Source: Fratercula arctica (lineage: Eukaryota; Chordata; Aves; Charadriiformes; Alcidae). From it: a stretch of DNA of 64,000 nucleotides. Both the position numbers and the translations under genes were made by a program. Below the pieces are notes generated by a model. It was not told the origin of the DNA. It saw only the letters and a list, made by a program, of their open reading frames with translations, and did no database searches. Shown here piece by piece: positions 1-64,000 of this stretch (positions within the stretch are counted from its first letter, which is position 1; every line of letters starts with the position of its first letter). Where the stretch lies: assembly GCA_947846985.1 (NCBI GenBank), contig CANTUZ010000027.1, forward strand, positions 5,885,740-5,949,739, read 5' to 3'.

Positions 1-2106
1 AAAATAAAAATTAAAATAAAATTTAAAATAAAATTAAATAAAATTAAAATAAAATAAAATAAAATTAAAATAAAAATTTAAAATAAAATTAAAAATAAAA
101 ATTAAAATAAAATTTAAAAATAAAATTAAAATAAAATTTAAAATAAAAATTTAAAATTAAAATTAAAACTAAAATTTAAAATTAAAATTTAAAATAAAAA
201 TTTAAAATAAAAATTTAAAATTAAAAATATAAAATTAAAAATATAAAATTTAAAAATAAAACTTAAAATTAAAACTTAAAATTAAAACTGAAAATTAAAT
301 TAAAATAAAATTTAAAATAAAATTTAAAATTAAAAATAAAATTTAAAATTAAAATTTAAAATTAAAATTAAAAATAAAATTAAAATTAAAATAAAATTTA
401 AAATTAAAATTTAAAATAAAATTTAAAATAAAATTAAAATAAAAATTTAAAATAAAATTAAAAATAAAAATTTAAAATAAAAATTTAAAATTAAAATTAA
501 AATTAAATAAATTTAAAATAAAATTTAAAATAAATTAAAATAAAAATTTAAAATAAAAATTAAAATAAAAATTAAAATAAAATTTAAAATAAAATTTAAA
601 ATAAAATTAAAATAAAATTAAAATTAAAAATTAAAATAAAATTAAAAATTTAAAATAAAATTTAAAATTAAAATTTAAAATAAAATTTAAAATAAAATTT
701 AAAATTAAAATAAAATTTAAAATTAAAATTTAAAAGTAAAATTTAAAATAAAATTTAAAATAAATTAAAACTAAAAATTTAAAATAAAATTAAAATTAAA
801 ATTTAAAAGTAAAATTTAAAAGTAAAATTTAAAAGTAAAAATTTAAAAGTAAAAATTTAAAATTAAAATTTAAAAGTAAAATTTAAAAGTAAAATTTAAA
901 AGTAAAAATTTAAAATTAAAATTTAAAAGTAAAAATTTAAAATTAAAATTTAAAAGTAAAATTTAAAATTAAAATTTAAAAGTAAAAATTTAAAATTAAA
1001 ATTTAAAAGTAAAATTTAAAAGTAAAATTTAAAATTAAAATTTAAAATTAAAATTTAAAATTAAAATTTAAAAGTAAAATTTAAAATTAAAATTTAAAAG
1101 TAAAAATTTAAAAGTAAAATTTAAAAGTAAAAATTTAAAATTAAAATTGAAAACTAAAAATTGAAAACTAAAAATTTAAAACTACAAAATTTAAAACTAA
1201 AAAGTTAAACTAAAAATTTAAACTTAAAATTTAAAACTAAAAATTTAAAACTAAAACTAAAAATTTAAAACTAAAACTAAAAATTTAAAACTAAAACTAA
1301 AAATTTAAAACTAAAACTAAAAATTTAAAACTACTAAAAATTTAAAACTACTAAAAATTTAAAACTACTAAAAATTTAAAACTACTAAAAATTTAAAACT
1401 AAAAAATTTAAAACTAAAAATTTAAACATAAAAATTTAAAACTAAAAATTTTAAAACCTAAAAATTTTAAAACTACTAAAATTTAATCACTAAAAATTTA
1501 AAACTAAAAATTTAAAACTAAAAATTTAAAACTAAAAATTTAAAACTAAAAATTTAAAACTACTAAAAATTTAAAACTAAAATTTAAAACTAAAATTTAA
1601 AACTAAAAATTTAAAACTAAAAACTAAAAATTTAATACTAAAATTTAAAAGTAAAAATTGAAAACTAAAAATTGAAAACTAAAAATTTAAAAGTAAAATT
1701 TAAAACTAAAAATTTAAAACTAAAATTTAAAACTAAAATTTAAAACTAAAAATTTAAAACTAAAAATTTAAAACTACTAAAAATTTAAAACTAAAAATTT
1801 AAAACTAAAAATTTAAAACTAAAAATTTAAAACTAAAAATTTAAAACTAAAAATTTAAAACTAAAAATTTAAAACTAAAAATTTAAAACTAAAAATTTAA
1901 AACTAAAAATTTAAAACTAAAAATTTAAAACTAAAAATTTAAAACTAAAAATTTAAAACTAAAATTTAAAACTAAAAATTTAAAACTAAAAATTTAAAAT
2001 TTAACAATACTTAAAATTTAAAACTAAAAATTTTTAATTTAAAATTTAAAATTAAAAATAAAACTAAAAATTTAAAATTCAAAATTTAAATTTAAAATTA
2101 AAATTT
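1..2106. repeat. A/T-only tandem repeat block
   Basis: The first 2.1 kb is an almost pure A/T array with an A-rich + strand. Three zones grade into each other: AAAATAAAATTT-like units (1 to about 720), units with an AAAAGTAAAATTT core (about 720-1140), and a regular 13-14-bp unit TTTAAAACTAAAAA (about 1140-2000), some with an extra ACT. No gene is visible. The block ends abruptly at ordinary sequence and lies less than 1 kb from GC-rich DNA. Confidence 0.95.
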
Positions 2107-2726
2107 AAAACTACCTCATTTACCTCCTGCATCCGCACACAGATTTTCACCATGTCCGTACCAGTACCCGTGCTTTATGACTTCGTGTGATATTTCCCTC
2201 ATACTACATCATAAACATACTTTGTTCCCCCTCTTAGCTCATTACAATCCATGTTCGGATTCAACAACAATCCAGTCCTCTTAGCCGTCTGTGCTTCCAC
2301 AATTACCTTCGAGTAGGTTAAAAACCAATACCTGAGCAGGGCCAAAACTACCAGATGACTACTGAGTACCTCCTAAAATCCCTGGGCTTTCCCGGAACCT
2401 GTCCTCAGCTACATTTACCTGTGCCTTGTCCAGGACTCCTTCCTGCACCAGGACCCAACATACTTTATCATTTACAACAATTACTACACGTACCTGTACA
2501 GTCCACATGAGCACTGTTCTTGACACAACAACTACTTCGACCTGCCCCCCACCCCCCCCCCAACACCTATGTTTCCATATCACCACTGAAATTATCTGCT
2601 ACCCTTGTAAATTCTTGTGACATACCATTACAAGCCATCTTCGCATCAAAATAAATCGCACCCTATTTCTTTCTTTCTTCGGTGAAACCAAACCAGAGAC
2701 ATCCTAGCCTTCATGCATTCCAAACG
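2107..2726. other. Non-repetitive stretch with no gene recognised
   Basis: Mixed-composition sequence between the A/T array and the 370-bp tandem units. Only short reading frames are present (up to about 75 codons), without splice-site or codon signals that would support a gene. A short poly-C tract lies near 2546-2562. No mobile-element family is recognised. Confidence 0.6.
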
Positions 2727-3471
2727 CACCCCTCGCTCCGCTGTCACGCAACACACCTGCTCTCCCGTCTCCCTGCGCCCACCCAGACTACCGCATGCTG
2801 TCCCCCACTGCGGGCGTCGCTCCTCCGGAGCGCCGCTCCCGGGGGGCTCCCAAACGTCCCTGCCTGACAAAACCCCGGCCCGCGCACTACCTCCGCCCAA
2901 ACTTTGGCGACGACTGTCGCCTCGCAGAGGGGCCGGGACCGGGGAAAAAAAACCCAGCCGGGGGAAAAAAAAAAAATCCCCCGGCTGGGGTTTTTTTTAT
3001 TCTTCATTTGGCTCGCTTGCCTTCGGAAGGCAAAGACTCAGCTCCACGCACAACCTGCAAGGCAACAAGAAAACCAACACACGTGCGCCACACCCACCCC
3101 TCGCTCCACTACCCCACAAACACCCCGCCGCTCTCGCCGCCCGCCTCCAGCCCCCTCGCTACCGCATGCGGTCCCCCACTTGCGGGCGTCGCTCCTCCGG
3201 AGCGCCGCTCCCGGGGGGCTCCCAAACGTCCCTGCCTGACAAAACCCCGGCCCGCGCACTACCTCCGCCCAAACTTTGGCGACGGACTGTCGCCTCGCAG
3301 AGGGGCCGGGACCGGGGAAAAAAAACCCAGCCGGGGGAAAAAAAAAAAAAAATCCCCCGGCTGGGGTTTTTTTATTCTTTCATTTGGCTCCGCTTGCCTT
3401 CGGAAAGGCAAGACTCAGCTCCACGCACAACCTGCAAGGCAACAACAAAACCAACACACGTGCGCCACACC
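2727..3471. repeat. Two tandem ~370-bp units, each with a strong hairpin
   Basis: Unit 1 is 2727-3094 and unit 2 is 3095-3471, with near-identical sequence over most of their length. Each carries an inverted repeat: CCCAGCCGGGGGA, an A-run, then TCCCCCGGCTGGG (2953-2990 in unit 1, about 3327-3367 in unit 2). Flanking A8/T8 tracts extend the stem. A second small palindrome, GCCTTCGGAAGGC, follows. Unit 2 stops at the assembly gap at the point where unit 1 ends, suggesting a longer satellite array. Family not recognised. Confidence 0.85.
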
Positions 3472-3671
3472 NNNNNNNNNNNNNNNNNNNNNNNNNNNNN
3501 NNNNNNNNNNNNNNNNNNNNNNNNNNNNNNNNNNNNNNNNNNNNNNNNNNNNNNNNNNNNNNNNNNNNNNNNNNNNNNNNNNNNNNNNNNNNNNNNNNNN
3601 NNNNNNNNNNNNNNNNNNNNNNNNNNNNNNNNNNNNNNNNNNNNNNNNNNNNNNNNNNNNNNNNNNNNNNN
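3472..3671. other. Assembly gap (200 N)
   Basis: A run of exactly 200 N, probably a placeholder length. It begins at the end of a tandem unit, so the true sequence may contain further copies. Confidence 1.
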
Positions 3672-4125
3672 CGGGGGCACGGGGACACGGGGGGGGACAG
3701 GGGGGGACACGGGGACACGGGAACATGGGGGGACACGGGGGACACATGGGGGGACACGGGGACACAGGGAGACACGGGGGGACGGGGGGGACAGGGGGGA
3801 CACAGGGGGACAGGGGGGAACACGGGGACATGGGGGGACGGGGGGGGTCATGGGGACACGGGGGACACATGGGGGGACACGGGGACACGAGGACATGGGG
3901 GGACACAGGGACACAGGGGGACATGGGGACAGCGGGGGACAGGGGATGGGGGGGGACGGGGGCCACAGTGACACCCGGGGACACGGGGAGGGGCACAGGG
4001 GACATGGGGTCCCGGGGTCACACGGGGACACGTGGGGTCACACAGGGACAGCTGGGGACAGGGGGTCACCTGGGGACATGGGGACACACGGGGGGACAAA
4101 GGGTGGGGGGACACCTGGGGACACC
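3672..4125. repeat. G-rich minisatellite (GGGGACACGG type)
   Basis: Degenerate tandem units such as GGGGACACGGGG and GGGGGACATGGGG fill the stretch. No gene is visible. It lies upstream of the first candidate exon of the complement-type gene and is continuous with the C-rich array that follows. Confidence 0.9.
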
Positions 4126-4665
4126 CCCCTCCCCCCCAACCCCCCCTGTGACCCCCGACCCCTGGGACCCCCACGACCCCCGGGACCCCAATGACCCCCC
4201 TGTGACCCCAGTGACCCCGTGACCCCAATGACCCCTGTGACCCTGATGTCCCTGTGACCCCAATGACCCCCCATGACCCCAATGACCCCCCTGTGACCCC
4301 AGTGACCCCGTGACCCCGATGACCCCTGTGACCCCAATGTCCCTGGGACCCCAATGACCCCCCCGGGACCCCAGTGACCCCGATGACCCCAATGTCCCCG
4401 TGACCCCAATGACCCCTGCGACCCTGTGACCCCAATGACCCCCATGACCCCAGTGACCCCAATGACCCCTGTGACCCTGATGTCCCCGTGACCCCAATGA
4501 CCCCCCCGTGACCCCATGACCCCAATGACCCCTGTGACCCCGATGTCCCCGGGACCCCAATGACCCCCTGTGACCCCAGTGACACCGTGACCCCGATGAC
4601 CCCTGTGACCTCGATGTCCCCGTGACCCCAATGACCCCCCGTGACCCCGTGACCCCAATGACCCC
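4126..4665. repeat. C-rich minisatellite (TGACCCCAATGACCCC type)
   Basis: Tandem 8- and 16-bp units TGACCCCA / TGACCCCC, with interspersed TGTCCCCG variants, run directly into a splice acceptor (CCCCCAG at 4662-4668). The preceding array is G-rich on the same strand, so base skew reverses sharply near 4125. Confidence 0.9.
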
Positions 4666-4668
4666 CAG

Positions 4669-4773
4669 GAGTTCCACTCCTCGGGCCGTTCCCGCGCCGC
4701 CTTCTTGGCCTTCGCCGCCCGCCTGGACCAGGCCCTGCACCCCCGGTACCACCGGTACCACCTGCACCTGCAG
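4669..4773 (+). CDS. Candidate exon: linker before the VWA domain of the complement B/C2 gene
   Basis: A 105-bp island of non-repetitive sequence sits between minisatellites, flanked by an AG acceptor (4667-4668) and a GT donor (CAG|GTACC at 4774). The open frame beginning GAG TTC reads as 35 residues without cysteine, including SRAAFLAFAARLDQAL. In the factor B family, a cysteine-free linker with a similar A-x-AFL-x-x-L pattern joins the third CCP module to the VWA domain, and the position here fits. The phase does not match the next exon, which needs one carried base, so either an indel is present or the assignment is wrong. No CCP exons are seen upstream. Confidence 0.4.
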
Positions 4774-6703
4774 GTACCCCGCCGTGGGGCAGCGCCGGGC
4801 GCCGTGGGGCCGGGCTGTGGGTCAGTGCTGGGCGCCGTGGGGCCGGGCTGTGGGTCAGTGCTGCTTGCTATGGGTTAGCCCTGGTCACTGTGGGTCCGGG
4901 CTGTGGGTCACAGTGGGTTGCTGTGGGTCTCTGTGGGTCGCCGTGGGTCCGAGCTATGGGTTGCTATGGGTCCAGGCTGTGGGTCGCTGTGGGTCCGAGC
5001 TATGGGTCGCTGTGGGTCGCCGTGGGTCGCTGTGGGTTGCTGTGGGTCCGGGCTGTGGGTCACGGTGGGTTGCTGTGGGTCTCTGTGGGTCGCCGTGGGT
5101 CACTGTGGGTCACTGTGGGTCTGAGCTATGGGTCGCTGTGGGTTGCCATGGGTCGCTGTGGGTTGCTGTGGGTCTGGGCTGTGGGTTGCTGTGGGTTGCC
5201 GTGGGTCGCTGTGGGTCGCTGTGGGTCGCCATGGGTCCAGGCTGTGGGTCACGGTGGGTTGCTGTGGGTCTCTGTGGGTCGCTGTGGATCACTGTGGGTC
5301 GCTATGGGTCCGAGCTATGGGTCTCTGTGGGTCTGGGCTGTGGGTTTCTGTGGGTCGCCGTGGGTCGCTGTGGGTCACCGTGGGTCACTGTGGGTCACTG
5401 TGGGTCGCCGTGGGTCCAGGCCGTGGGTCACAGTGGGTTGCTGTGGGTCTCTGTGGGTCGCTGTGGGTCCGAGCTATGGGTTGCTGTGGGTCCAGGCTGT
5501 GGGTCGCTGTGGGTCCGAGCTATGGGTCGCTGTGGGTCGCCGTGGGTCGCTGTGGGTTGCTGTGGGTCCGGGCTGTGGGTTGCGGTGGGTTGCTGTGGGT
5601 CTCTGTGGGTCGCCGTGGGTCACTGTGGGTCACTGTGGGTCTGAGCTATGGGTCGCTGTGGGTTGCCATGGGTCGCTGTGGGTTGCTGTGGGTCTGGGCT
5701 GTGGGTCGCTGTGGGTCGCTGTGGGTCGCTGTGGGGCAGGGTGTGGGTCGCTGTGGGGCAGGGTGTGGGTCAGTGTGTGGGTCGCTGTGGGTCGCTGTGG
5801 GTCGCTGTGGGTCGCTGTGGGTCGCTGTGGGGCAGGGTGTGGGTCGCTGTGGGTCAGGGTGTGGGTCGCTGTGGGTCGCTGTGGGTCGCTGTGGGGCAGG
5901 GTGTGGGTCGCTGTGGGTCGCTGTGGGTCGCTGTGGGTCGCTGTGGGTCAGGGTGTGGGTCGCTGTGGGTCGCTGTGGGTCGCTGTGGGTCGCTGTGGGG
6001 CAGGGTGTGGGTCGCTGTGGGGCAGGGTGTGGGTCGCTGTGGGTCGCTGTGGGGCAGGGTGTGGGTCGCTGTGGGTCGCTGTGGGGCAGGGTGTGGGTCG
6101 CTGTGGGTCGCTGTGGGTCGCTGTGGGTCGCTGTGGGTCGCTGTGGGGCAGGGTGTGGGTCGCTGTGGGTCCGAGCTGTGGGTCGCTGTGGGTCCGGGCT
6201 GTGGGTCGCTGTGGGTCCGGGCTGTGGGTCGCTGTGGGTCGCTGTGGGTCGCTGTGGGTCGCTGTGGGTCGCTGTGGGGCAGGGTGTGGGTCGCTGTGGG
6301 TCGCTGTGGGTCGCTGTGGGTCGCTGTGGGTCGCTGTGGGTCGCTGTGGGTCGCTGTGGGTCGCTGTGGGTCGCTGTGGGTCGCCGTGGGTCGCTGTGGG
6401 TCGCTGTGGGTCGCTGTGGGTCTCTGTGGGTCGCTATGGGTCGCTGTGGGGTGTCTATGGGTCGCTGTGGGTCGCTGTGGGGCAGGGTGTGGGTCAGTGC
6501 GTGGGTCGCTGTGGGTCGCTGTGGGTCGCTGTGGGTCGCCGTGGGTCGCTGTGGGTCGCTGTGGGTCCGGGCTGTGGGTCGCTGTGGGTCGCTGTGGGTC
6601 GCCGTGGGTCGCTGTGGGTCGCTGTGGGTCGCTGTGGGTCGCCGTGGGTCGCTGTGGGTCACACCGTGGGTCGCTGTGGGTGACGCCGTGGGTCGCTGTG
6701 GGT
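4774..6703. repeat. Intronic 10-bp minisatellite (CTGTGGGTCG)
   Basis: About 1.9 kb of a 10-bp unit CTGTGGGTCG, with variants containing GGTCCGGG, GGGGCAGGGTG and TATGGGTC. Stop codons are rare in several frames, which creates long spurious reading frames. The array fills the intron before the first VWA exon. Confidence 0.95.
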
Positions 6704-6706
6704 CAG

Positions 6707-9700
6707 GCCCCACGGAGAAGCGCCGGATCCGGCTGGGCCCCGGGGCCGCCCTCAACGTCTTCCTGGTGCTCGACGCCTCCCAGAGCATCGGGGCCGGAGA
6801 CTTCGGGGGCGCCCGCGACGCCCTGGGGGAGCTGGTGGAGAAGGTGGGACCCCCGGCCCCCGCCCCACATCCGCCCCACATCCACCCCACATCCGCCCCA
6901 CATCCCCCCCCCGGACCCACATCCGCCCCACGTCTGCCCCACATCCGCCCCACATCCCCCCCCGGACCCACATCCACCCCACATCCGCCCCACATCCGCC
7001 CCACATCCACCCCACATCCGCCCCACATCCCCCTCCGGAGCCACATCCTGACCCACATCTGCCCCACATCCCCCCCCCGGAGCCACATCCTGACCCACAT
7101 CCCCCCCACATCCCCCCCCAGAGCCACATCCTGACCCACATCCCCCCCACATCTGTCCCACATCCCCCCCCGGAGCCACATCCTGCCCCACATCTGCCCC
7201 ACATCCCCCCCACATCCCCCCCCGGACCCACATCCGCCCCACATCCGCCCCACGTCTGCCCCACATCCGCCCCACATCCGCCCCACATCCCCCCCCGGAG
7301 CCACATCCTGACCCACATCCCCCCCCACATCCCCCCCCACATCCGCCCCACATCCCCCTCCGGAGCCACATCCTGACCCACATCTGCCCCACATCCGCCC
7401 CACATCTGCCCCACATCCCCCCCCGGACCCACATCCGCCCCACATCTGCCCCACATCTGCCCCACGTCTGCCCCACGTCTGCCCCACATCTGCCCCACAT
7501 CCCCCCCCCACATCCGCCCCACGTCTGCCCCACATCTGCCCCACATCCCCCCCCGGACCCACATCCGCCCCCCCCATTCCCCCCACATCCACCCCACATC
7601 CCCCCCACATCCCCCTCCGGACCCACATCTGCTCCACATCTGCCCCACATCCCCCCCCACATCCCCCTCTGGACCCACATCTGCCCCACATCTGCCCCAC
7701 ATCCCCCCCCACATCCGCCTGACATCCCCCCCCGGACCCACATCTGCCCCACATCTGCCCCACATCCACCCCACATCCCCCCCCGGACCCACATCTTGAC
7801 CCACATCCCCCCCCACATCTGCCCCACATCTGCCCCCGGACCCACATCTGCCCCACATCCGCCCCACATCCGCCCCACATCCCCCTCCGGACCCACATCT
7901 GCCCCACATCTGCCCCACATCCCCCCCCCCATCCGCCCCACATCTGCCCCACATCCCCCCCTGGACCCACATCCGCCCCACATTCCCCCCCGGACCCACA
8001 TCTGCCCCACATCTGCCCCACATCCCCCCCGCATCTGCCCCACGTCTGCCCCACATCTGCCCCACATCCCCCCCCGGACCCACATCTGCCCCACATCCCC
8101 CCCCGGACCCACATCTGCCCCACATCCCCCCCCGGACCCACATCCGCCCTACATCTGCCCCACATCCCCCCCACATCCCCCTCCGGACCCACATCTGCCC
8201 CACATCCCCTCCCGGACCCACATCCCCCCCCACATCCCCCCCACATCTGCCTCACATCCCCCCCCAGACCCACATCCCGACCCACAGATTCCCCCCCTGG
8301 ACCCCCACATCCCCCCCCCCAGACCCCCCTGGGACCCCCAAGTCCCCCCTAAACCCCCCTTAACCCCCCCCCAGACCCCTCTGGGACCCCCAAATCCCCC
8401 TCTGGGACCCCCTTAAACCCCCCCCCCGACCCCCCTGGGACCCCCAAGTCCCCCCTAAACCCCCCATGTCCCCCCCCCAGACCCCCCTGGGACCCCCAAG
8501 TCCCCCCTGAACCCCCCTTAAAGCCCCCCCAGACCCCCCTGGGACCCCCCCCAAGTCCCCCCTAAACCCCCCATGTCCCCCCCCCAGACCCCTCTGGGAC
8601 CCCCCTGGACCCCCCCAGACCCCCCTGGGACCCCCAAATCCCCCTCAACCCCCTTAAACCCCCCGCCCCCTGGGACCCCCATTCCTCTGGACCCCCTTAA
8701 ACCCCCCCCGACCCCCCTGGGACCCCCAAGTCCCCCCCATGCCCCCCCCCCCAGACCCCTCTGGGACCCCCAAATCCCCCTATGGGACCCCCTTAAACCC
8801 CCCCCCGACTCCCCCTGGGACCCCCAAGTCCCCCCTGAACCCCCTTAAACCCCCCCCAGACCCCCCTGGGACCCCCAAATCCCCCTCTGGGACCCCCTTA
8901 AACCCCCCCCCCGACCCCCCTGGGACCCCCAAGTTCCCCCTGCCCCCCGCCCCCTCGACCCCCTGACCCCCCCCCCGACCCCCCCCTCCCCCCCAGATCG
9001 CCAGCTATGGGGCAGCCCCCCACTACGGCATCGTCACCTTCGGGACGGAGGCGCGGGTGGTGCTGAGCCCCACGGAGCCGCGGGCGGCCGACGGCGCCTG
9101 GGTCCGGGACCTGCTGGGGGGGCTCTCCTTCGCAGGTGGGGGGGCCGGGGGGGGGCCGGGGGGGGGTCCTGGGGGGGGGTTATGGGGGGGCTATGGGGGA
9201 CTATGGGGGTCCTGGGGGGGGCTATGGGGGTCCTGAGAGGGGCTATGGGGGACTATGGGGGTCCTGGGGGGGGTTATGGGGGGGCTATGGGGGTCCTGGG
9301 GGGGGCTATGGGGGTCCTGAGAGGGGCTATGGGGGGCTATGGGGGTCCTGGGGGGGGCTCTGTGGGTCTGGGGGGGTCCTGGGAGGGTCCTGGGGGGGGT
9401 TAAGGGGGGCTATGGGGGGCTATGGGGGTCCTGGGGGGGGGGCTCTGTGGGTCTGGGGGGGTCCTGGGAGGGTCCTGGGGGGGGTTAAGGGGGGCTATGG
9501 GGGACTATGGGGGTCCTGGGGGGGGTTATGGGGGGCTATGGGGGTCCTGAGAGGGGCTATGGGAGGCTATGGGGGTCCTGGGGGGGGCTATGGGGGTCTG
9601 GGGGGTCCTGGGGGGGGTTATGGGGGGCTACGGGGGACTATGGGGGTCCTGGGGGGGGCTATGGGGGTCCTGGGGGGGGGGGGTCTGTGGGTCTGGGGGG

Positions 9701-12700
9701 GGGTGCTGGGGGGGCTATGGGGGTTGTGGCGGGGGTTATGGGGGGGCTATGGGTGTCCTGAGAGGGGCTATGGGGGGCTATGGGGGTCCTGGGGGGGGTT
9801 ATGGGGGGGCTATGGGGGTCCTGGGGGGGGGCTCTGTGGGTCTGGGGGGGCGCTGGGGGGGCTATGGGGGTCGTGGGGGGGGTTATGGGGGGGCTATGGG
9901 GGTCCTGAGAGGGGCTCTGTGGGTCCTGGGGGGGGGCTCTGTGGGTCTGGGGGGGGTCCTGGGGGGGGGGCCGGGGGGGGGGCTATGGGGGTCCTGAGAG
10001 GGGTTATGGGGGGGCTATGGGGGTCCTGAGAGGGCTAGGGGGTCCTGGGGGGGCTATGGGGGTCCTGGGGGGTGCTGGGGGGGGTTATGGGGTGGCTATG
10101 GGGGTCCTGGGGGGGGCTCTGTGGGTCTGGGGGGTGCTGGGGGGGCTATGGGGGTCCTGGGGGGGGGTTATGGGGGGGCTATGGGGGACTACGGGGGACT
10201 ATGGGGGTCCTGGGGGGGGCTCTGTGGGTCTGGGGGGGTCCTGGGGGGGGGCTATGTGGGGCTATGGGGGTCCTGGGGGGACTATGGGGGTCTGAGGGGG
10301 GGTCCTTGGGGGGGGTCTGGGGGGTCTCTATGGGGTTCTATGGGTGCGGGGGGGTCTCTATGGGTTGGGGGGGTCTGTGGGTGCGGGGGGGGGTCTCTAT
10401 GTGGCTCTATGGGTGCGGGGGGGTCTCTATGGGGTTCTATGGGTCTGGGGGGGTCTCTGTGGGTCTGGGGGGTCTCTATGGGTGCGGGGGGGTCTCTATG
10501 GATCCGGGGGGGGTCTCTATGGGTCTGGGGGGGGGTCTCTATGGGATTCTATGGGTCTGGGGGGGTCTCTGTGGGTGCAGGGGGGTCTGTGGGTGCGGGG
10601 GGGTCTCTATGGATCCGGGGGGGTCTCTATGGGTCTGGGGGATCTCTGTGGGTCTGGGGGGGTCTCTATGGGTGCGGGGGGGTGTCTGTGGGTGCGGGGG
10701 GGGTCTCTATGGGTCTGGGGGGGTCTCTATGGGTCTGGGGGGTGTCTGTGGGTCCGGGGGGGTCTCTATGGGTCTGGGGGGTCTCTATGGGTCCGGGGGG
10801 TGTCTGTGGGTGTGGGGGGGGTCTCTATGGGGTTCTATGGGTGCGGGGGGGTCTCTATGGGTGCGGGGGGGGTCTCTATGGGTCTGGGGGGTCTCTATGG
10901 GTCCGGGGGGGTCTCTATGGGTGCGGGGGGTCTCTATGGGTGCGGGGGGTGTCTGTGGGTGCGGGGGGGGTCTCTATGGGGCTCTATGGGTCCGGGGGGT
11001 GTCTGTGGGTGCGGGGGGGGGTCTCTATGGGGTTCTATGGGTGCGGGGGGGGTCTCTATGGGTGCAGGGGGGTCTCTATGGGGTTCTATGGGTGTGGGGG
11101 GTCTCTATGGGTGTGGGGGGGTCTCTATGGGGCTCTATGGGTCGGGGGGTGTCTATGGGTGTGGGGGGGGGTCTCTATGGGGCTCTATGGGTGCGGGGGG
11201 GTCTCTATGGGTGCAGGGGGGTCTCTATGGGGCTCTATGGGTCCGGGGGGTGTCTGTGGGTGCGGGGGGGTCTCTATGGGGCTCTATGGGTCCGGGGGGG
11301 TCTGTGGGTGCGGGGGGGTCTCTATGGGGCTCTATGGGTGCGGGGGGGTCTCTATGGGTGCGGGGGGGGTCTCTATGGGGCTCTATGGGTGCGGGGGGGT
11401 CTCTATGGGTGCGGGGGTGTCTGTGGGTGTGGGGGGGGTCTCTATGGGGCTCTATGGGTGGGGGGGTGTCTGTGGGTGTGGGGGGGTCTCTATGGGGCTC
11501 TATGGGTCCGGGGGGGGTGTCTGTGGGTGCGGGGGGGGGTCTCTATGGGGTTCTATGGGTGCGGGGGGGGTCTCTATGGGTGCAGGGGGGTCTCTATGGG
11601 GTTCTATGGGTGTGGGGGGTCTCTATGGGTGGGGGGGGTCTCTATGGGGCTCTATGGGTCCGGGGGGGGTCTCTATGGGTGCGGGGGGGTCTCTATGGGG
11701 CTCTATGGGTCCGGGGGGTGTCTGTGGGTGTGGGGGGGGTCTCTATGGGTGCGGGGGGGGTCTGTGGGTGCGGGGGGGTCTCCATGGCCGTGCCCCCCCC
11801 CAGCCCACGCGCAGAAGCCGGGCACGAACCCCCATGCGGCGCTGAGGGCCGTGTACGAGCTGCTGGTGCAGCAGGAGCGGGGGGAGCTGCTGCGGGGGCT
11901 GCGGCCCCCCCCCCGTCACCAACAGCACCCGCCACGTCATCGTCATCATGACCGACGGTGCGACCCCCCCCCCCGGGACCCCCCCGGGACCCCCGCGGTC
12001 TCCCAATGACCCTGGGACCCCCCGAAACCCCCCCAAACATCCCCCCCCGACACACCACACAGTGGACAACCCCCCCCCCCCCCACCCCCCCCCAAACCCC
12101 CCCTGACACCCCCCGGGACCCCCCCAACACCCCTGGGACCCCCCCAAGGTCTCCCAATGACCCTGGGACCCCCCGAAACCCCCCAAAACACCTCCCCCCC
12201 CCTGACACCCTGGCGACCCCCCCCCAAAACTCGCCCCTTGGGACCCCCCCTGACACCTACCCTCCGACACCACTGGGACCCCCCCCTAAATACCCCCATG
12301 ACACCCCCTCGTTGCGGGACCCCCCCAACACCCCCTGGGACCCCCCCAAGGTCTCCCAATGACCCTGGGACCCCCCAAAACCCCCCCAAACATCCCCCCC
12401 CCGACACCACAGGGACACCCCCCCCCAAACCCCCCCTGACACCCCCCGGGACCCCCCCAACACCCACCCAACACCCCCTGGGACCCCCCCAGAGCCCCAA
12501 ACCCCCTCTGGGACCCCCCCAAGACCCCAAACCCCCCCCCCCCAAACCCCATTTGGGACCCCCCCCCCAGACCCCTAAACCCCCTTTAGGACCCCCCCCA
12601 GACCCCAAATCCCCCCCCCCCAGCCCCCCCAAACCCCCTTTGGGACCCCCCCCCCCGACCCCAAATCCCCCCCCAAACCCCCTTTGGGACCCCCCCAAGA

Positions 12701-15497
12701 CCCCAAATCCCCCCCCCGAGCCCCCCTAAATCCCCTTTAGGGCCCCCCCAACCCCAACCCCCCCCCCACAGCCCCCCCAACCCCCTTTGGGACCCCCCCA
12801 GGCCCCAAATCCCCCCCCACCCCCCCCTTTAGGACCCCCCCCAGACCCCCCAAACCCCCTCTGGGACCCCCCCCAGACCCCAAATCCCCCCCCCAATCCC
12901 CTTTGGGACCCCCCCCAGACCCAAATCCCCCCCCCAAACCCCCCCCAAACCCCCTTCGGGGCCCCCCCAAACCCCCCCCCCCCTCCAGCCCCCCCCCCAA
13001 CCCCCTTTGGGGCCCCCCCCAGGCTCCAAATCCCCCCCCCAAACCCCTATTTGGGACCCCCCCAAAACTCCAACCCCCCCCCCAGACCCCAAACCCCCTT
13101 TGGGACCCCCCCCCCCAGACCCCAAACCCCCCCAAACCCCCTTTGGTGACCCCCCCAAGACCCCAACCCCCCCCCCCCCCCAGCCCCTTTGGGGCCCCCC
13201 CAAGACCCAAAATCCCCCCCCCCAGCCCCCCCAAACCCCCTTTGGGACCCCCCCCCCCGACCCCAAATCCCCCCAAACCCCTATTTGGGACCCCCCCCCA
13301 CCAGACCCCAAATCCCCCCCCCGAACCCCCCCAAACCCCCTTTGGGGACCCCCCCCATGACCCCAAATCCCCCCCCCCCGAGCCCCCTAAATCCCCTTTA
13401 GGGCCCCCCCAAAACCCCAACCCCCCCCCACAGCCCCCCCAACCCCCTTTGGGGACCCCCCCAGGCCCCAAATCCCCCCCAAACCCCCCCTTAGGACCCC
13501 CCCCAGACCCCCAAACCCCCTCTGGGACCCCCCCCCAGACCCCAAATCCCCCCCCCAATCCCCTTTGGGACCCCCCCCCCCCAGGACACAAATCCCCCCC
13601 CCCAAACCCCCCCAAACCCCCTTCGGGGCCCCCCAAACCCCCCCCCCCCCTCCAGCCCCCCCCAACCCCCCTTTGGGGCCCCCCCCAGGCCCCAAATCCC
13701 CCCCCCCAAACCCCCCCCAAACTGCCTTTTGGGGCCCCCCCCAAGACCCCAACCCCCCCCCCCAAAACCCCCTTGGGCCCCCCCAAGACCCAAATCCCCC
13801 CCCCGAGCCCCCCGAAAACCCCCTTTAGGACCCCCCCCAAGACACCAAATCCCCCCCCCCCCCCCCCCCGACCCCCCCCCCCCCCCCTTGAGGACCCCCC
13901 CGTGACCCCCCCCGTGCCCCCCCAGGCCGGGTGAACATGGGGGGGTCCCGGTCCCCCGTCATCCACCAGATCCGGGAGCTTGCTGAGCATCGGCCGGGAC
14001 CCCCGCAAACGACCGGGAGGACTTTCTGGGTGGGGTGGGCCGGGGGGGGGCACTGGGGGGGGGGGGGGGGAGGGGGTGGGGGGGGGCTGGGGGGGTGTCC
14101 CAGTGGGGCTGGGGGGGCAGGATGGGGGGGTATTGGGGGTCCCTGGGGGGGTATTTGGGGGGCATTAGGGGGTTCTGGGGGGGTATTTGGGGTCCCTGGG
14201 GGGGCATTTGGGGGGGCCCTGGGGGGGGGTATTTGGGGCCGGGGGGGGGCATTGGGGGGGGGGGAGGGTATGGGGGGGGCTGGGGGGGTGTCAGTGGGGC
14301 TGGGGGGGGCAGGATGGGGGTGGTTGTGGGTCCCTGGGGGGGTATTTGGGGGCCGGGGGGGATTTGGTGGGGGGGAGGGTATGGGGGGGGGCTGGGGGGG
14401 TTTGGGGGGTCCCCTGGGGGGGGCATTTTGGGGGGCATTAGGGGGTTCTGGGGGGTATTTGGGGTCCCTGGGGGTGGGCATTTGGGGGGCCTGGGGGGGG
14501 GTATTTGGGGGCCGGGGGGGGGCATTGGGGGAGGGAGGAATGGGGGGGGGCTGGGGGGTGTCAGTGGGGCTGGGGGGGGTTTGGGGTCCCTGGGGGGGTA
14601 TTTGGGGGCCTGGGGGGGCAGATTGGGGGGGTTTGGGGGGTCCCTGGGGGGGGCATTTGGGGGTTCTGGGGGGTATTTGGGGCCGGGGGGGGCACTGGGG
14701 GGGGGGGGGAGGGTGTGGGGGGGCTGGGGGGTGTCAGTGGGGCTGGGGGGGGCAGGATGGGGGGGGTTTGGGGGGTTTCAGTGGGGCTGGGGGGGGTTTT
14801 GGGCGTCCCTGGGGGGGCATTTGGGGGTTCTGGGGGGGTATTTGGGGCCGGGGGGGGCACTGGGGGGGGGGGGGGGGGGTGGGGGGGGGGCTGGGGGGTG
14901 TCAGTGGGGGCTGGGGGGGGTTTGGGGGTCCCTGGGGGGGGCATTTGGGGGTTCTGGGGGGGTATTTGGGCCGGGGGGGGCACTGGGGGGGGGGGGAGGG
15001 TATGGGGGGGGCTGGGGGGGGTTGGGGGTCCCTGGGGGGGTATTTGGGGGTCTAGGGGGGGGGGATTTGGGGGCCTGGGGGGGGCAGATTGGGGGGGTTT
15101 GGGGGGTCCCTGGCGGGGTATTTTGGGGGGGCCTGGGGGGGGGTAATTGGGGCCGGGGGGGGGCACTGGGGGGGGGGGGGGGAGGGTATGAGGGGGGGTT
15201 TGGGGGGTTTCAGTGGGGCTGGGGGGGTTTGGGGGTCCCTGGGGGGGGCATTTGGGGGGGGGTTTGGGGGTCCCTGGGGGGGGCCATTTGGGGCCGGGGG
15301 GGGCATTGGGGGGGGGGGAGGGTATGGGGGGGGCTGGGGGGTGTCAGTGGGGCTGGGGGGGGGGTTTGGGGGGTCCCTGGGGGGGGCATTGGGGGGTTCT
15401 GGGGGGGATATGGGGGGCCTGACCCCCCCCAACCCCCCCCGATCCCCCCTCCCCATTCCCCCCCCCCAGACGTGTATGTTTTTGGGTTCGGGGGGGG
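6707..15497 (+). CDS. Complement factor B / C2-like gene, VWA domain exons (partial, frameshifted)
   Basis: Exons recognised: 6707-6843, 8997-9135, 11804-11957, 13926-14029 and 15470 to about 15497, all with AG/GT borders. The product resembles the von Willebrand A domain of factor B/C2, the C3- or C5-convertase zymogen of plasma. Visible are LNVFLVLDASQSIG (MIDAS DxSxS), ASYGAAPHYGIVTFGTEA, KPGTNPHAALRAVYELL (MIDAS Thr), TRHVIVIMTDG, NMGGSRSPVIHQIREL and DVYVFGFG, in the family order and with matching exon breaks. Three 1-base insertions break the frame: a C-run of 10 at 11905-11914, TT near 13980, and AAA at 14007-14009. Removing each restores conserved residues, so these are either consensus errors or pseudogene lesions. 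The CCP modules and the serine protease domain are not in the window. Factor B and C2 are not separable here. Confidence 0.85.
6844..8280. repeat. Intronic 11-bp minisatellite (CCCCACATCTG)
   Basis: About 1.4 kb of an 11-bp unit CCCCACATCTG / CCCCACATCCG with CCCCCCCGGACCCACATC variants. It begins within about 25 bp of the donor after the first VWA exon. It is strongly C-rich on the + strand, opposite to the G-rich array in the preceding intron. Confidence 0.95.
8281..8990. repeat. Intronic C-rich minisatellite (CCCCCTGGGACCCCCAA)
   Basis: Longer C-rich units built from CCCCCTGGGACCCCCAAGT, TAAACCCCCC and CAGACCCC run up to the acceptor of the second VWA exon at 8997. Units vary from about 35 to 70 bp. 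Confidence 0.9.
9136..10310. repeat. Intronic G-rich minisatellite (GGCTATGGGGGTCCTGGGG)
   Basis: Degenerate units of about 20 bp with the core GGCTATGGGGGTCCTGGGGG begin directly at the donor of the second VWA exon (A|GTGGGGGGG). The skew is now G-rich on the + strand. Confidence 0.95.
10311..11790. repeat. Intronic G-rich minisatellite (GGTCTCTATGGGTGCGGGG)
   Basis: A second G-rich family in the same intron, with unit GGTCTCTATGGGTGCGGGGG plus variants carrying GGGGCTCTATGGGTCC. It abuts the acceptor of the third VWA exon at 11804. Confidence 0.95.
11958..13922. repeat. Intronic C-rich minisatellite (CCCCAAACCCCCTTTGGGACC)
   Basis: About 2 kb of C-rich units. The first part carries CCCAATGACCCTGGGACCCC and the rest has a core CCCCAAATCCCC / CCCCTTTGGGACCCC. 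It fills the intron between the third and fourth VWA exons. Confidence 0.95.
14030..15425. repeat. Intronic G-rich minisatellite (GGGGGTATTTGGGG)
   Basis: G-rich array with units such as GGTCCCTGGGGGGGTATTTGG, GGCTGGGGGGTGTCAGTGG and GGGGCACTGGGGGGG. It begins at the donor after the fourth VWA exon. Near 15421 it switches to C-rich sequence that forms the polypyrimidine tract of the next acceptor. Confidence 0.95.
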
Positions 15498-15643
15498 GTT
15501 TTTTTGGGGTTCTGCCCCCCCCCGACCCCCCCCCCGACACCCCCCCCCATTTCCCCCCCCCCCAAACATGTACGTCTTCGGGGTGGGGGGGGGGTGTTTG
15601 GGGGGGGCTTTTGGGGCTCTGCCCCCCTTTTCCCCCCCCAAAA
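15470..15643 (+). other. Local duplication of the DVYVFGxG exon segment
   Basis: The exon starting at 15470 (DVYVFGFG) is followed about 97 bp later by a second version reading MYVFGVG at 15568-15588. Each is followed by a similar G-run, TTTGGGG and TCTGCCCCCC tail. The second copy lacks a CAG acceptor (CCCAAACATG). It is probably a tandem duplicate of exon plus intron edge, or a collapsed junction of two haplotypes or reads. The gap follows directly. Confidence 0.65.
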
Positions 15644-15843
15644 NNNNNNNNNNNNNNNNNNNNNNNNNNNNNNNNNNNNNNNNNNNNNNNNNNNNNNNNN
15701 NNNNNNNNNNNNNNNNNNNNNNNNNNNNNNNNNNNNNNNNNNNNNNNNNNNNNNNNNNNNNNNNNNNNNNNNNNNNNNNNNNNNNNNNNNNNNNNNNNNN
15801 NNNNNNNNNNNNNNNNNNNNNNNNNNNNNNNNNNNNNNNNNNN
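15644..15843. other. Assembly gap (200 N)
   Basis: A run of exactly 200 N, separating the truncated complement-type gene from the minisatellite upstream of SCO-spondin. The size is likely nominal. Confidence 1.
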
Positions 15844-16510
15844 ACATGGGACAGGGAGATGGGGACATGGGGGGACATGGGACAGGGAGGTGGGGACATG
15901 GGGGGACACGGGAGGACACATGGGACAGGGAAGCGGGGACACAGGGGACACATGGGACAGGGAGAGGGAGGCACAGGGGGACATGGCCGTGGGGATGGAG
16001 ATGGTGTGGGGACACACATGGGGAGACAAGGGACAGGGAGATGGGGACACGGGAGGACATGGCCATGGGGATGGAGGTGGTGTGGGGACACAAGGGGACA
16101 CGGGATAGGGAGATGGGGACACAGGGGGACATGGCTGTGTAGATGGAGGCAGGGGACACACATGGGGGGACACGACACAGGGACATGGGGACACAGGGGC
16201 AGAGGGGGACACGACTGTGGGGATGGTGGCAGGAAGGGGGACACAAGGGGGACAGGGGACAGGGAGACAGGGACATGGGGGGACATGGCCATGGGGATGG
16301 AGGTCGTGTGGGGACACAAGGGGACAAGGGACAGGGAGATGGGGACATGGGGGGACACAGATACGGGGATGGAGATGGTGTGGGGACACACATGGGGGGA
16401 CAAGGGACAGGGAGATGGGGACATGGAGGGACACAGCTGTGGGGATGGAGGTGGTGGGGGGACAAAAGGGGACAAGGGACAGGGAGATGGGGACATGGGG
16501 GGACACAGCC
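15844..16510. repeat. Minisatellite upstream of SSPO (GGGACAGGGAGATGGGGACA)
   Basis: Tandem units with the core GGGACAGGGAGATGGGGACA plus a longer segment carrying CATGGCCATGGGGATGGAGG and GTGGGGACACA. The full period is about 70-85 bp. No coding signal is visible. Confidence 0.9.
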
Positions 16511-16683
16511 GCGGGGCTGGCAGCGGGTGGGGGCGATGCCCTTGTTGGGGGGGGACACGGGACATTCCTGGGAGGGGATGAGCGGGACCAGGACACGGGG
16601 GTCATGGCAGATCCGTGTCACCGCGGTGAGGGGGGGGGCACATCCGGGCCTTATCCTGGTCCAACTGTGCCTGGGGGAAGGGG

Positions 16684-16855
16684 GACACACACACACACGA
16701 GCCCTAATCCCTAATCCCAAAATATGCCGGATGCAGTTTTCCCTGGAGACGGAGCCATGGCGGTGGGGGGGGGGGGGGGGGGCCGGGGCCACCAGCTGGG
16801 CCCAATCGCCGGCCCCACAGATGTCCCCCGACGGCTGATCCCACCCCATAAAAAG
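16684..16855 (+). promoter_or_regulatory. Putative SSPO promoter region
   Basis: A TATA-like element CATAAAAAG lies at 16847-16855, about 85 bp before the SSPO start codon. Further upstream, two tandem TAATCC motifs (16705-16710 and 16712-16717) match the core recognised by OTX/CRX-type homeodomain proteins. An (AC)n run lies at 16685-16698. The TATA call rests on sequence and spacing; the OTX reading is inference. Confidence 0.45.
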
Positions 16856-16939
16856 CCCCACCGTGGGCTGGCAGGGGACCCCAGGTGCCGTAGGTGACGC
16901 AGACGCTCCTCTACCAAGGTGGCCCGGGTACGGCACGGC

Positions 16940-19900
16940 ATGGCGGCGTCGCCGCGCTTGCCCGCTGTGGCCCTGGCCACCTTGTCGCTCTTGGTGGCCG
17001 CGGTGGAAGCGGCCACCGGGTAAGTGTCCTCCAGAAGCAGCGCCGGGATGGGGCCAGGCTGGAGGAGGGGATGCTGTCCCCAACCTTGGTGGCTTTTTTT
17101 TTTTTTGGTTTTGGGTGACCGGGTGGCAGGCGGTGGTGCCAGCGGACGGTGCGGGTGACGGCGGAGGAGGAGGTGACGCCCCGGCAGGAGGACGCGGTGC
17201 CCTGCGCCAGCCTCTACCACTACAGCCTGGCCGGTTGGCGCGTCGACCGCCACCGCATGCGACGCGCCTACGGCGAGCCCCACCGCGACCCACGGCGCGC
17301 CGCCCCGCTCTGCTACATCTACCGGTGAGGGCCGCCGTGGAGGACATGGCACGGGGGGGGGGGGGGACACGCCATGGTTAAGGGGACGTGATGCTTCATG
17401 CCGGGGTTCCCCCGTGGCCTGCAGACCCCCGGAGACGCGGCCGGTGGCGTGGAACCGCACGGTGCGCGTCTGTTGCCCGGGATGGAGCGGACCCCATTGC
17501 ACCGAAGGTAAGGGTGGCCGCGGAGGCGCAGTGACGGTGCCGCGCCATCCCTGTGGTGACGCCGCCGCGCCGTCCCCGCTGCGCCCAAGGGAAGGGTGGC
17601 CGCGAAGGTGCAGTGATGCCGCTGCGCCATCCCCATTGCGCCCAAGAGAAGGGTGGCCATGGGGGCACGGTGATGCCACCGCGCTGTCCCTGCTGCACCC
17701 AAGGGACATGTGGCCAGGGAGTCACAGTGACACCACCGCGCTGTCCCCGTTGCGCACAAGGGAAGGGTGGCCATGAAGGCGCGGTGACGCCGCCGCACCA
17801 TCCCCATTGCGCCCAAGGGATGCGTGGCCACGGAGGCACGGTGACGGCACCACACCGTCCCCGCTGCACCCAAGGGACATGTGGCCAGGGAGTTGCGGTG
17901 ACACCGCCGTGCCGTCCCCATTGCGCCCAAGGGAAGGGTGGCCATGGAGGCGTGGTGATGGTGCCGCACCATCCCCATTGCGCCCAAGGGAAGGGTGGCT
18001 GCGGAGGCACGGCAACGGCACTGCACCATCCCCATGGTGATGGCACCGCGCCATCCCTGCTGCACCCAAGGGAAGGGTGGCCATGGAGGTGCAGTGACAC
18101 TGCTGTGCCGTCCCCATTGTGCCCAAGGGAAGGGTGGCCGCGGAGGCACAGTGACGGTGCCGGCCATCCCCGCTGCACCCAAGGGACATGTGGCCAGGGA
18201 GGCGCGGTGACACCGCCGCGCCGTCCCCATTGAGCCTAAGGGAAGAGTGGCCACGGAGGCATGGCGACGGCGCCACGCCATCCCCATGGTGATGCCACCG
18301 TGCCATCCCTGTTGCACCCGAGAAGGGTGGCTGTGGAGGTGCGGTGACGGCACCGCACTGTCCCCGCTGCACCCAAGGGAAGGGTGGCCACGAAGGCGCG
18401 GTGACGCCGCCGCACCATCCCCATTGCGCCCAAGGGATGCGTGGCCACGGAGGCACGGTGACGGCACCGCGCCGTCCCCGTTGCACCCAAGGGACATGTG
18501 GCCATGGAGTCGCGGTGACACCGCTGCGCCGTCCCCGTTGTGCCCAAGGGAAGGGTGGCCACGGAGGCACGGCAATGGCACCGCACCATCCCCATGGTGA
18601 TGCCACCGTGCCATCCCTGCTGCACCTAAGGGAAGGGTGGCCACGAAGGCGCGGTGATGCCGCCACGCCATCCCCATGGTGATGCCACCGTGCCATCCCT
18701 GTTGTGCCCAAGAGAAGGGTGGCCATGGAGGGATGGTGATGGCACCGCGCTGTCCCCGCTGCGCCCAAGGGAAGGGTGGCTGTGGAGGCGCGGTGACAGT
18801 GCCATGCCGTCCCCATGGTGATGGTGCCGCGCCGTCCCCACTGCACCCAAGGGAAGGGTGGCCGCGGAGGCGTGGTGACGCCGCCACGCCGTCCCCGGCG
18901 CTCGGTGCCCAGCCGTCGGGGCACCTGGTGCTCACTGGCAAGAGACGAGGCGCATCCCTGCCGCCGCAGGCGAAGGCTCGCTGGGACGCTGCTATGGCAT
19001 GTGGCAGTGCCAGGACGGCGCCAGCAGCCGCAACCTCTCGGCCATGAGCCTGGCGGAGTGCTGCCGGCACCCCTGGGGACACAGCTGGAGGAACGGCTCC
19101 ACCGCCCCCTGCCTCGACTGCACCCGCCTGCCCCTCCACGGTGGGTCCAGGGGGTCCCGGCGGGGTCGCGGTGGGTCCTGGGGGCAGCAGGGGGGGGTTT
19201 GCTGAGCGGCGTCACCTCCCCGCCGCAGGAGAGGCGTCCCCGTGGCCATCGCTCGCCGCCTCCCTGGGGGGAGCAGCCGCCCGGCACCGGGGTCTCTCGG
19301 CCGATTGCCTCTCCTGGGCCGGATCCCGCTACCGCACCTTCGACGGGACGCACTTCCACTTCTCCGGAGAGTGCACCTACAGCCTGGCCGCTGCCGCCGA
19401 CGGCACGTGGGCCATCTCCATCGCCGCTGGCAATCCCCGGGTACCGGCGCCACGGGGGGGAGGAAGGGGAGCCCGGCCGGGGTCTCTGCTCGCCCTGTAG
19501 ACGGCGGCTCTGGGGGCAAGGGGTCCATCGGTCTGTCCCCACGGCACGTCACAGCCCGTGCTGTGCCCCGGCGTGGCCACGCTGTCCCCAGGCAGCCGGC
19601 GGGGTCTCGGTGGCCCTGGCGGCCCCTGGGGGCAACCGGACCCGGCTGATGCCGCGCTGCTGCAGGCACTGCACATGGTCTTCGGCATGGACACGGTGGT
19701 GGCCCGGGGCCGAAACGTCTCCGTGAACGGCATGGTGGTGCCGGAGGGACAGCCGTACCTGCACAACGGTGAGGGCGGCGGGAGGCTCTGTCCCCTGCTG
19801 CCACCGATACTGGTGTCCTCTGTCCCCATCCACATCCCCATCCCATCCCATCCCATCCCATCCCCATCCCATCCCCATCCCATCCCCATCCCATCTCCAT

Positions 19901-22900
19901 CCCATCCCATCCCATTCCCATCCCATCCCATCCCATCTCCATCCCATCCCATCCCATCCCATCCCATCCCCGTCCCCATCCTCATCCCATCACATCCCAT
20001 CCCATCCCATCCCCATCCCCATCCCCATCCCATCCCATCACATCACATCCCCATCCCCATCCCCATCCCATCCCCATCCCCATCCCCATCCCATCCCATC
20101 CCCATCCCCATCCCCATTCCCATCCCATCCCATCCCATCTCCATCCCATCCCATCCCATCCCATCCCATCCCATCCCCATCCCCATCCCCATCCCATCCC
20201 ATCACATCCCATCCCCATCCCCATCTCCATCCCCATCCCCATCCCCATCCCATCCCCGTCCCATCCCATCCCACTGCTTCCCGTGGTTCCGGCAGGGATC
20301 GGTGTCACCTGGCCGGGCGAGTGGGTGGCGGTGGCGAGCGGGCTGGGCGTGCGGGTGAGCTGGGACGGGCGCCAGGCGGTCACCGTGACGGCGGACGCGG
20401 AGCTGCGGGGGGACACGCGGGGGCTCTGCGGCCCCTACAACGACGACCCTGCCGGTACGTGTCCCCTCACCGGCGACGTCCCTGACGCCCCCGGCCGTGC
20501 CAAAGCCGTGTGCTGGCGCCGTGTGCCGTGTCATCCCCCCCCGCTCCCAACCCATCCGAGCCCTCCCTGTGCCCCCAGATGACTTTTTGCAGCCGGGGGG
20601 GGACGTTGCCCCCTTTGCCGCCACCTTTGGCAACTCCTGGAAGATCCCAGACTCTGGCTCGGAGGTACCAGGGCAGAGCTGGGCACGGCGGGGGCCGGTT
20701 TTACCGACCCTCGTGTCTGGCTGAGGGTCCCTGGTGGGAAGGGGGGGGTGTCTCTGAGGTTCCCCCCCCCCGCCCTGGTCTCAGCCCACCTGCAGGGACG
20801 TGGCGGAGCTCGTCCCCGGCTGCGCGGCAGGCGACGCGGTGCGGCGGGCGGCCGAGGCCGTCTGCGGGCGGCTGTTGGCCGAGCCTTTCCGCGAGTGCCA
20901 CAGCGAGGTGAGCGGGCATCCCCGGGGGGCAGGGCGTGTGCCGGATCCCACCCCCCCCTCACCCCCTCTCCCCGCGCCAGGTGGACCCCCACGGCTTTTA
21001 CGCGGCGTGCCTGGAGGTGCTGTGCCGGGAAGGCGACGCCGGGCCCTGGCCGCCCCCCGCCATCTGCGACACCTTCGCCGCCTACGCGCGGGATTGCGCC
21101 CGCCGCCAGACCTACCTCGAGTGGCGCCGGCCCGGCTTCTGCGGTAGGGACCCAGGGCGGGCTGGGGGGTGACAGGGGGGAAAATTCCGGCACCGAGCCC
21201 CCCACTGCGGCTCCCCTGGCCCCCCCGCTGCGCCCGCGGCTCCCGGCGCGCTGAGCACCGCAAAGGGGGCTGCGCCCCTCCGCTGCCTGCACCCCAAGGG
21301 CTCCTGCCTGCACCCATCAGTCCCAGGCACCCCAAAGGCTGGCGCGTGCACCCCTCAGTTGCGGGCACCCCAATTTCTTGTGCGTGCACCCATCGATCCT
21401 GGGCACCCCGAAGGCTTCTCCGTGGTTCCGCGCACCCCAATTTCTTGTGCCTGGACCCATCAGCCCTGGGCACCCCAAAGATTCCTGCTTGCACCCCTCA
21501 ATGGCGCGACCCCCAATTTCTTGTGCCTGCACCCCTTGGTCATGGGCACCCCAAACATTTCTTCTTCAACCCTTGGTTCTGCGCACCCCAATTTCTTGCA
21601 CGTGCACCCATCGATCCTGGACACCCCAAAGATTTCTCCATGCACCCCTCAGTTGCGTGACCCCCAAGTACTCGTGCCTGCACCTATCAGTCCCGGGCAC
21701 CCCAAAGCCTCACGCACGCACCCCTCAATCCCCCTCCACCCCCCCCATCCCCATCCCATCCCATCCCATCCCCATCCCCATCCCCATCCCATCCCATCCC
21801 ATCCCATCCCCATCCCATCCCCATCCCCATCCCCATCCCCATCCCATCCCATCCCATCCCCATCCCATCCCCATCCCATCCCATTCCCATCCCCATCCCA
21901 TCCCATCCCATCCCATCCCATCCCATTCCCATTCCCATCCCACCCCATCCCATTCCATCCCATTCCCATCCCATCCCATTCCCATCCCCATCCCCATCCC
22001 CAACCCATCCCATCCCATCCCCATCCCCATCCCCATCCCATTCCATCCCATTCCATCCCCATCCCATCCCCATCCCATCCCATCCCATCCCATCCCCATC
22101 CCCATCCCCATCCCATCCCCATCCCCATCCCATCCCCATCCCATTCCCATCCCCATCCCATCCCATCCCATCCCATCCCCATCCCCGTCCCCGTCCCTGT
22201 CCCCATCCCCATCCCCATCCCACCCTCTGTCCCCATGCCCCCCCCCCGGGTTGGGTGCCCCCCCCAAAGGCCGGTGCCTGCCCCCTCTTCCTCCCCCGCC
22301 CCGCTGCTGAGCGCGGTGTCCGTCCCTGCAGAGCGTCCCTGCGGCGCGGGGCAGCGCTTCTCCGACTGCGTCACCTCCTGCCCCGCCAGCTGCGAGGCCG
22401 TGGGCAGCGAGGGACCGGGGCCCTGCCACCACCACTGCGCCGGCGGCTGCCAGTGCGCCCCGGGGCTCTACCGGGACGGGGGGCTCTGCGTCCCCCCCAC
22501 CACCTGCCCCTGCCACCACCGCCGCCACCGCTACGCCCCGGGCCAGAGCGTCCGCCAGCGCTGCAACCGCTGGTGAGCCACGGCAGGGAACGGGCATGGG
22601 ATGGGATGGGATGGGATGGGGATGGGGATGGGGATGGGGATGGGATGGGATGGGGATGGGGATGGGGATGGGATGGGGATGGGGATGGGACAGGGATGGG
22701 GATGGGATGGGACAGGGATGGGGATGGGATGGGGATGGGGATGGGGATGGGGATGGGATGGGATGGGATGGGGATGGGGATGGGATGGGATGGGGATGGG
22801 GATGGGGATGGGATGGGATGGGATGGGATGGGGATGGTATGGGGATGGGGATGGGATGGGGATGGTATGGGGATGGGGATGGGGATGGGGATGGGGATGG

Positions 22901-25900
22901 GATGGGATGGGGATGGGGATGGGGATGGGATGGGATGGGATGGGATGGGGATGGTATGGGGATGGGGATGGGATGGGATGGGATGGGATGGGGATGGGGA
23001 TGGGGATGGGGTAGGGATGGGGATGGGGATGGGGATGGGATGGGGATGGGGATGGGGATGGGATGGGATGGGATGGGATGGGGATGTGGACGGGGATGGG
23101 GATGGGGATGGAATGGGATGGGATGGGATGGGATGGGATGGGGATGGGGATGGGGATGGGATGGGATGGGATGGGATGGGGATGGGGATGGGGATGGGGA
23201 TGGGACAGGGATGGGGATGGGATGGGATGGGGATGGGGATGAGATGGGGATGGGACAGGGATGGGGATGGGATGGGGATGGGATGGGATGGGATGGGGAT
23301 GGGGATGGGCATGGGATGGGATGGGATGGGATGGGATGGGATGGGGTTGGGATGGGATGGGATGGGGATTGGATAGGGATGGGGATGGGGATGGGACGGG
23401 GATGGGGATGGGATGGGGGTGGGATGGGGATGGGATGGGATGGGATGGGGGTGGGATGGGATGGGATGGGATGGGATGGGGATGGGATGGGGATGGGACG
23501 GGGATGGGATGGGGATGGGATGGGGATGGGGATGGGATGGGATGGGATGGGGATGGGATGGGATGGGATGGGATGGGGATGGGGATGGGATGGAATGGGG
23601 ATGGGATGGGATGGGAAGGGAAGGGATGGGATGGGGATGGGATGGGGATGGGGATGGGATGGGATGGGAAGGGAAGGGATGGGATGGGGATGGGATGGGG
23701 ATGGGGATGGTGATGGGATGGGAGGTGTGGTGGCCCCTGTGTCCCCACTGCCATGACCCCTCCTGTGCCCGCAGCACGTGCCAGGGTGGCCGGTGGCTCT
23801 GCAGCCAGGAGCGGTGCCCGGGGGAGTGCGCGGTGCTGGGGGGCCACCACTACGTCACCTTCGACCGCCGGCGCTTCTCCTTCCGTGGTGCCTGCGCCTA
23901 CACCCTGGTGCAGGTGAGGGTGGCCAGCGCGGTGGCCGCCGTGGTGGCCCGGGGTGGTGGGGACCCGCCTGCGGTGAGGGGGGGAGCTCAATGTGAGTCT
24001 CTGCCCCCCAGGACTTCGTGGAGGGGCAGCTGCTGATCACGGCCGAGCACGAGCCTTGTGATGGCCACCGGCCCCTCGGCTGCCTCCGCTCCCTCTCCAT
24101 CAGCGCCCGCGGGACCTCCGCCCGCCTCCGTGGCACAGGTGACCCCCGGCGACCGTCCCCGTGCCCCTGCCGGGGGGTGGGTGCCAGCCTGGTGGCCGTG
24201 CCCTCATGTCCCCGTGGTGGCCAGTGCCAGCCCGATGGCCGTGCCCTGATGTCCCCATGGTGGCTGGGTGTCCCCTGTTGTCCCCACGGTGGGTGCCAGC
24301 CTGGTGGCCGTGCCCTCATGTCCCCATGGTGGCCAATGCCAGCCTGGTGGCTGTGCCCTCACACCCCATGGTGGCCCCTGCCAGCCCGCTGGCTGTGCCC
24401 TGACGTCCCCATGGTGGGCAGTGCCAGCCCAATGGCTGTCCCCTGACATCCCTGTGGTGGCCAGTGCCAGCCTGATGGCCATGCCCTGATGTCCCCATGG
24501 TGGCCAATGCCAGCCCAGTGGCTGTTTCCTCACACCCCATGGTGGCTAGTGCCAGCCCAATTGCTGTGCCCTCGTGTCCCCATGGTGGCCAGTGCCAGCC
24601 CAATGGCTGTCCCCTGACATCTCTGCAGTGGCCAGTGCCAGCCCAGTGGCTGTGCCCTCACACCGCATGGTGGCCAGTGCCAGCCCGATGGCTGTCCCCT
24701 GATGTCCCTGTGGTGGCCAGTGCCAGCCTGATGGCCGTGCCCTGATGTCCCCATGGTGGCCAGTGCCAGCCCGATGGCTGTCCCCTGATGTCCCCATGGT
24801 GGCCAATGCCAGCGCAGTGGCTGTGCCCTCACGCTGCATGGTGGCCAGTGCCAGCCTGGTGGCTGTGCCCTCGTGTCCCCATGGTGGCCCCTGCCAGCCT
24901 GCTGGCTGTGCCCTGACGTCCCCATGGTGGCCAGTGCCAGCCCGGTGGCTGTCCCCTGATGTCCCCACGGTGGGTGCCAGCATGGTGGCCATGCCCTCAC
25001 ACCCCATGGTGGCCCCTGCCAGCCCGCTGGCCGTGCCCTGACATCCCCATGGTAGCCAGTGCCAGCCAAATGGCCATACCCTGACGTCCCCCCCCTCTCT
25101 CTCCCGGCGCAGGCGAGGTGACGGTGGACGGGCGGGAGGTGACGCTGCCCTTTGCCAGCGCCGAGCTGAGCGTCCGCCGGGCGTCCTCCTCCTTCCTGCT
25201 GCTCCGGACCTTGGGGGCCCACGTCCTGTGGGGGCTGGAGACCCCCAACGCCTACCTCACCCTCCAGCCCGCCTTCGCCCACAGGGTGAGCCCCGCCGGT
25301 GCCACGCCGCCGCCGTGGTGGTGGTGGCGGCAGAGGCGGGATGGGTGCTGGCGGAGGCGGGATGGGTGCCGGCGGGATCCATGCCGGTGCCGGTGGGATC
25401 CGGCGGGACGCATCCTGAGCCCCATGCCGGCGCGGCAGGTGCGGGGACTCTGCGGCACCTACAACTGGGACCAGCAGGACGAGTTCACCACGCCGGCGGG
25501 AGACGTGGAGACGGGTGTCGCCGCCTTCGCCAACGCGTACCGGGCGGCCGGCGACTGCCCCGCGCTCGGCCCCGTCCCCCTCGAGCCCTGCGAGGCTTTC
25601 GCCGGCCGCAGGGAGCTCGCCGAGGCTGCCTGCGCCGTCCTGCGCGGCCCTGCCTTCCAGGTGACCACCGGCCCCCGCCCCAGCTGGCCACCAGCGTGCC
25701 CGCTGTCCGGTCACCAGTGCCTGGTGCCTGATGACCATTGCCCAGTAGCCGGTGACCAGTGCCCGGTGCCTGGTGCCCAGTGTCCATTGCCCAGTGCATG
25801 ATGCCCAGTGCCCAGTGGCCGGTGTTCAGTGGCCGGTGACCACTGCCCAGTGCCTTTGGACCAGTGCCCAGTGCCTGGTGACCAGTGCCTGGTGACCACT

Positions 25901-27787
25901 GCCCAGTGCCTTCGGACCAGTGCCCAGTGGCCAGTGCCTGGTGACCACTGCCCAGTGCCTTCGGACCAGTGTCCAGTGACCACTGCCCAGTGCCTTCTGA
26001 CTAGTGCCCAGTGGCCGGTGACCAGTGCCTGGTGACCACTGCCCAGTGCCTTCGGACCAGTGCCCAGCGGCCAGTGACCACTGCCCAGTGCCTTCTGACT
26101 AGTGCCCAGTGGCCGGTGACCAGTGCCTGGCAACCACTGCCCAGTGCCTTCGGACCAGTGCCCAGTGGCCGGTGACCACTGCCCAGTGCCTTCGGACCAG
26201 TGCCCAGTGCCTGGTGACCACTGCCCAGTGCCTTCGGACCAGTGTCCAGTGACCACTGCCCAGTGCCTTCTGACTAGTGCCCAGTGGCCGGTGACCAGTG
26301 CCTGGTGACCACTGTCCATTGCCCAGTCCACGGTGCCTGGTGACCAGTGCCTGGTGACCACTGCCCAGTGCCTTCGGACCAGTGGCCAGTGACCACTGCC
26401 CAGTGCCTTTGGACCAGTGCCCAGTGGCCGGTGACCAGTGCCTGGCAACCACTGCCCAGTGCCTTCTGACCAGTGACCAGTGCCTGGTGACCACTGCCCA
26501 GTGCCCAGACCCTGGTGCCCAGTGTCCATTGCCCGGTACCTGGTGACCAGTGCCCAGTGGCTGGTGACCAGTGCCCAGAGCCTGGTGCCCGGTGGCCAGT
26601 GCCTGGTTCCTGGTGCCTGATGCCCATTAACCAGTGCCTGATGCCTGGTGACCAGTGCCCAGAGCCTGGTTCCTGGTGACCAGTGACCAGTGCCTGGTGG
26701 CCAGTTCCCAGACTCTGGTGCTCAGTGTCCATTGCCTGGTGCCTGGTGACCAGTGCCTGGTGCCTGGTGACCAGTGCCTGGTTCGTGGTGCCCAATGCCC
26801 AGTTCCCAGTGCCCAGTGTCCAGTTCCCAGTGCCTGGTGCCCAGTGCCCAGTGACTGGTAACCAGTGCCCGATGCCTGGTGACCAGTGCCCAGAGACTGC
26901 TGCCTGGTGACCAGTGCCTGATGCCTGGTGACCAGTAACCAGTGCTTGATGCCTGGTAGCCAGTTCCCAGACTCTGGTGCTCAGTGTCCATTGCCTGGTG
27001 CCTGGTGCCCGGTGACTAGTTCCTGGTGACCAGTGACCAGTGCCTGGTGCCCCATGCCCAGTTCCCAGTGCCCAGACCCTGGTGCCCAGTTCCCACTGCC
27101 TGGTGACCAGTTGCCAGACTCTGGTGCCCAGTGTCCATTGCTGGGTGCCTGGTACCCGGTGACCAGTGCCTGGTTCCTGGTGACCAGTGCCTGGATCCTG
27201 GTGCCCAGTGACTGGTGCCTGGTGGCCGGTGACCAGTGCCTGGTGGCCGGTACCTAGTTCCGGGTGCCCAACGCCCAGTGCCCGATGCCTGGTGACCAGT
27301 GCCCAGTGCCCAGACCCTGGTGCCCAGTGTCCATTGCCTGGTGCCTGGTGACCAGTGCCTGGTTCATGGTGCCCAATGCCCAGTTCCCAGTGCCCAGTGT
27401 CCAGTTCCCAGTGCCTGGTGCCCAGTGCCCATTGCCTGGTGCCTGGTGACCAGTGCCCAGACTCTGGTGCCCAGTGCCCATTGCCTGGTGCCCGGTGACC
27501 GGTACCTGGTTCCTGGTGACCAGTGCCCAGTAACCAGTGCCAGTTGCCCGTGCCTGGTGTCCAATGCCTGCTGCCCAGTTCCCAGTGCCAGGCGCCCAGT
27601 TCCCGGTGCCCGTTGCCCGGCGGGGGTGCCGATGCCAGTTCCGCAGCCCGACGTGCCCGTGTCCCCCCCCCTCCCCCAGCCGTGCCACGAGGTGGTGGAG
27701 CCCGAGCCCTTCCTGCAGCTCTGCCTGCGCGACGCCTGCGCCTGCGGGGACGGGCAGCGCTGCCTCTGCCCCGCGCTGGCCGCCTAC
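16940..27787 (+). CDS. SSPO: SCO-spondin, first 16 coding exons (truncated by a gap)
   Basis: Giant secreted glycoprotein of the subcommissural organ that builds Reissner's fibre. Exons: 16940-17019, 17130-17324, 17425-17507, 18970-19140, 19229-19440, 19666-19768, 20296-20454, 20579-20664, 20785-20907, 20981-21143, 22332-22572, 23775-23913, 24012-24138, 25113-25285, 25439-25660, 27680-27787. They total 2385 bases, or 795 codons, with every phase matching and no stop. Visible in order are a signal peptide (about 1-25), an EMI domain (about 27-119: [38 protein letters not shown]), VWD1 (about 204-354: [40 protein letters not shown]), C8 (about 364-458), TIL (about 461-520), VWD2 (about 553-720: [23 protein letters not shown]) and the start of a second C8. 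The start was chosen for its signal peptide and the TATA element upstream. The family protein is several thousand residues; later modules lie beyond the gap. Confidence 0.95.
17508..18905. repeat. Minisatellite in SSPO intron 3, ~60-bp unit
   Basis: About 23 copies of a ~60-bp unit with the core GGAAGGGTGGCCACGGAGGC and CCGTCCCCATTGCGCCCAAG begin directly at the donor of exon 3. The donor region itself (GTAAGGGTGGCCGCGGAGGC) matches the unit. Because the period is near a multiple of three and stops are rare, long reading frames occur on both strands; these are not considered genes. Confidence 0.95.
19812..20275. repeat. C-rich CATCCC/CCCATCCCCAT minisatellite in SSPO intron 6
   Basis: A simple array of 5-6-bp CATCC(C) units (CCCATCCCATCCCCATC) with a few ACATC and TCTC variants. 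It occupies nearly all of the intron before the exon at 20296. Confidence 0.95.
21285..21735. repeat. Minisatellite in SSPO intron 10 (CACCCCAATTTCTTGTGC)
   Basis: Units of about 30-38 bp alternate between CACCCCAAAGGCT and CACCCCAATTTCTTGTGCGTG types, each followed by CACCCATCGATCCTGGG or similar. About a dozen degenerate units are visible. The array leads directly into the CATCCC array. Confidence 0.85.
21742..22232. repeat. C-rich CATCCC minisatellite in SSPO intron 10
   Basis: Same simple family as at 19812-20275 and in the same orientation (CCCATCCCCATCCCATCCC), with CATTCC and CCGTCC variants. It fills the second half of the intron before the TIL exon at 22332. Confidence 0.95.
22594..23738. 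repeat. G-rich GGGATG minisatellite in SSPO intron 11 (inverted orientation)
   Basis: About 1.15 kb of GGGATGGGGATG units, the reverse complement of the arrays at 19812 and 21742. Variants include GGTATGG, GGACAGG and GGAAGG. It starts within 25 bp of the donor of the TIL exon and ends just before the acceptor of the exon at 23775. Confidence 0.95.
24150..25085. repeat. Minisatellite in SSPO intron 13, ~57-bp unit
   Basis: About 16 copies of a unit of roughly 57 bp, with cores CCCCATGGTGGCCAGTGCCA and GCCCGATGGCTGTCCCCTGA. It occupies almost the whole intron between the exons at 24012 and 25113. Confidence 0.95.
25690..27605. repeat. Minisatellite in SSPO intron 15 built from 7-bp units
   Basis: About 1.9 kb of 7-bp words, mainly CAGTGCC, TGGTGAC, TGGTGCC and TTCGGAC, in changing order. 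Recurring longer blocks, such as TGACCACTGCCCAGTGCC followed by TTCGGACC, suggest higher-order duplication. No gene is visible. Confidence 0.95.
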
Positions 27788-27987
27788 NNNNNNNNNNNNN
27801 NNNNNNNNNNNNNNNNNNNNNNNNNNNNNNNNNNNNNNNNNNNNNNNNNNNNNNNNNNNNNNNNNNNNNNNNNNNNNNNNNNNNNNNNNNNNNNNNNNNN
27901 NNNNNNNNNNNNNNNNNNNNNNNNNNNNNNNNNNNNNNNNNNNNNNNNNNNNNNNNNNNNNNNNNNNNNNNNNNNNNNNNNNNNNNN
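27788..27987. other. Assembly gap (200 N) inside SSPO
   Basis: A run of exactly 200 N interrupts the sixteenth SSPO exon after a PALAAY-encoding segment. Sequence beyond the gap is satellite, so the join to the left is not demonstrated. Confidence 1.
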
Positions 27988-30900
27988 AGGTGCCAGGAAA
28001 GCAGGAGACCCAAGGTCTGTGTGGCGATGCAAGTGGTTTCTAGAGGGCTTTCAAACAAGCCACAGTTTTCCCTGGTGGCTCCTTGGGCATGTGTCTTACG
28101 ATGCTTCCCTTGCGGCAGCTCTATCCGGAGATATGGTGATTGTTGTGACCGGCCGTGGGGCGAGTGAGAGAGGGTTTTTTTGAGGCTGAAGGCGCCAGGA
28201 AAGCCCGGAGCCCCAACGTCTGTGTGGCGATGGAAGCAGTTTCTAGAGAGCTTTCAAACAAGCCACAGTTTTCCCTCGTGGCTCCTTGGGCACGTGTCTC
28301 AGCTGGTTTTGCTCGTGCTAACCATCTTCGGACATAGGGTGATTTTTGTGGTCGGCCCTGGAGCGAGGGAGACAGGGTTGTTTTGAGGCTGAAGGCGCCA
28401 GGAAAGCCCGCAGCCCCAAGGTCTGTGCGGCGATGGAAGCGGTTTCTAGAGAGCTTTCAAACAATCCACAGTTTTCCCTTGTGTCTCCTTGGGTACGTGT
28501 CTTACGATGATTCCCTTGCGGCAGCTCTATCTGGAGATATGGTTATTGTTGTGACCGGCCCTGGGGCGAGTGAGACAGGGTTTTTTTGAGGCTGAAGGTG
28601 CCAGGAAAGCCCGGAGCCCCAAGGTCTGTGCGGCGATGCAAGAGGTTTCTAGAGAGCTTTCCAACAAGCCACAGTTTTCCCTCGTGGCTCCTTGGGCACT
28701 TGTCTCAGCTAAATTCGCTCGTGCTAACCGTCTCCGGACATAGGGTGATTTTTGTGGTCGGCCCTGGGGCGAGTGAGACATGGTTGTTTTGAGGCTGAAG
28801 GGGCCAGGAAAGCCCGCAGCCCCAAGGTCTGTGCGGCGATGCAAGCGGTTTCTAGAGAGCTTTCCAACAAGCCACAGTTTTCCCTTGTGTCTCCTTGGGT
28901 ACGTGTCTTACGATGATTCCCTTGCGGCAGCTCTATCTGGAGATATGGTTATTGTTGTGACTGGCCCTGGGGCGAGTGAGAGAGGGTTTTTTTGAGGCTG
29001 AAGGCGCCAGGAAAGCCCGGAGCCCCAAGGTCTGTGTGGCGATGGAAGCAGTTTCTAGAGAGCTTTCCAACAAGCCAGAGTTTTCCCTCGCGGCTCCTTG
29101 GGCACTTGTCTCAGCTCGTTTCGCTCGTGCTAACCGTCTCCGGACATAGGGTGATTTTTGCAGTCGGCCCTGCAGCGAGTGCGACAGGATTGTTTTGAGG
29201 CTGAAGGCGCCAGGAAAGCCCGCAGCCCCAAGGTCTGTGCGGCGATGGAAGCGGTTTCTAGACAGCTTTCAAAGAAGCCACAGTTTTCCCTCGTGGCTCC
29301 TTGGGCACGTGTCTTACGATGCTTCCCTTCTGGCAGCTGTTTCCGGAGATATGGTGATTCTTGTGGCCGGCCCTGGGACAAGTGAGACAGGGTTGTTTTG
29401 AGGCTGAAGGCGCCAGGAAAGCCCGGAGCCCCAAGGTCTGTGCGGCGATGGAAGCGGTTTCTAGAGAGCTTTCCAACAAGCCACAGTTTTCCCTCGTGGC
29501 TCCTTGGGCACGTGTCTTACGATGCTTCCCTCGGCAGCTGTTCCGGACATATGGTGATATTTATGGCCGGCCCTGGGACAAGTGAGACAGGGTTGTTTTG
29601 AGGCTGAAGGCGCCAGGAAAGCCCGGAGCCCCAAGGTCTGTGTGGCGATGGAAGTGGTTTCTAGAGAGCTTTCCAACAAGCCACAGTTTTCCCTCGTGTC
29701 TCCTTGGACACGTGTCTCAGCTGGCTTCCATCGTGCTAACAGTCTCCAGACATAGGGTGATTTTTGTGGTTGGCCCTGCGGCAAGTGAGACATGGTTTTT
29801 TTGAGGCTGAAGGCGCCAGGAAAGCCCGGAGCCCCAAGGTCTGTGCGGCGATGGAAGCGGTTTCTAGAGAGCTTTCCAACAAGCCATAGTTTTCCCTCGT
29901 GGCTCCTTGGGCATGTGTCTTACGATGCTTCCCTTGCGGCAGCTCTATCCGGAGATATGGTGATTGTTGTGACCGGCCTTGGGGCGAGTGAGACAGGGTT
30001 GTTTTGAGGCTGAAGGCGCTAGGAAAGTCCTGAGCACCAAGGTCTTTGAAGCGATGGAAGCGGTTTCTAGAGAGCTTTAAAACAAGCCACAGTTTTCCCT
30101 CGTGGCTCCTTGGGCACGTGTCTTACGATGCTTGTCTTGTAGCAGCTGTTTCCGGAGATATGGTGATTGTTGTGACCGGCCCTGGGGTGAGTGAGAGAGG
30201 GTTGTTTTGAGGCTGAAGGCACCAGGAAAGCCCAGAGCCCCAAGGTCTGTGCGGCGATGGAAGCGGTTTCTAGAGAGCTTTCAAACAAGCCACAGTTTTC
30301 CCTCGTGGCTCCTTGGGCACGTATTACAACTGGCTTCCCTCGTGCTAACCGTTTCCGGACATAGGGTGCTTTTTGTGGCCGTCCCTGGGGCGAGTGAGAC
30401 AGGGTTTTTTTGAGGCTGAAGGCACCAGGAAAGCCCGCAGCCCCAAGGTCTGTGTGGCGATGGAAGCGGTTTCTAGAGAGCTTTCCAACAAGCCACAGTT
30501 TTCCCTCGTGGCTCCTTGGGCACTTGTCTCAGCTAGATTCGCTCGTGCTAACCGTCTCCGCACATAGGGTGATTTTTGTGGTTGGCCCTGCGGCGAGGGA
30601 GACAGGGTTGTTTTGAGGCTGAAGGCGCCAGGAAAGCCCGGAGCCCCAAGGTCTGTGAGGCGATGGAAGCGGTTTCTAGAGAGCTTTCCAACAAGCCACA
30701 GTTTTCCCTCGTGGCTCCTTGGGCACGTGTCTTACAATGCTTCTCTTGTGGCAGCTCTTTCCGGACATATGGTGATTATTGTGGCCGCCTCTGGGGCGAG
30801 TGAGACAGGGTTTTTTTGAGGCTGAAGGCGCCAGGAAAGCCCGGAGCCCCAAGGTCTGTGTGGCGATGCAAGCGGTTTCTAGAGAGCTTTCCAACAAGCC

Positions 30901-33900
30901 ACAGTTTTCCCTCGTGGCTCCTTGGGCATGTGTCACAACTGGCTTCCCTCTTGCTAACCATCTCCGGACATAGGGTGATTATTGTGGTCAGCCCTGGGGC
31001 GAGGGAGACATGGTTTTTTTGAGGCTGAAGGTGCCAGGAAAGCCCGGAGCCGCAAGGTCTGTGCGGCGATGCAAGCGGTTTCTAGAGAGCTTTCAAACAA
31101 TCCACAGTTTTCCCTTGTGTCTCCTCGGGCACGTGTCTTACGATGCTTCCCTTGAGGCCTCTTTTTCCGGATATAAGGTGATTTTTGTGGTCGGCCCTGG
31201 GGCGAGCGAGACAGGATTTTTTTGAGGCTGAAGGCGCCAGGAAAGCCCGCAGCCCCAAGGTCTGTGCGGCGATGGAAGCGGTTTCTAGAGAGCTTTCCAA
31301 CAAGCCACAGTTTTCCCTTGTGTCTCCTTGGGCACGTCTCTCAGCTGGCTTCCCTTGTGCTAACCATCTCCGGACATAGGGTGATTTTTGTGGCTGGCCC
31401 TGGGACAAGTGGGACAGGGTTGTTTTGAGGCTGAAGGCACCAGGACAGCCCGGAGCCCCACGGTCTGTGCGGCGATGCAAGCGGTTTCTAGAGAGCTTTC
31501 CAACAAGCCACAGTTTTCCCTCGTGGCTCCTTGGGCACGTGTCTTACAATGCTTCTCTTGTGGCAGCTCTTTCCGGACATATGGTGATTATTGTGGCCGC
31601 CCCTGGGGCGAGTGAGAGAGGGTTTTTTTGAGGCTGAAGGCGCCAGGAAAGCCCGGAGCCCCAAGGTCTGTGTGGCAATGGAAGCGGTTTCTAGAGAGCT
31701 TTCCAACAAGCCACAGTTTTTCCTCGTGGCTCCTTGGGCACGTGACTCACCTGGCTTCCCTTGTGCTAACCATCTCCGGACATAGGTGCTTTTTGTGGCC
31801 GGTCCTGGGGCGAGTGAGACAGGGTTGTTTTGAGGCTGAAGGCGCTAGGAAAGCCCGGGGCCCCAAGGTCTGTGCAGCGATGGAAGCGGTTTCTAGAGAG
31901 CTTTCCAACAAGCCACAGTTTTCCCTCGTGGCTCCTTGGGCACGTGTCTTACGATGCTTGTCTTGTAGCAGCTGTTTCCGGAGATATGGTGATTGTTGTG
32001 ACCGGCCCTGGGGTGAGTGAGAGAGGGTTGTTTTGAGGCTGAAGGAGCCAGGAAAGCCCAGAGCCCCAAGGTCTGTGCGGCGATGGAAGCGGTTTCTAGA
32101 GAGCTTTCAAACTAGCCACAGTTTTCCCTCGTGGCTCCTTGGGCACGTATTACAACTGGCTTCCCTCGTGCTAACCGTTTCCGGACATAGGGTGCTTTTT
32201 GTGGCCGGTCCTGGGGCGAGTGAGACAGGGTTTTTTTGAGGCTGAAGGCACCAGGAAAGCCCGCAGCCCCAAGGTCTGTGTGGCGATGCAAGCGGTTTCT
32301 AGAGAGCTTTCCAACAAGCCACAGTTTTCCCTCGTGGCTCCTTGGGCACTTGTCTCAGGTGGCTTCCCTTGTGCTAACCATCTTCGGACATAGGGTGATT
32401 TTTGTGGCCGGCCCTGGGACGAGTGAGACATGGTTCTTTTGAGGCTGAAGGCACCAGGAAAGCCCGGAGCACCAAGGTCTGTGTGGCAAGGCAAACGGTT
32501 TCTAGAGAGCTTTCCAACAAGCCACAGTTTTCCCTTGTGGCTCCTTGGGCACGTGTCTTACGATGCTTCTCTTGTGGCAGCTCTTTCCGGAGATATGGTG
32601 ATTGTTGTGACTGGCCCTGGGGCGAGCGAGACAGGATTTTTTTGAGGCTGAAGGCGCCAGGAAAGCCCGCAGCCGCAAGGTCTGTGCGGCGATGGAAGCG
32701 GTTTCTAGAGAGCTTTCCAACAAGCCACAGTTTTCCCTTGTGTCTCCTTGGGCACGTCTCTCAGCTGGCTTCCCTTGTGCTAACCATCTCCGGACATAGG
32801 GTGATTTTTGTGGCTGGCCCTGGGACAAGTGGGACAGGGTTGTTTTGAGGCTGAAGGCACCAGGAAAGCCCGCAGCCCCAAGGTCTGTGCGGCGATGCAA
32901 GCGGTTTCTAGAGAGCTTTCCAACAAGCCACAGTTTTCCCTCGTGGCTCCTTGGGCACTTGTCTTACAATGCTTCTCTTGTGGCAGCTCTTTCCGGAGAT
33001 ATGGTGATTGTTGTGACTGGCCCTGGGGCGAGTGAGACATGGTTCTTTTGAGGCTGAAGGTGCCAGGAAAGCCCGGAGCCCCAAGGTCTGTGTGGCGATG
33101 CAAGCGGTTTCTAGAGAGTTTTCAAACAAGCCACAGTTTTCCCTTGTGGCTCCTTGGGGATGTGTCTCAGCTGGCTTCCCTCGTGGTAATCGTCTCCAGA
33201 CATAGGGTGATTTTTGTGGTCGGCCCTGCGGCGAGGGAGACAGGGTTGTTTTGAGGCTGAAGGTGCCAGGAAAGCACGGAGCCCCAAGGTCTGTGCGGCA
33301 ATACAAGCGGTTTCTAGAGAGCTTTCCAACAAGCCACAGTCTGTCCTCGTGGCTCCTTGGGGACGTGTCACACCTGGCTTCCCTTGTGCTAACCATCTCT
33401 GGACATAGGTGCTTTTTGTGGCCGGTCCTCGGGCGAGTGAGACAGAGTTTTTTTGAGGCTGAAGGCACCAGGACAGCCCGGATTCCCAAGATCTGTGCGG
33501 CGATCAAGCGGTTTCTAGAGAGCTTTCCAACAAGCCACAGTTTTCCCTCGTGGCTCCTTGGGCACATTTCTCAGCTGGCTTCCCTTGTGCTAACCATCTT
33601 CGGAGATAGGGTGATTTTTGTGGCAGGCCCTGGGACGAGTGAGACATGGTTCTTTTGAGGCTGAAGGCACCAGGAAAGCCCGGATTCCCAAGGTCTGTGC
33701 GGCGATGCAAGCGGTTTCTAGAGAGCTTTCCAACAAGCCACAGTTTTCCCTTGTGGCTCCTTGGTCACGTGTCTTACGATTCTTCCCTTGCGGCAGCTCT
33801 ATCCGGAGATATGGTGATTGTTGTGACTTGCCCTGGGAGAAGTGACAGAGGGTTTTTTTGAGGCTGAAGGTGACAGGAAAGCCCACAGCCCCAAGGTCTG

Positions 33901-36900
33901 TGCGGCGATGCAAGTGGTTTCTAGAGAGCTTTCCAACAAGACACAGTTTTCCCTTGTGGCTCCTTGGTCACGTGTCTTACGATGCTTCCCTTGCGGCAGC
34001 TCTTTAAGGAGATATGGTTATTTTTGTGGTTGGCCCTGCGGCGAGTGAGACAGGGTTGTTTTGAGGCTGAATCTGCCAGGAAAGCCCGGATTCCCAAGGT
34101 CTGTGCGGCGATTCAAGCAGTTTCCAGAGAGCTTTCAAAGAAGCCACAGTTTTCCCCCGTGGCTCCTTGGGCACTTTTCTCAGCTGGCTTCCCTCGTGCT
34201 AACCATCTCCGGACATAGGGTGATTATTGTGGTCGGCCCTGCGGCGAGTGACACAGGATTGTTTTGAGGCTGAAGGCGCCAGGAAAGCCCGGAGCCCCAA
34301 GATCTGTGCGGCGATGGAAGTGGTTTCTAGAGAGCTTTCAAACAAGCCACAGTTTTCCCTCGTGGCTCCTTGGGCACGTGCCTTACGATGCTTCCCTTGC
34401 GGCAGCTGTTTCCGGAGATATGGTGATTGTTGTGACCGGCCCTGGGGTGAGTGAGAGAGGGTTGTTTTCATGCTGAAGGCACCAGGAAAGCCCGGAGCCC
34501 CAAGGTCTGTGCGGCGATACAAGCGGTTTCTAGAGAGCCTTCAAACAAGCCACAGTTTTCCCTTGTGGGTCCTTGGGTACGTGTCACACCTGGCTTCCCT
34601 CGTGCTAACTGTCTCCGGACATAGGGTGATTTTTGTGGTCGGCCCTGCGGCGAGTGAGACAGGGTTCTTTTGAGGCTGAAGGCGCCAGGAAAGCCCGGGG
34701 CCCCAAGGTCTGTGTAGCGATGGAAGCAGTTTCTAGAGAGCTTTCCAACAAGCCACAGTTTTCCCTCGTGGCTCCTTGGGCACGTTTCTCAGCTGGCTTC
34801 CCTCTTGCTAACCATCTCCGGACATAGGGTGATTATTGTGGTCGGCCCTGCGGCGAGGTAGACAGGGTTGTTTTGAGGCTGCATCTGTCAGGAAAGCCCG
34901 GATTCCCAAGGTTTGTGCGGAGATGCAAGCGGTTTCTAGAGAGCTTTCCAAGAAGCCACAATTTTCCCTCGTGGCTCCTTGGGCACGTGTCTTACGATGC
35001 TTCCCTTGTGGCAGCTCTTTCCGGAGATATGGTGATTTTTGTGGTCGGCCCTGGGGCGAGTGAGACAGGGTTGTTTTGAGGCTGAAGGTGCCAGGAAAGC
35101 CCGCAGCCCCAAGGTCTGTGCGGCGATGCAAGCGGTTTCTAGAGAGCTTTCCAACAAGCCACAGTGTTCCCTTGTGGCTCCTTGGGCACTTGTCTTATGA
35201 TGCTTCTCTTGTGGAAGCTCTTTCCGGAGATATGGTGATTTTTGTGGTCGGCCCTGGGGCGAGTGAGACAGGGTTCTTTTGAGGCTGAAGGTGACAGGAA
35301 AGCCCGCATCCCCAAGGTCTGTGTGGCGATGGAAGCGGTTTCTAGAGAGCTTTCCAACAAGCCACAGTTTTCCCTCGTGGCTCCTTGGGCACGTGTCTCA
35401 GCTGGCTTCCCTCGTGCTAACCATCTTCGGACATAGGGTGATTTTTGTGGCTGGCCCTGTGGCGAGTGAGACAGGATTTTATTGAGGCTGAAGGCGCCAG
35501 GAAAGCCCGCAGCCCCAAGGTCTGTGCGGCGATGGAAGCGGTTTCTAGAGAGCTTTCCAACGAACCACAGTTTTCCCTTGTGTCTCCTTGGGCACGTCTC
35601 TCAGCTGGCTTCCCTTGTGCTAACCATCTCCGGACATAGGGTGATTTTTGTGGCTGGCCCTGGGACAATTGAGACAGGGTTGTTTTGAGGCTGAACGCGC
35701 CAGGAAAGCCCGCAGCCCCAAGGTCTGTGTGGCGATGGAAGCAGTTTCTAGAGAGCTTTCCAACAAGCCACAGTTTTCCCTCGTGGCTCCTTGGGCACGT
35801 GCCTTACGATGCTTCCCTTGCGGCAGCTCTTTCCGGACATATGGTGATTGTTGTGACCGGCCCTGGGGCGAGCGAGAGAGGGTTGTTTTCATGCTGAAGG
35901 CACCAGGAAAGCCCGGAGCCCCAAGGTCTGTGCGGCGATACAAGCGGTTTCTAGAGAGCCTTCAAACAAGCCACAGTTTTCCCTCATGGCTCCTTGGGTA
36001 CGTGTCACACCTGGCTTCCCTCGTGCTAACCGTCTCCGGACATAGGGTGATTTTTGTGGTCGGCCCTGGGGCGAGTGAGACAGGGTTGTTTTGAGGCTGA
36101 AGGCGCCAGGAAAGCCTGGAGCCCCAAGGTCTGTGCGGCGATACAAGCGGTTTCTAGAGAGCTTTCCAACAAGCCACAGTTTTCCCTCGTAGCTCCTTGG
36201 GCACGTGTCTTACGATGCTTCCCTTTTGGCAGCTCTTTCCGGCCATATGGTGATTGTTGTGACCGGCCCTGGGGCGAGTGAGACAGGGTTGTTTTGAGGC
36301 TGAAGGCACCAGGAAAGCCCGGAGGCCCAAGGTCTGTGCGGAGATGGAAGCGGTTTCTAGAGAGCTTTCCAACAAGCCACAGTTTTCCCTTGTGGTTCCT
36401 TGGGCATGTGTTTTACGATGCTACTGTTTTGGCAGCTCTTTCCGGAGATATGGTGATTTTTGTGGTCTGCCCTGCGGCAAGTGAGGGAGGGTTGTTTTGA
36501 GGCTGAAGGTGACAGGAAAGCCCGGAGCCCCAAGGTCTGTGTGACTGTGGAATCGGTTTCAATAGAGCTTTCCAACAAGCCACAGTTTTCCGTCGTGGCT
36601 CCTTGGGCACTTGTCTTACAATGCTTCTCTTGTGGCAGCTCTTTCCGGAGATATGGTGATTGTTGTGACTGGCCCTGGGGCGAGTGAGACATGGTTCTTT
36701 TGAGGCTGAAGGCGCCAGGAAAGCCCGCAGCCCCAAGGTCTGTGCGGCGATGGAAGCGGTTTCTAGAGAGCTTTCCAACAAGCCACAGTTTTCCCTCGTG
36801 GCTCCTTGGGTACGTGTCTTACGATGCTTTCCCTGCGGCAGCTATTTCTGGACATATGGTCATTTTTGCAGCCATCCCTGGGGCGAGTGAGAGAGGGTTG

Positions 36901-38396
36901 TTTTGAGGCTGAAGGTGCCAGGAAAGCCCGGAGCCCCAAGGTCTGTGTGTTGATGGAAGTGGTTTCTAGAGAGCTTTCCAACAAGCCACAGTTTTCCCTC
37001 GTGGCTCCTTGGGCACTTGTCTCAGGTGGTTTCGCTCGTGCTAACAGTCTCCGGACATAGGGTGATTTTTGTGGTCGGCCCTGGGGTGAGTGAGACAGGG
37101 TTGTTTTGAGGCTGAAGGTGCCAGGAAAGCCCGGAGCCCCAAGGTCTTTGTGGCAATTGAAGCAGTTTCTAGAGAGCTTTCCAAAAAGCCACAATTTTCC
37201 CTCGTGGCTCCTTGGGCACGTGTCTCAGTTGGCTTCCCTCGTGCTAACAGTCTCCGGACATAGGGTGATTTTTGTGGTCGGCCCTGCGGCGAGTGAGTCA
37301 GGATTGTTTTGAGGCTGAAGCTGCCAGGAAAGCCCGGGGCCCCAAGGTCTGTGCGGCGATGGAAGCGGTTTCTAGAGAGCTTTCCAACAAGCCACAGTTT
37401 TCCCTTGTGGCTCCTTGGCCACTTGTCTTACGATGCTTCTCTTGTGGCAGCTCTTTCCAGACATATGGTGATTGTTGTGACTGGCCCTGGGGCGAGTGAG
37501 ACATGGTTCTTTTGAAGCTGAAGGTGACAGAAAGGCCAGAGCCCCAAGGTCTGTGTGGCGATGGAAGCGGTTTCTAGAGAGCTTTCCAACAAGCCACAGT
37601 TTTCCCTCGTGGCTCCTTGGGCACGTTTCTCAGCTGGCTTCCCTCGTGCTAACCATCTCCAGACATAGGGTGATTTTTGTGGCTGGCCGTGCGGCGAGTG
37701 AGACAGGGTTGTTTTGAGGCTGAAGGCGCCAGGAAAGCCCGCAGCCCCAAGGTCTTTGTGGCGATGGAAGCGCTTTCTAGAGAGCTTTCCAAGAAGCCAC
37801 AGTTTTCCCTCGTGGCTCCTTGGGCACGTTTGAAACCTGGCTTCCCTTCTGCTAACCGTCTCCGGACATAGGTGCTTTTTGTGGCAGGTCGTGGGGCGAG
37901 TGAGACATGGTTGTTTTGAGGCTGAAGGCGCCAGGAAAGTCCGGAGCCCCAAGGTCTGTGCGACGGTGGAAGCTGTTTCTAGAGAGCTTTCAAACAAGCT
38001 ACAGTTTTCCCTCGTGGCTCCTTGGGCACATGTCTTACGATGCTTCTCTTGTGGCAGTTCTTTCCAGAGATATGGTGATTGTTGTGACTGGCCCTGGGGC
38101 GACTGAGACATGGTTGTTTTGAGGCTGAAGGTGACAGGAAAGCCCAGAACCCCAACATCTGTGTGGCGATGCAAGCGCTTTCTAGAGAGCTTTCCAACAA
38201 GCCACAGTTTTCCCTCGTGGCTCCTTGGGCACGTGTCAAACCTGGCTTCCCTTGTGCTAACCGTCTCCGGAAAGGTGCTTTTTGTGGCAGGTCGTGGGGC
38301 GAGTGAGAGAGGGTTTTTTTGACGCTGAAGGCGCCAGGAAAGCCCGCAGCCCCAAGGTGTGTGTGGTGATGGAAGCGGTTTCTAGAGAGCTTTCCA
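27988..38396. repeat. Satellite array, ~203-bp monomer with two subtypes
   Basis: About 51 head-to-tail monomers of roughly 203 bp, highly similar to one another. The conserved half reads GAAGGCGCCAGGAAAGCCCG then GAGAGCTTTCCAACAAGCCA. Two subtypes differ in the variable half: A has CAGCTGGCTTCCCTCGTGC and ACATAGGGTGATT; B has TTACGATGCTTCCCTTGCGG and GATATGGTGATT. They often alternate but not strictly. Each monomer can encode a ~68-residue frame only because the sequence is stop-poor. No named avian satellite was matched. Confidence 0.95.
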
Positions 38397-38596
38397 NNNN
38401 NNNNNNNNNNNNNNNNNNNNNNNNNNNNNNNNNNNNNNNNNNNNNNNNNNNNNNNNNNNNNNNNNNNNNNNNNNNNNNNNNNNNNNNNNNNNNNNNNNNN
38501 NNNNNNNNNNNNNNNNNNNNNNNNNNNNNNNNNNNNNNNNNNNNNNNNNNNNNNNNNNNNNNNNNNNNNNNNNNNNNNNNNNNNNNNNNNNNNNNN
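38397..38596. other. Assembly gap (200 N)
   Basis: A run of exactly 200 N in the middle of satellite sequence, at the transition between the 203-bp and 179-bp arrays. Confidence 1.
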
Positions 38597-41500
38597 GAAG
38601 GTGCAGGACATTTGCTATTTTTGAGGCCGGCCCAGGGGCGACTAAGAAAGGTTGCCTTTGAGGATGAAGGCGCCAGGAAAGCATGGAGACCACCAACGTC
38701 TGTGGGGCATGGAAGCGGTTTCCCAGAGAGCTTTAGAAAGAAGCCACAGTTTTCCCTCATGGCTTCCTTCCTACGGGGCCAGGAAGGTCCAGACATTTGT
38801 TATTTTTGTAGACCGACCCAGGGGCGACTAAGAAAGGGTGCCTTTGAGGATGAAGGCGCCAGGAAAGCCTGGAGGCCCCAACGGTCTGTGGGGCAATGGA
38901 AGCGGTTCCCGGAGAGCTTTAGAAAAAGCCAGAGTTTTTCCCCTCATGGCTCCTTGGGCGTGGCATCAATCTCCAGACATGTGGTAATTTTTGAGGCAGG
39001 GGCCTGGGGCGAGTGGAAAAAGGGTTGTTTTGAGGCTGAAGGCTCCAGGAAAGCCCGGAGCCCCAAGGTCTGTGGGGGCAATGGAAGCGGTTCCCAAGAA
39101 GCTTTAGAAGAAGCCACAGTTTTCCCTCATGGCTCCTTCTACGGGGCAGGAAGGTCCAGACATTTGCTATTTTTGAGGCCGGCCCAGGGGCGACTAAGAA
39201 AGGGTTCTTTTGAGGATGAAGGCTCCAGGAAAGCCCGGAGCCCCAAGGTCTGTGGGGCAATGGAAGCGGTTCCCAGAGAGCTTTAGAAGAAGCCACAGTT
39301 TTCCCTCATGGCTCCTTCTACGGGGCAGGAAGGTGCAGACATTTGCTATTTTTGAGGCCGGCCCAGGGGCGACTAAGAAAGGGTGCCTTTGAGGATGAAG
39401 GCGCCAGGAAAGCCTGGAGCCCCAACGTCTGTGGGGCAATGGAAGCGGTTCCCAGAGAGCTTTAGAAAAAGCCAGAGTTTTCCCTCATGGCTCCTTCTAC
39501 GGGGCAGGAAGGTCCAGACATTTGCTATTTTTTTAGACCGACCCAGGGGCGACTAAGAAAGGGTGCCTTTGAGGATGAAGGCGCCAGGAAAGCCTGGAGC
39601 CCCACGTCTGTGGGGCAATGGAAGCGGTTCCCCGGAGAGCTTTAGAAAAAGCCAGAGTTTTCCCTCATGGCTCCTTGGGTGTGGCATCAATCTCCAGACA
39701 TGTGGTAATTTCTGAGGCCGGGCCTGGGGCGAGTGAAAAAGGGTTGTTTTGAGGATGAAGGCGCCAGGAAAGCATGGAGACCCCAGGTCTGTGGGGCAAT
39801 GGAAGCGGTTCCCAGAGAGCTTTAGAAGAAGCCACAGTTTTCCCTCATGGCTCCTTCTACGGGGCAGGAAGGTCCAGACATTTGCTATTTTTGAGGCCGG
39901 CCCAGGGCGACGAAGAAAGGGTGCCTTTGAGCTGAGGCTCCAGGAAAGCCTCCAGAGCCCCAAGGTCTGTGGGGCAATGGAAGCGGTTCCCTGAGAGCTT
40001 TAGAAAAAGCCCACAGTTTTCCCTCATGGCTCCTTGAGCGTGGCAGGAAGGTGCGAGCATTGTTGCTATTTTTGAGGCCGGCCCTGGGGCGAACTAAGAA
40101 AGGTTGCCTTTGAGGATGAAGGCGCCAGGAAAGCATGGAGAGCCCAGGTCTGTGGGGCAATGGAAGCGGTTCCCAGAGAGCTTTAGAAGAAGCACCGTTT
40201 TCCCTACATGGCTCCTTCTACGGGGCAGGAAGGTCCAGACATTTGCTATTTTTTTAGACCGACCCAGGGGCGACTAAGAAAGGGTGCCTTTGAGGATGAA
40301 CGCGCCAGGAAAGCATGGAGCCCCAATGTCTGTGGGGCAATGGAAGCGGTTCCCAGAGAGCTTTAGAAAAAGGCACAGTTTTCCCTCATGGCTCCTTGGG
40401 CGTGGCATCAATCTCCAGACATGTGGTAATTGTTGAGGCCGGGCCTGGGGCGAGTGAAAAGGTTGTTTTTGAGGCTGAAGGCCCCAGGAAAGCATGGAGA
40501 CCCCAGGGTCTGTGGGGCAATGGAAGCGGTTCCCAGAGAGCTTTAGAAGAAGCCACAGTTTTCCCTCATGGCTCCTTCTACGGGGCAGGAAGGTCCAGAC
40601 ATTTGCTATTTTTGAGGCCGGCCCAGGGGCGACTAAGAAAGGGTGCCTTTGAGGATGGAGGGCTCCAGGAAAGCCCGGAGCCCCAAGGTCTGTGGGGCAA
40701 TGGAAGCGGTTCCCTGAGAGCTTTAGAAAAAGCCACAGTTTTCCCTCCTGGATCCTTGGGCGTGGGAGGAAGGTGCGGACATTTGCTATTTTTAAGGCCG
40801 GCCCTGGGGCGACTAAGAAAGTTTGCCTTTGAGGATGAAGGCGCCAGGAAAGCCCGGAGCCCCAACGTCTGTGGGGCAATGGAAGCGGTTCCCAGAGAGC
40901 TTTAGAAAAAGCCACAGTTTTCCCTCATGGCTCCTTGGGTGTGGCATCAATCTCCAGACATGTGGTAATTTTTGAGGCAGGGCCTGGGGCGAGTGAAAAA
41001 GGGTTGTTTTGAGGCTGAAGGCTCCAGGAAAGCCCGGAGCCCCAAGGTCTGTGGGGCAATGGAAGCGGTTCCCTGAGAGCTTTAGAAGAAGCCACAGTTT
41101 TCCCTCATGGTTCCTTGAGCGTGGGAGGAAGGTGCGGACATTTGCTATTTTGAGGCCGGCCCAGGGGCGACGAAGAAAAGTTGCCTTTGAGGATGAAGGC
41201 GCCAGGAAAGCATGGAGAGCCCAGGTCTGTGGGGCAATGGAAGCGGTTCCCAGAGAGCTTTAGAAAGAAGCCACAGTTTTCCCTCATGGCTCCTCCTACG
41301 GGGCAGGAAGGTCCCAGACATTTGCTATTTTTGAGGCCGGCCCCAGGGGCGACTAAGAAAGGGTGCCTTTGAGGATGAAGGCGCCAGGAAAGCCTTGGAG
41401 CCCCAACCGTCTGTGGGGCAATGGAAGCGGTTCCCAAGAGAGCTTTAGAAAAAAGCCTCAGTTTTCCCCTCATGGCTCCTTGGGTGGTGGCATCAATCTC

Positions 41501-44500
41501 CAGACATGTGATAATTTTTGAGGCAGGGGCCTGGGGCGAGTGAAAAAGGGTTGTTTTGAGGCTGAAGGCTCCAGGAAAGCCCGGAGCCCCAAGGTCTGTG
41601 GGGGCAATGGAAGCGGTTCCCAGAGAGCTTTAGAAGAAGCCACAATTTTCCCTCCTGGCTCCTTGGGCGTGGCAGGAAGGTTCAGACATTTTCTATTTTT
41701 GAGGCCGGCCCAGGGGCGACTAAGAAAGGGTTGTTTTGAGGCTGAAGGCGCCAGGAAAGCATGGAGCCCCAACGTCTGTGGGGCAATGGAAGCGGTTCCC
41801 AGAGAGCTTTAGAAAGAGCCACAGTTTTCCCTCATGGCTTCCTTCTACGGGGCAGGGAAGGTCCAGACATTTGCTATTTTTGAAGGCCGGCCCATGGGGC
41901 GACTAAGAAAGGTTGCCTTTGAGGATGAAGGAACCAGGAAAGCCTGGAGACCCCAACGTCTGTGGGGCAATGGAAGCGGTTCCCAGAGAGCTTTAGAAAA
42001 AGCCACAGTTTTCCCTCCTGGCTCCTTCTACGGGGAGGAAGGTCCAGACATTGCTATTTTTTTAGACCGACCCAGGGGCGACTAAGAAAGGGTGCCTTTG
42101 AGGATGAAGGCGCCAGGAAAGCCTGGAGCCCCAACGTCTGTGGGGCAATGGAAGCGGTTCCCAGAGAGCTTTAGAAAAAGCCACAGTTTTCCCTCATGGC
42201 TCCTTGGGCGTGGCATCAATCTCCAGACATGTGGTAATTTTTGAGGCCGGGCCTGGGGCGAGTGAAAAAGGGTTGTTTTGAGGCTGAAGGCTCCAGGAAA
42301 GCCCGGAGCCCCAAGGTCTGTGGGGCAATGGAAGCGGTTCCCTGAGAGCTTTAGAAGAAGCCACAGTTTTCCCTCATGGCTCCTTCTACGGGGCAGGAAG
42401 GTCCAGACATTTGCTATTTTTGAGGCCGGCCCAGGGGCGACTAAGAAAGGGTGCCTTTGAGGATGAAGGCGCCAGGAAAGCCCGGAGCCCCAAGGTCTGT
42501 GGGGCAATGGAAGCGGTTCCCAGAGAGCTTTAGAAGAAGCCACAGTTTTCCCTCATGGCTCCTTCTACGGGGCAGGAAGGTCCAGACATTTGCTATTTTT
42601 GAGGCCGGCCCAGGGGCGACTAAGAAAGGGTGCCTTTGAGGATGAAGGCCGCCAGAAAGCCTGGAGCCCCAAACGTCTGTGGGGCAATGGAAGCGGTTCC
42701 CGGAGAGCTTTAGAAAAAGCCAGAGTTTTCCCTCATGGCTCCTTGGGTGTGGCATCAATCTCCAGACATGTGGTAATTTCTGAGGCCGGGCCTGGGCGAG
42801 TGAAAAAGGGTTGTTTTTGAGGCTGAAGGCTACAGAAAGCCCGGAGCCCCAAGGTCTGTGGGGCAATGGAAGCCGGTCCCAGAGAGCTTTAGAAGAAGCC
42901 ACAGTTTTCCCTCATGGCTCCTTGAGCGTGGCAGGAACGTGCGGACATTTGCTATTTTTGAGGCCGGCCCTGGGGCGACGAAGAAAGGTTGCCTTTGAGG
43001 ATGAAGGCGCCAGGAAAGCATGGAGACCCCAGGTCTGTGGGGGCAATGGAAGCGGTTCCCAGAGAGCTTTAGAAGAAGCCACAGTTTTCCCCTCATGGCT
43101 CCTTCTACGGGGCAGGAAGGTCCAACATTTGCTATTTTTTGAGACCGGCCCCAGGGGCGACTAAGAAAGGGTGCCTTTGAGGATGAAGGCTCCAGGAAAG
43201 CCCGGAGGCCCCCAACGGTCTGTGGGGCAATGGAAGCGGTTCCCTGAGAGCTTTAGAAAAAAGCCACAGTTTTCCCTCCTGGCTCCTTGGGCGTGGCAGG
43301 AAGGTGCGGACATTTGCTATTTTTGAGAGCCGGCCCTGGGGCGACTAAGAAGGTTGCCTTTGAGGATGAAGGCGCCAGGAAAGCCCGGAGCCCCACGTCT
43401 GTGGGGCAATGAAGCGGTTCCAGAGAGCTTTAGAAAAAGCCACAGTTTTCCCTCATGGCTCCTTGGGTGTGGCATCAATCTCCATTCATGTGGTAATTTT
43501 CTGAGGCAGGGCCCTTAGGGCGAGGTGAAAAAGGGTGGTTTTGAGGCTGAAGGCTCCAGGAAAGCCCGGAGCCCCAATGTCTGTGGGGCAATGGAAGCGG
43601 TTCCCTGAGAGCTTTAGAAGAAGCCACAGTTTTCCCTCATGGTTCCTTAGAGCGTGGGAGGAAGGTGCGGGACCATTTGCTATTTTTTGAGATGCCAGGC
43701 CGCCAGGGGCAACTAAGGAAAGGTATGACAACTATAATGAGGATGAGGCGCCCAGGAAAGCATGGAGTCCCCAGGTCTGGTGGGGGCAAAATGGAAGCGG
43801 TTACACAGAGAGCTTTAGAAAGAAGCCACAGTTTTCCCTCATGGCTCCTTAAGGCGTGGCAGGAAGGTTCCAGAACATTTGCCTATTTTTGAGGCCCGGC
43901 CCAGGGGCGAACTAAGAAAGGTGCCTTGAGGATTGAAAGGCGCCAAAGGAAAGCCTGGAGCCCAACTTCTGTGGGGCAATGGAAGCGGTTCCAAGAGAGC
44001 TTTAGGAAAAAGCCTCCAGTTTTCCCTCATGGCTCCCTTGGGTGTGGCATCAATCTCCAGACATGTGATAATTTTTGAGGCAGGGCCTGGGGCGAGTGAA
44101 AAAAGGTTGTTTTGAGGCTGAAGGCTCCAGGAAAGCCCGAGGCCCCAAGGTCTGTGGGCAATGGAAGCGGTTCCCTGAGAGCTTTAGAAGAAGCCACAGT
44201 TTTCCCTACTGGTTCCTTGGGCGTGGGAGGAAGGTGCGGACATTGCTATTTTTGAGGCCAGGCCCTGGGGCGACTAAGGAAGGGTTGCCTTTGAGGATGA
44301 AGGCGCCAGGAAAGCATGGAGAGCCCAGGTCTGTGGGGCAATGGAAGCGGTTCCCAGAGAGCTTTAGAAGAAGCCACAGTTTTCCCTCATGGCTCCTTCT
44401 ACGGGCCAGGAAGGTGCAGACATTTGCTATTTTTGAGGCCGGCCCAGGGGCGACTAAGAAAGGGTGCCTTTGAGGATGAAGGCGCCAGGAAAGCCTGGAG

Positions 44501-47500
44501 CCCCAACGTCTGTGGGGCAATGGAAGCGGTTCCCAGAGAGCTTTAGAAAAAGCCAGAGTTTTCCCTCATGGCTCCTTCTACGGGCCAGGAAGGTCCAGAC
44601 ATTTGCTATTTTTTTAGACCGACCCAGGGGCGACTAAGAAAGGTTGCCTTTGAGGATGAAGGCGCCAGGAAAGCCTGGAGCCCCAACGTCTGTGGGGCAA
44701 TGGAAGCGGTTCCCAGAGAGCTTTAGAAAAAGCCAGAGTTTTCCCTCATGGCTCCTTGGGTGTGGCATCAATCTCCAGACATGTGGTAATTTCTGAGGCT
44801 GGGCCTGGGGCGAGTGAAAAAGGGTTGTTTTGAGGCTGAAGGCTCCAGGAAAGCCCGGAGCCCCAAGGTCTGTGGGGCAATGGAAGCGGTTCCCAGAGAG
44901 CTTTAGAAGAAGCCACAGTTTTCCCTCATGGCTCCTTGAGCGTGGCAGGAACGTGCGGACATTTGCTATTTTTGAGGCCGGCCCTGGGGCGACGAAGAAA
45001 GGGTGCCTTTGAGGATGAAGGCGCCAGGAAAGCATGGAGACCCCAGGTCTGTGGGGCAATGGAAGCGGTTCCCAGAGAGCTTTAGAAGAAGCCACAGTTT
45101 TTCCCTCATGGCTCCTTCTACGGGGCAGGAAGGTCCAGACATTTGCTATTTTTGAGGCCGGCCCAGGGGCGACTAAGAAAGGGTGCCTTTGAGGATGAAG
45201 GCTCCAGGAAAGCCCGGAGCCCCAAGGTCTGTGGGGCAATGGAAGCGGTTCCCTGAGAGCTTTAGAAAAAGCCACAGTTTTCCCTCCTGGCTCCTTGGGC
45301 GTGGGAGCAAGGTGCGGACATTTGCTATTTTTGAGAGCCGGCCCTGGGGCGACTAAGAAAGTTTGCCTTTGAGGATGAAGGCGCCAGGAAAGCCGGAGCC
45401 CCAAACGTCTGTGGGGCAATGGAAGCGGTTCCCAGAGAGCTTTAGAAAAAGCCACAGTTTTCCCTCATGGCTCCTTGGGTGTGGGCATCAATCTCCAGAC
45501 ATGTAGGTAATTTTTGAGGCAGGGCCTGGGGCGAGTGAAAAAGGGTTGTTTTGAGGCTGAAGGCTCCAGGAAAGCCCGGAGCCCCAAGGTCTGTGGGGCA
45601 ATGGAAGCGGTTCCCTGAGAGCTTTACAAGAAGCCACAGTTTTCCCTCATGGTTCCTTGGCGTGGGAGGAAGGTGCGGACATTTGCTATTTTTGAGGCCG
45701 GCCCAGGGGCAACTAAGAAAGGTTGCCTTTGAGGATGAAGGCGCCAGGAAAGCATGGAGTCCCCAGGTCTGTGGGGCAATGGAAGCGGTTCCCATAGAGC
45801 TTTAGAAGAAGCCACAGTTTTCCCTCATGTGCTCCTCCTACGGGGCAGGAAGGTCCAGACATTTGCTATTTTTGAGGCCGGCCCGGGGCGACTAAGAAAG
45901 GGTGCCTTTGAGGATGAAGGCGCCAGGAAAGCCTGGAGCCCCAACGTCTGTGGGGCAATGGAAGCGGTTCCAGAGAGCTTTAGAAAAAGCCTCAGTTTTC
46001 CCTCATGGCTCCTTGGGTGTGGCATCAATCTCCAGACATGTGATAATTTTTGAGGCAGGGCCTGGGGCGAGTGAAAAAGGGTTGTTTTGAGGCTGAAGGC
46101 TCCAGGAAAGCCCGGAGCCCCAAGGTCATGTGGGGCAATATGAAGCGGTTCCCTGAGAGCTTTGAAGAAGCCACAGTTTTCCCTCCTGGCTCCTTGGGCG
46201 TGGGCAGGAAGGTGCGGACATTTGCTATTTTTGAGGCCGGCCCTGGGGCGACTAAGAAAGGTTGCCTTTGAGGATGAAGGCGCCAGGAAAGCATGGAGCC
46301 CCAGGTCTGTGGGGCAATGGAAGCGGTTCCCAGAGAGCTTTAGAAGAAGCCACAGTTTTCCCTCATGGCTCCTTCTACGGTGGCAGGAAGGTCCAGACAT
46401 TTGCTATTTTTGAGGCGGCCCAGGGGCGACTAAGAAAGGGTGCCTTTGAGGATGAAGGCTCCAGGAAAGCCTGGAGCCCCAAGGTCTGTGGGGCAATGGA
46501 AGCGGTTCCCAGAGAGCTTTAGAAGAAGCCACAGTTTTCCCTCATGGCTCCTTCTACGGGGCAGGAAGGTCCAGACATTTGCTATTTTTGAGGCCGGCCC
46601 AGGGGCGACTAAGAAAGGGTGCCTTTGAGGATGAAGGCGCCAGGAAAGCCTGGAGACCCAACGTCTGTGGGGCAATGGAAGCGGTTCCAGAGAGCTTTAG
46701 AAAAAAGCCACAGTTTTCCTCATGGCTCCTTGGGCGTGGGCATCAATCTCCAGACATGTGGTAATTTTTGAGGCCGGGCCTGGGGCGAGTGAAAAACGGT
46801 TGTTTTGAGAGCTGAAGGCTCCAGGAAAGCCCGGAGCCCCAAGGTCTGTGGGGCAATGGAAGCGGTTCCCAGAGAGCTTTAGAAGAAGCCACAGTTTTTC
46901 CCTCATGGCTCTTCTACGGGGCAGGAAGGTCCAGACATTTGCTATTTTTGAGAGCCGGCCCAGGGGCGACTAAGAAAGGGTGCCTTTGAGGATGAAGGCT
47001 CCAGGAAAGGCCGGAGCCCAAGGTCTGTGGGGCAATGGAAGCGGTTCCCAGAGAGCTTTTAGAAGAAGCCACAGTTTTCCCTCATGGCTCCTTCTACGGG
47101 GCAGGAAGGTTGCAGACATTTGCTAATTTTTGAGGCGGGCCCGGGGCGACTAAGAAAGGGTGCCTTTTGAGGATGAAGGCGCCAGGAAAGCCTGGAGCCC
47201 CAACGTCTGTGGGGCAATGGAAGCGGTTCCCAGAGAGCTTTAGAAAAAGCCAGAGTTTTCCCCTCATGGCTCCTTGTACGGGCCAGGAAGGTCCAGACAT
47301 TTGCTATTTTTTTTAGACCGACCCAGGGGCGGACTAAGAAGGGGTGACTTTGAGGGATGAAGGCGCCAGGAAAGCCGGGAAGCCCCAACAGTCTAGTGGG
47401 GCCAATGATGGAAGCGGTTCCCAGGAGAGCTTTAGAAAAAGCCAGAGTTTTCCCGGTCATGTCCCTTGGGTGTGGCATCAATCTCCGAGACATGTGGGTA

Positions 47501-48998
47501 TATTTTTGAAGGCCGGGCCTGGGGCGAGTGGAAAAAAGTGTGTATTTGAAGGCTGAAAGGCTCCAGGAAAGCCCGGAGCCCCAAGGTCTGTGGGCCAAAT
47601 GGAAAGCGGTTCCTGAGAGCTTTAGGAAGAAGCCACAGTTTCCTCCCTCCTGGCTCCTTTGGGCGTGGCAGGGAACGTGCGGACATTTGCTATTTTTGAG
47701 GCCGGCCCTGGGGCGTACGAAGGAAGAAAGGTTTGCCTTTGAGGATGAAGGCGCCAGGAAAGCATGGAGACCCCAGGTCTGTGGGGCAATGGAAGCGGTT
47801 CCCAGAGGAGCTATTAGAAGAAGCCAGTTTCCCTCATGGCTCCTTCTACGGGGCAGGAATGTCAGACATTTGCTATTTTTGAGGCCGGCCCAGGGGCGAC
47901 GAAGAAAGGGTTGCTTTGAGGCTGAAGGCTCCAGGAAAGCCCAGGGCCCCAAGGTCTGTGGGGCAATGGAAGCGGTTCCATGAGAGCTTTAGAAAAAGCC
48001 ACAGTTTTCCCTCAATGGCTCCTTGGCGGGGCAGGAAGGTGCGGACATTTGCTATTTTTGAGGCCGGCCCTGGGGCGACTAAGAAAGGTTGCCTTTGAGG
48101 ATGAAGGCGCCAGGAAAGCATGGAGAGCCCAGGTCTGTGGGGCAATGGAAGCGGTTCCCAGAGAGCTTTAGAAGAAGCCACAGTTTTCCCTCATGGCTCC
48201 TTCTACGGGGCAGGAAGGTCCAGACATTTGCTATTTTTGAGAGCCGGCCCAGGGGCGACTAAGAAAGGGTGCCTTGAGGATGAAGGCTCCAGGAAAGCCT
48301 GGAGCCCCAATGTCTGTGGGGCAATGGAAGCGGTTCCCAGAGAGCTTTAGAAAAAGCCACAGTTTTCCCTCATGGCTCCTTGGGCGTGGCATCAATCTCC
48401 AGACATGTGGTAATTTTTGAGGCCGGGCCTGGGGCGAGTGAAAAAAGGGTTGTTTTGAGGCTGAAGGCTCCAGGAAAGCCTGGAGACCCCAGGTCTGTGG
48501 GGCAATGGAAGCGGTTCCCAGAGAGCTTTAGAAGAAGCCACAGTTTTCCCTCATGGCTCCTTGTGCGTGGCAGGAAGGTCCAGACATTTGCTATTTTTGA
48601 GGCCGGCCCCGGGGCGACTAAGAAAAGGTGCCTTTGAGGATGAAGGCGCCAGGAAAGCCTGGAGCCCAAGGTCTGTGGGGCAATGGAAGCGGTTCCAGAG
48701 AGCTTTAGAAAAAGCCACAGTTTTCCCTCCTGGCTCCTTGGGCGTGGCAGGAAGGTCCAGACATTTGCTATTTTTGAGGCCGGCCCTGGGGCGACTAAGA
48801 AAGTTTGCCTTTGAGGATGAAGGCGCCAGGAAAGCCCGGAGCCCCAAGGTCTGTGGGGCAATGGAAGCGGTTCCCTGAGAGCTTTAGAAGAAGCCACAGT
48901 TTTCCCTCATGGCTCCTTCTACGGGGCAGAAGGTCCAGACATTTGCTATTTTTGAGGCCGGCCCAGGGGCGACTAAGAAAGGGTGCCTTGAGGATGAA
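38597..48998. repeat. Satellite array, ~179-bp monomer related to the 203-bp family
   Basis: About 58 tandem monomers of roughly 178-181 bp. They share the GAAGGCGCCAGGAAAGCC, GGAAGCGGTT and GAGAGCTTTAG...CCACAGTTTTCCCTC blocks with the 203-bp array but lack about 24 bp in the variable half. Subtypes carry CTACGGGGCAGGAAGGTCC, GGCGTGGCATCAATCTCC or GAGCGTGGCAGGAAGGTGC. Copies around 43500-44050 and 47050-47870 hold many single-base insertions. Confidence 0.95.
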
Positions 48999-49198
48999 NN
49001 NNNNNNNNNNNNNNNNNNNNNNNNNNNNNNNNNNNNNNNNNNNNNNNNNNNNNNNNNNNNNNNNNNNNNNNNNNNNNNNNNNNNNNNNNNNNNNNNNNNN
49101 NNNNNNNNNNNNNNNNNNNNNNNNNNNNNNNNNNNNNNNNNNNNNNNNNNNNNNNNNNNNNNNNNNNNNNNNNNNNNNNNNNNNNNNNNNNNNNNNNN
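48999..49198. other. Assembly gap (200 N)
   Basis: A run of exactly 200 N between the end of the 179-bp satellite and a CR1 fragment. Confidence 1.
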
Positions 49199-49422
49199 GG
49201 GGAGATTGAGCTGAGATCTGAGGCAAAAATTCTTGGCTGTGAGGGGGGGTGAGCCCCTGGCGCAGGTTGCCCAGAGAAGCTGTGGCTGCCCCATCCCTGG
49301 AGGGGTTCAAGGCCAGGTTGGACGGGGCTTGGAGCAAGCTGGTGTGGTGGGAGGTGTCCCTGCCCAGGGCAGGGGGTGGTACTGGGTGGGCTTTAAAGGT
49401 CCCTTTCCACCCAAACCATTCC
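49199..49422 (+). mobile_element. CR1 LINE 3'-end fragment
   Basis: The segment matches the well-known 3' region of avian CR1 retrotransposons in + orientation: GTGAGCCCCTGGCGCAGGTT, GCCCAGAGAAGCTGTGGCTG, CCCCATCCCTGGAGGGGTTC, AAGGCCAGGTTGGACGGGGC and CTTTAAAGGTCCCTTTCCAC. The usual terminal ATTCTATG repeats are absent after CCAAACCATT. The 5' part runs into the gap and no reverse transcriptase is present. Confidence 0.9.
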
Positions 49423-49437
49423 CTGAAGGAATGAGGC

Positions 49438-49525
49438 CTTTCTCCTCCTCCTTTCTCCCCCCTCCTCCTTTCTCCCCCCTCCTCCTTTCTCCCCCCTCCC
49501 CTTTCTCCCCCCTCCCCTTTCTCCC
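49438..49525. repeat. Pyrimidine-rich tandem repeat
   Basis: Tandem TTTCTCCCCCCTCCTCC units of about 17 bp, later shortened to TTTCTCCCCCCTCCCC. The whole stretch is polypyrimidine on the + strand. Confidence 0.9.
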
Positions 49526-49990
49526 TTGTTATGGTTTGAAAAACCCACCACAATTTATTGTCCTTTAGACAACTACTCTCTCACCCAATGACCCCTCCCC
49601 ACCCGGGAAGGGGAATTGGGAAAAACAAGGAAACATGAGGGTTGAAATAGAAATAGATTTAATAGGATAACACTAAATAATTAACATTAACAATGCTAAA
49701 GAAGCCGTATCAATCCCGATATCAATATAAAATACACAAGGACGATACCCAGCCCATTCCATCAGCAGGAAGCCGTGCACTCCCAGCAGGGGACAGCCAA
49801 TGGGGGACAGCGCGAGCGCTGCGGCTCTGGGAGGAAGGGAAGGGCTCAGGGTTCCGGCACCGCTTCAAGGAGTTCTCTGGACCACCGCCATCAAGGGAGA
49901 GAGAGACTCCACAGCAAACTTTGTACTTTATGTTGAATGTGCTGTTTGTGGTATGAAATAATCCTGTTGGCAGCTTGGGTGAAGTGCCCT
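49526..49990. mobile_element. Possible LTR / endogenous retrovirus fragment (non-coding)
   Basis: A change to AT-richer sequence with TTGTTATGGTTTGAAAAACC, an AATTTATTGTCC motif, GAAATAGATTTAATAGGATA and a GATACCCAGCCCATTCC segment recalls bird LTR retroelement sequence. The match is from memory only, and no gag, pol or env reading frame is visible. It could equally be a unique promoter-distal region of the downstream gene. Confidence 0.3.
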
Positions 49991-50028
49991 CCTTGTCTTG
50001 CTCTTCCTCGTCCTCTGCTGAGTGTCAC

Positions 50029-50128
50029 CAAGGGGGCCTCTGACTGCCCCATGATTTCACAAAGGAGGGCTCTGACTGCCCCATGATGTCACAAAGGGGG
50101 GACGTGCCCCCCTGCCACACTATAAAAG
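50029..50128 (+). promoter_or_regulatory. TATA promoter with repeated CRE-like motifs, copy 1 of the tandem gene
   Basis: TATAAAAG at 50121-50128 lies about 200 bp before the first candidate ATG (50329). Upstream, a ~33-bp segment CTCTGACTGCCCCATGATGT is present twice, bearing TGATTTCA (50052-50059) and TGATGTCA (50084-50091). The latter differs by one base from the palindromic CRE. CRE plus TATA at this spacing is common in CREB/CREM-driven, often testis, promoters; that reading is inference. This segment is not seen in front of copies 2-4. Confidence 0.6.
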
Positions 50129-50328
50129 GGGGACGCGGTCCCGTTGGAGCCGTCAGCGGATGCTGGGCACCGCAGTCTGGCATTGTCTGGGCAGACTGCA
50201 GCCTCGGCCTCTGACACCCCAGCAGTCTTGTGGGTCCTGTCACTGAGGACCCAGGGGGACACTGGGGATCTGCATCGCGGTTCTGTGCTGGTGACTCGGA
50301 GCACCACAGCCACACCGGAGTCGGAGCA

Positions 50329-52075
50329 ATGGGGCGCTCTGACACCGTGCCTCACCTGGGCCCTCTCCTCCTGATCTTGATGCTGCTCAGCGTGTTCTCA
50401 TCTGTGCTGCAGAGCAAGCGGCTTCAGGTAGGCGGCTGTTGCACCACACTGTGCTGCACCACACTGCGCCGCCGCGTGGGGTGGCGAGGGATGGCATGGG
50501 GTGGCGTGGGGGGCTGTGGTGTGGGACTGGGAGGTGCTCCCGTCTCACCCAGCTCCTGGGGACCTTGCAGGAATGGTGGAAGAAGAAGAAGAAGGAGCGT
50601 CAGAGAAGCAAGACAAGAGCCCAGCCAGAGCAGCAGAGCGGTGAGTGAGTGGCCCCAGCACCGAGCACCCTGCAAACGGCCGACAGCCCACGGCAGCCCT
50701 GAGCCGGGGCTGTGCCGGGGGCTGTCAGCGGCTCACTCTGTCTCCTCCCTCCGCAGCTTCTCAGCCAGTGGATGGAGGAGTGAAGAAATGCAGGCCCAAG
50801 CAGGAGAAGCGGTGAGTGTGGGGGAGACCCGAGATGCTGCCCCAGACGCTCACCCCGTGCCCTGCCCCTGCCTGCGCTGGGCGGCCCTGCCTGCCAGCCG
50901 ACGGGGAGTGCTGCCCGCGGGTGCCGCTGGGGTCCGGGGTGCAGCGGGGTCTTTTTCTCCTCCTCTGCAGGGCGAGTGTGGAGGCCTCGAGCAGGAAGCA
51001 CCTCTCCCCACGGGCCCCGCTGGCCACCATGGACTCTGTGCCAGACAGAGGCTCCTCTTCCTTCAACTCCCTCTACTCCTTCCCGCAGCCCTGGCCTGGT
51101 GCGATGGCGGAGCTGGCAGCGCTCAACCGCCCAGAACCCCGCCGTCCCCCCGGGGCTGTCAATGGGAGTGTGGGGGAGCCAGGGCCAGCCCTCTGCCAGG
51201 AGACCCCACTGGAACTGCCGACAAGGAGCAAGCAAGAGCCGGTCCCCAGGGAAAGCAGGGACAGGGCGCAGAGCCCTGTGGACACGGAGCCTTCACCCTG
51301 CAGCCCCCCAGCCATGGCCATGGACCAAGGGGAGCTGATCGCAGGGCTCCGCCGCTCTTTCGAGGCCACCCAGGAGATGGCCAGGCAGTGCTATGAGATG
51401 CTGAAGGTGCTGCAGGCCTATTGGCAAGGGGCAGCGGGGGCCCGTGGTCAGAACCTCCCCGGGGAGCCCTTCCATCCCCTGGGCAGGATGGAGGCGCAGG
51501 AGCAGCTGGGGGCCACAGTGAAGCCCCAGCACCTGGGAGTGGAGCGGCTGCGTGTGGATGAGAACATGGTTGCGGCTGAAGATGGGGACAAGGAGAAGGA
51601 CATGGGACCAGACAGAAGTGTGAAGGAGAAGCAAAGGAGCAGCCCTGTGGAGCTCGGCAGGGGGAGCCTGGCGGAAGCGAAGAGAAACAGCAACGTGGCG
51701 TCAGGCAAGAACAACTCCATGGGGCCAAGCACCCGCAGCCCCCCAGGCTCAGGCAGGAGCACCGCCATGGATGCGGAAGGGAGGAGGGACAGGGCGCAGA
51801 GCCCCATGAACGTGGAGCTGCCCCCCAGCAGTGCCCTAGCCGAGGCCATGGACAACAGGGAGCTCTACTTGGACCTCTTGTACGCTTTCAAGACCTGGGA
51901 GGAGAGGCAGCAGCGCGGCAAGCCCGTGGACAGGGAGCGTGACCAGGCCTCCCCAGGGCTGTGCCCGGTAGGATGGTGCCCGTGTCAGTGCTGCATCCGG
52001 CTCTGGCACCGCCTGAAGGACTGGTGGAGATGCTGCTGCCGGCCCCGCCGCGTCCGCTTCAGCAGTTTCCCCTAA
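50329..52075 (+). CDS. Unrecognised avian gene, tandem copy 1 (complete)
   Basis: Exons 50329-50427, 50571-50640, 50757-50811 and 50971-52075 join in phase to 442 codons. Exon 1 encodes a hydrophobic N-terminus (PLLLILMLLSVFSSVL), exon 2 a basic stretch EWWKKKKKERQRSK. The large exon alone gives 348 residues from ATG 51029, which sits in an ideal Kozak context (GCCACCATGG). Numbered from that Met, two related segments begin RDRAQSP (77-120 and 253-296), each followed by MD and an EL/L helix-like stretch. The C-terminus is cysteine- and Trp-rich (312-337: WCPCQCC, DWWRCCC) then basic. This suggests a membrane-anchored protein, possibly acylated; that is inference. The layout (anchor then WWKKKK) loosely recalls SPATA31-type proteins, but no homology is shown. 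Function unknown. Confidence 0.75.
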
Positions 52076-52128
52076 TGGCCGGGAAGCGTGGGGCCGGGAA
52101 CGCCCCTGGGGTGCCCTTCTTATGAACC

Positions 52129-52134
52129 AATAAA
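52129..52134 (+). terminator. Poly(A) signal, copy 1
   Basis: AATAAA lies 54 bases after the stop codon, followed by a T-rich TATTTTCTCTGTCC stretch. Confidence 0.85.
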
Positions 52135-52662
52135 AAAGTCAATATTTTCTCTGTCCCTGTGACTGTCAGCAGATCAATTTTGTCCCTTGACAGGAGCAGA
52201 GAATCAGTTTTGTGTAAGGACAACAGTATGTGCTACAGTCATCCCAACTCTCCCGTGGAGATGCGGGGGCCCTTGTGTCTTGCACCCCATCCTAAGAGAC
52301 GGACAACTTCTATTACCGTTAGAAGATGCTGCGCCCTCAGCTCATGCCATGATCTTATTTGACATATCGGAAATTATCCCAGGTACGAGAGTAGATCCAA
52401 AGACGATTTCTAGAAAGCTTTGCAGATCCCTGCTGTTCATTGGAAGCTCTGCAGTGCACGAGAACTTAAAGAGCGCTGTCAGCAACCATCAGGCCGTGTG
52501 CTTCCCTCAGGCGTGCAAAGACCGGATGCTCATTGACACGGGTCAAGGCTGTTGCACACCTTTGGTGGCACATCCTCCGTGACACCAAAGGGCTGTGACA
52601 TGGGCACCAGTTAATTTACATCTGCTGTAGACGTTTGTGTATTGCCAAAAGGGAGCAGAACC
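52135..52662. other. Inter-copy spacer 1
   Basis: Non-repetitive spacer between the poly(A) signal of copy 1 and the alternative first exon of copy 2, repeated after each copy (54419-54946, 56705-57232, 58984-59511). It holds an open frame of 131 codons (52187-52582) kept in all four spacers, with only one residue difference (Arg to Ser in spacer 2). No TATA box is evident. Origin not recognised. Confidence 0.7.
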
Positions 52663-54359
52663 ATGAGTGCAGGCAGACGCAGGCTACAGCTCTGCAAGAG
52701 CAAGCGGCTTCAGGTAGGCGGCTGTTGCACCACACTGTGCTGCACCACACTGCGCCGCCGCGTGGGGTGGCGAGGGATGGCATGGGGTGGCGTGGGGGGC
52801 TGTGGTGTGGGACTGGGAGGTGCTCCTGTCTCACCCAGCCCCTGGGGACCTTGCAGGAATGGTGGAAGAAGAAGAAGAAGCAGCGTCAGAGAAGCAAGAC
52901 AAGAGCCCAGCCAGAGCAGCAGAGCGGTGAGTGGCCCCAGCACCGAGCACCCTGCAAACGGCCGACAGCCCACGGCAGCCCTGAGCCGGGGCTGTGCCGG
53001 GGGCTGTCAGCTGCTCACTCTGTCTCCTCCCTCCGCAGCTTCTCAGCCAGTGGATGGAGGAGTGAAGAAATGCAGGCCCAAGCAGGAGAAGCGGTGAGTG
53101 TGGGGGAGACCCGAGATGCTGCCCCAGACGCTCACCCCGTGCCCTGCCCCTGCCTGCGCTGGGCGGCCCTGCCTGCCAGCCGACGGGGAGTGCTGCCCGC
53201 GGGTCCCGCTGGGGTCCGGGGTGCAGCGGGGTCTTTTTCTCCTCCTCTGCAGGGCGAAGTGTGGAGGCCTCGAGCAGGAAGCACCTCTCCCCACGGGCCC
53301 CCGCTGGCCACCATGGACTCTGTGCCAGACAGAGGCTCCTCTTCCTTCAACTCCCTCTACTCCTTCCCGCAGCCCTGGCCTGGTGCGATGGCGGAGCTGG
53401 CAGCGCTCAACCACCCAGAACCCCGCCGTCCCCCCGGGGCTGTCAATGGGAGTGTGGGGGAGCCAGGGCCAGCCCTCTGCCAGGAGACCCCACTGGAACT
53501 GCCGACAAGGAGCAAGCAAGAGCCGGTCCCCAGGGAAAGCAGGGACAGGGCGCAGAGCCCTGTGGACACGGAGCCTTCACCCTGCAGCCCCCCAGCCATG
53601 GTCATGGACCAAGGGGAGCTGATCGCAGGGCTCCGCCGCTCTTTCGAGGCCACCCAGGAGATGGCCAGGCAGTGCTATGAGATGCTGAAGGTGCTGCAGG
53701 CCTATTGGCAAGGGGCAGCGGGGGCCTGTGGTCAGAACCTCCCCGGGGAGCCCTTCCATCCCCTGGGCAGGATGGAGGCGCAGGAGCAGCTGGGGGCCAC
53801 AGTGAAGCCCCAGCACCTGGGAGTGGAGCGGCCGCGTGTGGATGAGAACATGGTTGCGGCTGAAGATGGGGACAAGGAGAAGGACATGGGACCAGACAGA
53901 AGTGTGAAGGAGAAGCAAAGGAGCAGCCCTGTGGAGCTCGGCAGGGGGAGCCTGGCGGAAGCGAAGAGAAACAGCATCGTGGCGTCAGGCAAGAACAACT
54001 CCATGGGGCCAAGCACCCGCAGCCCCCCAGGCTCAGGCAGGAGCACCGCCATGGATGCGGAAGGGAGGAGGGACAGGGCGCAGAGCCCCATGAACGTGGA
54101 GCTGCCCCCCAGCAGTGCCCTAGCCGAGGCCATGGACAACAGGGAGCTCTACTTGGACCTCTTGCACGCTTTCAAGACCTGGGAGGAGAGGCAGCAGCGC
54201 GGCAAGCCCGTGGACAGGGAGCGTGACCAGGCCTCCCCAGGGCTGTGCCCGGTAGGATGGTGCCCGTGTCAGTGCTGCATCCGGCTCTGGCACCGCCTGA
54301 AGGACTGGTGGAGACGCTGCTGCCGGCCCCGCCGCGTCCGCTTCAGCAGTTTCCCCTAA
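52663..54359 (+). CDS. Unrecognised avian gene, tandem copy 2
   Basis: Exons 52663-52713 (alternative first exon, MSAGRRRLQLCKSKRLQ), 52857-52926, 53039-53093 and 53253-54359. Relative to copy 1 the large exon carries two extra bases before the Kozak ATG (GCGAAGTG at its start, and a longer C-run before CGCTGG), so the upstream exons do not read in frame into it. From ATG 53313 the 348-codon frame is intact. Differences from copy 1 include Arg-34 to His, Leu-174 to Pro, Asn-222 to Ile, Tyr-285 to His and Cys-335 to Arg. The hydrophobic exon 1 of copy 1 is absent. Either translation starts at the internal ATG or the extra bases are errors. Confidence 0.65.
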
Positions 54360-54412
54360 TGGCCGGGAAGCGTGGGGCCGGGAACGCCCCTGGGGTGCCC
54401 TTCTTATGAACC

Positions 54413-54418
54413 AATAAA
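54413..54418 (+). terminator. Poly(A) signal, copy 2
   Basis: AATAAA at the same distance from the stop as in copy 1, with an identical downstream T-rich stretch. Confidence 0.85.
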
Positions 54419-54946
54419 AAAGTCAATATTTTCTCTGTCCCTGTGACTGTCAGCAGATCAATTTTGTCCCTTGACAGGAGCAGAGAATCAGTTTTGTGTA
54501 AGGACAACAGTATGTGCTACAGTCATCCCAACTCTCCCGTGGAGCTGCGGGGGCCCTTGTGTCTTGCACCCCATCCTAAGAGACGGACAACTTCTATTAC
54601 CGTTAGAAGATGCTGCGCCCTCAGCTCATGCCATGATCTTATTTGACATATCGGAAATTATCCCAGGTACGAGAGTAGATCCAAAGACGATTTCTAGAAA
54701 GCTTTGCAGATCCCTGCTGTTCATTGGAAGCTCTGCAGTGCACGAGAACTTAAAGAGCGCTGTCAGCAACCATCAGGCCGTGTGCTTCCCTCAGGCGTGC
54801 AAAGACCGGATGCTCATTGACACGGGTCAAGGCTGTTGCACACCTTTGGTGGCACATCCTCCGTGACACCAAAGGGCTGTGACATGGGCACCAGTTAATT
54901 TACATCTGCTGTAGACGTTTGTGTATTGCCAAAAGGGAGCAGAACC

Positions 54947-56645
54947 ATGAGTGCAGGCAGACGCAGGCTACAGCTCTGCAAGAGCAAGCGGCTTCAGGTA
55001 GGCGGCTGTTGCACCACACTGTGCTGCACCACACTGCGCCGCCGCGTGGGGTGGCGAGGGATGGCATGGGGTGGCGTGGGGGGCTGTGGTGTGGGACTGG
55101 GAGGTGCTCCCGTCTCACCCAGCTCCTGGGGACCTTGCAGGAATGGTGGAAGAAGAAGCAGCGTCAGAGAAGCAAGACAAGAGCCCAGCCAGAGCAGCAG
55201 AGCGGTGAGTGAGTGGCCCCAGCACCGAGCACCCTGCAAACGGCCGACAGCCCACGGCAGCCCTGAGCCGGGGCTGTGCCGGGGGCTGTCAGCGGCTCAC
55301 TCTGTCTCCTCCCTCCGCAGCTTCTCAGCCAGTGGATGGAGGAGTGGAAGAAATGCCAGGCCCAAGCAGGAGAAGCGGTGAGTGTGGGGGAGACCCGAGA
55401 TGCTGCCCCAGACGCTCACCCCGTGCCCTGCCCCTGCCTGCGCTGGGCGGCCCTGCCTGCCAGCCGACGGGGAGTGCTGCCCGCAGGTCCCGCTGGGGTC
55501 CGGGGTGCAGCGGGGTCTTTTTCTCCTCCTCTGCAGGGCGAGTGTGGAGGCCTCGAGCAGGAAGCACCTCTCCCCACGGGCCCCGCAGGCCACCATGGAC
55601 TCTGTGCCAGACAGAGGCTCCTCTTCCTTCAACTCCCTCTACTCCTTCCCGCAGCCCTGGCCTGGTGCGATGGCGGAGCTGGCAGCGCTCAACCACCCAG
55701 AACCCCGCCGTCCCCCCGGGGCTGTCAATGGGAGGGTTGGGGGAGCCAGGGCCAGCCCTCTGCCAGGAGACCCCACTGGAACTGCCGACAAGGAGCAAGC
55801 AAGAGCCGGTCCCCAGGGAAAGCAGGGACAGGGCGCAGAGCCCTGTGGACACGGAGCCTTCACCCTGCAGCCCCCCAGCCATGGTCATGGACCAAGGGGA
55901 GCTGATCGCAGGGCTCCGCCGCTCTTTCGAGGCCACCCAGGAGATGGCCAGGCAGTGCTATGATATGCTGAAGGTGCTGCAGGCCTATTGGCAAGGGGCA
56001 GCGGGGGCCCTGTGGTCAGAACCTCCCCGGGGAGCCCTTCCATCCCCTGGGCAGGATGGAGGCGCAGGAGCAGCTGGGGGCCACAGTGAAGCCCCAGCAC
56101 CTGGGAGTGGAGCGGCCTGCGTGTGGATGAGAACATGGTTGCGGCTGAAGATGGGGACAAGGAGAAGGACATGGGACCAGAGCAGAAGTGTGAAGGAGAA
56201 GCAAAGGAGCAGCCCTGTGGAGCTCGGCAGGGGGAGCCTGGCGGAAGCGAAGAGAAACAGCAACGTGGCGTCAGGCAAGAACAACTCCATGGGGCCAAGC
56301 ACCCGCAGCCCCCCAGGCTCAGGCAGGAGCACCGCCATGGATGCGGAAGGGAGGAGGGACAGGGCGCAGAGCCCCATGAACGTGGAGCTGCCCCCCAGCA
56401 GTGCCCTAGCCGAGGCCATGGACAACAGGGAGCTCTACTTGGACCTCTTGCACGCTTTCAAGACCTGGGAGGAGAGGCAGCAGCGCGGCAAGCCCGTGGA
56501 CAGGGAGCGTGACCAGGCCTCCCCAGGGCTGTGCCCGGTAGGATGGTGCCCGTGTCAGTGCTGCATCCGGCTCTGGCACCGCCTGAAGGACTGGTGGAGA
56601 TGCTGCTGCCGGCCCCGCCGCGTCCGCTTCAGCAGTTTCCCCTAA
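54947..56645 (+). pseudogene. Unrecognised avian gene, tandem copy 3 (frameshifted)
   Basis: Exons 54947-54997, 55141-55204, 55321-55377 and 55537-56645. The large exon from ATG 55595 is 1051 bases instead of 1047 because of four separate 1-base insertions: near 55735 (GGGAGGGTTGGG), 56010 (GCCCTGTGG), 56117 (CGGCCTGCG) and 56181 (CAGAGCAGAAG). The conserved frame is therefore broken and regained. Exon 3 also has two extra bases (GTGGAAG, TGCCAGG). Exon 2 has three rather than five AAG codons. Codon content is otherwise preserved, so this is either a very young pseudogene or a poorly polished copy. Confidence 0.65.
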
Positions 56646-56698
56646 TGGCCGGGAAGCGTGGGGCCGGGAACGCCCCTGGGGTGCCCTTCTTATGAACC

Positions 56699-56704
56699 AA
56701 TAAA
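56699..56704 (+). terminator. Poly(A) signal, copy 3
   Basis: AATAAA with the same context as the other copies. Confidence 0.85.
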
Positions 56705-57232
56705 AAAGTCAATATTTTCTCTGTCCCTGTGACTGTCAGCAGATCAATTTTGTCCCTTGACAGGAGCAGAGAATCAGTTTTGTGTAAGGACAACAGTATG
56801 TGCTACAGTCATCCCAACTCTCCCGTGGAGATGCGGGGGCCCTTGTGTCTTGCACCCCATCCTAAGAGACGGACAACTTCTATTACCGTTAGAAGATGCT
56901 GCGCCCTCAGCTCATGCCATGATCTTATTTGACATATCGGAAATTATCCCAGGTACGAGAGTAGATCCAAAGACGATTTCTAGAAAGCTTTGCAGATCCC
57001 TGCTGTTCATTGGAAGCTCTGCAGTGCACGAGAACTTAAAGAGCGCTGTCAGCAACCATCAGGCCGTGTGCTTCCCTCAGGCGTGCAAAGACCGGATGCT
57101 CATTGACACGGGTCAAGGCTGTTGCACACCTTTGGTGGCACATCCTCCGTGACACCAAAGGGCTGTGACATGGGCACCAGTTAATTTACATCTGCTGTAG
57201 ACGTTTGTGTATTGCCAAAAGGGAGCAGAACC

Positions 57233-58925
57233 ATGAGTGCAGGCAGACGCAGGCTACAGCTCTGCAAGAGCAAGCGGCTTCAGGTAGGCGGCTGTTGCAC
57301 CACACTGTGCTGCACCACACTGCGCCGCCGCGTGGGGTGGCGAGGGATGGCATGGGGTGGCGTGGGGGGCTGTGGTGTGGGACTGGGAGGTGCTCCCGTC
57401 TCACCCAGCTCCTGGGGACCTTGCAGAAGTGGTGGAAGAAGAAGCAGCGTCAGAGAAGCAAGACAAGAGCCCAGCCAGAGCAGCAGAGCGGTGAGTGAGT
57501 GGCCCCAGCACCGAGCACCCTGCAAACGGCCGAAGCCCACGGCAGCCCTGAGCCGGGGCTGTGCCGGGGGCTGTCAGCGGCTCACTCTGTCTCCTCCCTC
57601 CGCAGCTTCTCAGCCAGTGGATGGAGGAGTGAAGAAATGCCAGGCCCAAGCAGGAGAAGCGGTGAGTGTGGGGGAGACCCGAGATGCTGCCCCAGACGCT
57701 CACCCCGTGCCCTGCCCCTGCCTGCGCTGGGCGGCCCTGCCTGCCAGCCGACGGGGAGTGCTGCCCGCGGGTCCCGCTGGGGTCCGGGGTGCAGCGGGGT
57801 CTTTTTCTCCTCCTCTGCAGGGCGAGTGTGGAGGCCTCGAGCAGGAAGCACCTCTCCCCACGGGCCCCGCTGGCCACCATGGACTCTGTGCCAGACAGAG
57901 GCTCCTCTTCCTTCAACTCCCTCTACTCCTTCCCGCAGCCCTGGCCTGGTGCGATGGCGGAGCTGGCAGCGCTCAACCGCCCAGAACCCCGCCGTCCCCC
58001 CGGGGCTGTCAATGGGAGTGTGGGGGAGCCAGGGCCAGCCCTCTGCCAGGAGACCCCACTGGAACTGCCGACAAGGAGCAAGCAAGAGCCGGTCCCCAGG
58101 GAAAGCAGGGACAGGGCGCAGAGCCCTGTGGACACGGAGCCTTCACCCTGCAGCCCCCCAGCCATGGCCATGGACCAAGGGGAGCTGATCGCAGGGCTCC
58201 TCCGCTCTTTCGAGGCCACCCAGGAGATGGCCAGGCAGTGCTATGAGATGCTGAAGGTGCTGCAGGCCTATTGGCAAGGGGCAGCGGGGGCCCGTGGTCA
58301 GAACCTCCCCGGGGAGCCCTTCCATCCCCTGGGCAGGATGGAGGCGCAGGAGCAGCTGGGGGCCACAGTGAAGCCCCAGCACCTGGGAGTGGAGCGGCTG
58401 CGTGTGGATGAGAACATGGTTGCGGCTGAAGATGGGGACAAGGAGAAGGACATGGGACCAGACAGAAGTGTGAAGGAGAAGCAAAGGAGCAGCCCTGTGG
58501 AGCTCGGCAGGGGGAGCCTGGCGGAAGCGAAGAGAAACAGCATCGTGGCGTCAGGCAAGAACAACTCCATGGGGCCAAGCACCCGCAGCCCCCCAGGCTC
58601 AGGCAGGAGCACCGCCATGGATGCGGAAGGGAGGAGGGACAGGGCGCAGAGCCCCATGAACGTGGAGCTGCCCCCCAGCAGTGCCCTAGCCGAGGCCATG
58701 GACAACAGGGAGCTCTACTTGGACCTCTTGCACGCTTTCAAGACCTGGGAGGAGAGGCAGCAGCGCGGCAAGCCCGTGGACAGGGAGCGTGACCAGGCCT
58801 CCCCAGGGCTGTGCCCGGTAGGATGGTGCCCGTGTCAGTGCTGCATCCGGCTCTGGCACCGCCTGAAGGACTGGTGGAGACGCTGCTGCCGGCCCCGCCG
58901 CGTCCGCTTCAGCAGTTTCCCCTAA
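57233..58925 (+). CDS. Unrecognised avian gene, tandem copy 4
   Basis: Exons 57233-57283, 57427-57490, 57606-57661 and 57821-58925. The 348-codon frame from the Kozak ATG at 57879 is complete and has the same length as in copies 1 and 2. Exon 3 has one extra base (TGCCAGG) compared with copies 1 and 2, so the spliced upstream frame would enter exon 4 out of phase. Exon 2 begins AAG TGG TGG rather than GAA TGG TGG and has a shorter Lys run. Protein differences from copy 1 include Arg-108 to Leu, Asn-222 to Ile, Tyr-285 to His and Cys-335 to Arg. Function unknown. Confidence 0.65.
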
Positions 58926-58977
58926 TGGCCGGGAAGCGTGGGGCCGGGAACGCCCTGGGGTGCCCTTCTTATGAACC

Positions 58978-58983
58978 AATAAA
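58978..58983 (+). terminator. Poly(A) signal, copy 4
   Basis: AATAAA one base closer to the stop than in copies 1-3, due to a shorter C-run upstream. Confidence 0.85.
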
Positions 58984-59511
58984 AAAGTCAATATTTTCTC
59001 TGTCCCTGTGACTGTCAGCAGATCAATTTTGTCCCTTGACAGGAGCAGAGAATCAGTTTTGTGTAAGGACAACAGTATGTGCTACAGTCATCCCAACTCT
59101 CCCGTGGAGATGCGGGGGCCCTTGTGTCTTGCACCCCATCCTAAGAGACGGACAACTTCTATTACCGTTAGAAGATGCTGCGCCCTCAGCTCATGCCATG
59201 ATCTTATTTGACATATCGGAAATTATCCCAGGTACGAGAGTAGATCCAAAGACGATTTCTAGAAAGCTTTGCAGATCCCTGCTGTTCATTGGAAGCTCTG
59301 CAGTGCACGAGAACTTAAAGAGCGCTGTCAGCAACCATCAGGCCGTGTGCTTCCCTCAGGCGTGCAAAGACCGGATGCTCATTGACACGGGTCAAGGCTG
59401 TTGCACACCTTTGGTGGCACATCCTCCGTGACACCAAAGGGCTGTGACATGGGCACCAGTTAATTTACATCTGCTGTAGACGTTTGTGTATTGCCAAAAG
59501 GGAGCAGAACC

Positions 59512-59545
59512 ATGAGTGCAGGCAGACGCAGGCTACAGCTCTGCA
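59512..59545 (+). CDS. Start of tandem copy 5 (cut by gap)
   Basis: The alternative first exon (MSAGRRRLQL...) is present again after the fourth spacer and runs into the gap after CTCTGCA, so at least one further copy is implied. Only the first 11 codons are visible. Confidence 0.6.
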
Positions 59546-59745
59546 NNNNNNNNNNNNNNNNNNNNNNNNNNNNNNNNNNNNNNNNNNNNNNNNNNNNNNN
59601 NNNNNNNNNNNNNNNNNNNNNNNNNNNNNNNNNNNNNNNNNNNNNNNNNNNNNNNNNNNNNNNNNNNNNNNNNNNNNNNNNNNNNNNNNNNNNNNNNNNN
59701 NNNNNNNNNNNNNNNNNNNNNNNNNNNNNNNNNNNNNNNNNNNNN
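59546..59745. other. Assembly gap (200 N)
   Basis: A run of exactly 200 N that starts at the unit boundary of the tandem gene array. Sequence after it is unrelated. Confidence 1.
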
Positions 59746-59954
59746 GTTTGGTTTTGTGCCCAAAAAAAAGTTCATTTAAACCAAATGAACAAAAAAAAAA
59801 GGTAAGGCTGCGCATAAGCGGTGATCCAGGCATGGTCGGGGGGGTTCAGGGAAGGCCGCACAGCTCGCAATGCTCCGCACGGCCGCTCAGGGTGCTGCCT
59901 CGCTCCGCTCCGAGCATCCCTCGGGATGTCGCTCCACAGCCTTTCCCTCCTTGC
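59746..59954. other. Unassigned sequence after the gap
   Basis: Begins with A/T-rich runs (GTTTGGTTTTGTGCCC, poly-A, an ATTTAAACCAAAT near-palindrome), then GC-rich sequence. No exon, RNA gene or named repeat is recognised. Confidence 0.5.
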
Positions 59955-60480
59955 GGGTGGATAGGATGTGTATTATGGGGTGAGTATTGCTATTGTGGGA
60001 TGATGTGAGAAGGATGGGATGGATGGAGGGGATGGGATAGGTTGGGATGGATTGGGATGAGATGGGATGAGGTGTGATGAATGGGGTGAGGAGGATGAGG
60101 ATGTATGGATTGGATGGGTGTGAGGCTGGTGATGATTGATGGGGGTGGAATGGGTGGGATGTATGGTGCATGGATGGGGGGTACGGATTCGATTGGCTGG
60201 GAGATTAGATGAAGGGGTGGGGTATGATGGTTGAGGATGGGGCTGGGATGATGTTTTGGGATCGGCTGGATGGTCTTGGGATGAGATGGATGGGGGTGTC
60301 GGCTGGGCTGATGTTGATGTGTTTTTCGTCTGGGTCGTGAGCTGGGGACTTTGATGGGGTGAGGAGGGGCATTGATGGGGGTGGGATGAGCGCTGGTTGG
60401 ATGCGCTGAAAAGGATGGGGCTGAGAAGGATGGTGCCTGCTGAAGAGACTGGATTGGAGCTGAGGATGGATGGGGCGGGG
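59955..60480. repeat. Degenerate GGGATGGATG-type minisatellite
   Basis: Loosely repeated GGATGGGATGAG and GGATGGATTGGATGGG words, G-rich on the + strand. It resembles the SSPO intron 11 array in composition but is far more diverged. Confidence 0.8.
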
Positions 60481-61445
60481 CGTAGGCTGTGGATGATGGG
60501 TAGTGGGAATGCGGATGTCATGCGCAATGAGCCGGGGGGCGGCAGCCGCAGGCTGGCTGGCGAACACCAACTCTCCAAACAAAACGGGAGACCTGAGGCA
60601 GGGTGGAATCTTTCAGGTTGGGGAGAGAAAAAGGTGGAGCGGGGGGGGCTGATGAGTGGCCAAACCCGCAAGGAGGGCAGCCAAGGGCACAGCCCTGCTC
60701 GGGGGCTGGGTGGTCCCCCGTCCACGCTCCGCGGATCTCGCCCGGAGCCCCTTGGCCGGTGTCCCGGAGACTTGAGGCGCTGCCGATGGGCGCGTGGGAA
60801 GGTGGAGCAAGCCGGGACAAGGAGGTGGCCCGGTGGCTTCCTGAGCCCGCTTCCTCCGGCAAATGGGTTCGAGGTTGGGGGGGGGGGGCCGCAGGAGGAC
60901 GAGGGGGGATTCCGGAGAGTATGACACGGTGAGCCGGTTCCTCTGAGCGTTGGGGGGCTACGACTTTCGGACTTGAGGCAGGACGACTGGTCTTCCAATC
61001 GCCGGAGCTGCCGGGATAGCGACCGAAAGAAGCCTAAGCTGGGGGGAGGTGGGGATGTGTGCCCTAATTGAATTCCCATGGGAATTGGGAATTCCTCCCC
61101 GGGGGCTGGCGGGGGTTGTTTGGAACAGGTAAGGGGGGGGTGGGGGGTGTCGGTCTCTCTCTCCCGTGGCCTTTCCGCATGATGTTGGACCTCAAACCCC
61201 CCCCGCCGCGGACACACAGTGGGTCCGGCACCCACCGACCGGGCCCGCGCGCGTCGCGCCCCGCCTGCGCACCAACACCCTCAGGCTCCCGGCTGCCCGG
61301 GCAAGCCTCTTGGCCTGGGGGGGGGAGTGTCTGCTCCCACCAACCCCCACCCCCCCCCCGGAGCAAAAGGTGGGGGTGTGTTCTCAAGCCTGCCTGTGCG
61401 CCTGTTGGTCCCCCCCTGGATTGGGGTTTGCCGGGGCGGGTTTTG
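60481..61445. other. GC-rich stretch without a recognised gene
   Basis: Mostly unique GC-rich DNA. A 16-bp perfect palindrome AATTCCCATGGGAATT lies at 61071-61086 next to a second GGGAATTCC. A GT donor-like CAGGTAAGG occurs at about 61126-61134 without a supported exon in front of it. Open frames of up to about 175 codons exist but lack supporting features. Confidence 0.5.
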
Positions 61446-62800
61446 CCCATAACGCCGTGGTTTGTGGCCCGTAATGTGTGTATTTTTGCCGGGAGGGGGT
61501 GTCCTTTGGGCGTGAAATGAATGTGGGTTTTGGCCCCGTAGCGGGTGGTTTTTGCCCGTAATGGGGTGTTTTTACCTGAAATGGGTGTGGTTTTGCCCGT
61601 GGACGGGGCAGGTTTTTGCCCATGATGGGTGGTTTTGCCTCTAATGGGGTGGTTTTTGCCCGTAACGGGGTGATTTTGCCCATAATGGGGCGTATTTTTG
61701 CCCATGACAGGGTGGTTTTGCCCGTAATGGGGTGTTTTTACTGAAATGGTGTGGTTTTGCCCGTGACGGGGTGGTTTTGCCCGTGACGGGGTGGTTTTGC
61801 CTGAAATGGTGTGGTTTAGCCCCGTAGCGGGGTGGTTTTGCCCATAATGGGGCAGTTTTGCCCGTAACGGGGTAGTTTTGCCCATAGTGGGGCATTTTTG
61901 CCCATGACGGGTGGTTTTTGCCCATGACAGGGTGGTTTTGCCTGAAACGGTGTGTTTTTGCCTGAAATGGTGTGGTTTTGCCCTGTAGTGGGGCGGTTTT
62001 GCCCCATAATGGGGCGGTTTTGCCCGTAACGGGGTGGTTTTGCCCGTAACGGGGTAGTTTTGCCCATGATGGGGTGTTTTTTGCCCATAACGGGGTGTTT
62101 TTACCTGAAATGGTGTGGTTTTTGCCCCGTGACGGGGTGGGTTTTGCCCGTAACGGGGTGGTTTTGCCCTGTGACAGGGTGGTTTTGCCCATAATGGGGT
62201 GTATTTTTGCCCGTGATGGGGTGGTTTTGCCCATAACGCGGCGGTTTTGCCCATAGTGGGGCATTTTTGCCCATGACAGGGTGGTTTTGCCCGTAATGGG
62301 GTGTTTTTACCTGAAATGGTGTGGTTTTGCCCTGTGACAGGGTGGGTTTTGCCCTGTAACGGGGTGGTTTTGCCCATAATGGGGAGTTTTTGCCCGTAAT
62401 GCCGTATTTTTGCCTGTGACAGGGTGGGTTTTGCCCCGTAACGCGGTGGTTTTGCCCATAGTGGGGCATTTTTGCCCGTGACGGGGTGGTTTCTGCCTGT
62501 AACAGGGTGGGTTTTGCCTGTAACGGGGTGGTTTCTGCCTGAAATAGTGTGGTTTTGCCCCATAACGGGGTGGTTTTGCCCATAATGGGGCGTTTTTGCC
62601 GATGACGGGGTGGTTTTTGCCCATGATGGGGTGGTTTTGCCCGTAACGGGGTGTTTTTACCTGAAATGGTGTGGTTTTGCCCGTGACGGGGTATTTTTGC
62701 CTGTAATGGGGTGTGTTTGCCCTTAAGGGGGTATTTTTGCCCCGTAACGGGGTGGTTTTGCCCATGACGGGGTGTTTTTGCCCCTATGGGGTGTTTTTGC
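61446..62800. repeat. 21-bp minisatellite (GGGGTGGTTTTGCCCGTAAC)
   Basis: About 60 copies of a unit near 21 bp: GGGGTGGTTTTGCCCGTAAC or GGGGTGTTTTTACCTGAAAT. Because the period is divisible by three, both strands carry long repetitive frames, which are not considered genes. Confidence 0.95.
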
Positions 62801-63000
62801 CCGCGCGGGTCCTGCCCTGCCCGGGGGGTTGTGCCCCGGGGGCAGGGGGGGGGGGTGCGTCCTGCGTGTCCCCGGGGGGACACGGGGCAGGACCGGGCCG
62901 GGGTGGGGGGTGGGGTGGGGGGGGGGGGGGGGCGGGCGGGGGGTGTTTCTACCGGGGTTGGGGGTGGGGGGGACTGGCTCATCCCCGGGGGAGAGCCGCG
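62801..63000. other. CpG- and G-rich segment before the candidate start exon
   Basis: Very G-rich with CpG dinucleotides and long G-runs (about 62898-62942). It may be part of a CpG-island promoter for the exon pair that follows. No TATA box is seen. Confidence 0.4.
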
Positions 63001-63302
63001 ATGGCGGTGCCCTGCGCTGGTGGGTAGCGTTTGGGGCTGGAAAACCCCATTTTTTTGCACGACGGCAAAGGGATGGCGTCCCCCCCCCCCCCCAGCAAAT
63101 AACGCGCAATAACAGAGTTTCTATCAGTTCCCGCTTCCATCTTGGCTCTAACCCCCCCCAACCCCCCCCACCCCGGCACAGCACGGTGGCGGTTTCTTCT
63201 TCAAACCGGTGGCGGTTTGGTGACGCGGTGTCTCTGGCCTCTCCGCAGGTGTGCTGCTCGCCGCGTGCCACGCGCTGGAGAACACCACGGCAGCCGGGAG
63301 CG
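63001..63302 (+). CDS. Candidate first two coding exons of a small secreted/membrane protein
   Basis: ATG at 63001 in the context CCGCGATGG, exon 63001-63019 with donor G|GTGGGT, then acceptor CTCCGCAG and exon 63249-63302 with donor G|GTGAGT. Spliced, they read MAVPCAGVLLAACHALENTT and onward, which looks like a short signal peptide followed by an N-glycosylation sequon (NTT). Both exons are small and leave phase 1. The gene would continue right of the window. Its identity is not recognised, and with only 24 codons the call rests on splice sites and peptide character. Confidence 0.45.
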
Positions 63303-64000
63303 GTGAGTTTGCCGATGGGGGGGAAAAAGCCGGCACGATTCCGGGGGACGGGACGGGGCGGGGGGGGGTGGGTGTTTTGGGGGCGAGCGCGCTGCCCACC
63401 CGCGGCAAAACGCGGGTGCGGATAAACCATCCTCACCCCACGCGCGCACCCCATCGCACGGGGGCTCTATTCCCAAAGGAAAATTGGGAAACTGGGCTCT
63501 GCGGTGGGTTTTGCTCCCGCACCTTGGGGTTTTGTTTTGTTTTGGGTTTTTTTTTTTTGGGGGGGGGGGGGGGGGGGGCCACACACACAAATCCTGGCAC
63601 GCGGGGAAGCCGGGTCTCGGTGCCTGACGCCGGCTCGCGGCCCGTAAATCGCCTCATTCATAAAAGCGGCACAATGGGCTGCGGCACCCGGGGGCCCTTC
63701 GCCCCCCCACCCCCACCCCACCCGGCACGGCGTGGCACGGGGGGCTCTGCCACCCATGGGAAGGGCTGTTTGGAGGCAGGAATGGGGGAAAAACGCCACG
63801 TTTTGGGGCTGAAAAAAATGGGTGGGTTGAAGGGAATGGCTTGGGAAGGGCTGAAGGAACCGGTGGTGCCGCGGCGCCGGCAGCTTCGGAGCAAAACCGC
63901 CGGCACTGTTGGGGATGCTCGGAGGCGTCTTTCCCAAGGGATGCATGCCCGGCCGGGGGGGCTGGAGGAGAGGGGGGGCCCCGGGGGGTGCGGCGCCGGT
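63303..64000. other. Presumed intron of the candidate gene, no further exon seen
   Basis: GC-rich sequence with a long T/G homopolymer stretch (about 63549-63578) and a CATAAAAG word near 63658. No convincing exon is found before the window ends. Confidence 0.4.

Follow-up and report, generated by a model that had tools for sequence, protein, structure and literature searches.

A putative four-exon gene of a multicopy family and its promoterless tandem copies in Fratercula arctica

The window, a stretch of 64,000 nucleotides from Fratercula arctica, contains four head-to-tail units with a period of 2279-2286 bp, in which the GT/AG sites of the small exons and an AATAAA signal are kept in all four units, as a sequence-only reading of the same DNA had proposed for four units of about 2.28 kb. 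The same reading counted three intact main frames out of four, and this count was confirmed: the frame opening at an ATG in exon 4 is 348 codons long in three units (1, 2 and 4) but meets a stop at codon 122 in the third of the array, unit 3, and the four ATGs (51029, 53313, 55595 and 57879) all lie within GCCACCATGG. The proposal of four comparable genes was not supported, since the TATA box, the 5' UTR and the hydrophobic exon 1 were found in unit 1 only, and units 2-4 lack both the promoter and exon 1. The features of the array are as follows.

49199-59545, contig carrying the array, bounded by exact 200-N gaps on both sides, so that the right end of the array is cut
50025..50120, + strand, repeat next to the promoter, consisting of two units of 32 bp with CRE-like cores
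50052-50059 (TGATTTCA) and 50084-50091 (TGATGTCA), + strand, CRE-like cores, read in the sequence
50121..50127, + strand, TATA box (TATAAAA) of unit 1
50329..50427, + strand, coding part of exon 1, 33 codons, with a hydrophobic segment of 18-19 residues
50571..50640, + strand, exon 2 (WWKK, Lys-rich), with splice sites that the aligned near copies and a relative on C14 have retained
50757..50811, + strand, exon 3, splice sites also present in the C14 relative
50971..52075, + strand, coding part of exon 4, stop TAA at 52073-52075, containing the 348-codon ORF at 51029-52075
52129..52134, + strand, AATAAA of unit 1
52141..52698, + strand, spacer after unit 1, 3' flank of the unit 1 gene, its end serving as the alternative first exon of unit 2, with an ATG at 52663
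52699..54424, + strand, unit 2, without promoter or true exon 1, exon-4 ATG frame open at 53313-54359
54983..56710, + strand, unit 3, without promoter or true exon 1, exon-4 ATG frame from 55595
57269..58989, + strand, unit 4, without promoter or true exon 1, exon-4 ATG frame open at 57879-58925
58990..59545, + strand, spacer after unit 4, ended by the 200-N scaffold gap at 59546

Splicing the four exons of unit 1 together gives a single open frame, 442 codons long, that starts at the ATG at 50329, and the 348-codon ORF described earlier is the last-exon part of this four-exon frame. The ATG in exon 1 is present in all eight of the near copies that bear exon 1, and the "Kozak ATG" in exon 4, which had been taken as the start, is present in two of the eight; absent from the other six, it was rejected as the start, and three of the six near copies without it keep the frame from exon 1 open. 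The earlier view of the N-terminal hydrophobic segment as optional was not supported; the segment is encoded by exon 1 of unit 1, where the best 19-residue Kyte-Doolittle mean is 2.13, at residue 9. The predicted protein of 442 residues would be membrane-anchored and mostly disordered, with an N-terminal hydrophobic anchor at residues 9-27 followed by a WWKKKKK flank of the cytoplasmic type, then about 300 mostly disordered, Ser/Pro-rich residues that may carry a duplicated helical motif, and a putatively helical C-terminal tail rich in Cys, Trp and Arg. The structure model has three longer helices, the rest being of low confidence. The TATA promoter with its CRE-like 32-bp repeats would drive the unit 1 transcript; CREM sites of mouse spermatids often contain one-mismatch CREs (PMC3091680).

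When the full spliced frame of the other units was read from an alternative ATG, it stopped at codon 181 in unit 2 and at codon 198 in unit 4, and in unit 3 it was open for 426 codons but frameshifted over two segments. The alternative first exon of units 2-4 is fortuitous, since it is the 3' flank of the preceding gene, and a designed second promoter was ruled out on this ground. In the copies on C1 and C27, the same 3' flank as in the window spacer continues into other sequence. Units 2-4 arose when the 3' flank of the gene was fused with the last part of exon 1, by deletion or by unequal exchange, at the microhomology GCAAG/AGCAAGC; the promoterless 2.28-kb units produced in this way were then multiplied. 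Units 2-4 are probably pseudogenes or dependent on read-through. Long ORFs in other frames are frequent in the GC-rich DNA of the window, and therefore ORF length alone is weak evidence.

It is quite possible, and we propose it tentatively, that the contig carrying the array is misplaced and belongs to the array at 836 kb on C1 instead of C27, on which the window is scaffolded; this would be compatible with the main explanation given below. In an alignment of about 1650 bases, unit 4 and the copy C1_3 show 3 substitutions, the C1 contig begins mid-unit right after a 500-N gap and the contig of the array breaks off mid-unit at a gap of 200 N, and the named gull relatives lie on the largest scaffold, chromosome 1. 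Copies of the family are also present on C1 of this genome. However, the 5' flank of unit 1 matches the copy at 4.93 Mb on C27 at 94.9% versus 90.9% for C1_4, and other copies of the family are present on C27.

Exon 1 was found at 15 places in the genome (on C1, C14 and C27). Among the eight near copies with exon 1, which are not independent of one another, every one of the four with a visible TATA/CRE promoter has the full spliced frame open; the open spliced frames have 442 codons in unit 1, 462 in C1_4, 462 in C1_5 and 441 in C27_1, and the frame of C27_5, whose promoter is hidden by a gap, is open for 441 codons. C27_2, C27_3 and C27_4, in which the TATA box and the 32-bp repeats are deleted, are broken in all three cases, as are several promoterless copies. 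The relative on C14 (8243026-8244405), with about 70% DNA identity over the aligned exon 4, has retained each of the six splice sites and a frame of 333 codons. A TATA box behind CRE-like cores occurs at nine places, and at four of them, each on C14, the family frame is not preserved. The three C14 copies at 4.64-4.67 Mb have stops at codons 195, 176 and 232, where one reading missed exon 3 and another alignment gave a stop at codon 57; the copy at 7.617 Mb has no ATG, and its end is other sequence. For the promoter copies on C13, C15 and C18, the idea that a different gene follows them was rejected on the one stretch read, 300 bases on C18, which by eye is a frameshifted exon 1 of the window family.

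In all three protein searches, scoring was limited to about 8000 candidates sharing most words. The match to P0001 (77% identity, query coverage 73%, E 5.9e-149) is collinear over most of exon 4, P0002, P0004 and P0008 are further homologues, and with the C14 relative as query P0001 was the sole match among the approximately 8000 candidates scored. LOC141737469 and LOC141737456 from Larus michahellis and LOC134514842 from Chroicocephalus ridibundus are homologous, uncharacterised NCBI models. Unlike the unit 1 model, the gull models start at an internal Met or retain intron-like sequence, and P0002 departs from the family frame part-way. P0004, a "zinc finger protein AEBP2-like" of C. ridibundus, matches 12% of the query at 70% identity, and its name looks spurious because the model contains intron-like sequence and has no listed Pfam domain. 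Pfam gave nothing above the curated cut-off for the protein of 442 residues, the spacer ORF of 139 residues and the seven members of the A1 set, and Rfam gave nothing at the gathering threshold. A transposable element was rejected, as no reverse transcriptase, transposase or other element domain was found with Pfam on these sequences or with Rfam. The solved structures yielded one match at chance level (E 0.44), the plasmid collection yielded none, and no description of the family was found among the listed titles and abstract openings of an open literature library. The earlier suggestion of an unrecognised, intron-containing and recently amplified bird family is supported by homologues in two gull species, the 15 exon-1 places and the lack of a Pfam match.

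The SPATA31 (FAM75) genes of mammals combine an N-terminal transmembrane segment, short first exons and a long last exon, and they are multicopy and associated with the testis. The layout of the unit 1 gene would resemble theirs; the SPATA31/FAM75 profile was not among the Pfam matches. Lineage-specific multicopy genes of reproduction or conflict typically show recent tandem amplification, fast change and a restricted range. The window family is like them in amplification, fast change and restricted known range; reproductive expression and conflict would be further, putative points of likeness.

Our main reading, to which we give a probability of roughly 0.45, is that unit 1 is a complete four-exon gene of a fast-evolving multicopy family specific to gulls and their relatives. 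The encoded protein would be disordered and tethered to the membrane and may act in male germ cells, and it may evolve under conflict or very loose constraint; the role in male germ cells is a guess. The putative coding status rests on the open frames of the promoter-bearing near copies, the frame-keeping indels and the gull homologues. Between the C14 relative and unit 1, all 13 coding indels are multiples of three versus 6 of 11 non-coding ones (Fisher p 0.011), a count that merges adjacent gaps of 101 and 13 into one of 114; when these gaps are counted separately, 12 of 14 coding indels keep the frame (p 0.18). Both coding indels in the near pairs keep it, and frame-keeping is broken in C27_2-4, in units 2-4 and in the C14 copies at 4.64-4.67 Mb.

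A serious rival explanation, which we consider possible at a lower level of belief, is that the copies are mostly decaying or non-coding, once-coding remnants amplified together with the surrounding satellites, their open frames resulting from GC-rich DNA and recent descent. Substitutions between unit 1 and other copies are spread evenly over codon positions 1, 2 and 3 (68, 77 and 71 for the C14 relative; 20, 27 and 18 for C27_1; 9, 11 and 11 for C1_4), and the true-frame omega values for the same three comparisons (0.89, 0.90 and 0.67) fall inside the range of the control frames. Codon-aligned omega was 0.75 (0.57-0.99) for the C14 relative and 0.53 to 1.12 for the near copies, with intervals extending past 1, and codon-blind control frames gave similar values. 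Omega clearly below 1 together with fewer changes at positions 1 and 2, the pattern of purifying selection, was not found, and a dN/dS clearly below 1 had been set beforehand as the test of a gene. Furthermore, divergence in the CDS is at least that in the introns (0.054 versus 0.031 in C27_1, Fisher p 0.07; 0.030 versus 0.022 in C1_4, p 0.50). The broken frames of C27_2-4, of several promoterless copies and of the four TATA-bearing C14 copies, and the promoter relic with frameshifted exon 1 on C18, also agree with decay, as does the C14 relative, in which the same frame is open for 544 codons even across the introns and the 5' UTR. In contrast, decay does not readily account for the open frames of the four near copies whose promoter is visible and the broken ones of the three that have lost it, for the frame-keeping coding indels, for three C14 copies that keep the promoter and first exon at 76-77% identity, or for gull homologues with long collinear frames.

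A functional gene family that acts in immune or other somatic cells and has been amplified by pathogen pressure is doubtful. Fast change and growth in copy number would be compatible with it, and the chromosome-1 cluster, flanked by genes for an alpha7/9-like nicotinic receptor and an ADP-ribosyltransferase, adjoins the latter; however, neighbourhood is not function, and no Pfam domain, immune or otherwise, was above the cut-off. Very unlikely, in our estimate, is a self-amplifying germ-line conflict family in which the promoter repeat has grown from two units to satellite arrays of at least 100 units on the same microchromosome and a spermatid-expressed, membrane-tethered disordered protein is free in sequence while its frame is kept; a meiotic driver, or suppressors of one, would be expected to show such a pattern.

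For the family, the analysis provides a corrected gene model and a chromosome-1 address, the public models found being partial and without function. If transcribed in spermatids, it would represent a multicopy germ-cell family of the avian lineage whose members have a repeat promoter in common; otherwise, it would be a clear case of GC-rich satellite regions producing gene-like arrays. Single TGATGTCA sites occur at chance frequency, without excess, in the window. Arrays of cores at 32-bp spacing, with 5 to 42 cores, were found before or near the C14 copies, and about 104 units of 32 bp are located at C27:5956009-5959739.

The array at 50329..59545 of the window is as the sequence-only reading had described it: the four units with their frames, splice sites and AATAAA signals were all found, with a period of 2279-2286 bases. 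In unit 1, the following four exons, with GT/AG borders, are joined into one 442-codon frame.

50329-50427, exon 1 of unit 1
50571-50640, exon 2 of unit 1
50757-50811, exon 3 of unit 1
50971-52075, exon 4 of unit 1

When 14 near copies were aligned (four in the window, C1_1-5 on contig C1 at 836-859 kb, and C27_1-5 at 4.931-4.959 Mb on C27, the contig of the window), a true exon 1 was found in 8, all of which carry its ATG; it is missing from units 2-4 and C1_1-3, C1_1 being cut by a gap. The exon-4 ATG, which had been taken as the start of a 348-codon frame, is present in all six copies lacking exon 1, but in only two of the eight that have it (unit 1 and C1_4), the position being ACG in C1_5 and GTG in C27_1-5. 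Therefore, the hydrophobic N-terminus, previously considered optional, is part of the protein, and the 348-codon ORF lies inside the longer frame. Hydropathy peaks over residues 9-27 (mean 2.13), and a basic stretch comes next. Under the positive-inside rule, the basic flank of a membrane segment lies on the cytoplasmic side, and the C-terminal part is thus predicted to be likely cytoplasmic. The protein has 69 Lys+Arg versus 53 Asp+Glu, and the structure model of the 348 exon-4 residues, in which pLDDT averages 44 and helices span 23-32, 100-138, 267-295 and 320-337, suggests a product that is mostly disordered or unmodelled.

The array belongs to a genuine multicopy family of genes, so far without a name, in gulls and their relatives; the family is ordinary in kind and new in identity, and the window holds one complete and three truncated copies of it. 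Eight related public proteins were found: two from Larus michahellis, two from Chroicocephalus ridibundus and four from short, unnamed contigs in ENA (P0003, 37%; P0005; P0006; P0007). The scaffolds of the named relatives match chromosome 1 in length in excerpts of the gull data notes (224.38 and 220.91 Mb), in which the RNA listed is from blood and muscle and none is from testis. The C1 cluster is flanked by a nicotinic acetylcholine receptor alpha gene (C1:826-836 kb), closest to alpha-7 and then alpha-9, and by an ADP-ribosyltransferase gene (C1:859.7-866 kb), with a reverse-transcriptase fragment between the receptor gene and the cluster. We take this neighbourhood to be the CHRNA10-ART region.

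The TATA of unit 1, at 50121, is directly downstream of two 32-bp repeats with the cores TGATTTCA and TGATGTCA. Among the eight exon-1 copies, this TATA/CRE promoter is visible in four (unit 1, C1_4, C1_5 and C27_1), deleted in C27_2, C27_3 and C27_4, and hidden by a gap in C27_5. The whole frame is open in the four promoter-visible copies and in C27_5, and is broken in C27_2, C27_3 and C27_4 by a common 2-bp deletion in exon 4. Promoter and open frame thus co-occur in the near copies, which, given common descent, represents few events. Along C27:4937817-4953213, the block of CRE-like repeats and TATA missing from three of the five tandem copies, the same three that are frame-broken, measures ~280 bp. 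The 32-bp repeat also precedes copies on contig C14, as larger arrays, and itself forms a satellite of 32-33-bp units, at least ~104 copies, 6 kb past the window end (C27:5956009-5959739). The repeat core is one mismatch from CRE. In excerpts of a study of mouse round spermatids, a full CRE was present at 13% of CREM sites, most sites being one-mismatch CREs or half-CREs and some having neither, and TATA was not enriched at the regulated promoters (PMC3091680). By analogy, the CRE-like repeat could link the family to germ cells, and action in the male germ line is our best, still doubtful, guess.

Whether the frame is coding or decaying was addressed through indels and substitutions. In a single codon-blind alignment of unit 1 with a distant C14 copy, the coding indels were 6, 6, 3, 6, 30, 6, 132, 9, 6, 3, 24, 114 and 12, the 114 being adjacent gaps of 101 and 13 taken as one. 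Multiples of three thus account for 13/13 coding indels, or 12/14 with the two gaps separate, versus 6/11 non-coding indels, end gap excluded (Fisher p 0.011 or 0.18). Pooling with near pairs (coding 3, 60; non-coding 4, 1, 1, 11) gave p 0.0007 or 0.009, depending on the counting rule. A codon-position signal in substitutions was absent in the unit 1 pairs compared, and the dN/dS below 1 that had been proposed as support for a gene did not set the frame apart, since true-frame omega was no lower than control-frame omega. Codon-aligned omega for unit 1 was 0.75 (0.57-0.99) against the C14 copy, 0.94 (0.55-1.80) against C27_1, 1.12 (0.65-2.26) against C27_5, and 0.57 and 0.53 against C1_4 and C1_5, with intervals up to 1.11 and 1.09; in exon 4, unit 1 differs from units 2-4 by 4-7 nonsynonymous and zero synonymous changes. 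Frames are retained in the promoter-bearing near copies and residues are not demonstrably constrained, which fits a fast-evolving disordered protein and also fits decay.

Units 2-4 have neither promoter nor exon 1. The region of their upstream ATGs (52663, 54947 and 57233) was considered as a first exon of their own and rejected, because the same sequence is plain 3' flank after the C1 and C27 genes. It diverges past CTGCAAG, and therefore the short unit arose by a join at a short common stretch. From the upstream ATG, units 2 and 4 reach stops at codons 181 and 198, and unit 3 reads through 426 codons, two segments of which are frameshifted; from the counterpart ATG, C1_2 and C1_3 have open frames of 426 and 424 codons. 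Unit 3 combines several small indels with few substitutions, a pattern that may be genuine or a product of sequencing error. The searches placed neither exon 1 nor exon 4 at C1:7022879-7023417 or C15:3341766-3342155, where relatives of the spacer (52141-52698) were found with 89% and 81% identity.

The window (C27:5885740-5949739) lies near the end of C27 (5.99 Mb) in an assembly of 1.2146 Gb and 28 contigs, and is interrupted as follows.

3472, 15644, 27788, 38397, 48999 and 59546, scaffold gaps, each exactly 200 N
49199-59545, single contig holding the array

The inner five stretches are 10-12 kb each and mostly satellite, and their order and placement therefore depend on scaffolding. The array contig may belong to C1 and be misplaced on C27, as unit 4 and C1_3 differ by only 3 substitutions and the contigs of both end mid-unit at scaffold gaps; however, its 5' flank is closer to C27_1.

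Across the genome, the exon-1 search returned 27 matches, namely 15 exon 1 (seven on C14, six on C27, two on C1), seven exon 2 and five apparently by chance. Exon 4 has at least 49 matches, on C1, C14, C23, C24 and C27. Promoter pieces without a recognisable gene occur on C13, C15, C18 and C14, the C18 piece being followed by a frameshifted exon 1. Five TATA-bearing C14 places were read: the copy at 8243026-8244405 retains every part of the layout in a 333-codon frame, at 7617127 there is no ATG and 329 open codons precede unrelated sequence, and three at 4.64-4.67 Mb retain exons 1 and 2 with stops at codons 195, 232 and 176, exon 3 having been missed by the motif used in the codon-176 reading; another alignment, with the exon-2 border misplaced, gave a stop at 57. 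At C1:848406-858927, two complete tandem copies lie ~8.36 kb apart, with exon 4 of each containing an in-frame duplication of 60 bp. Elsewhere in the window, 27988-38396 and 38597-48998 are tandem satellites of ~203-bp and ~180-bp units, similar by eye, with common stretches including ACAGTTTTCCCTC and TGGCTCCTT, and a minisatellite of ~14-bp units, very rich in AT (5% GC over 1-2000), occupies 1-2109 and adjoins GC-rich satellites.
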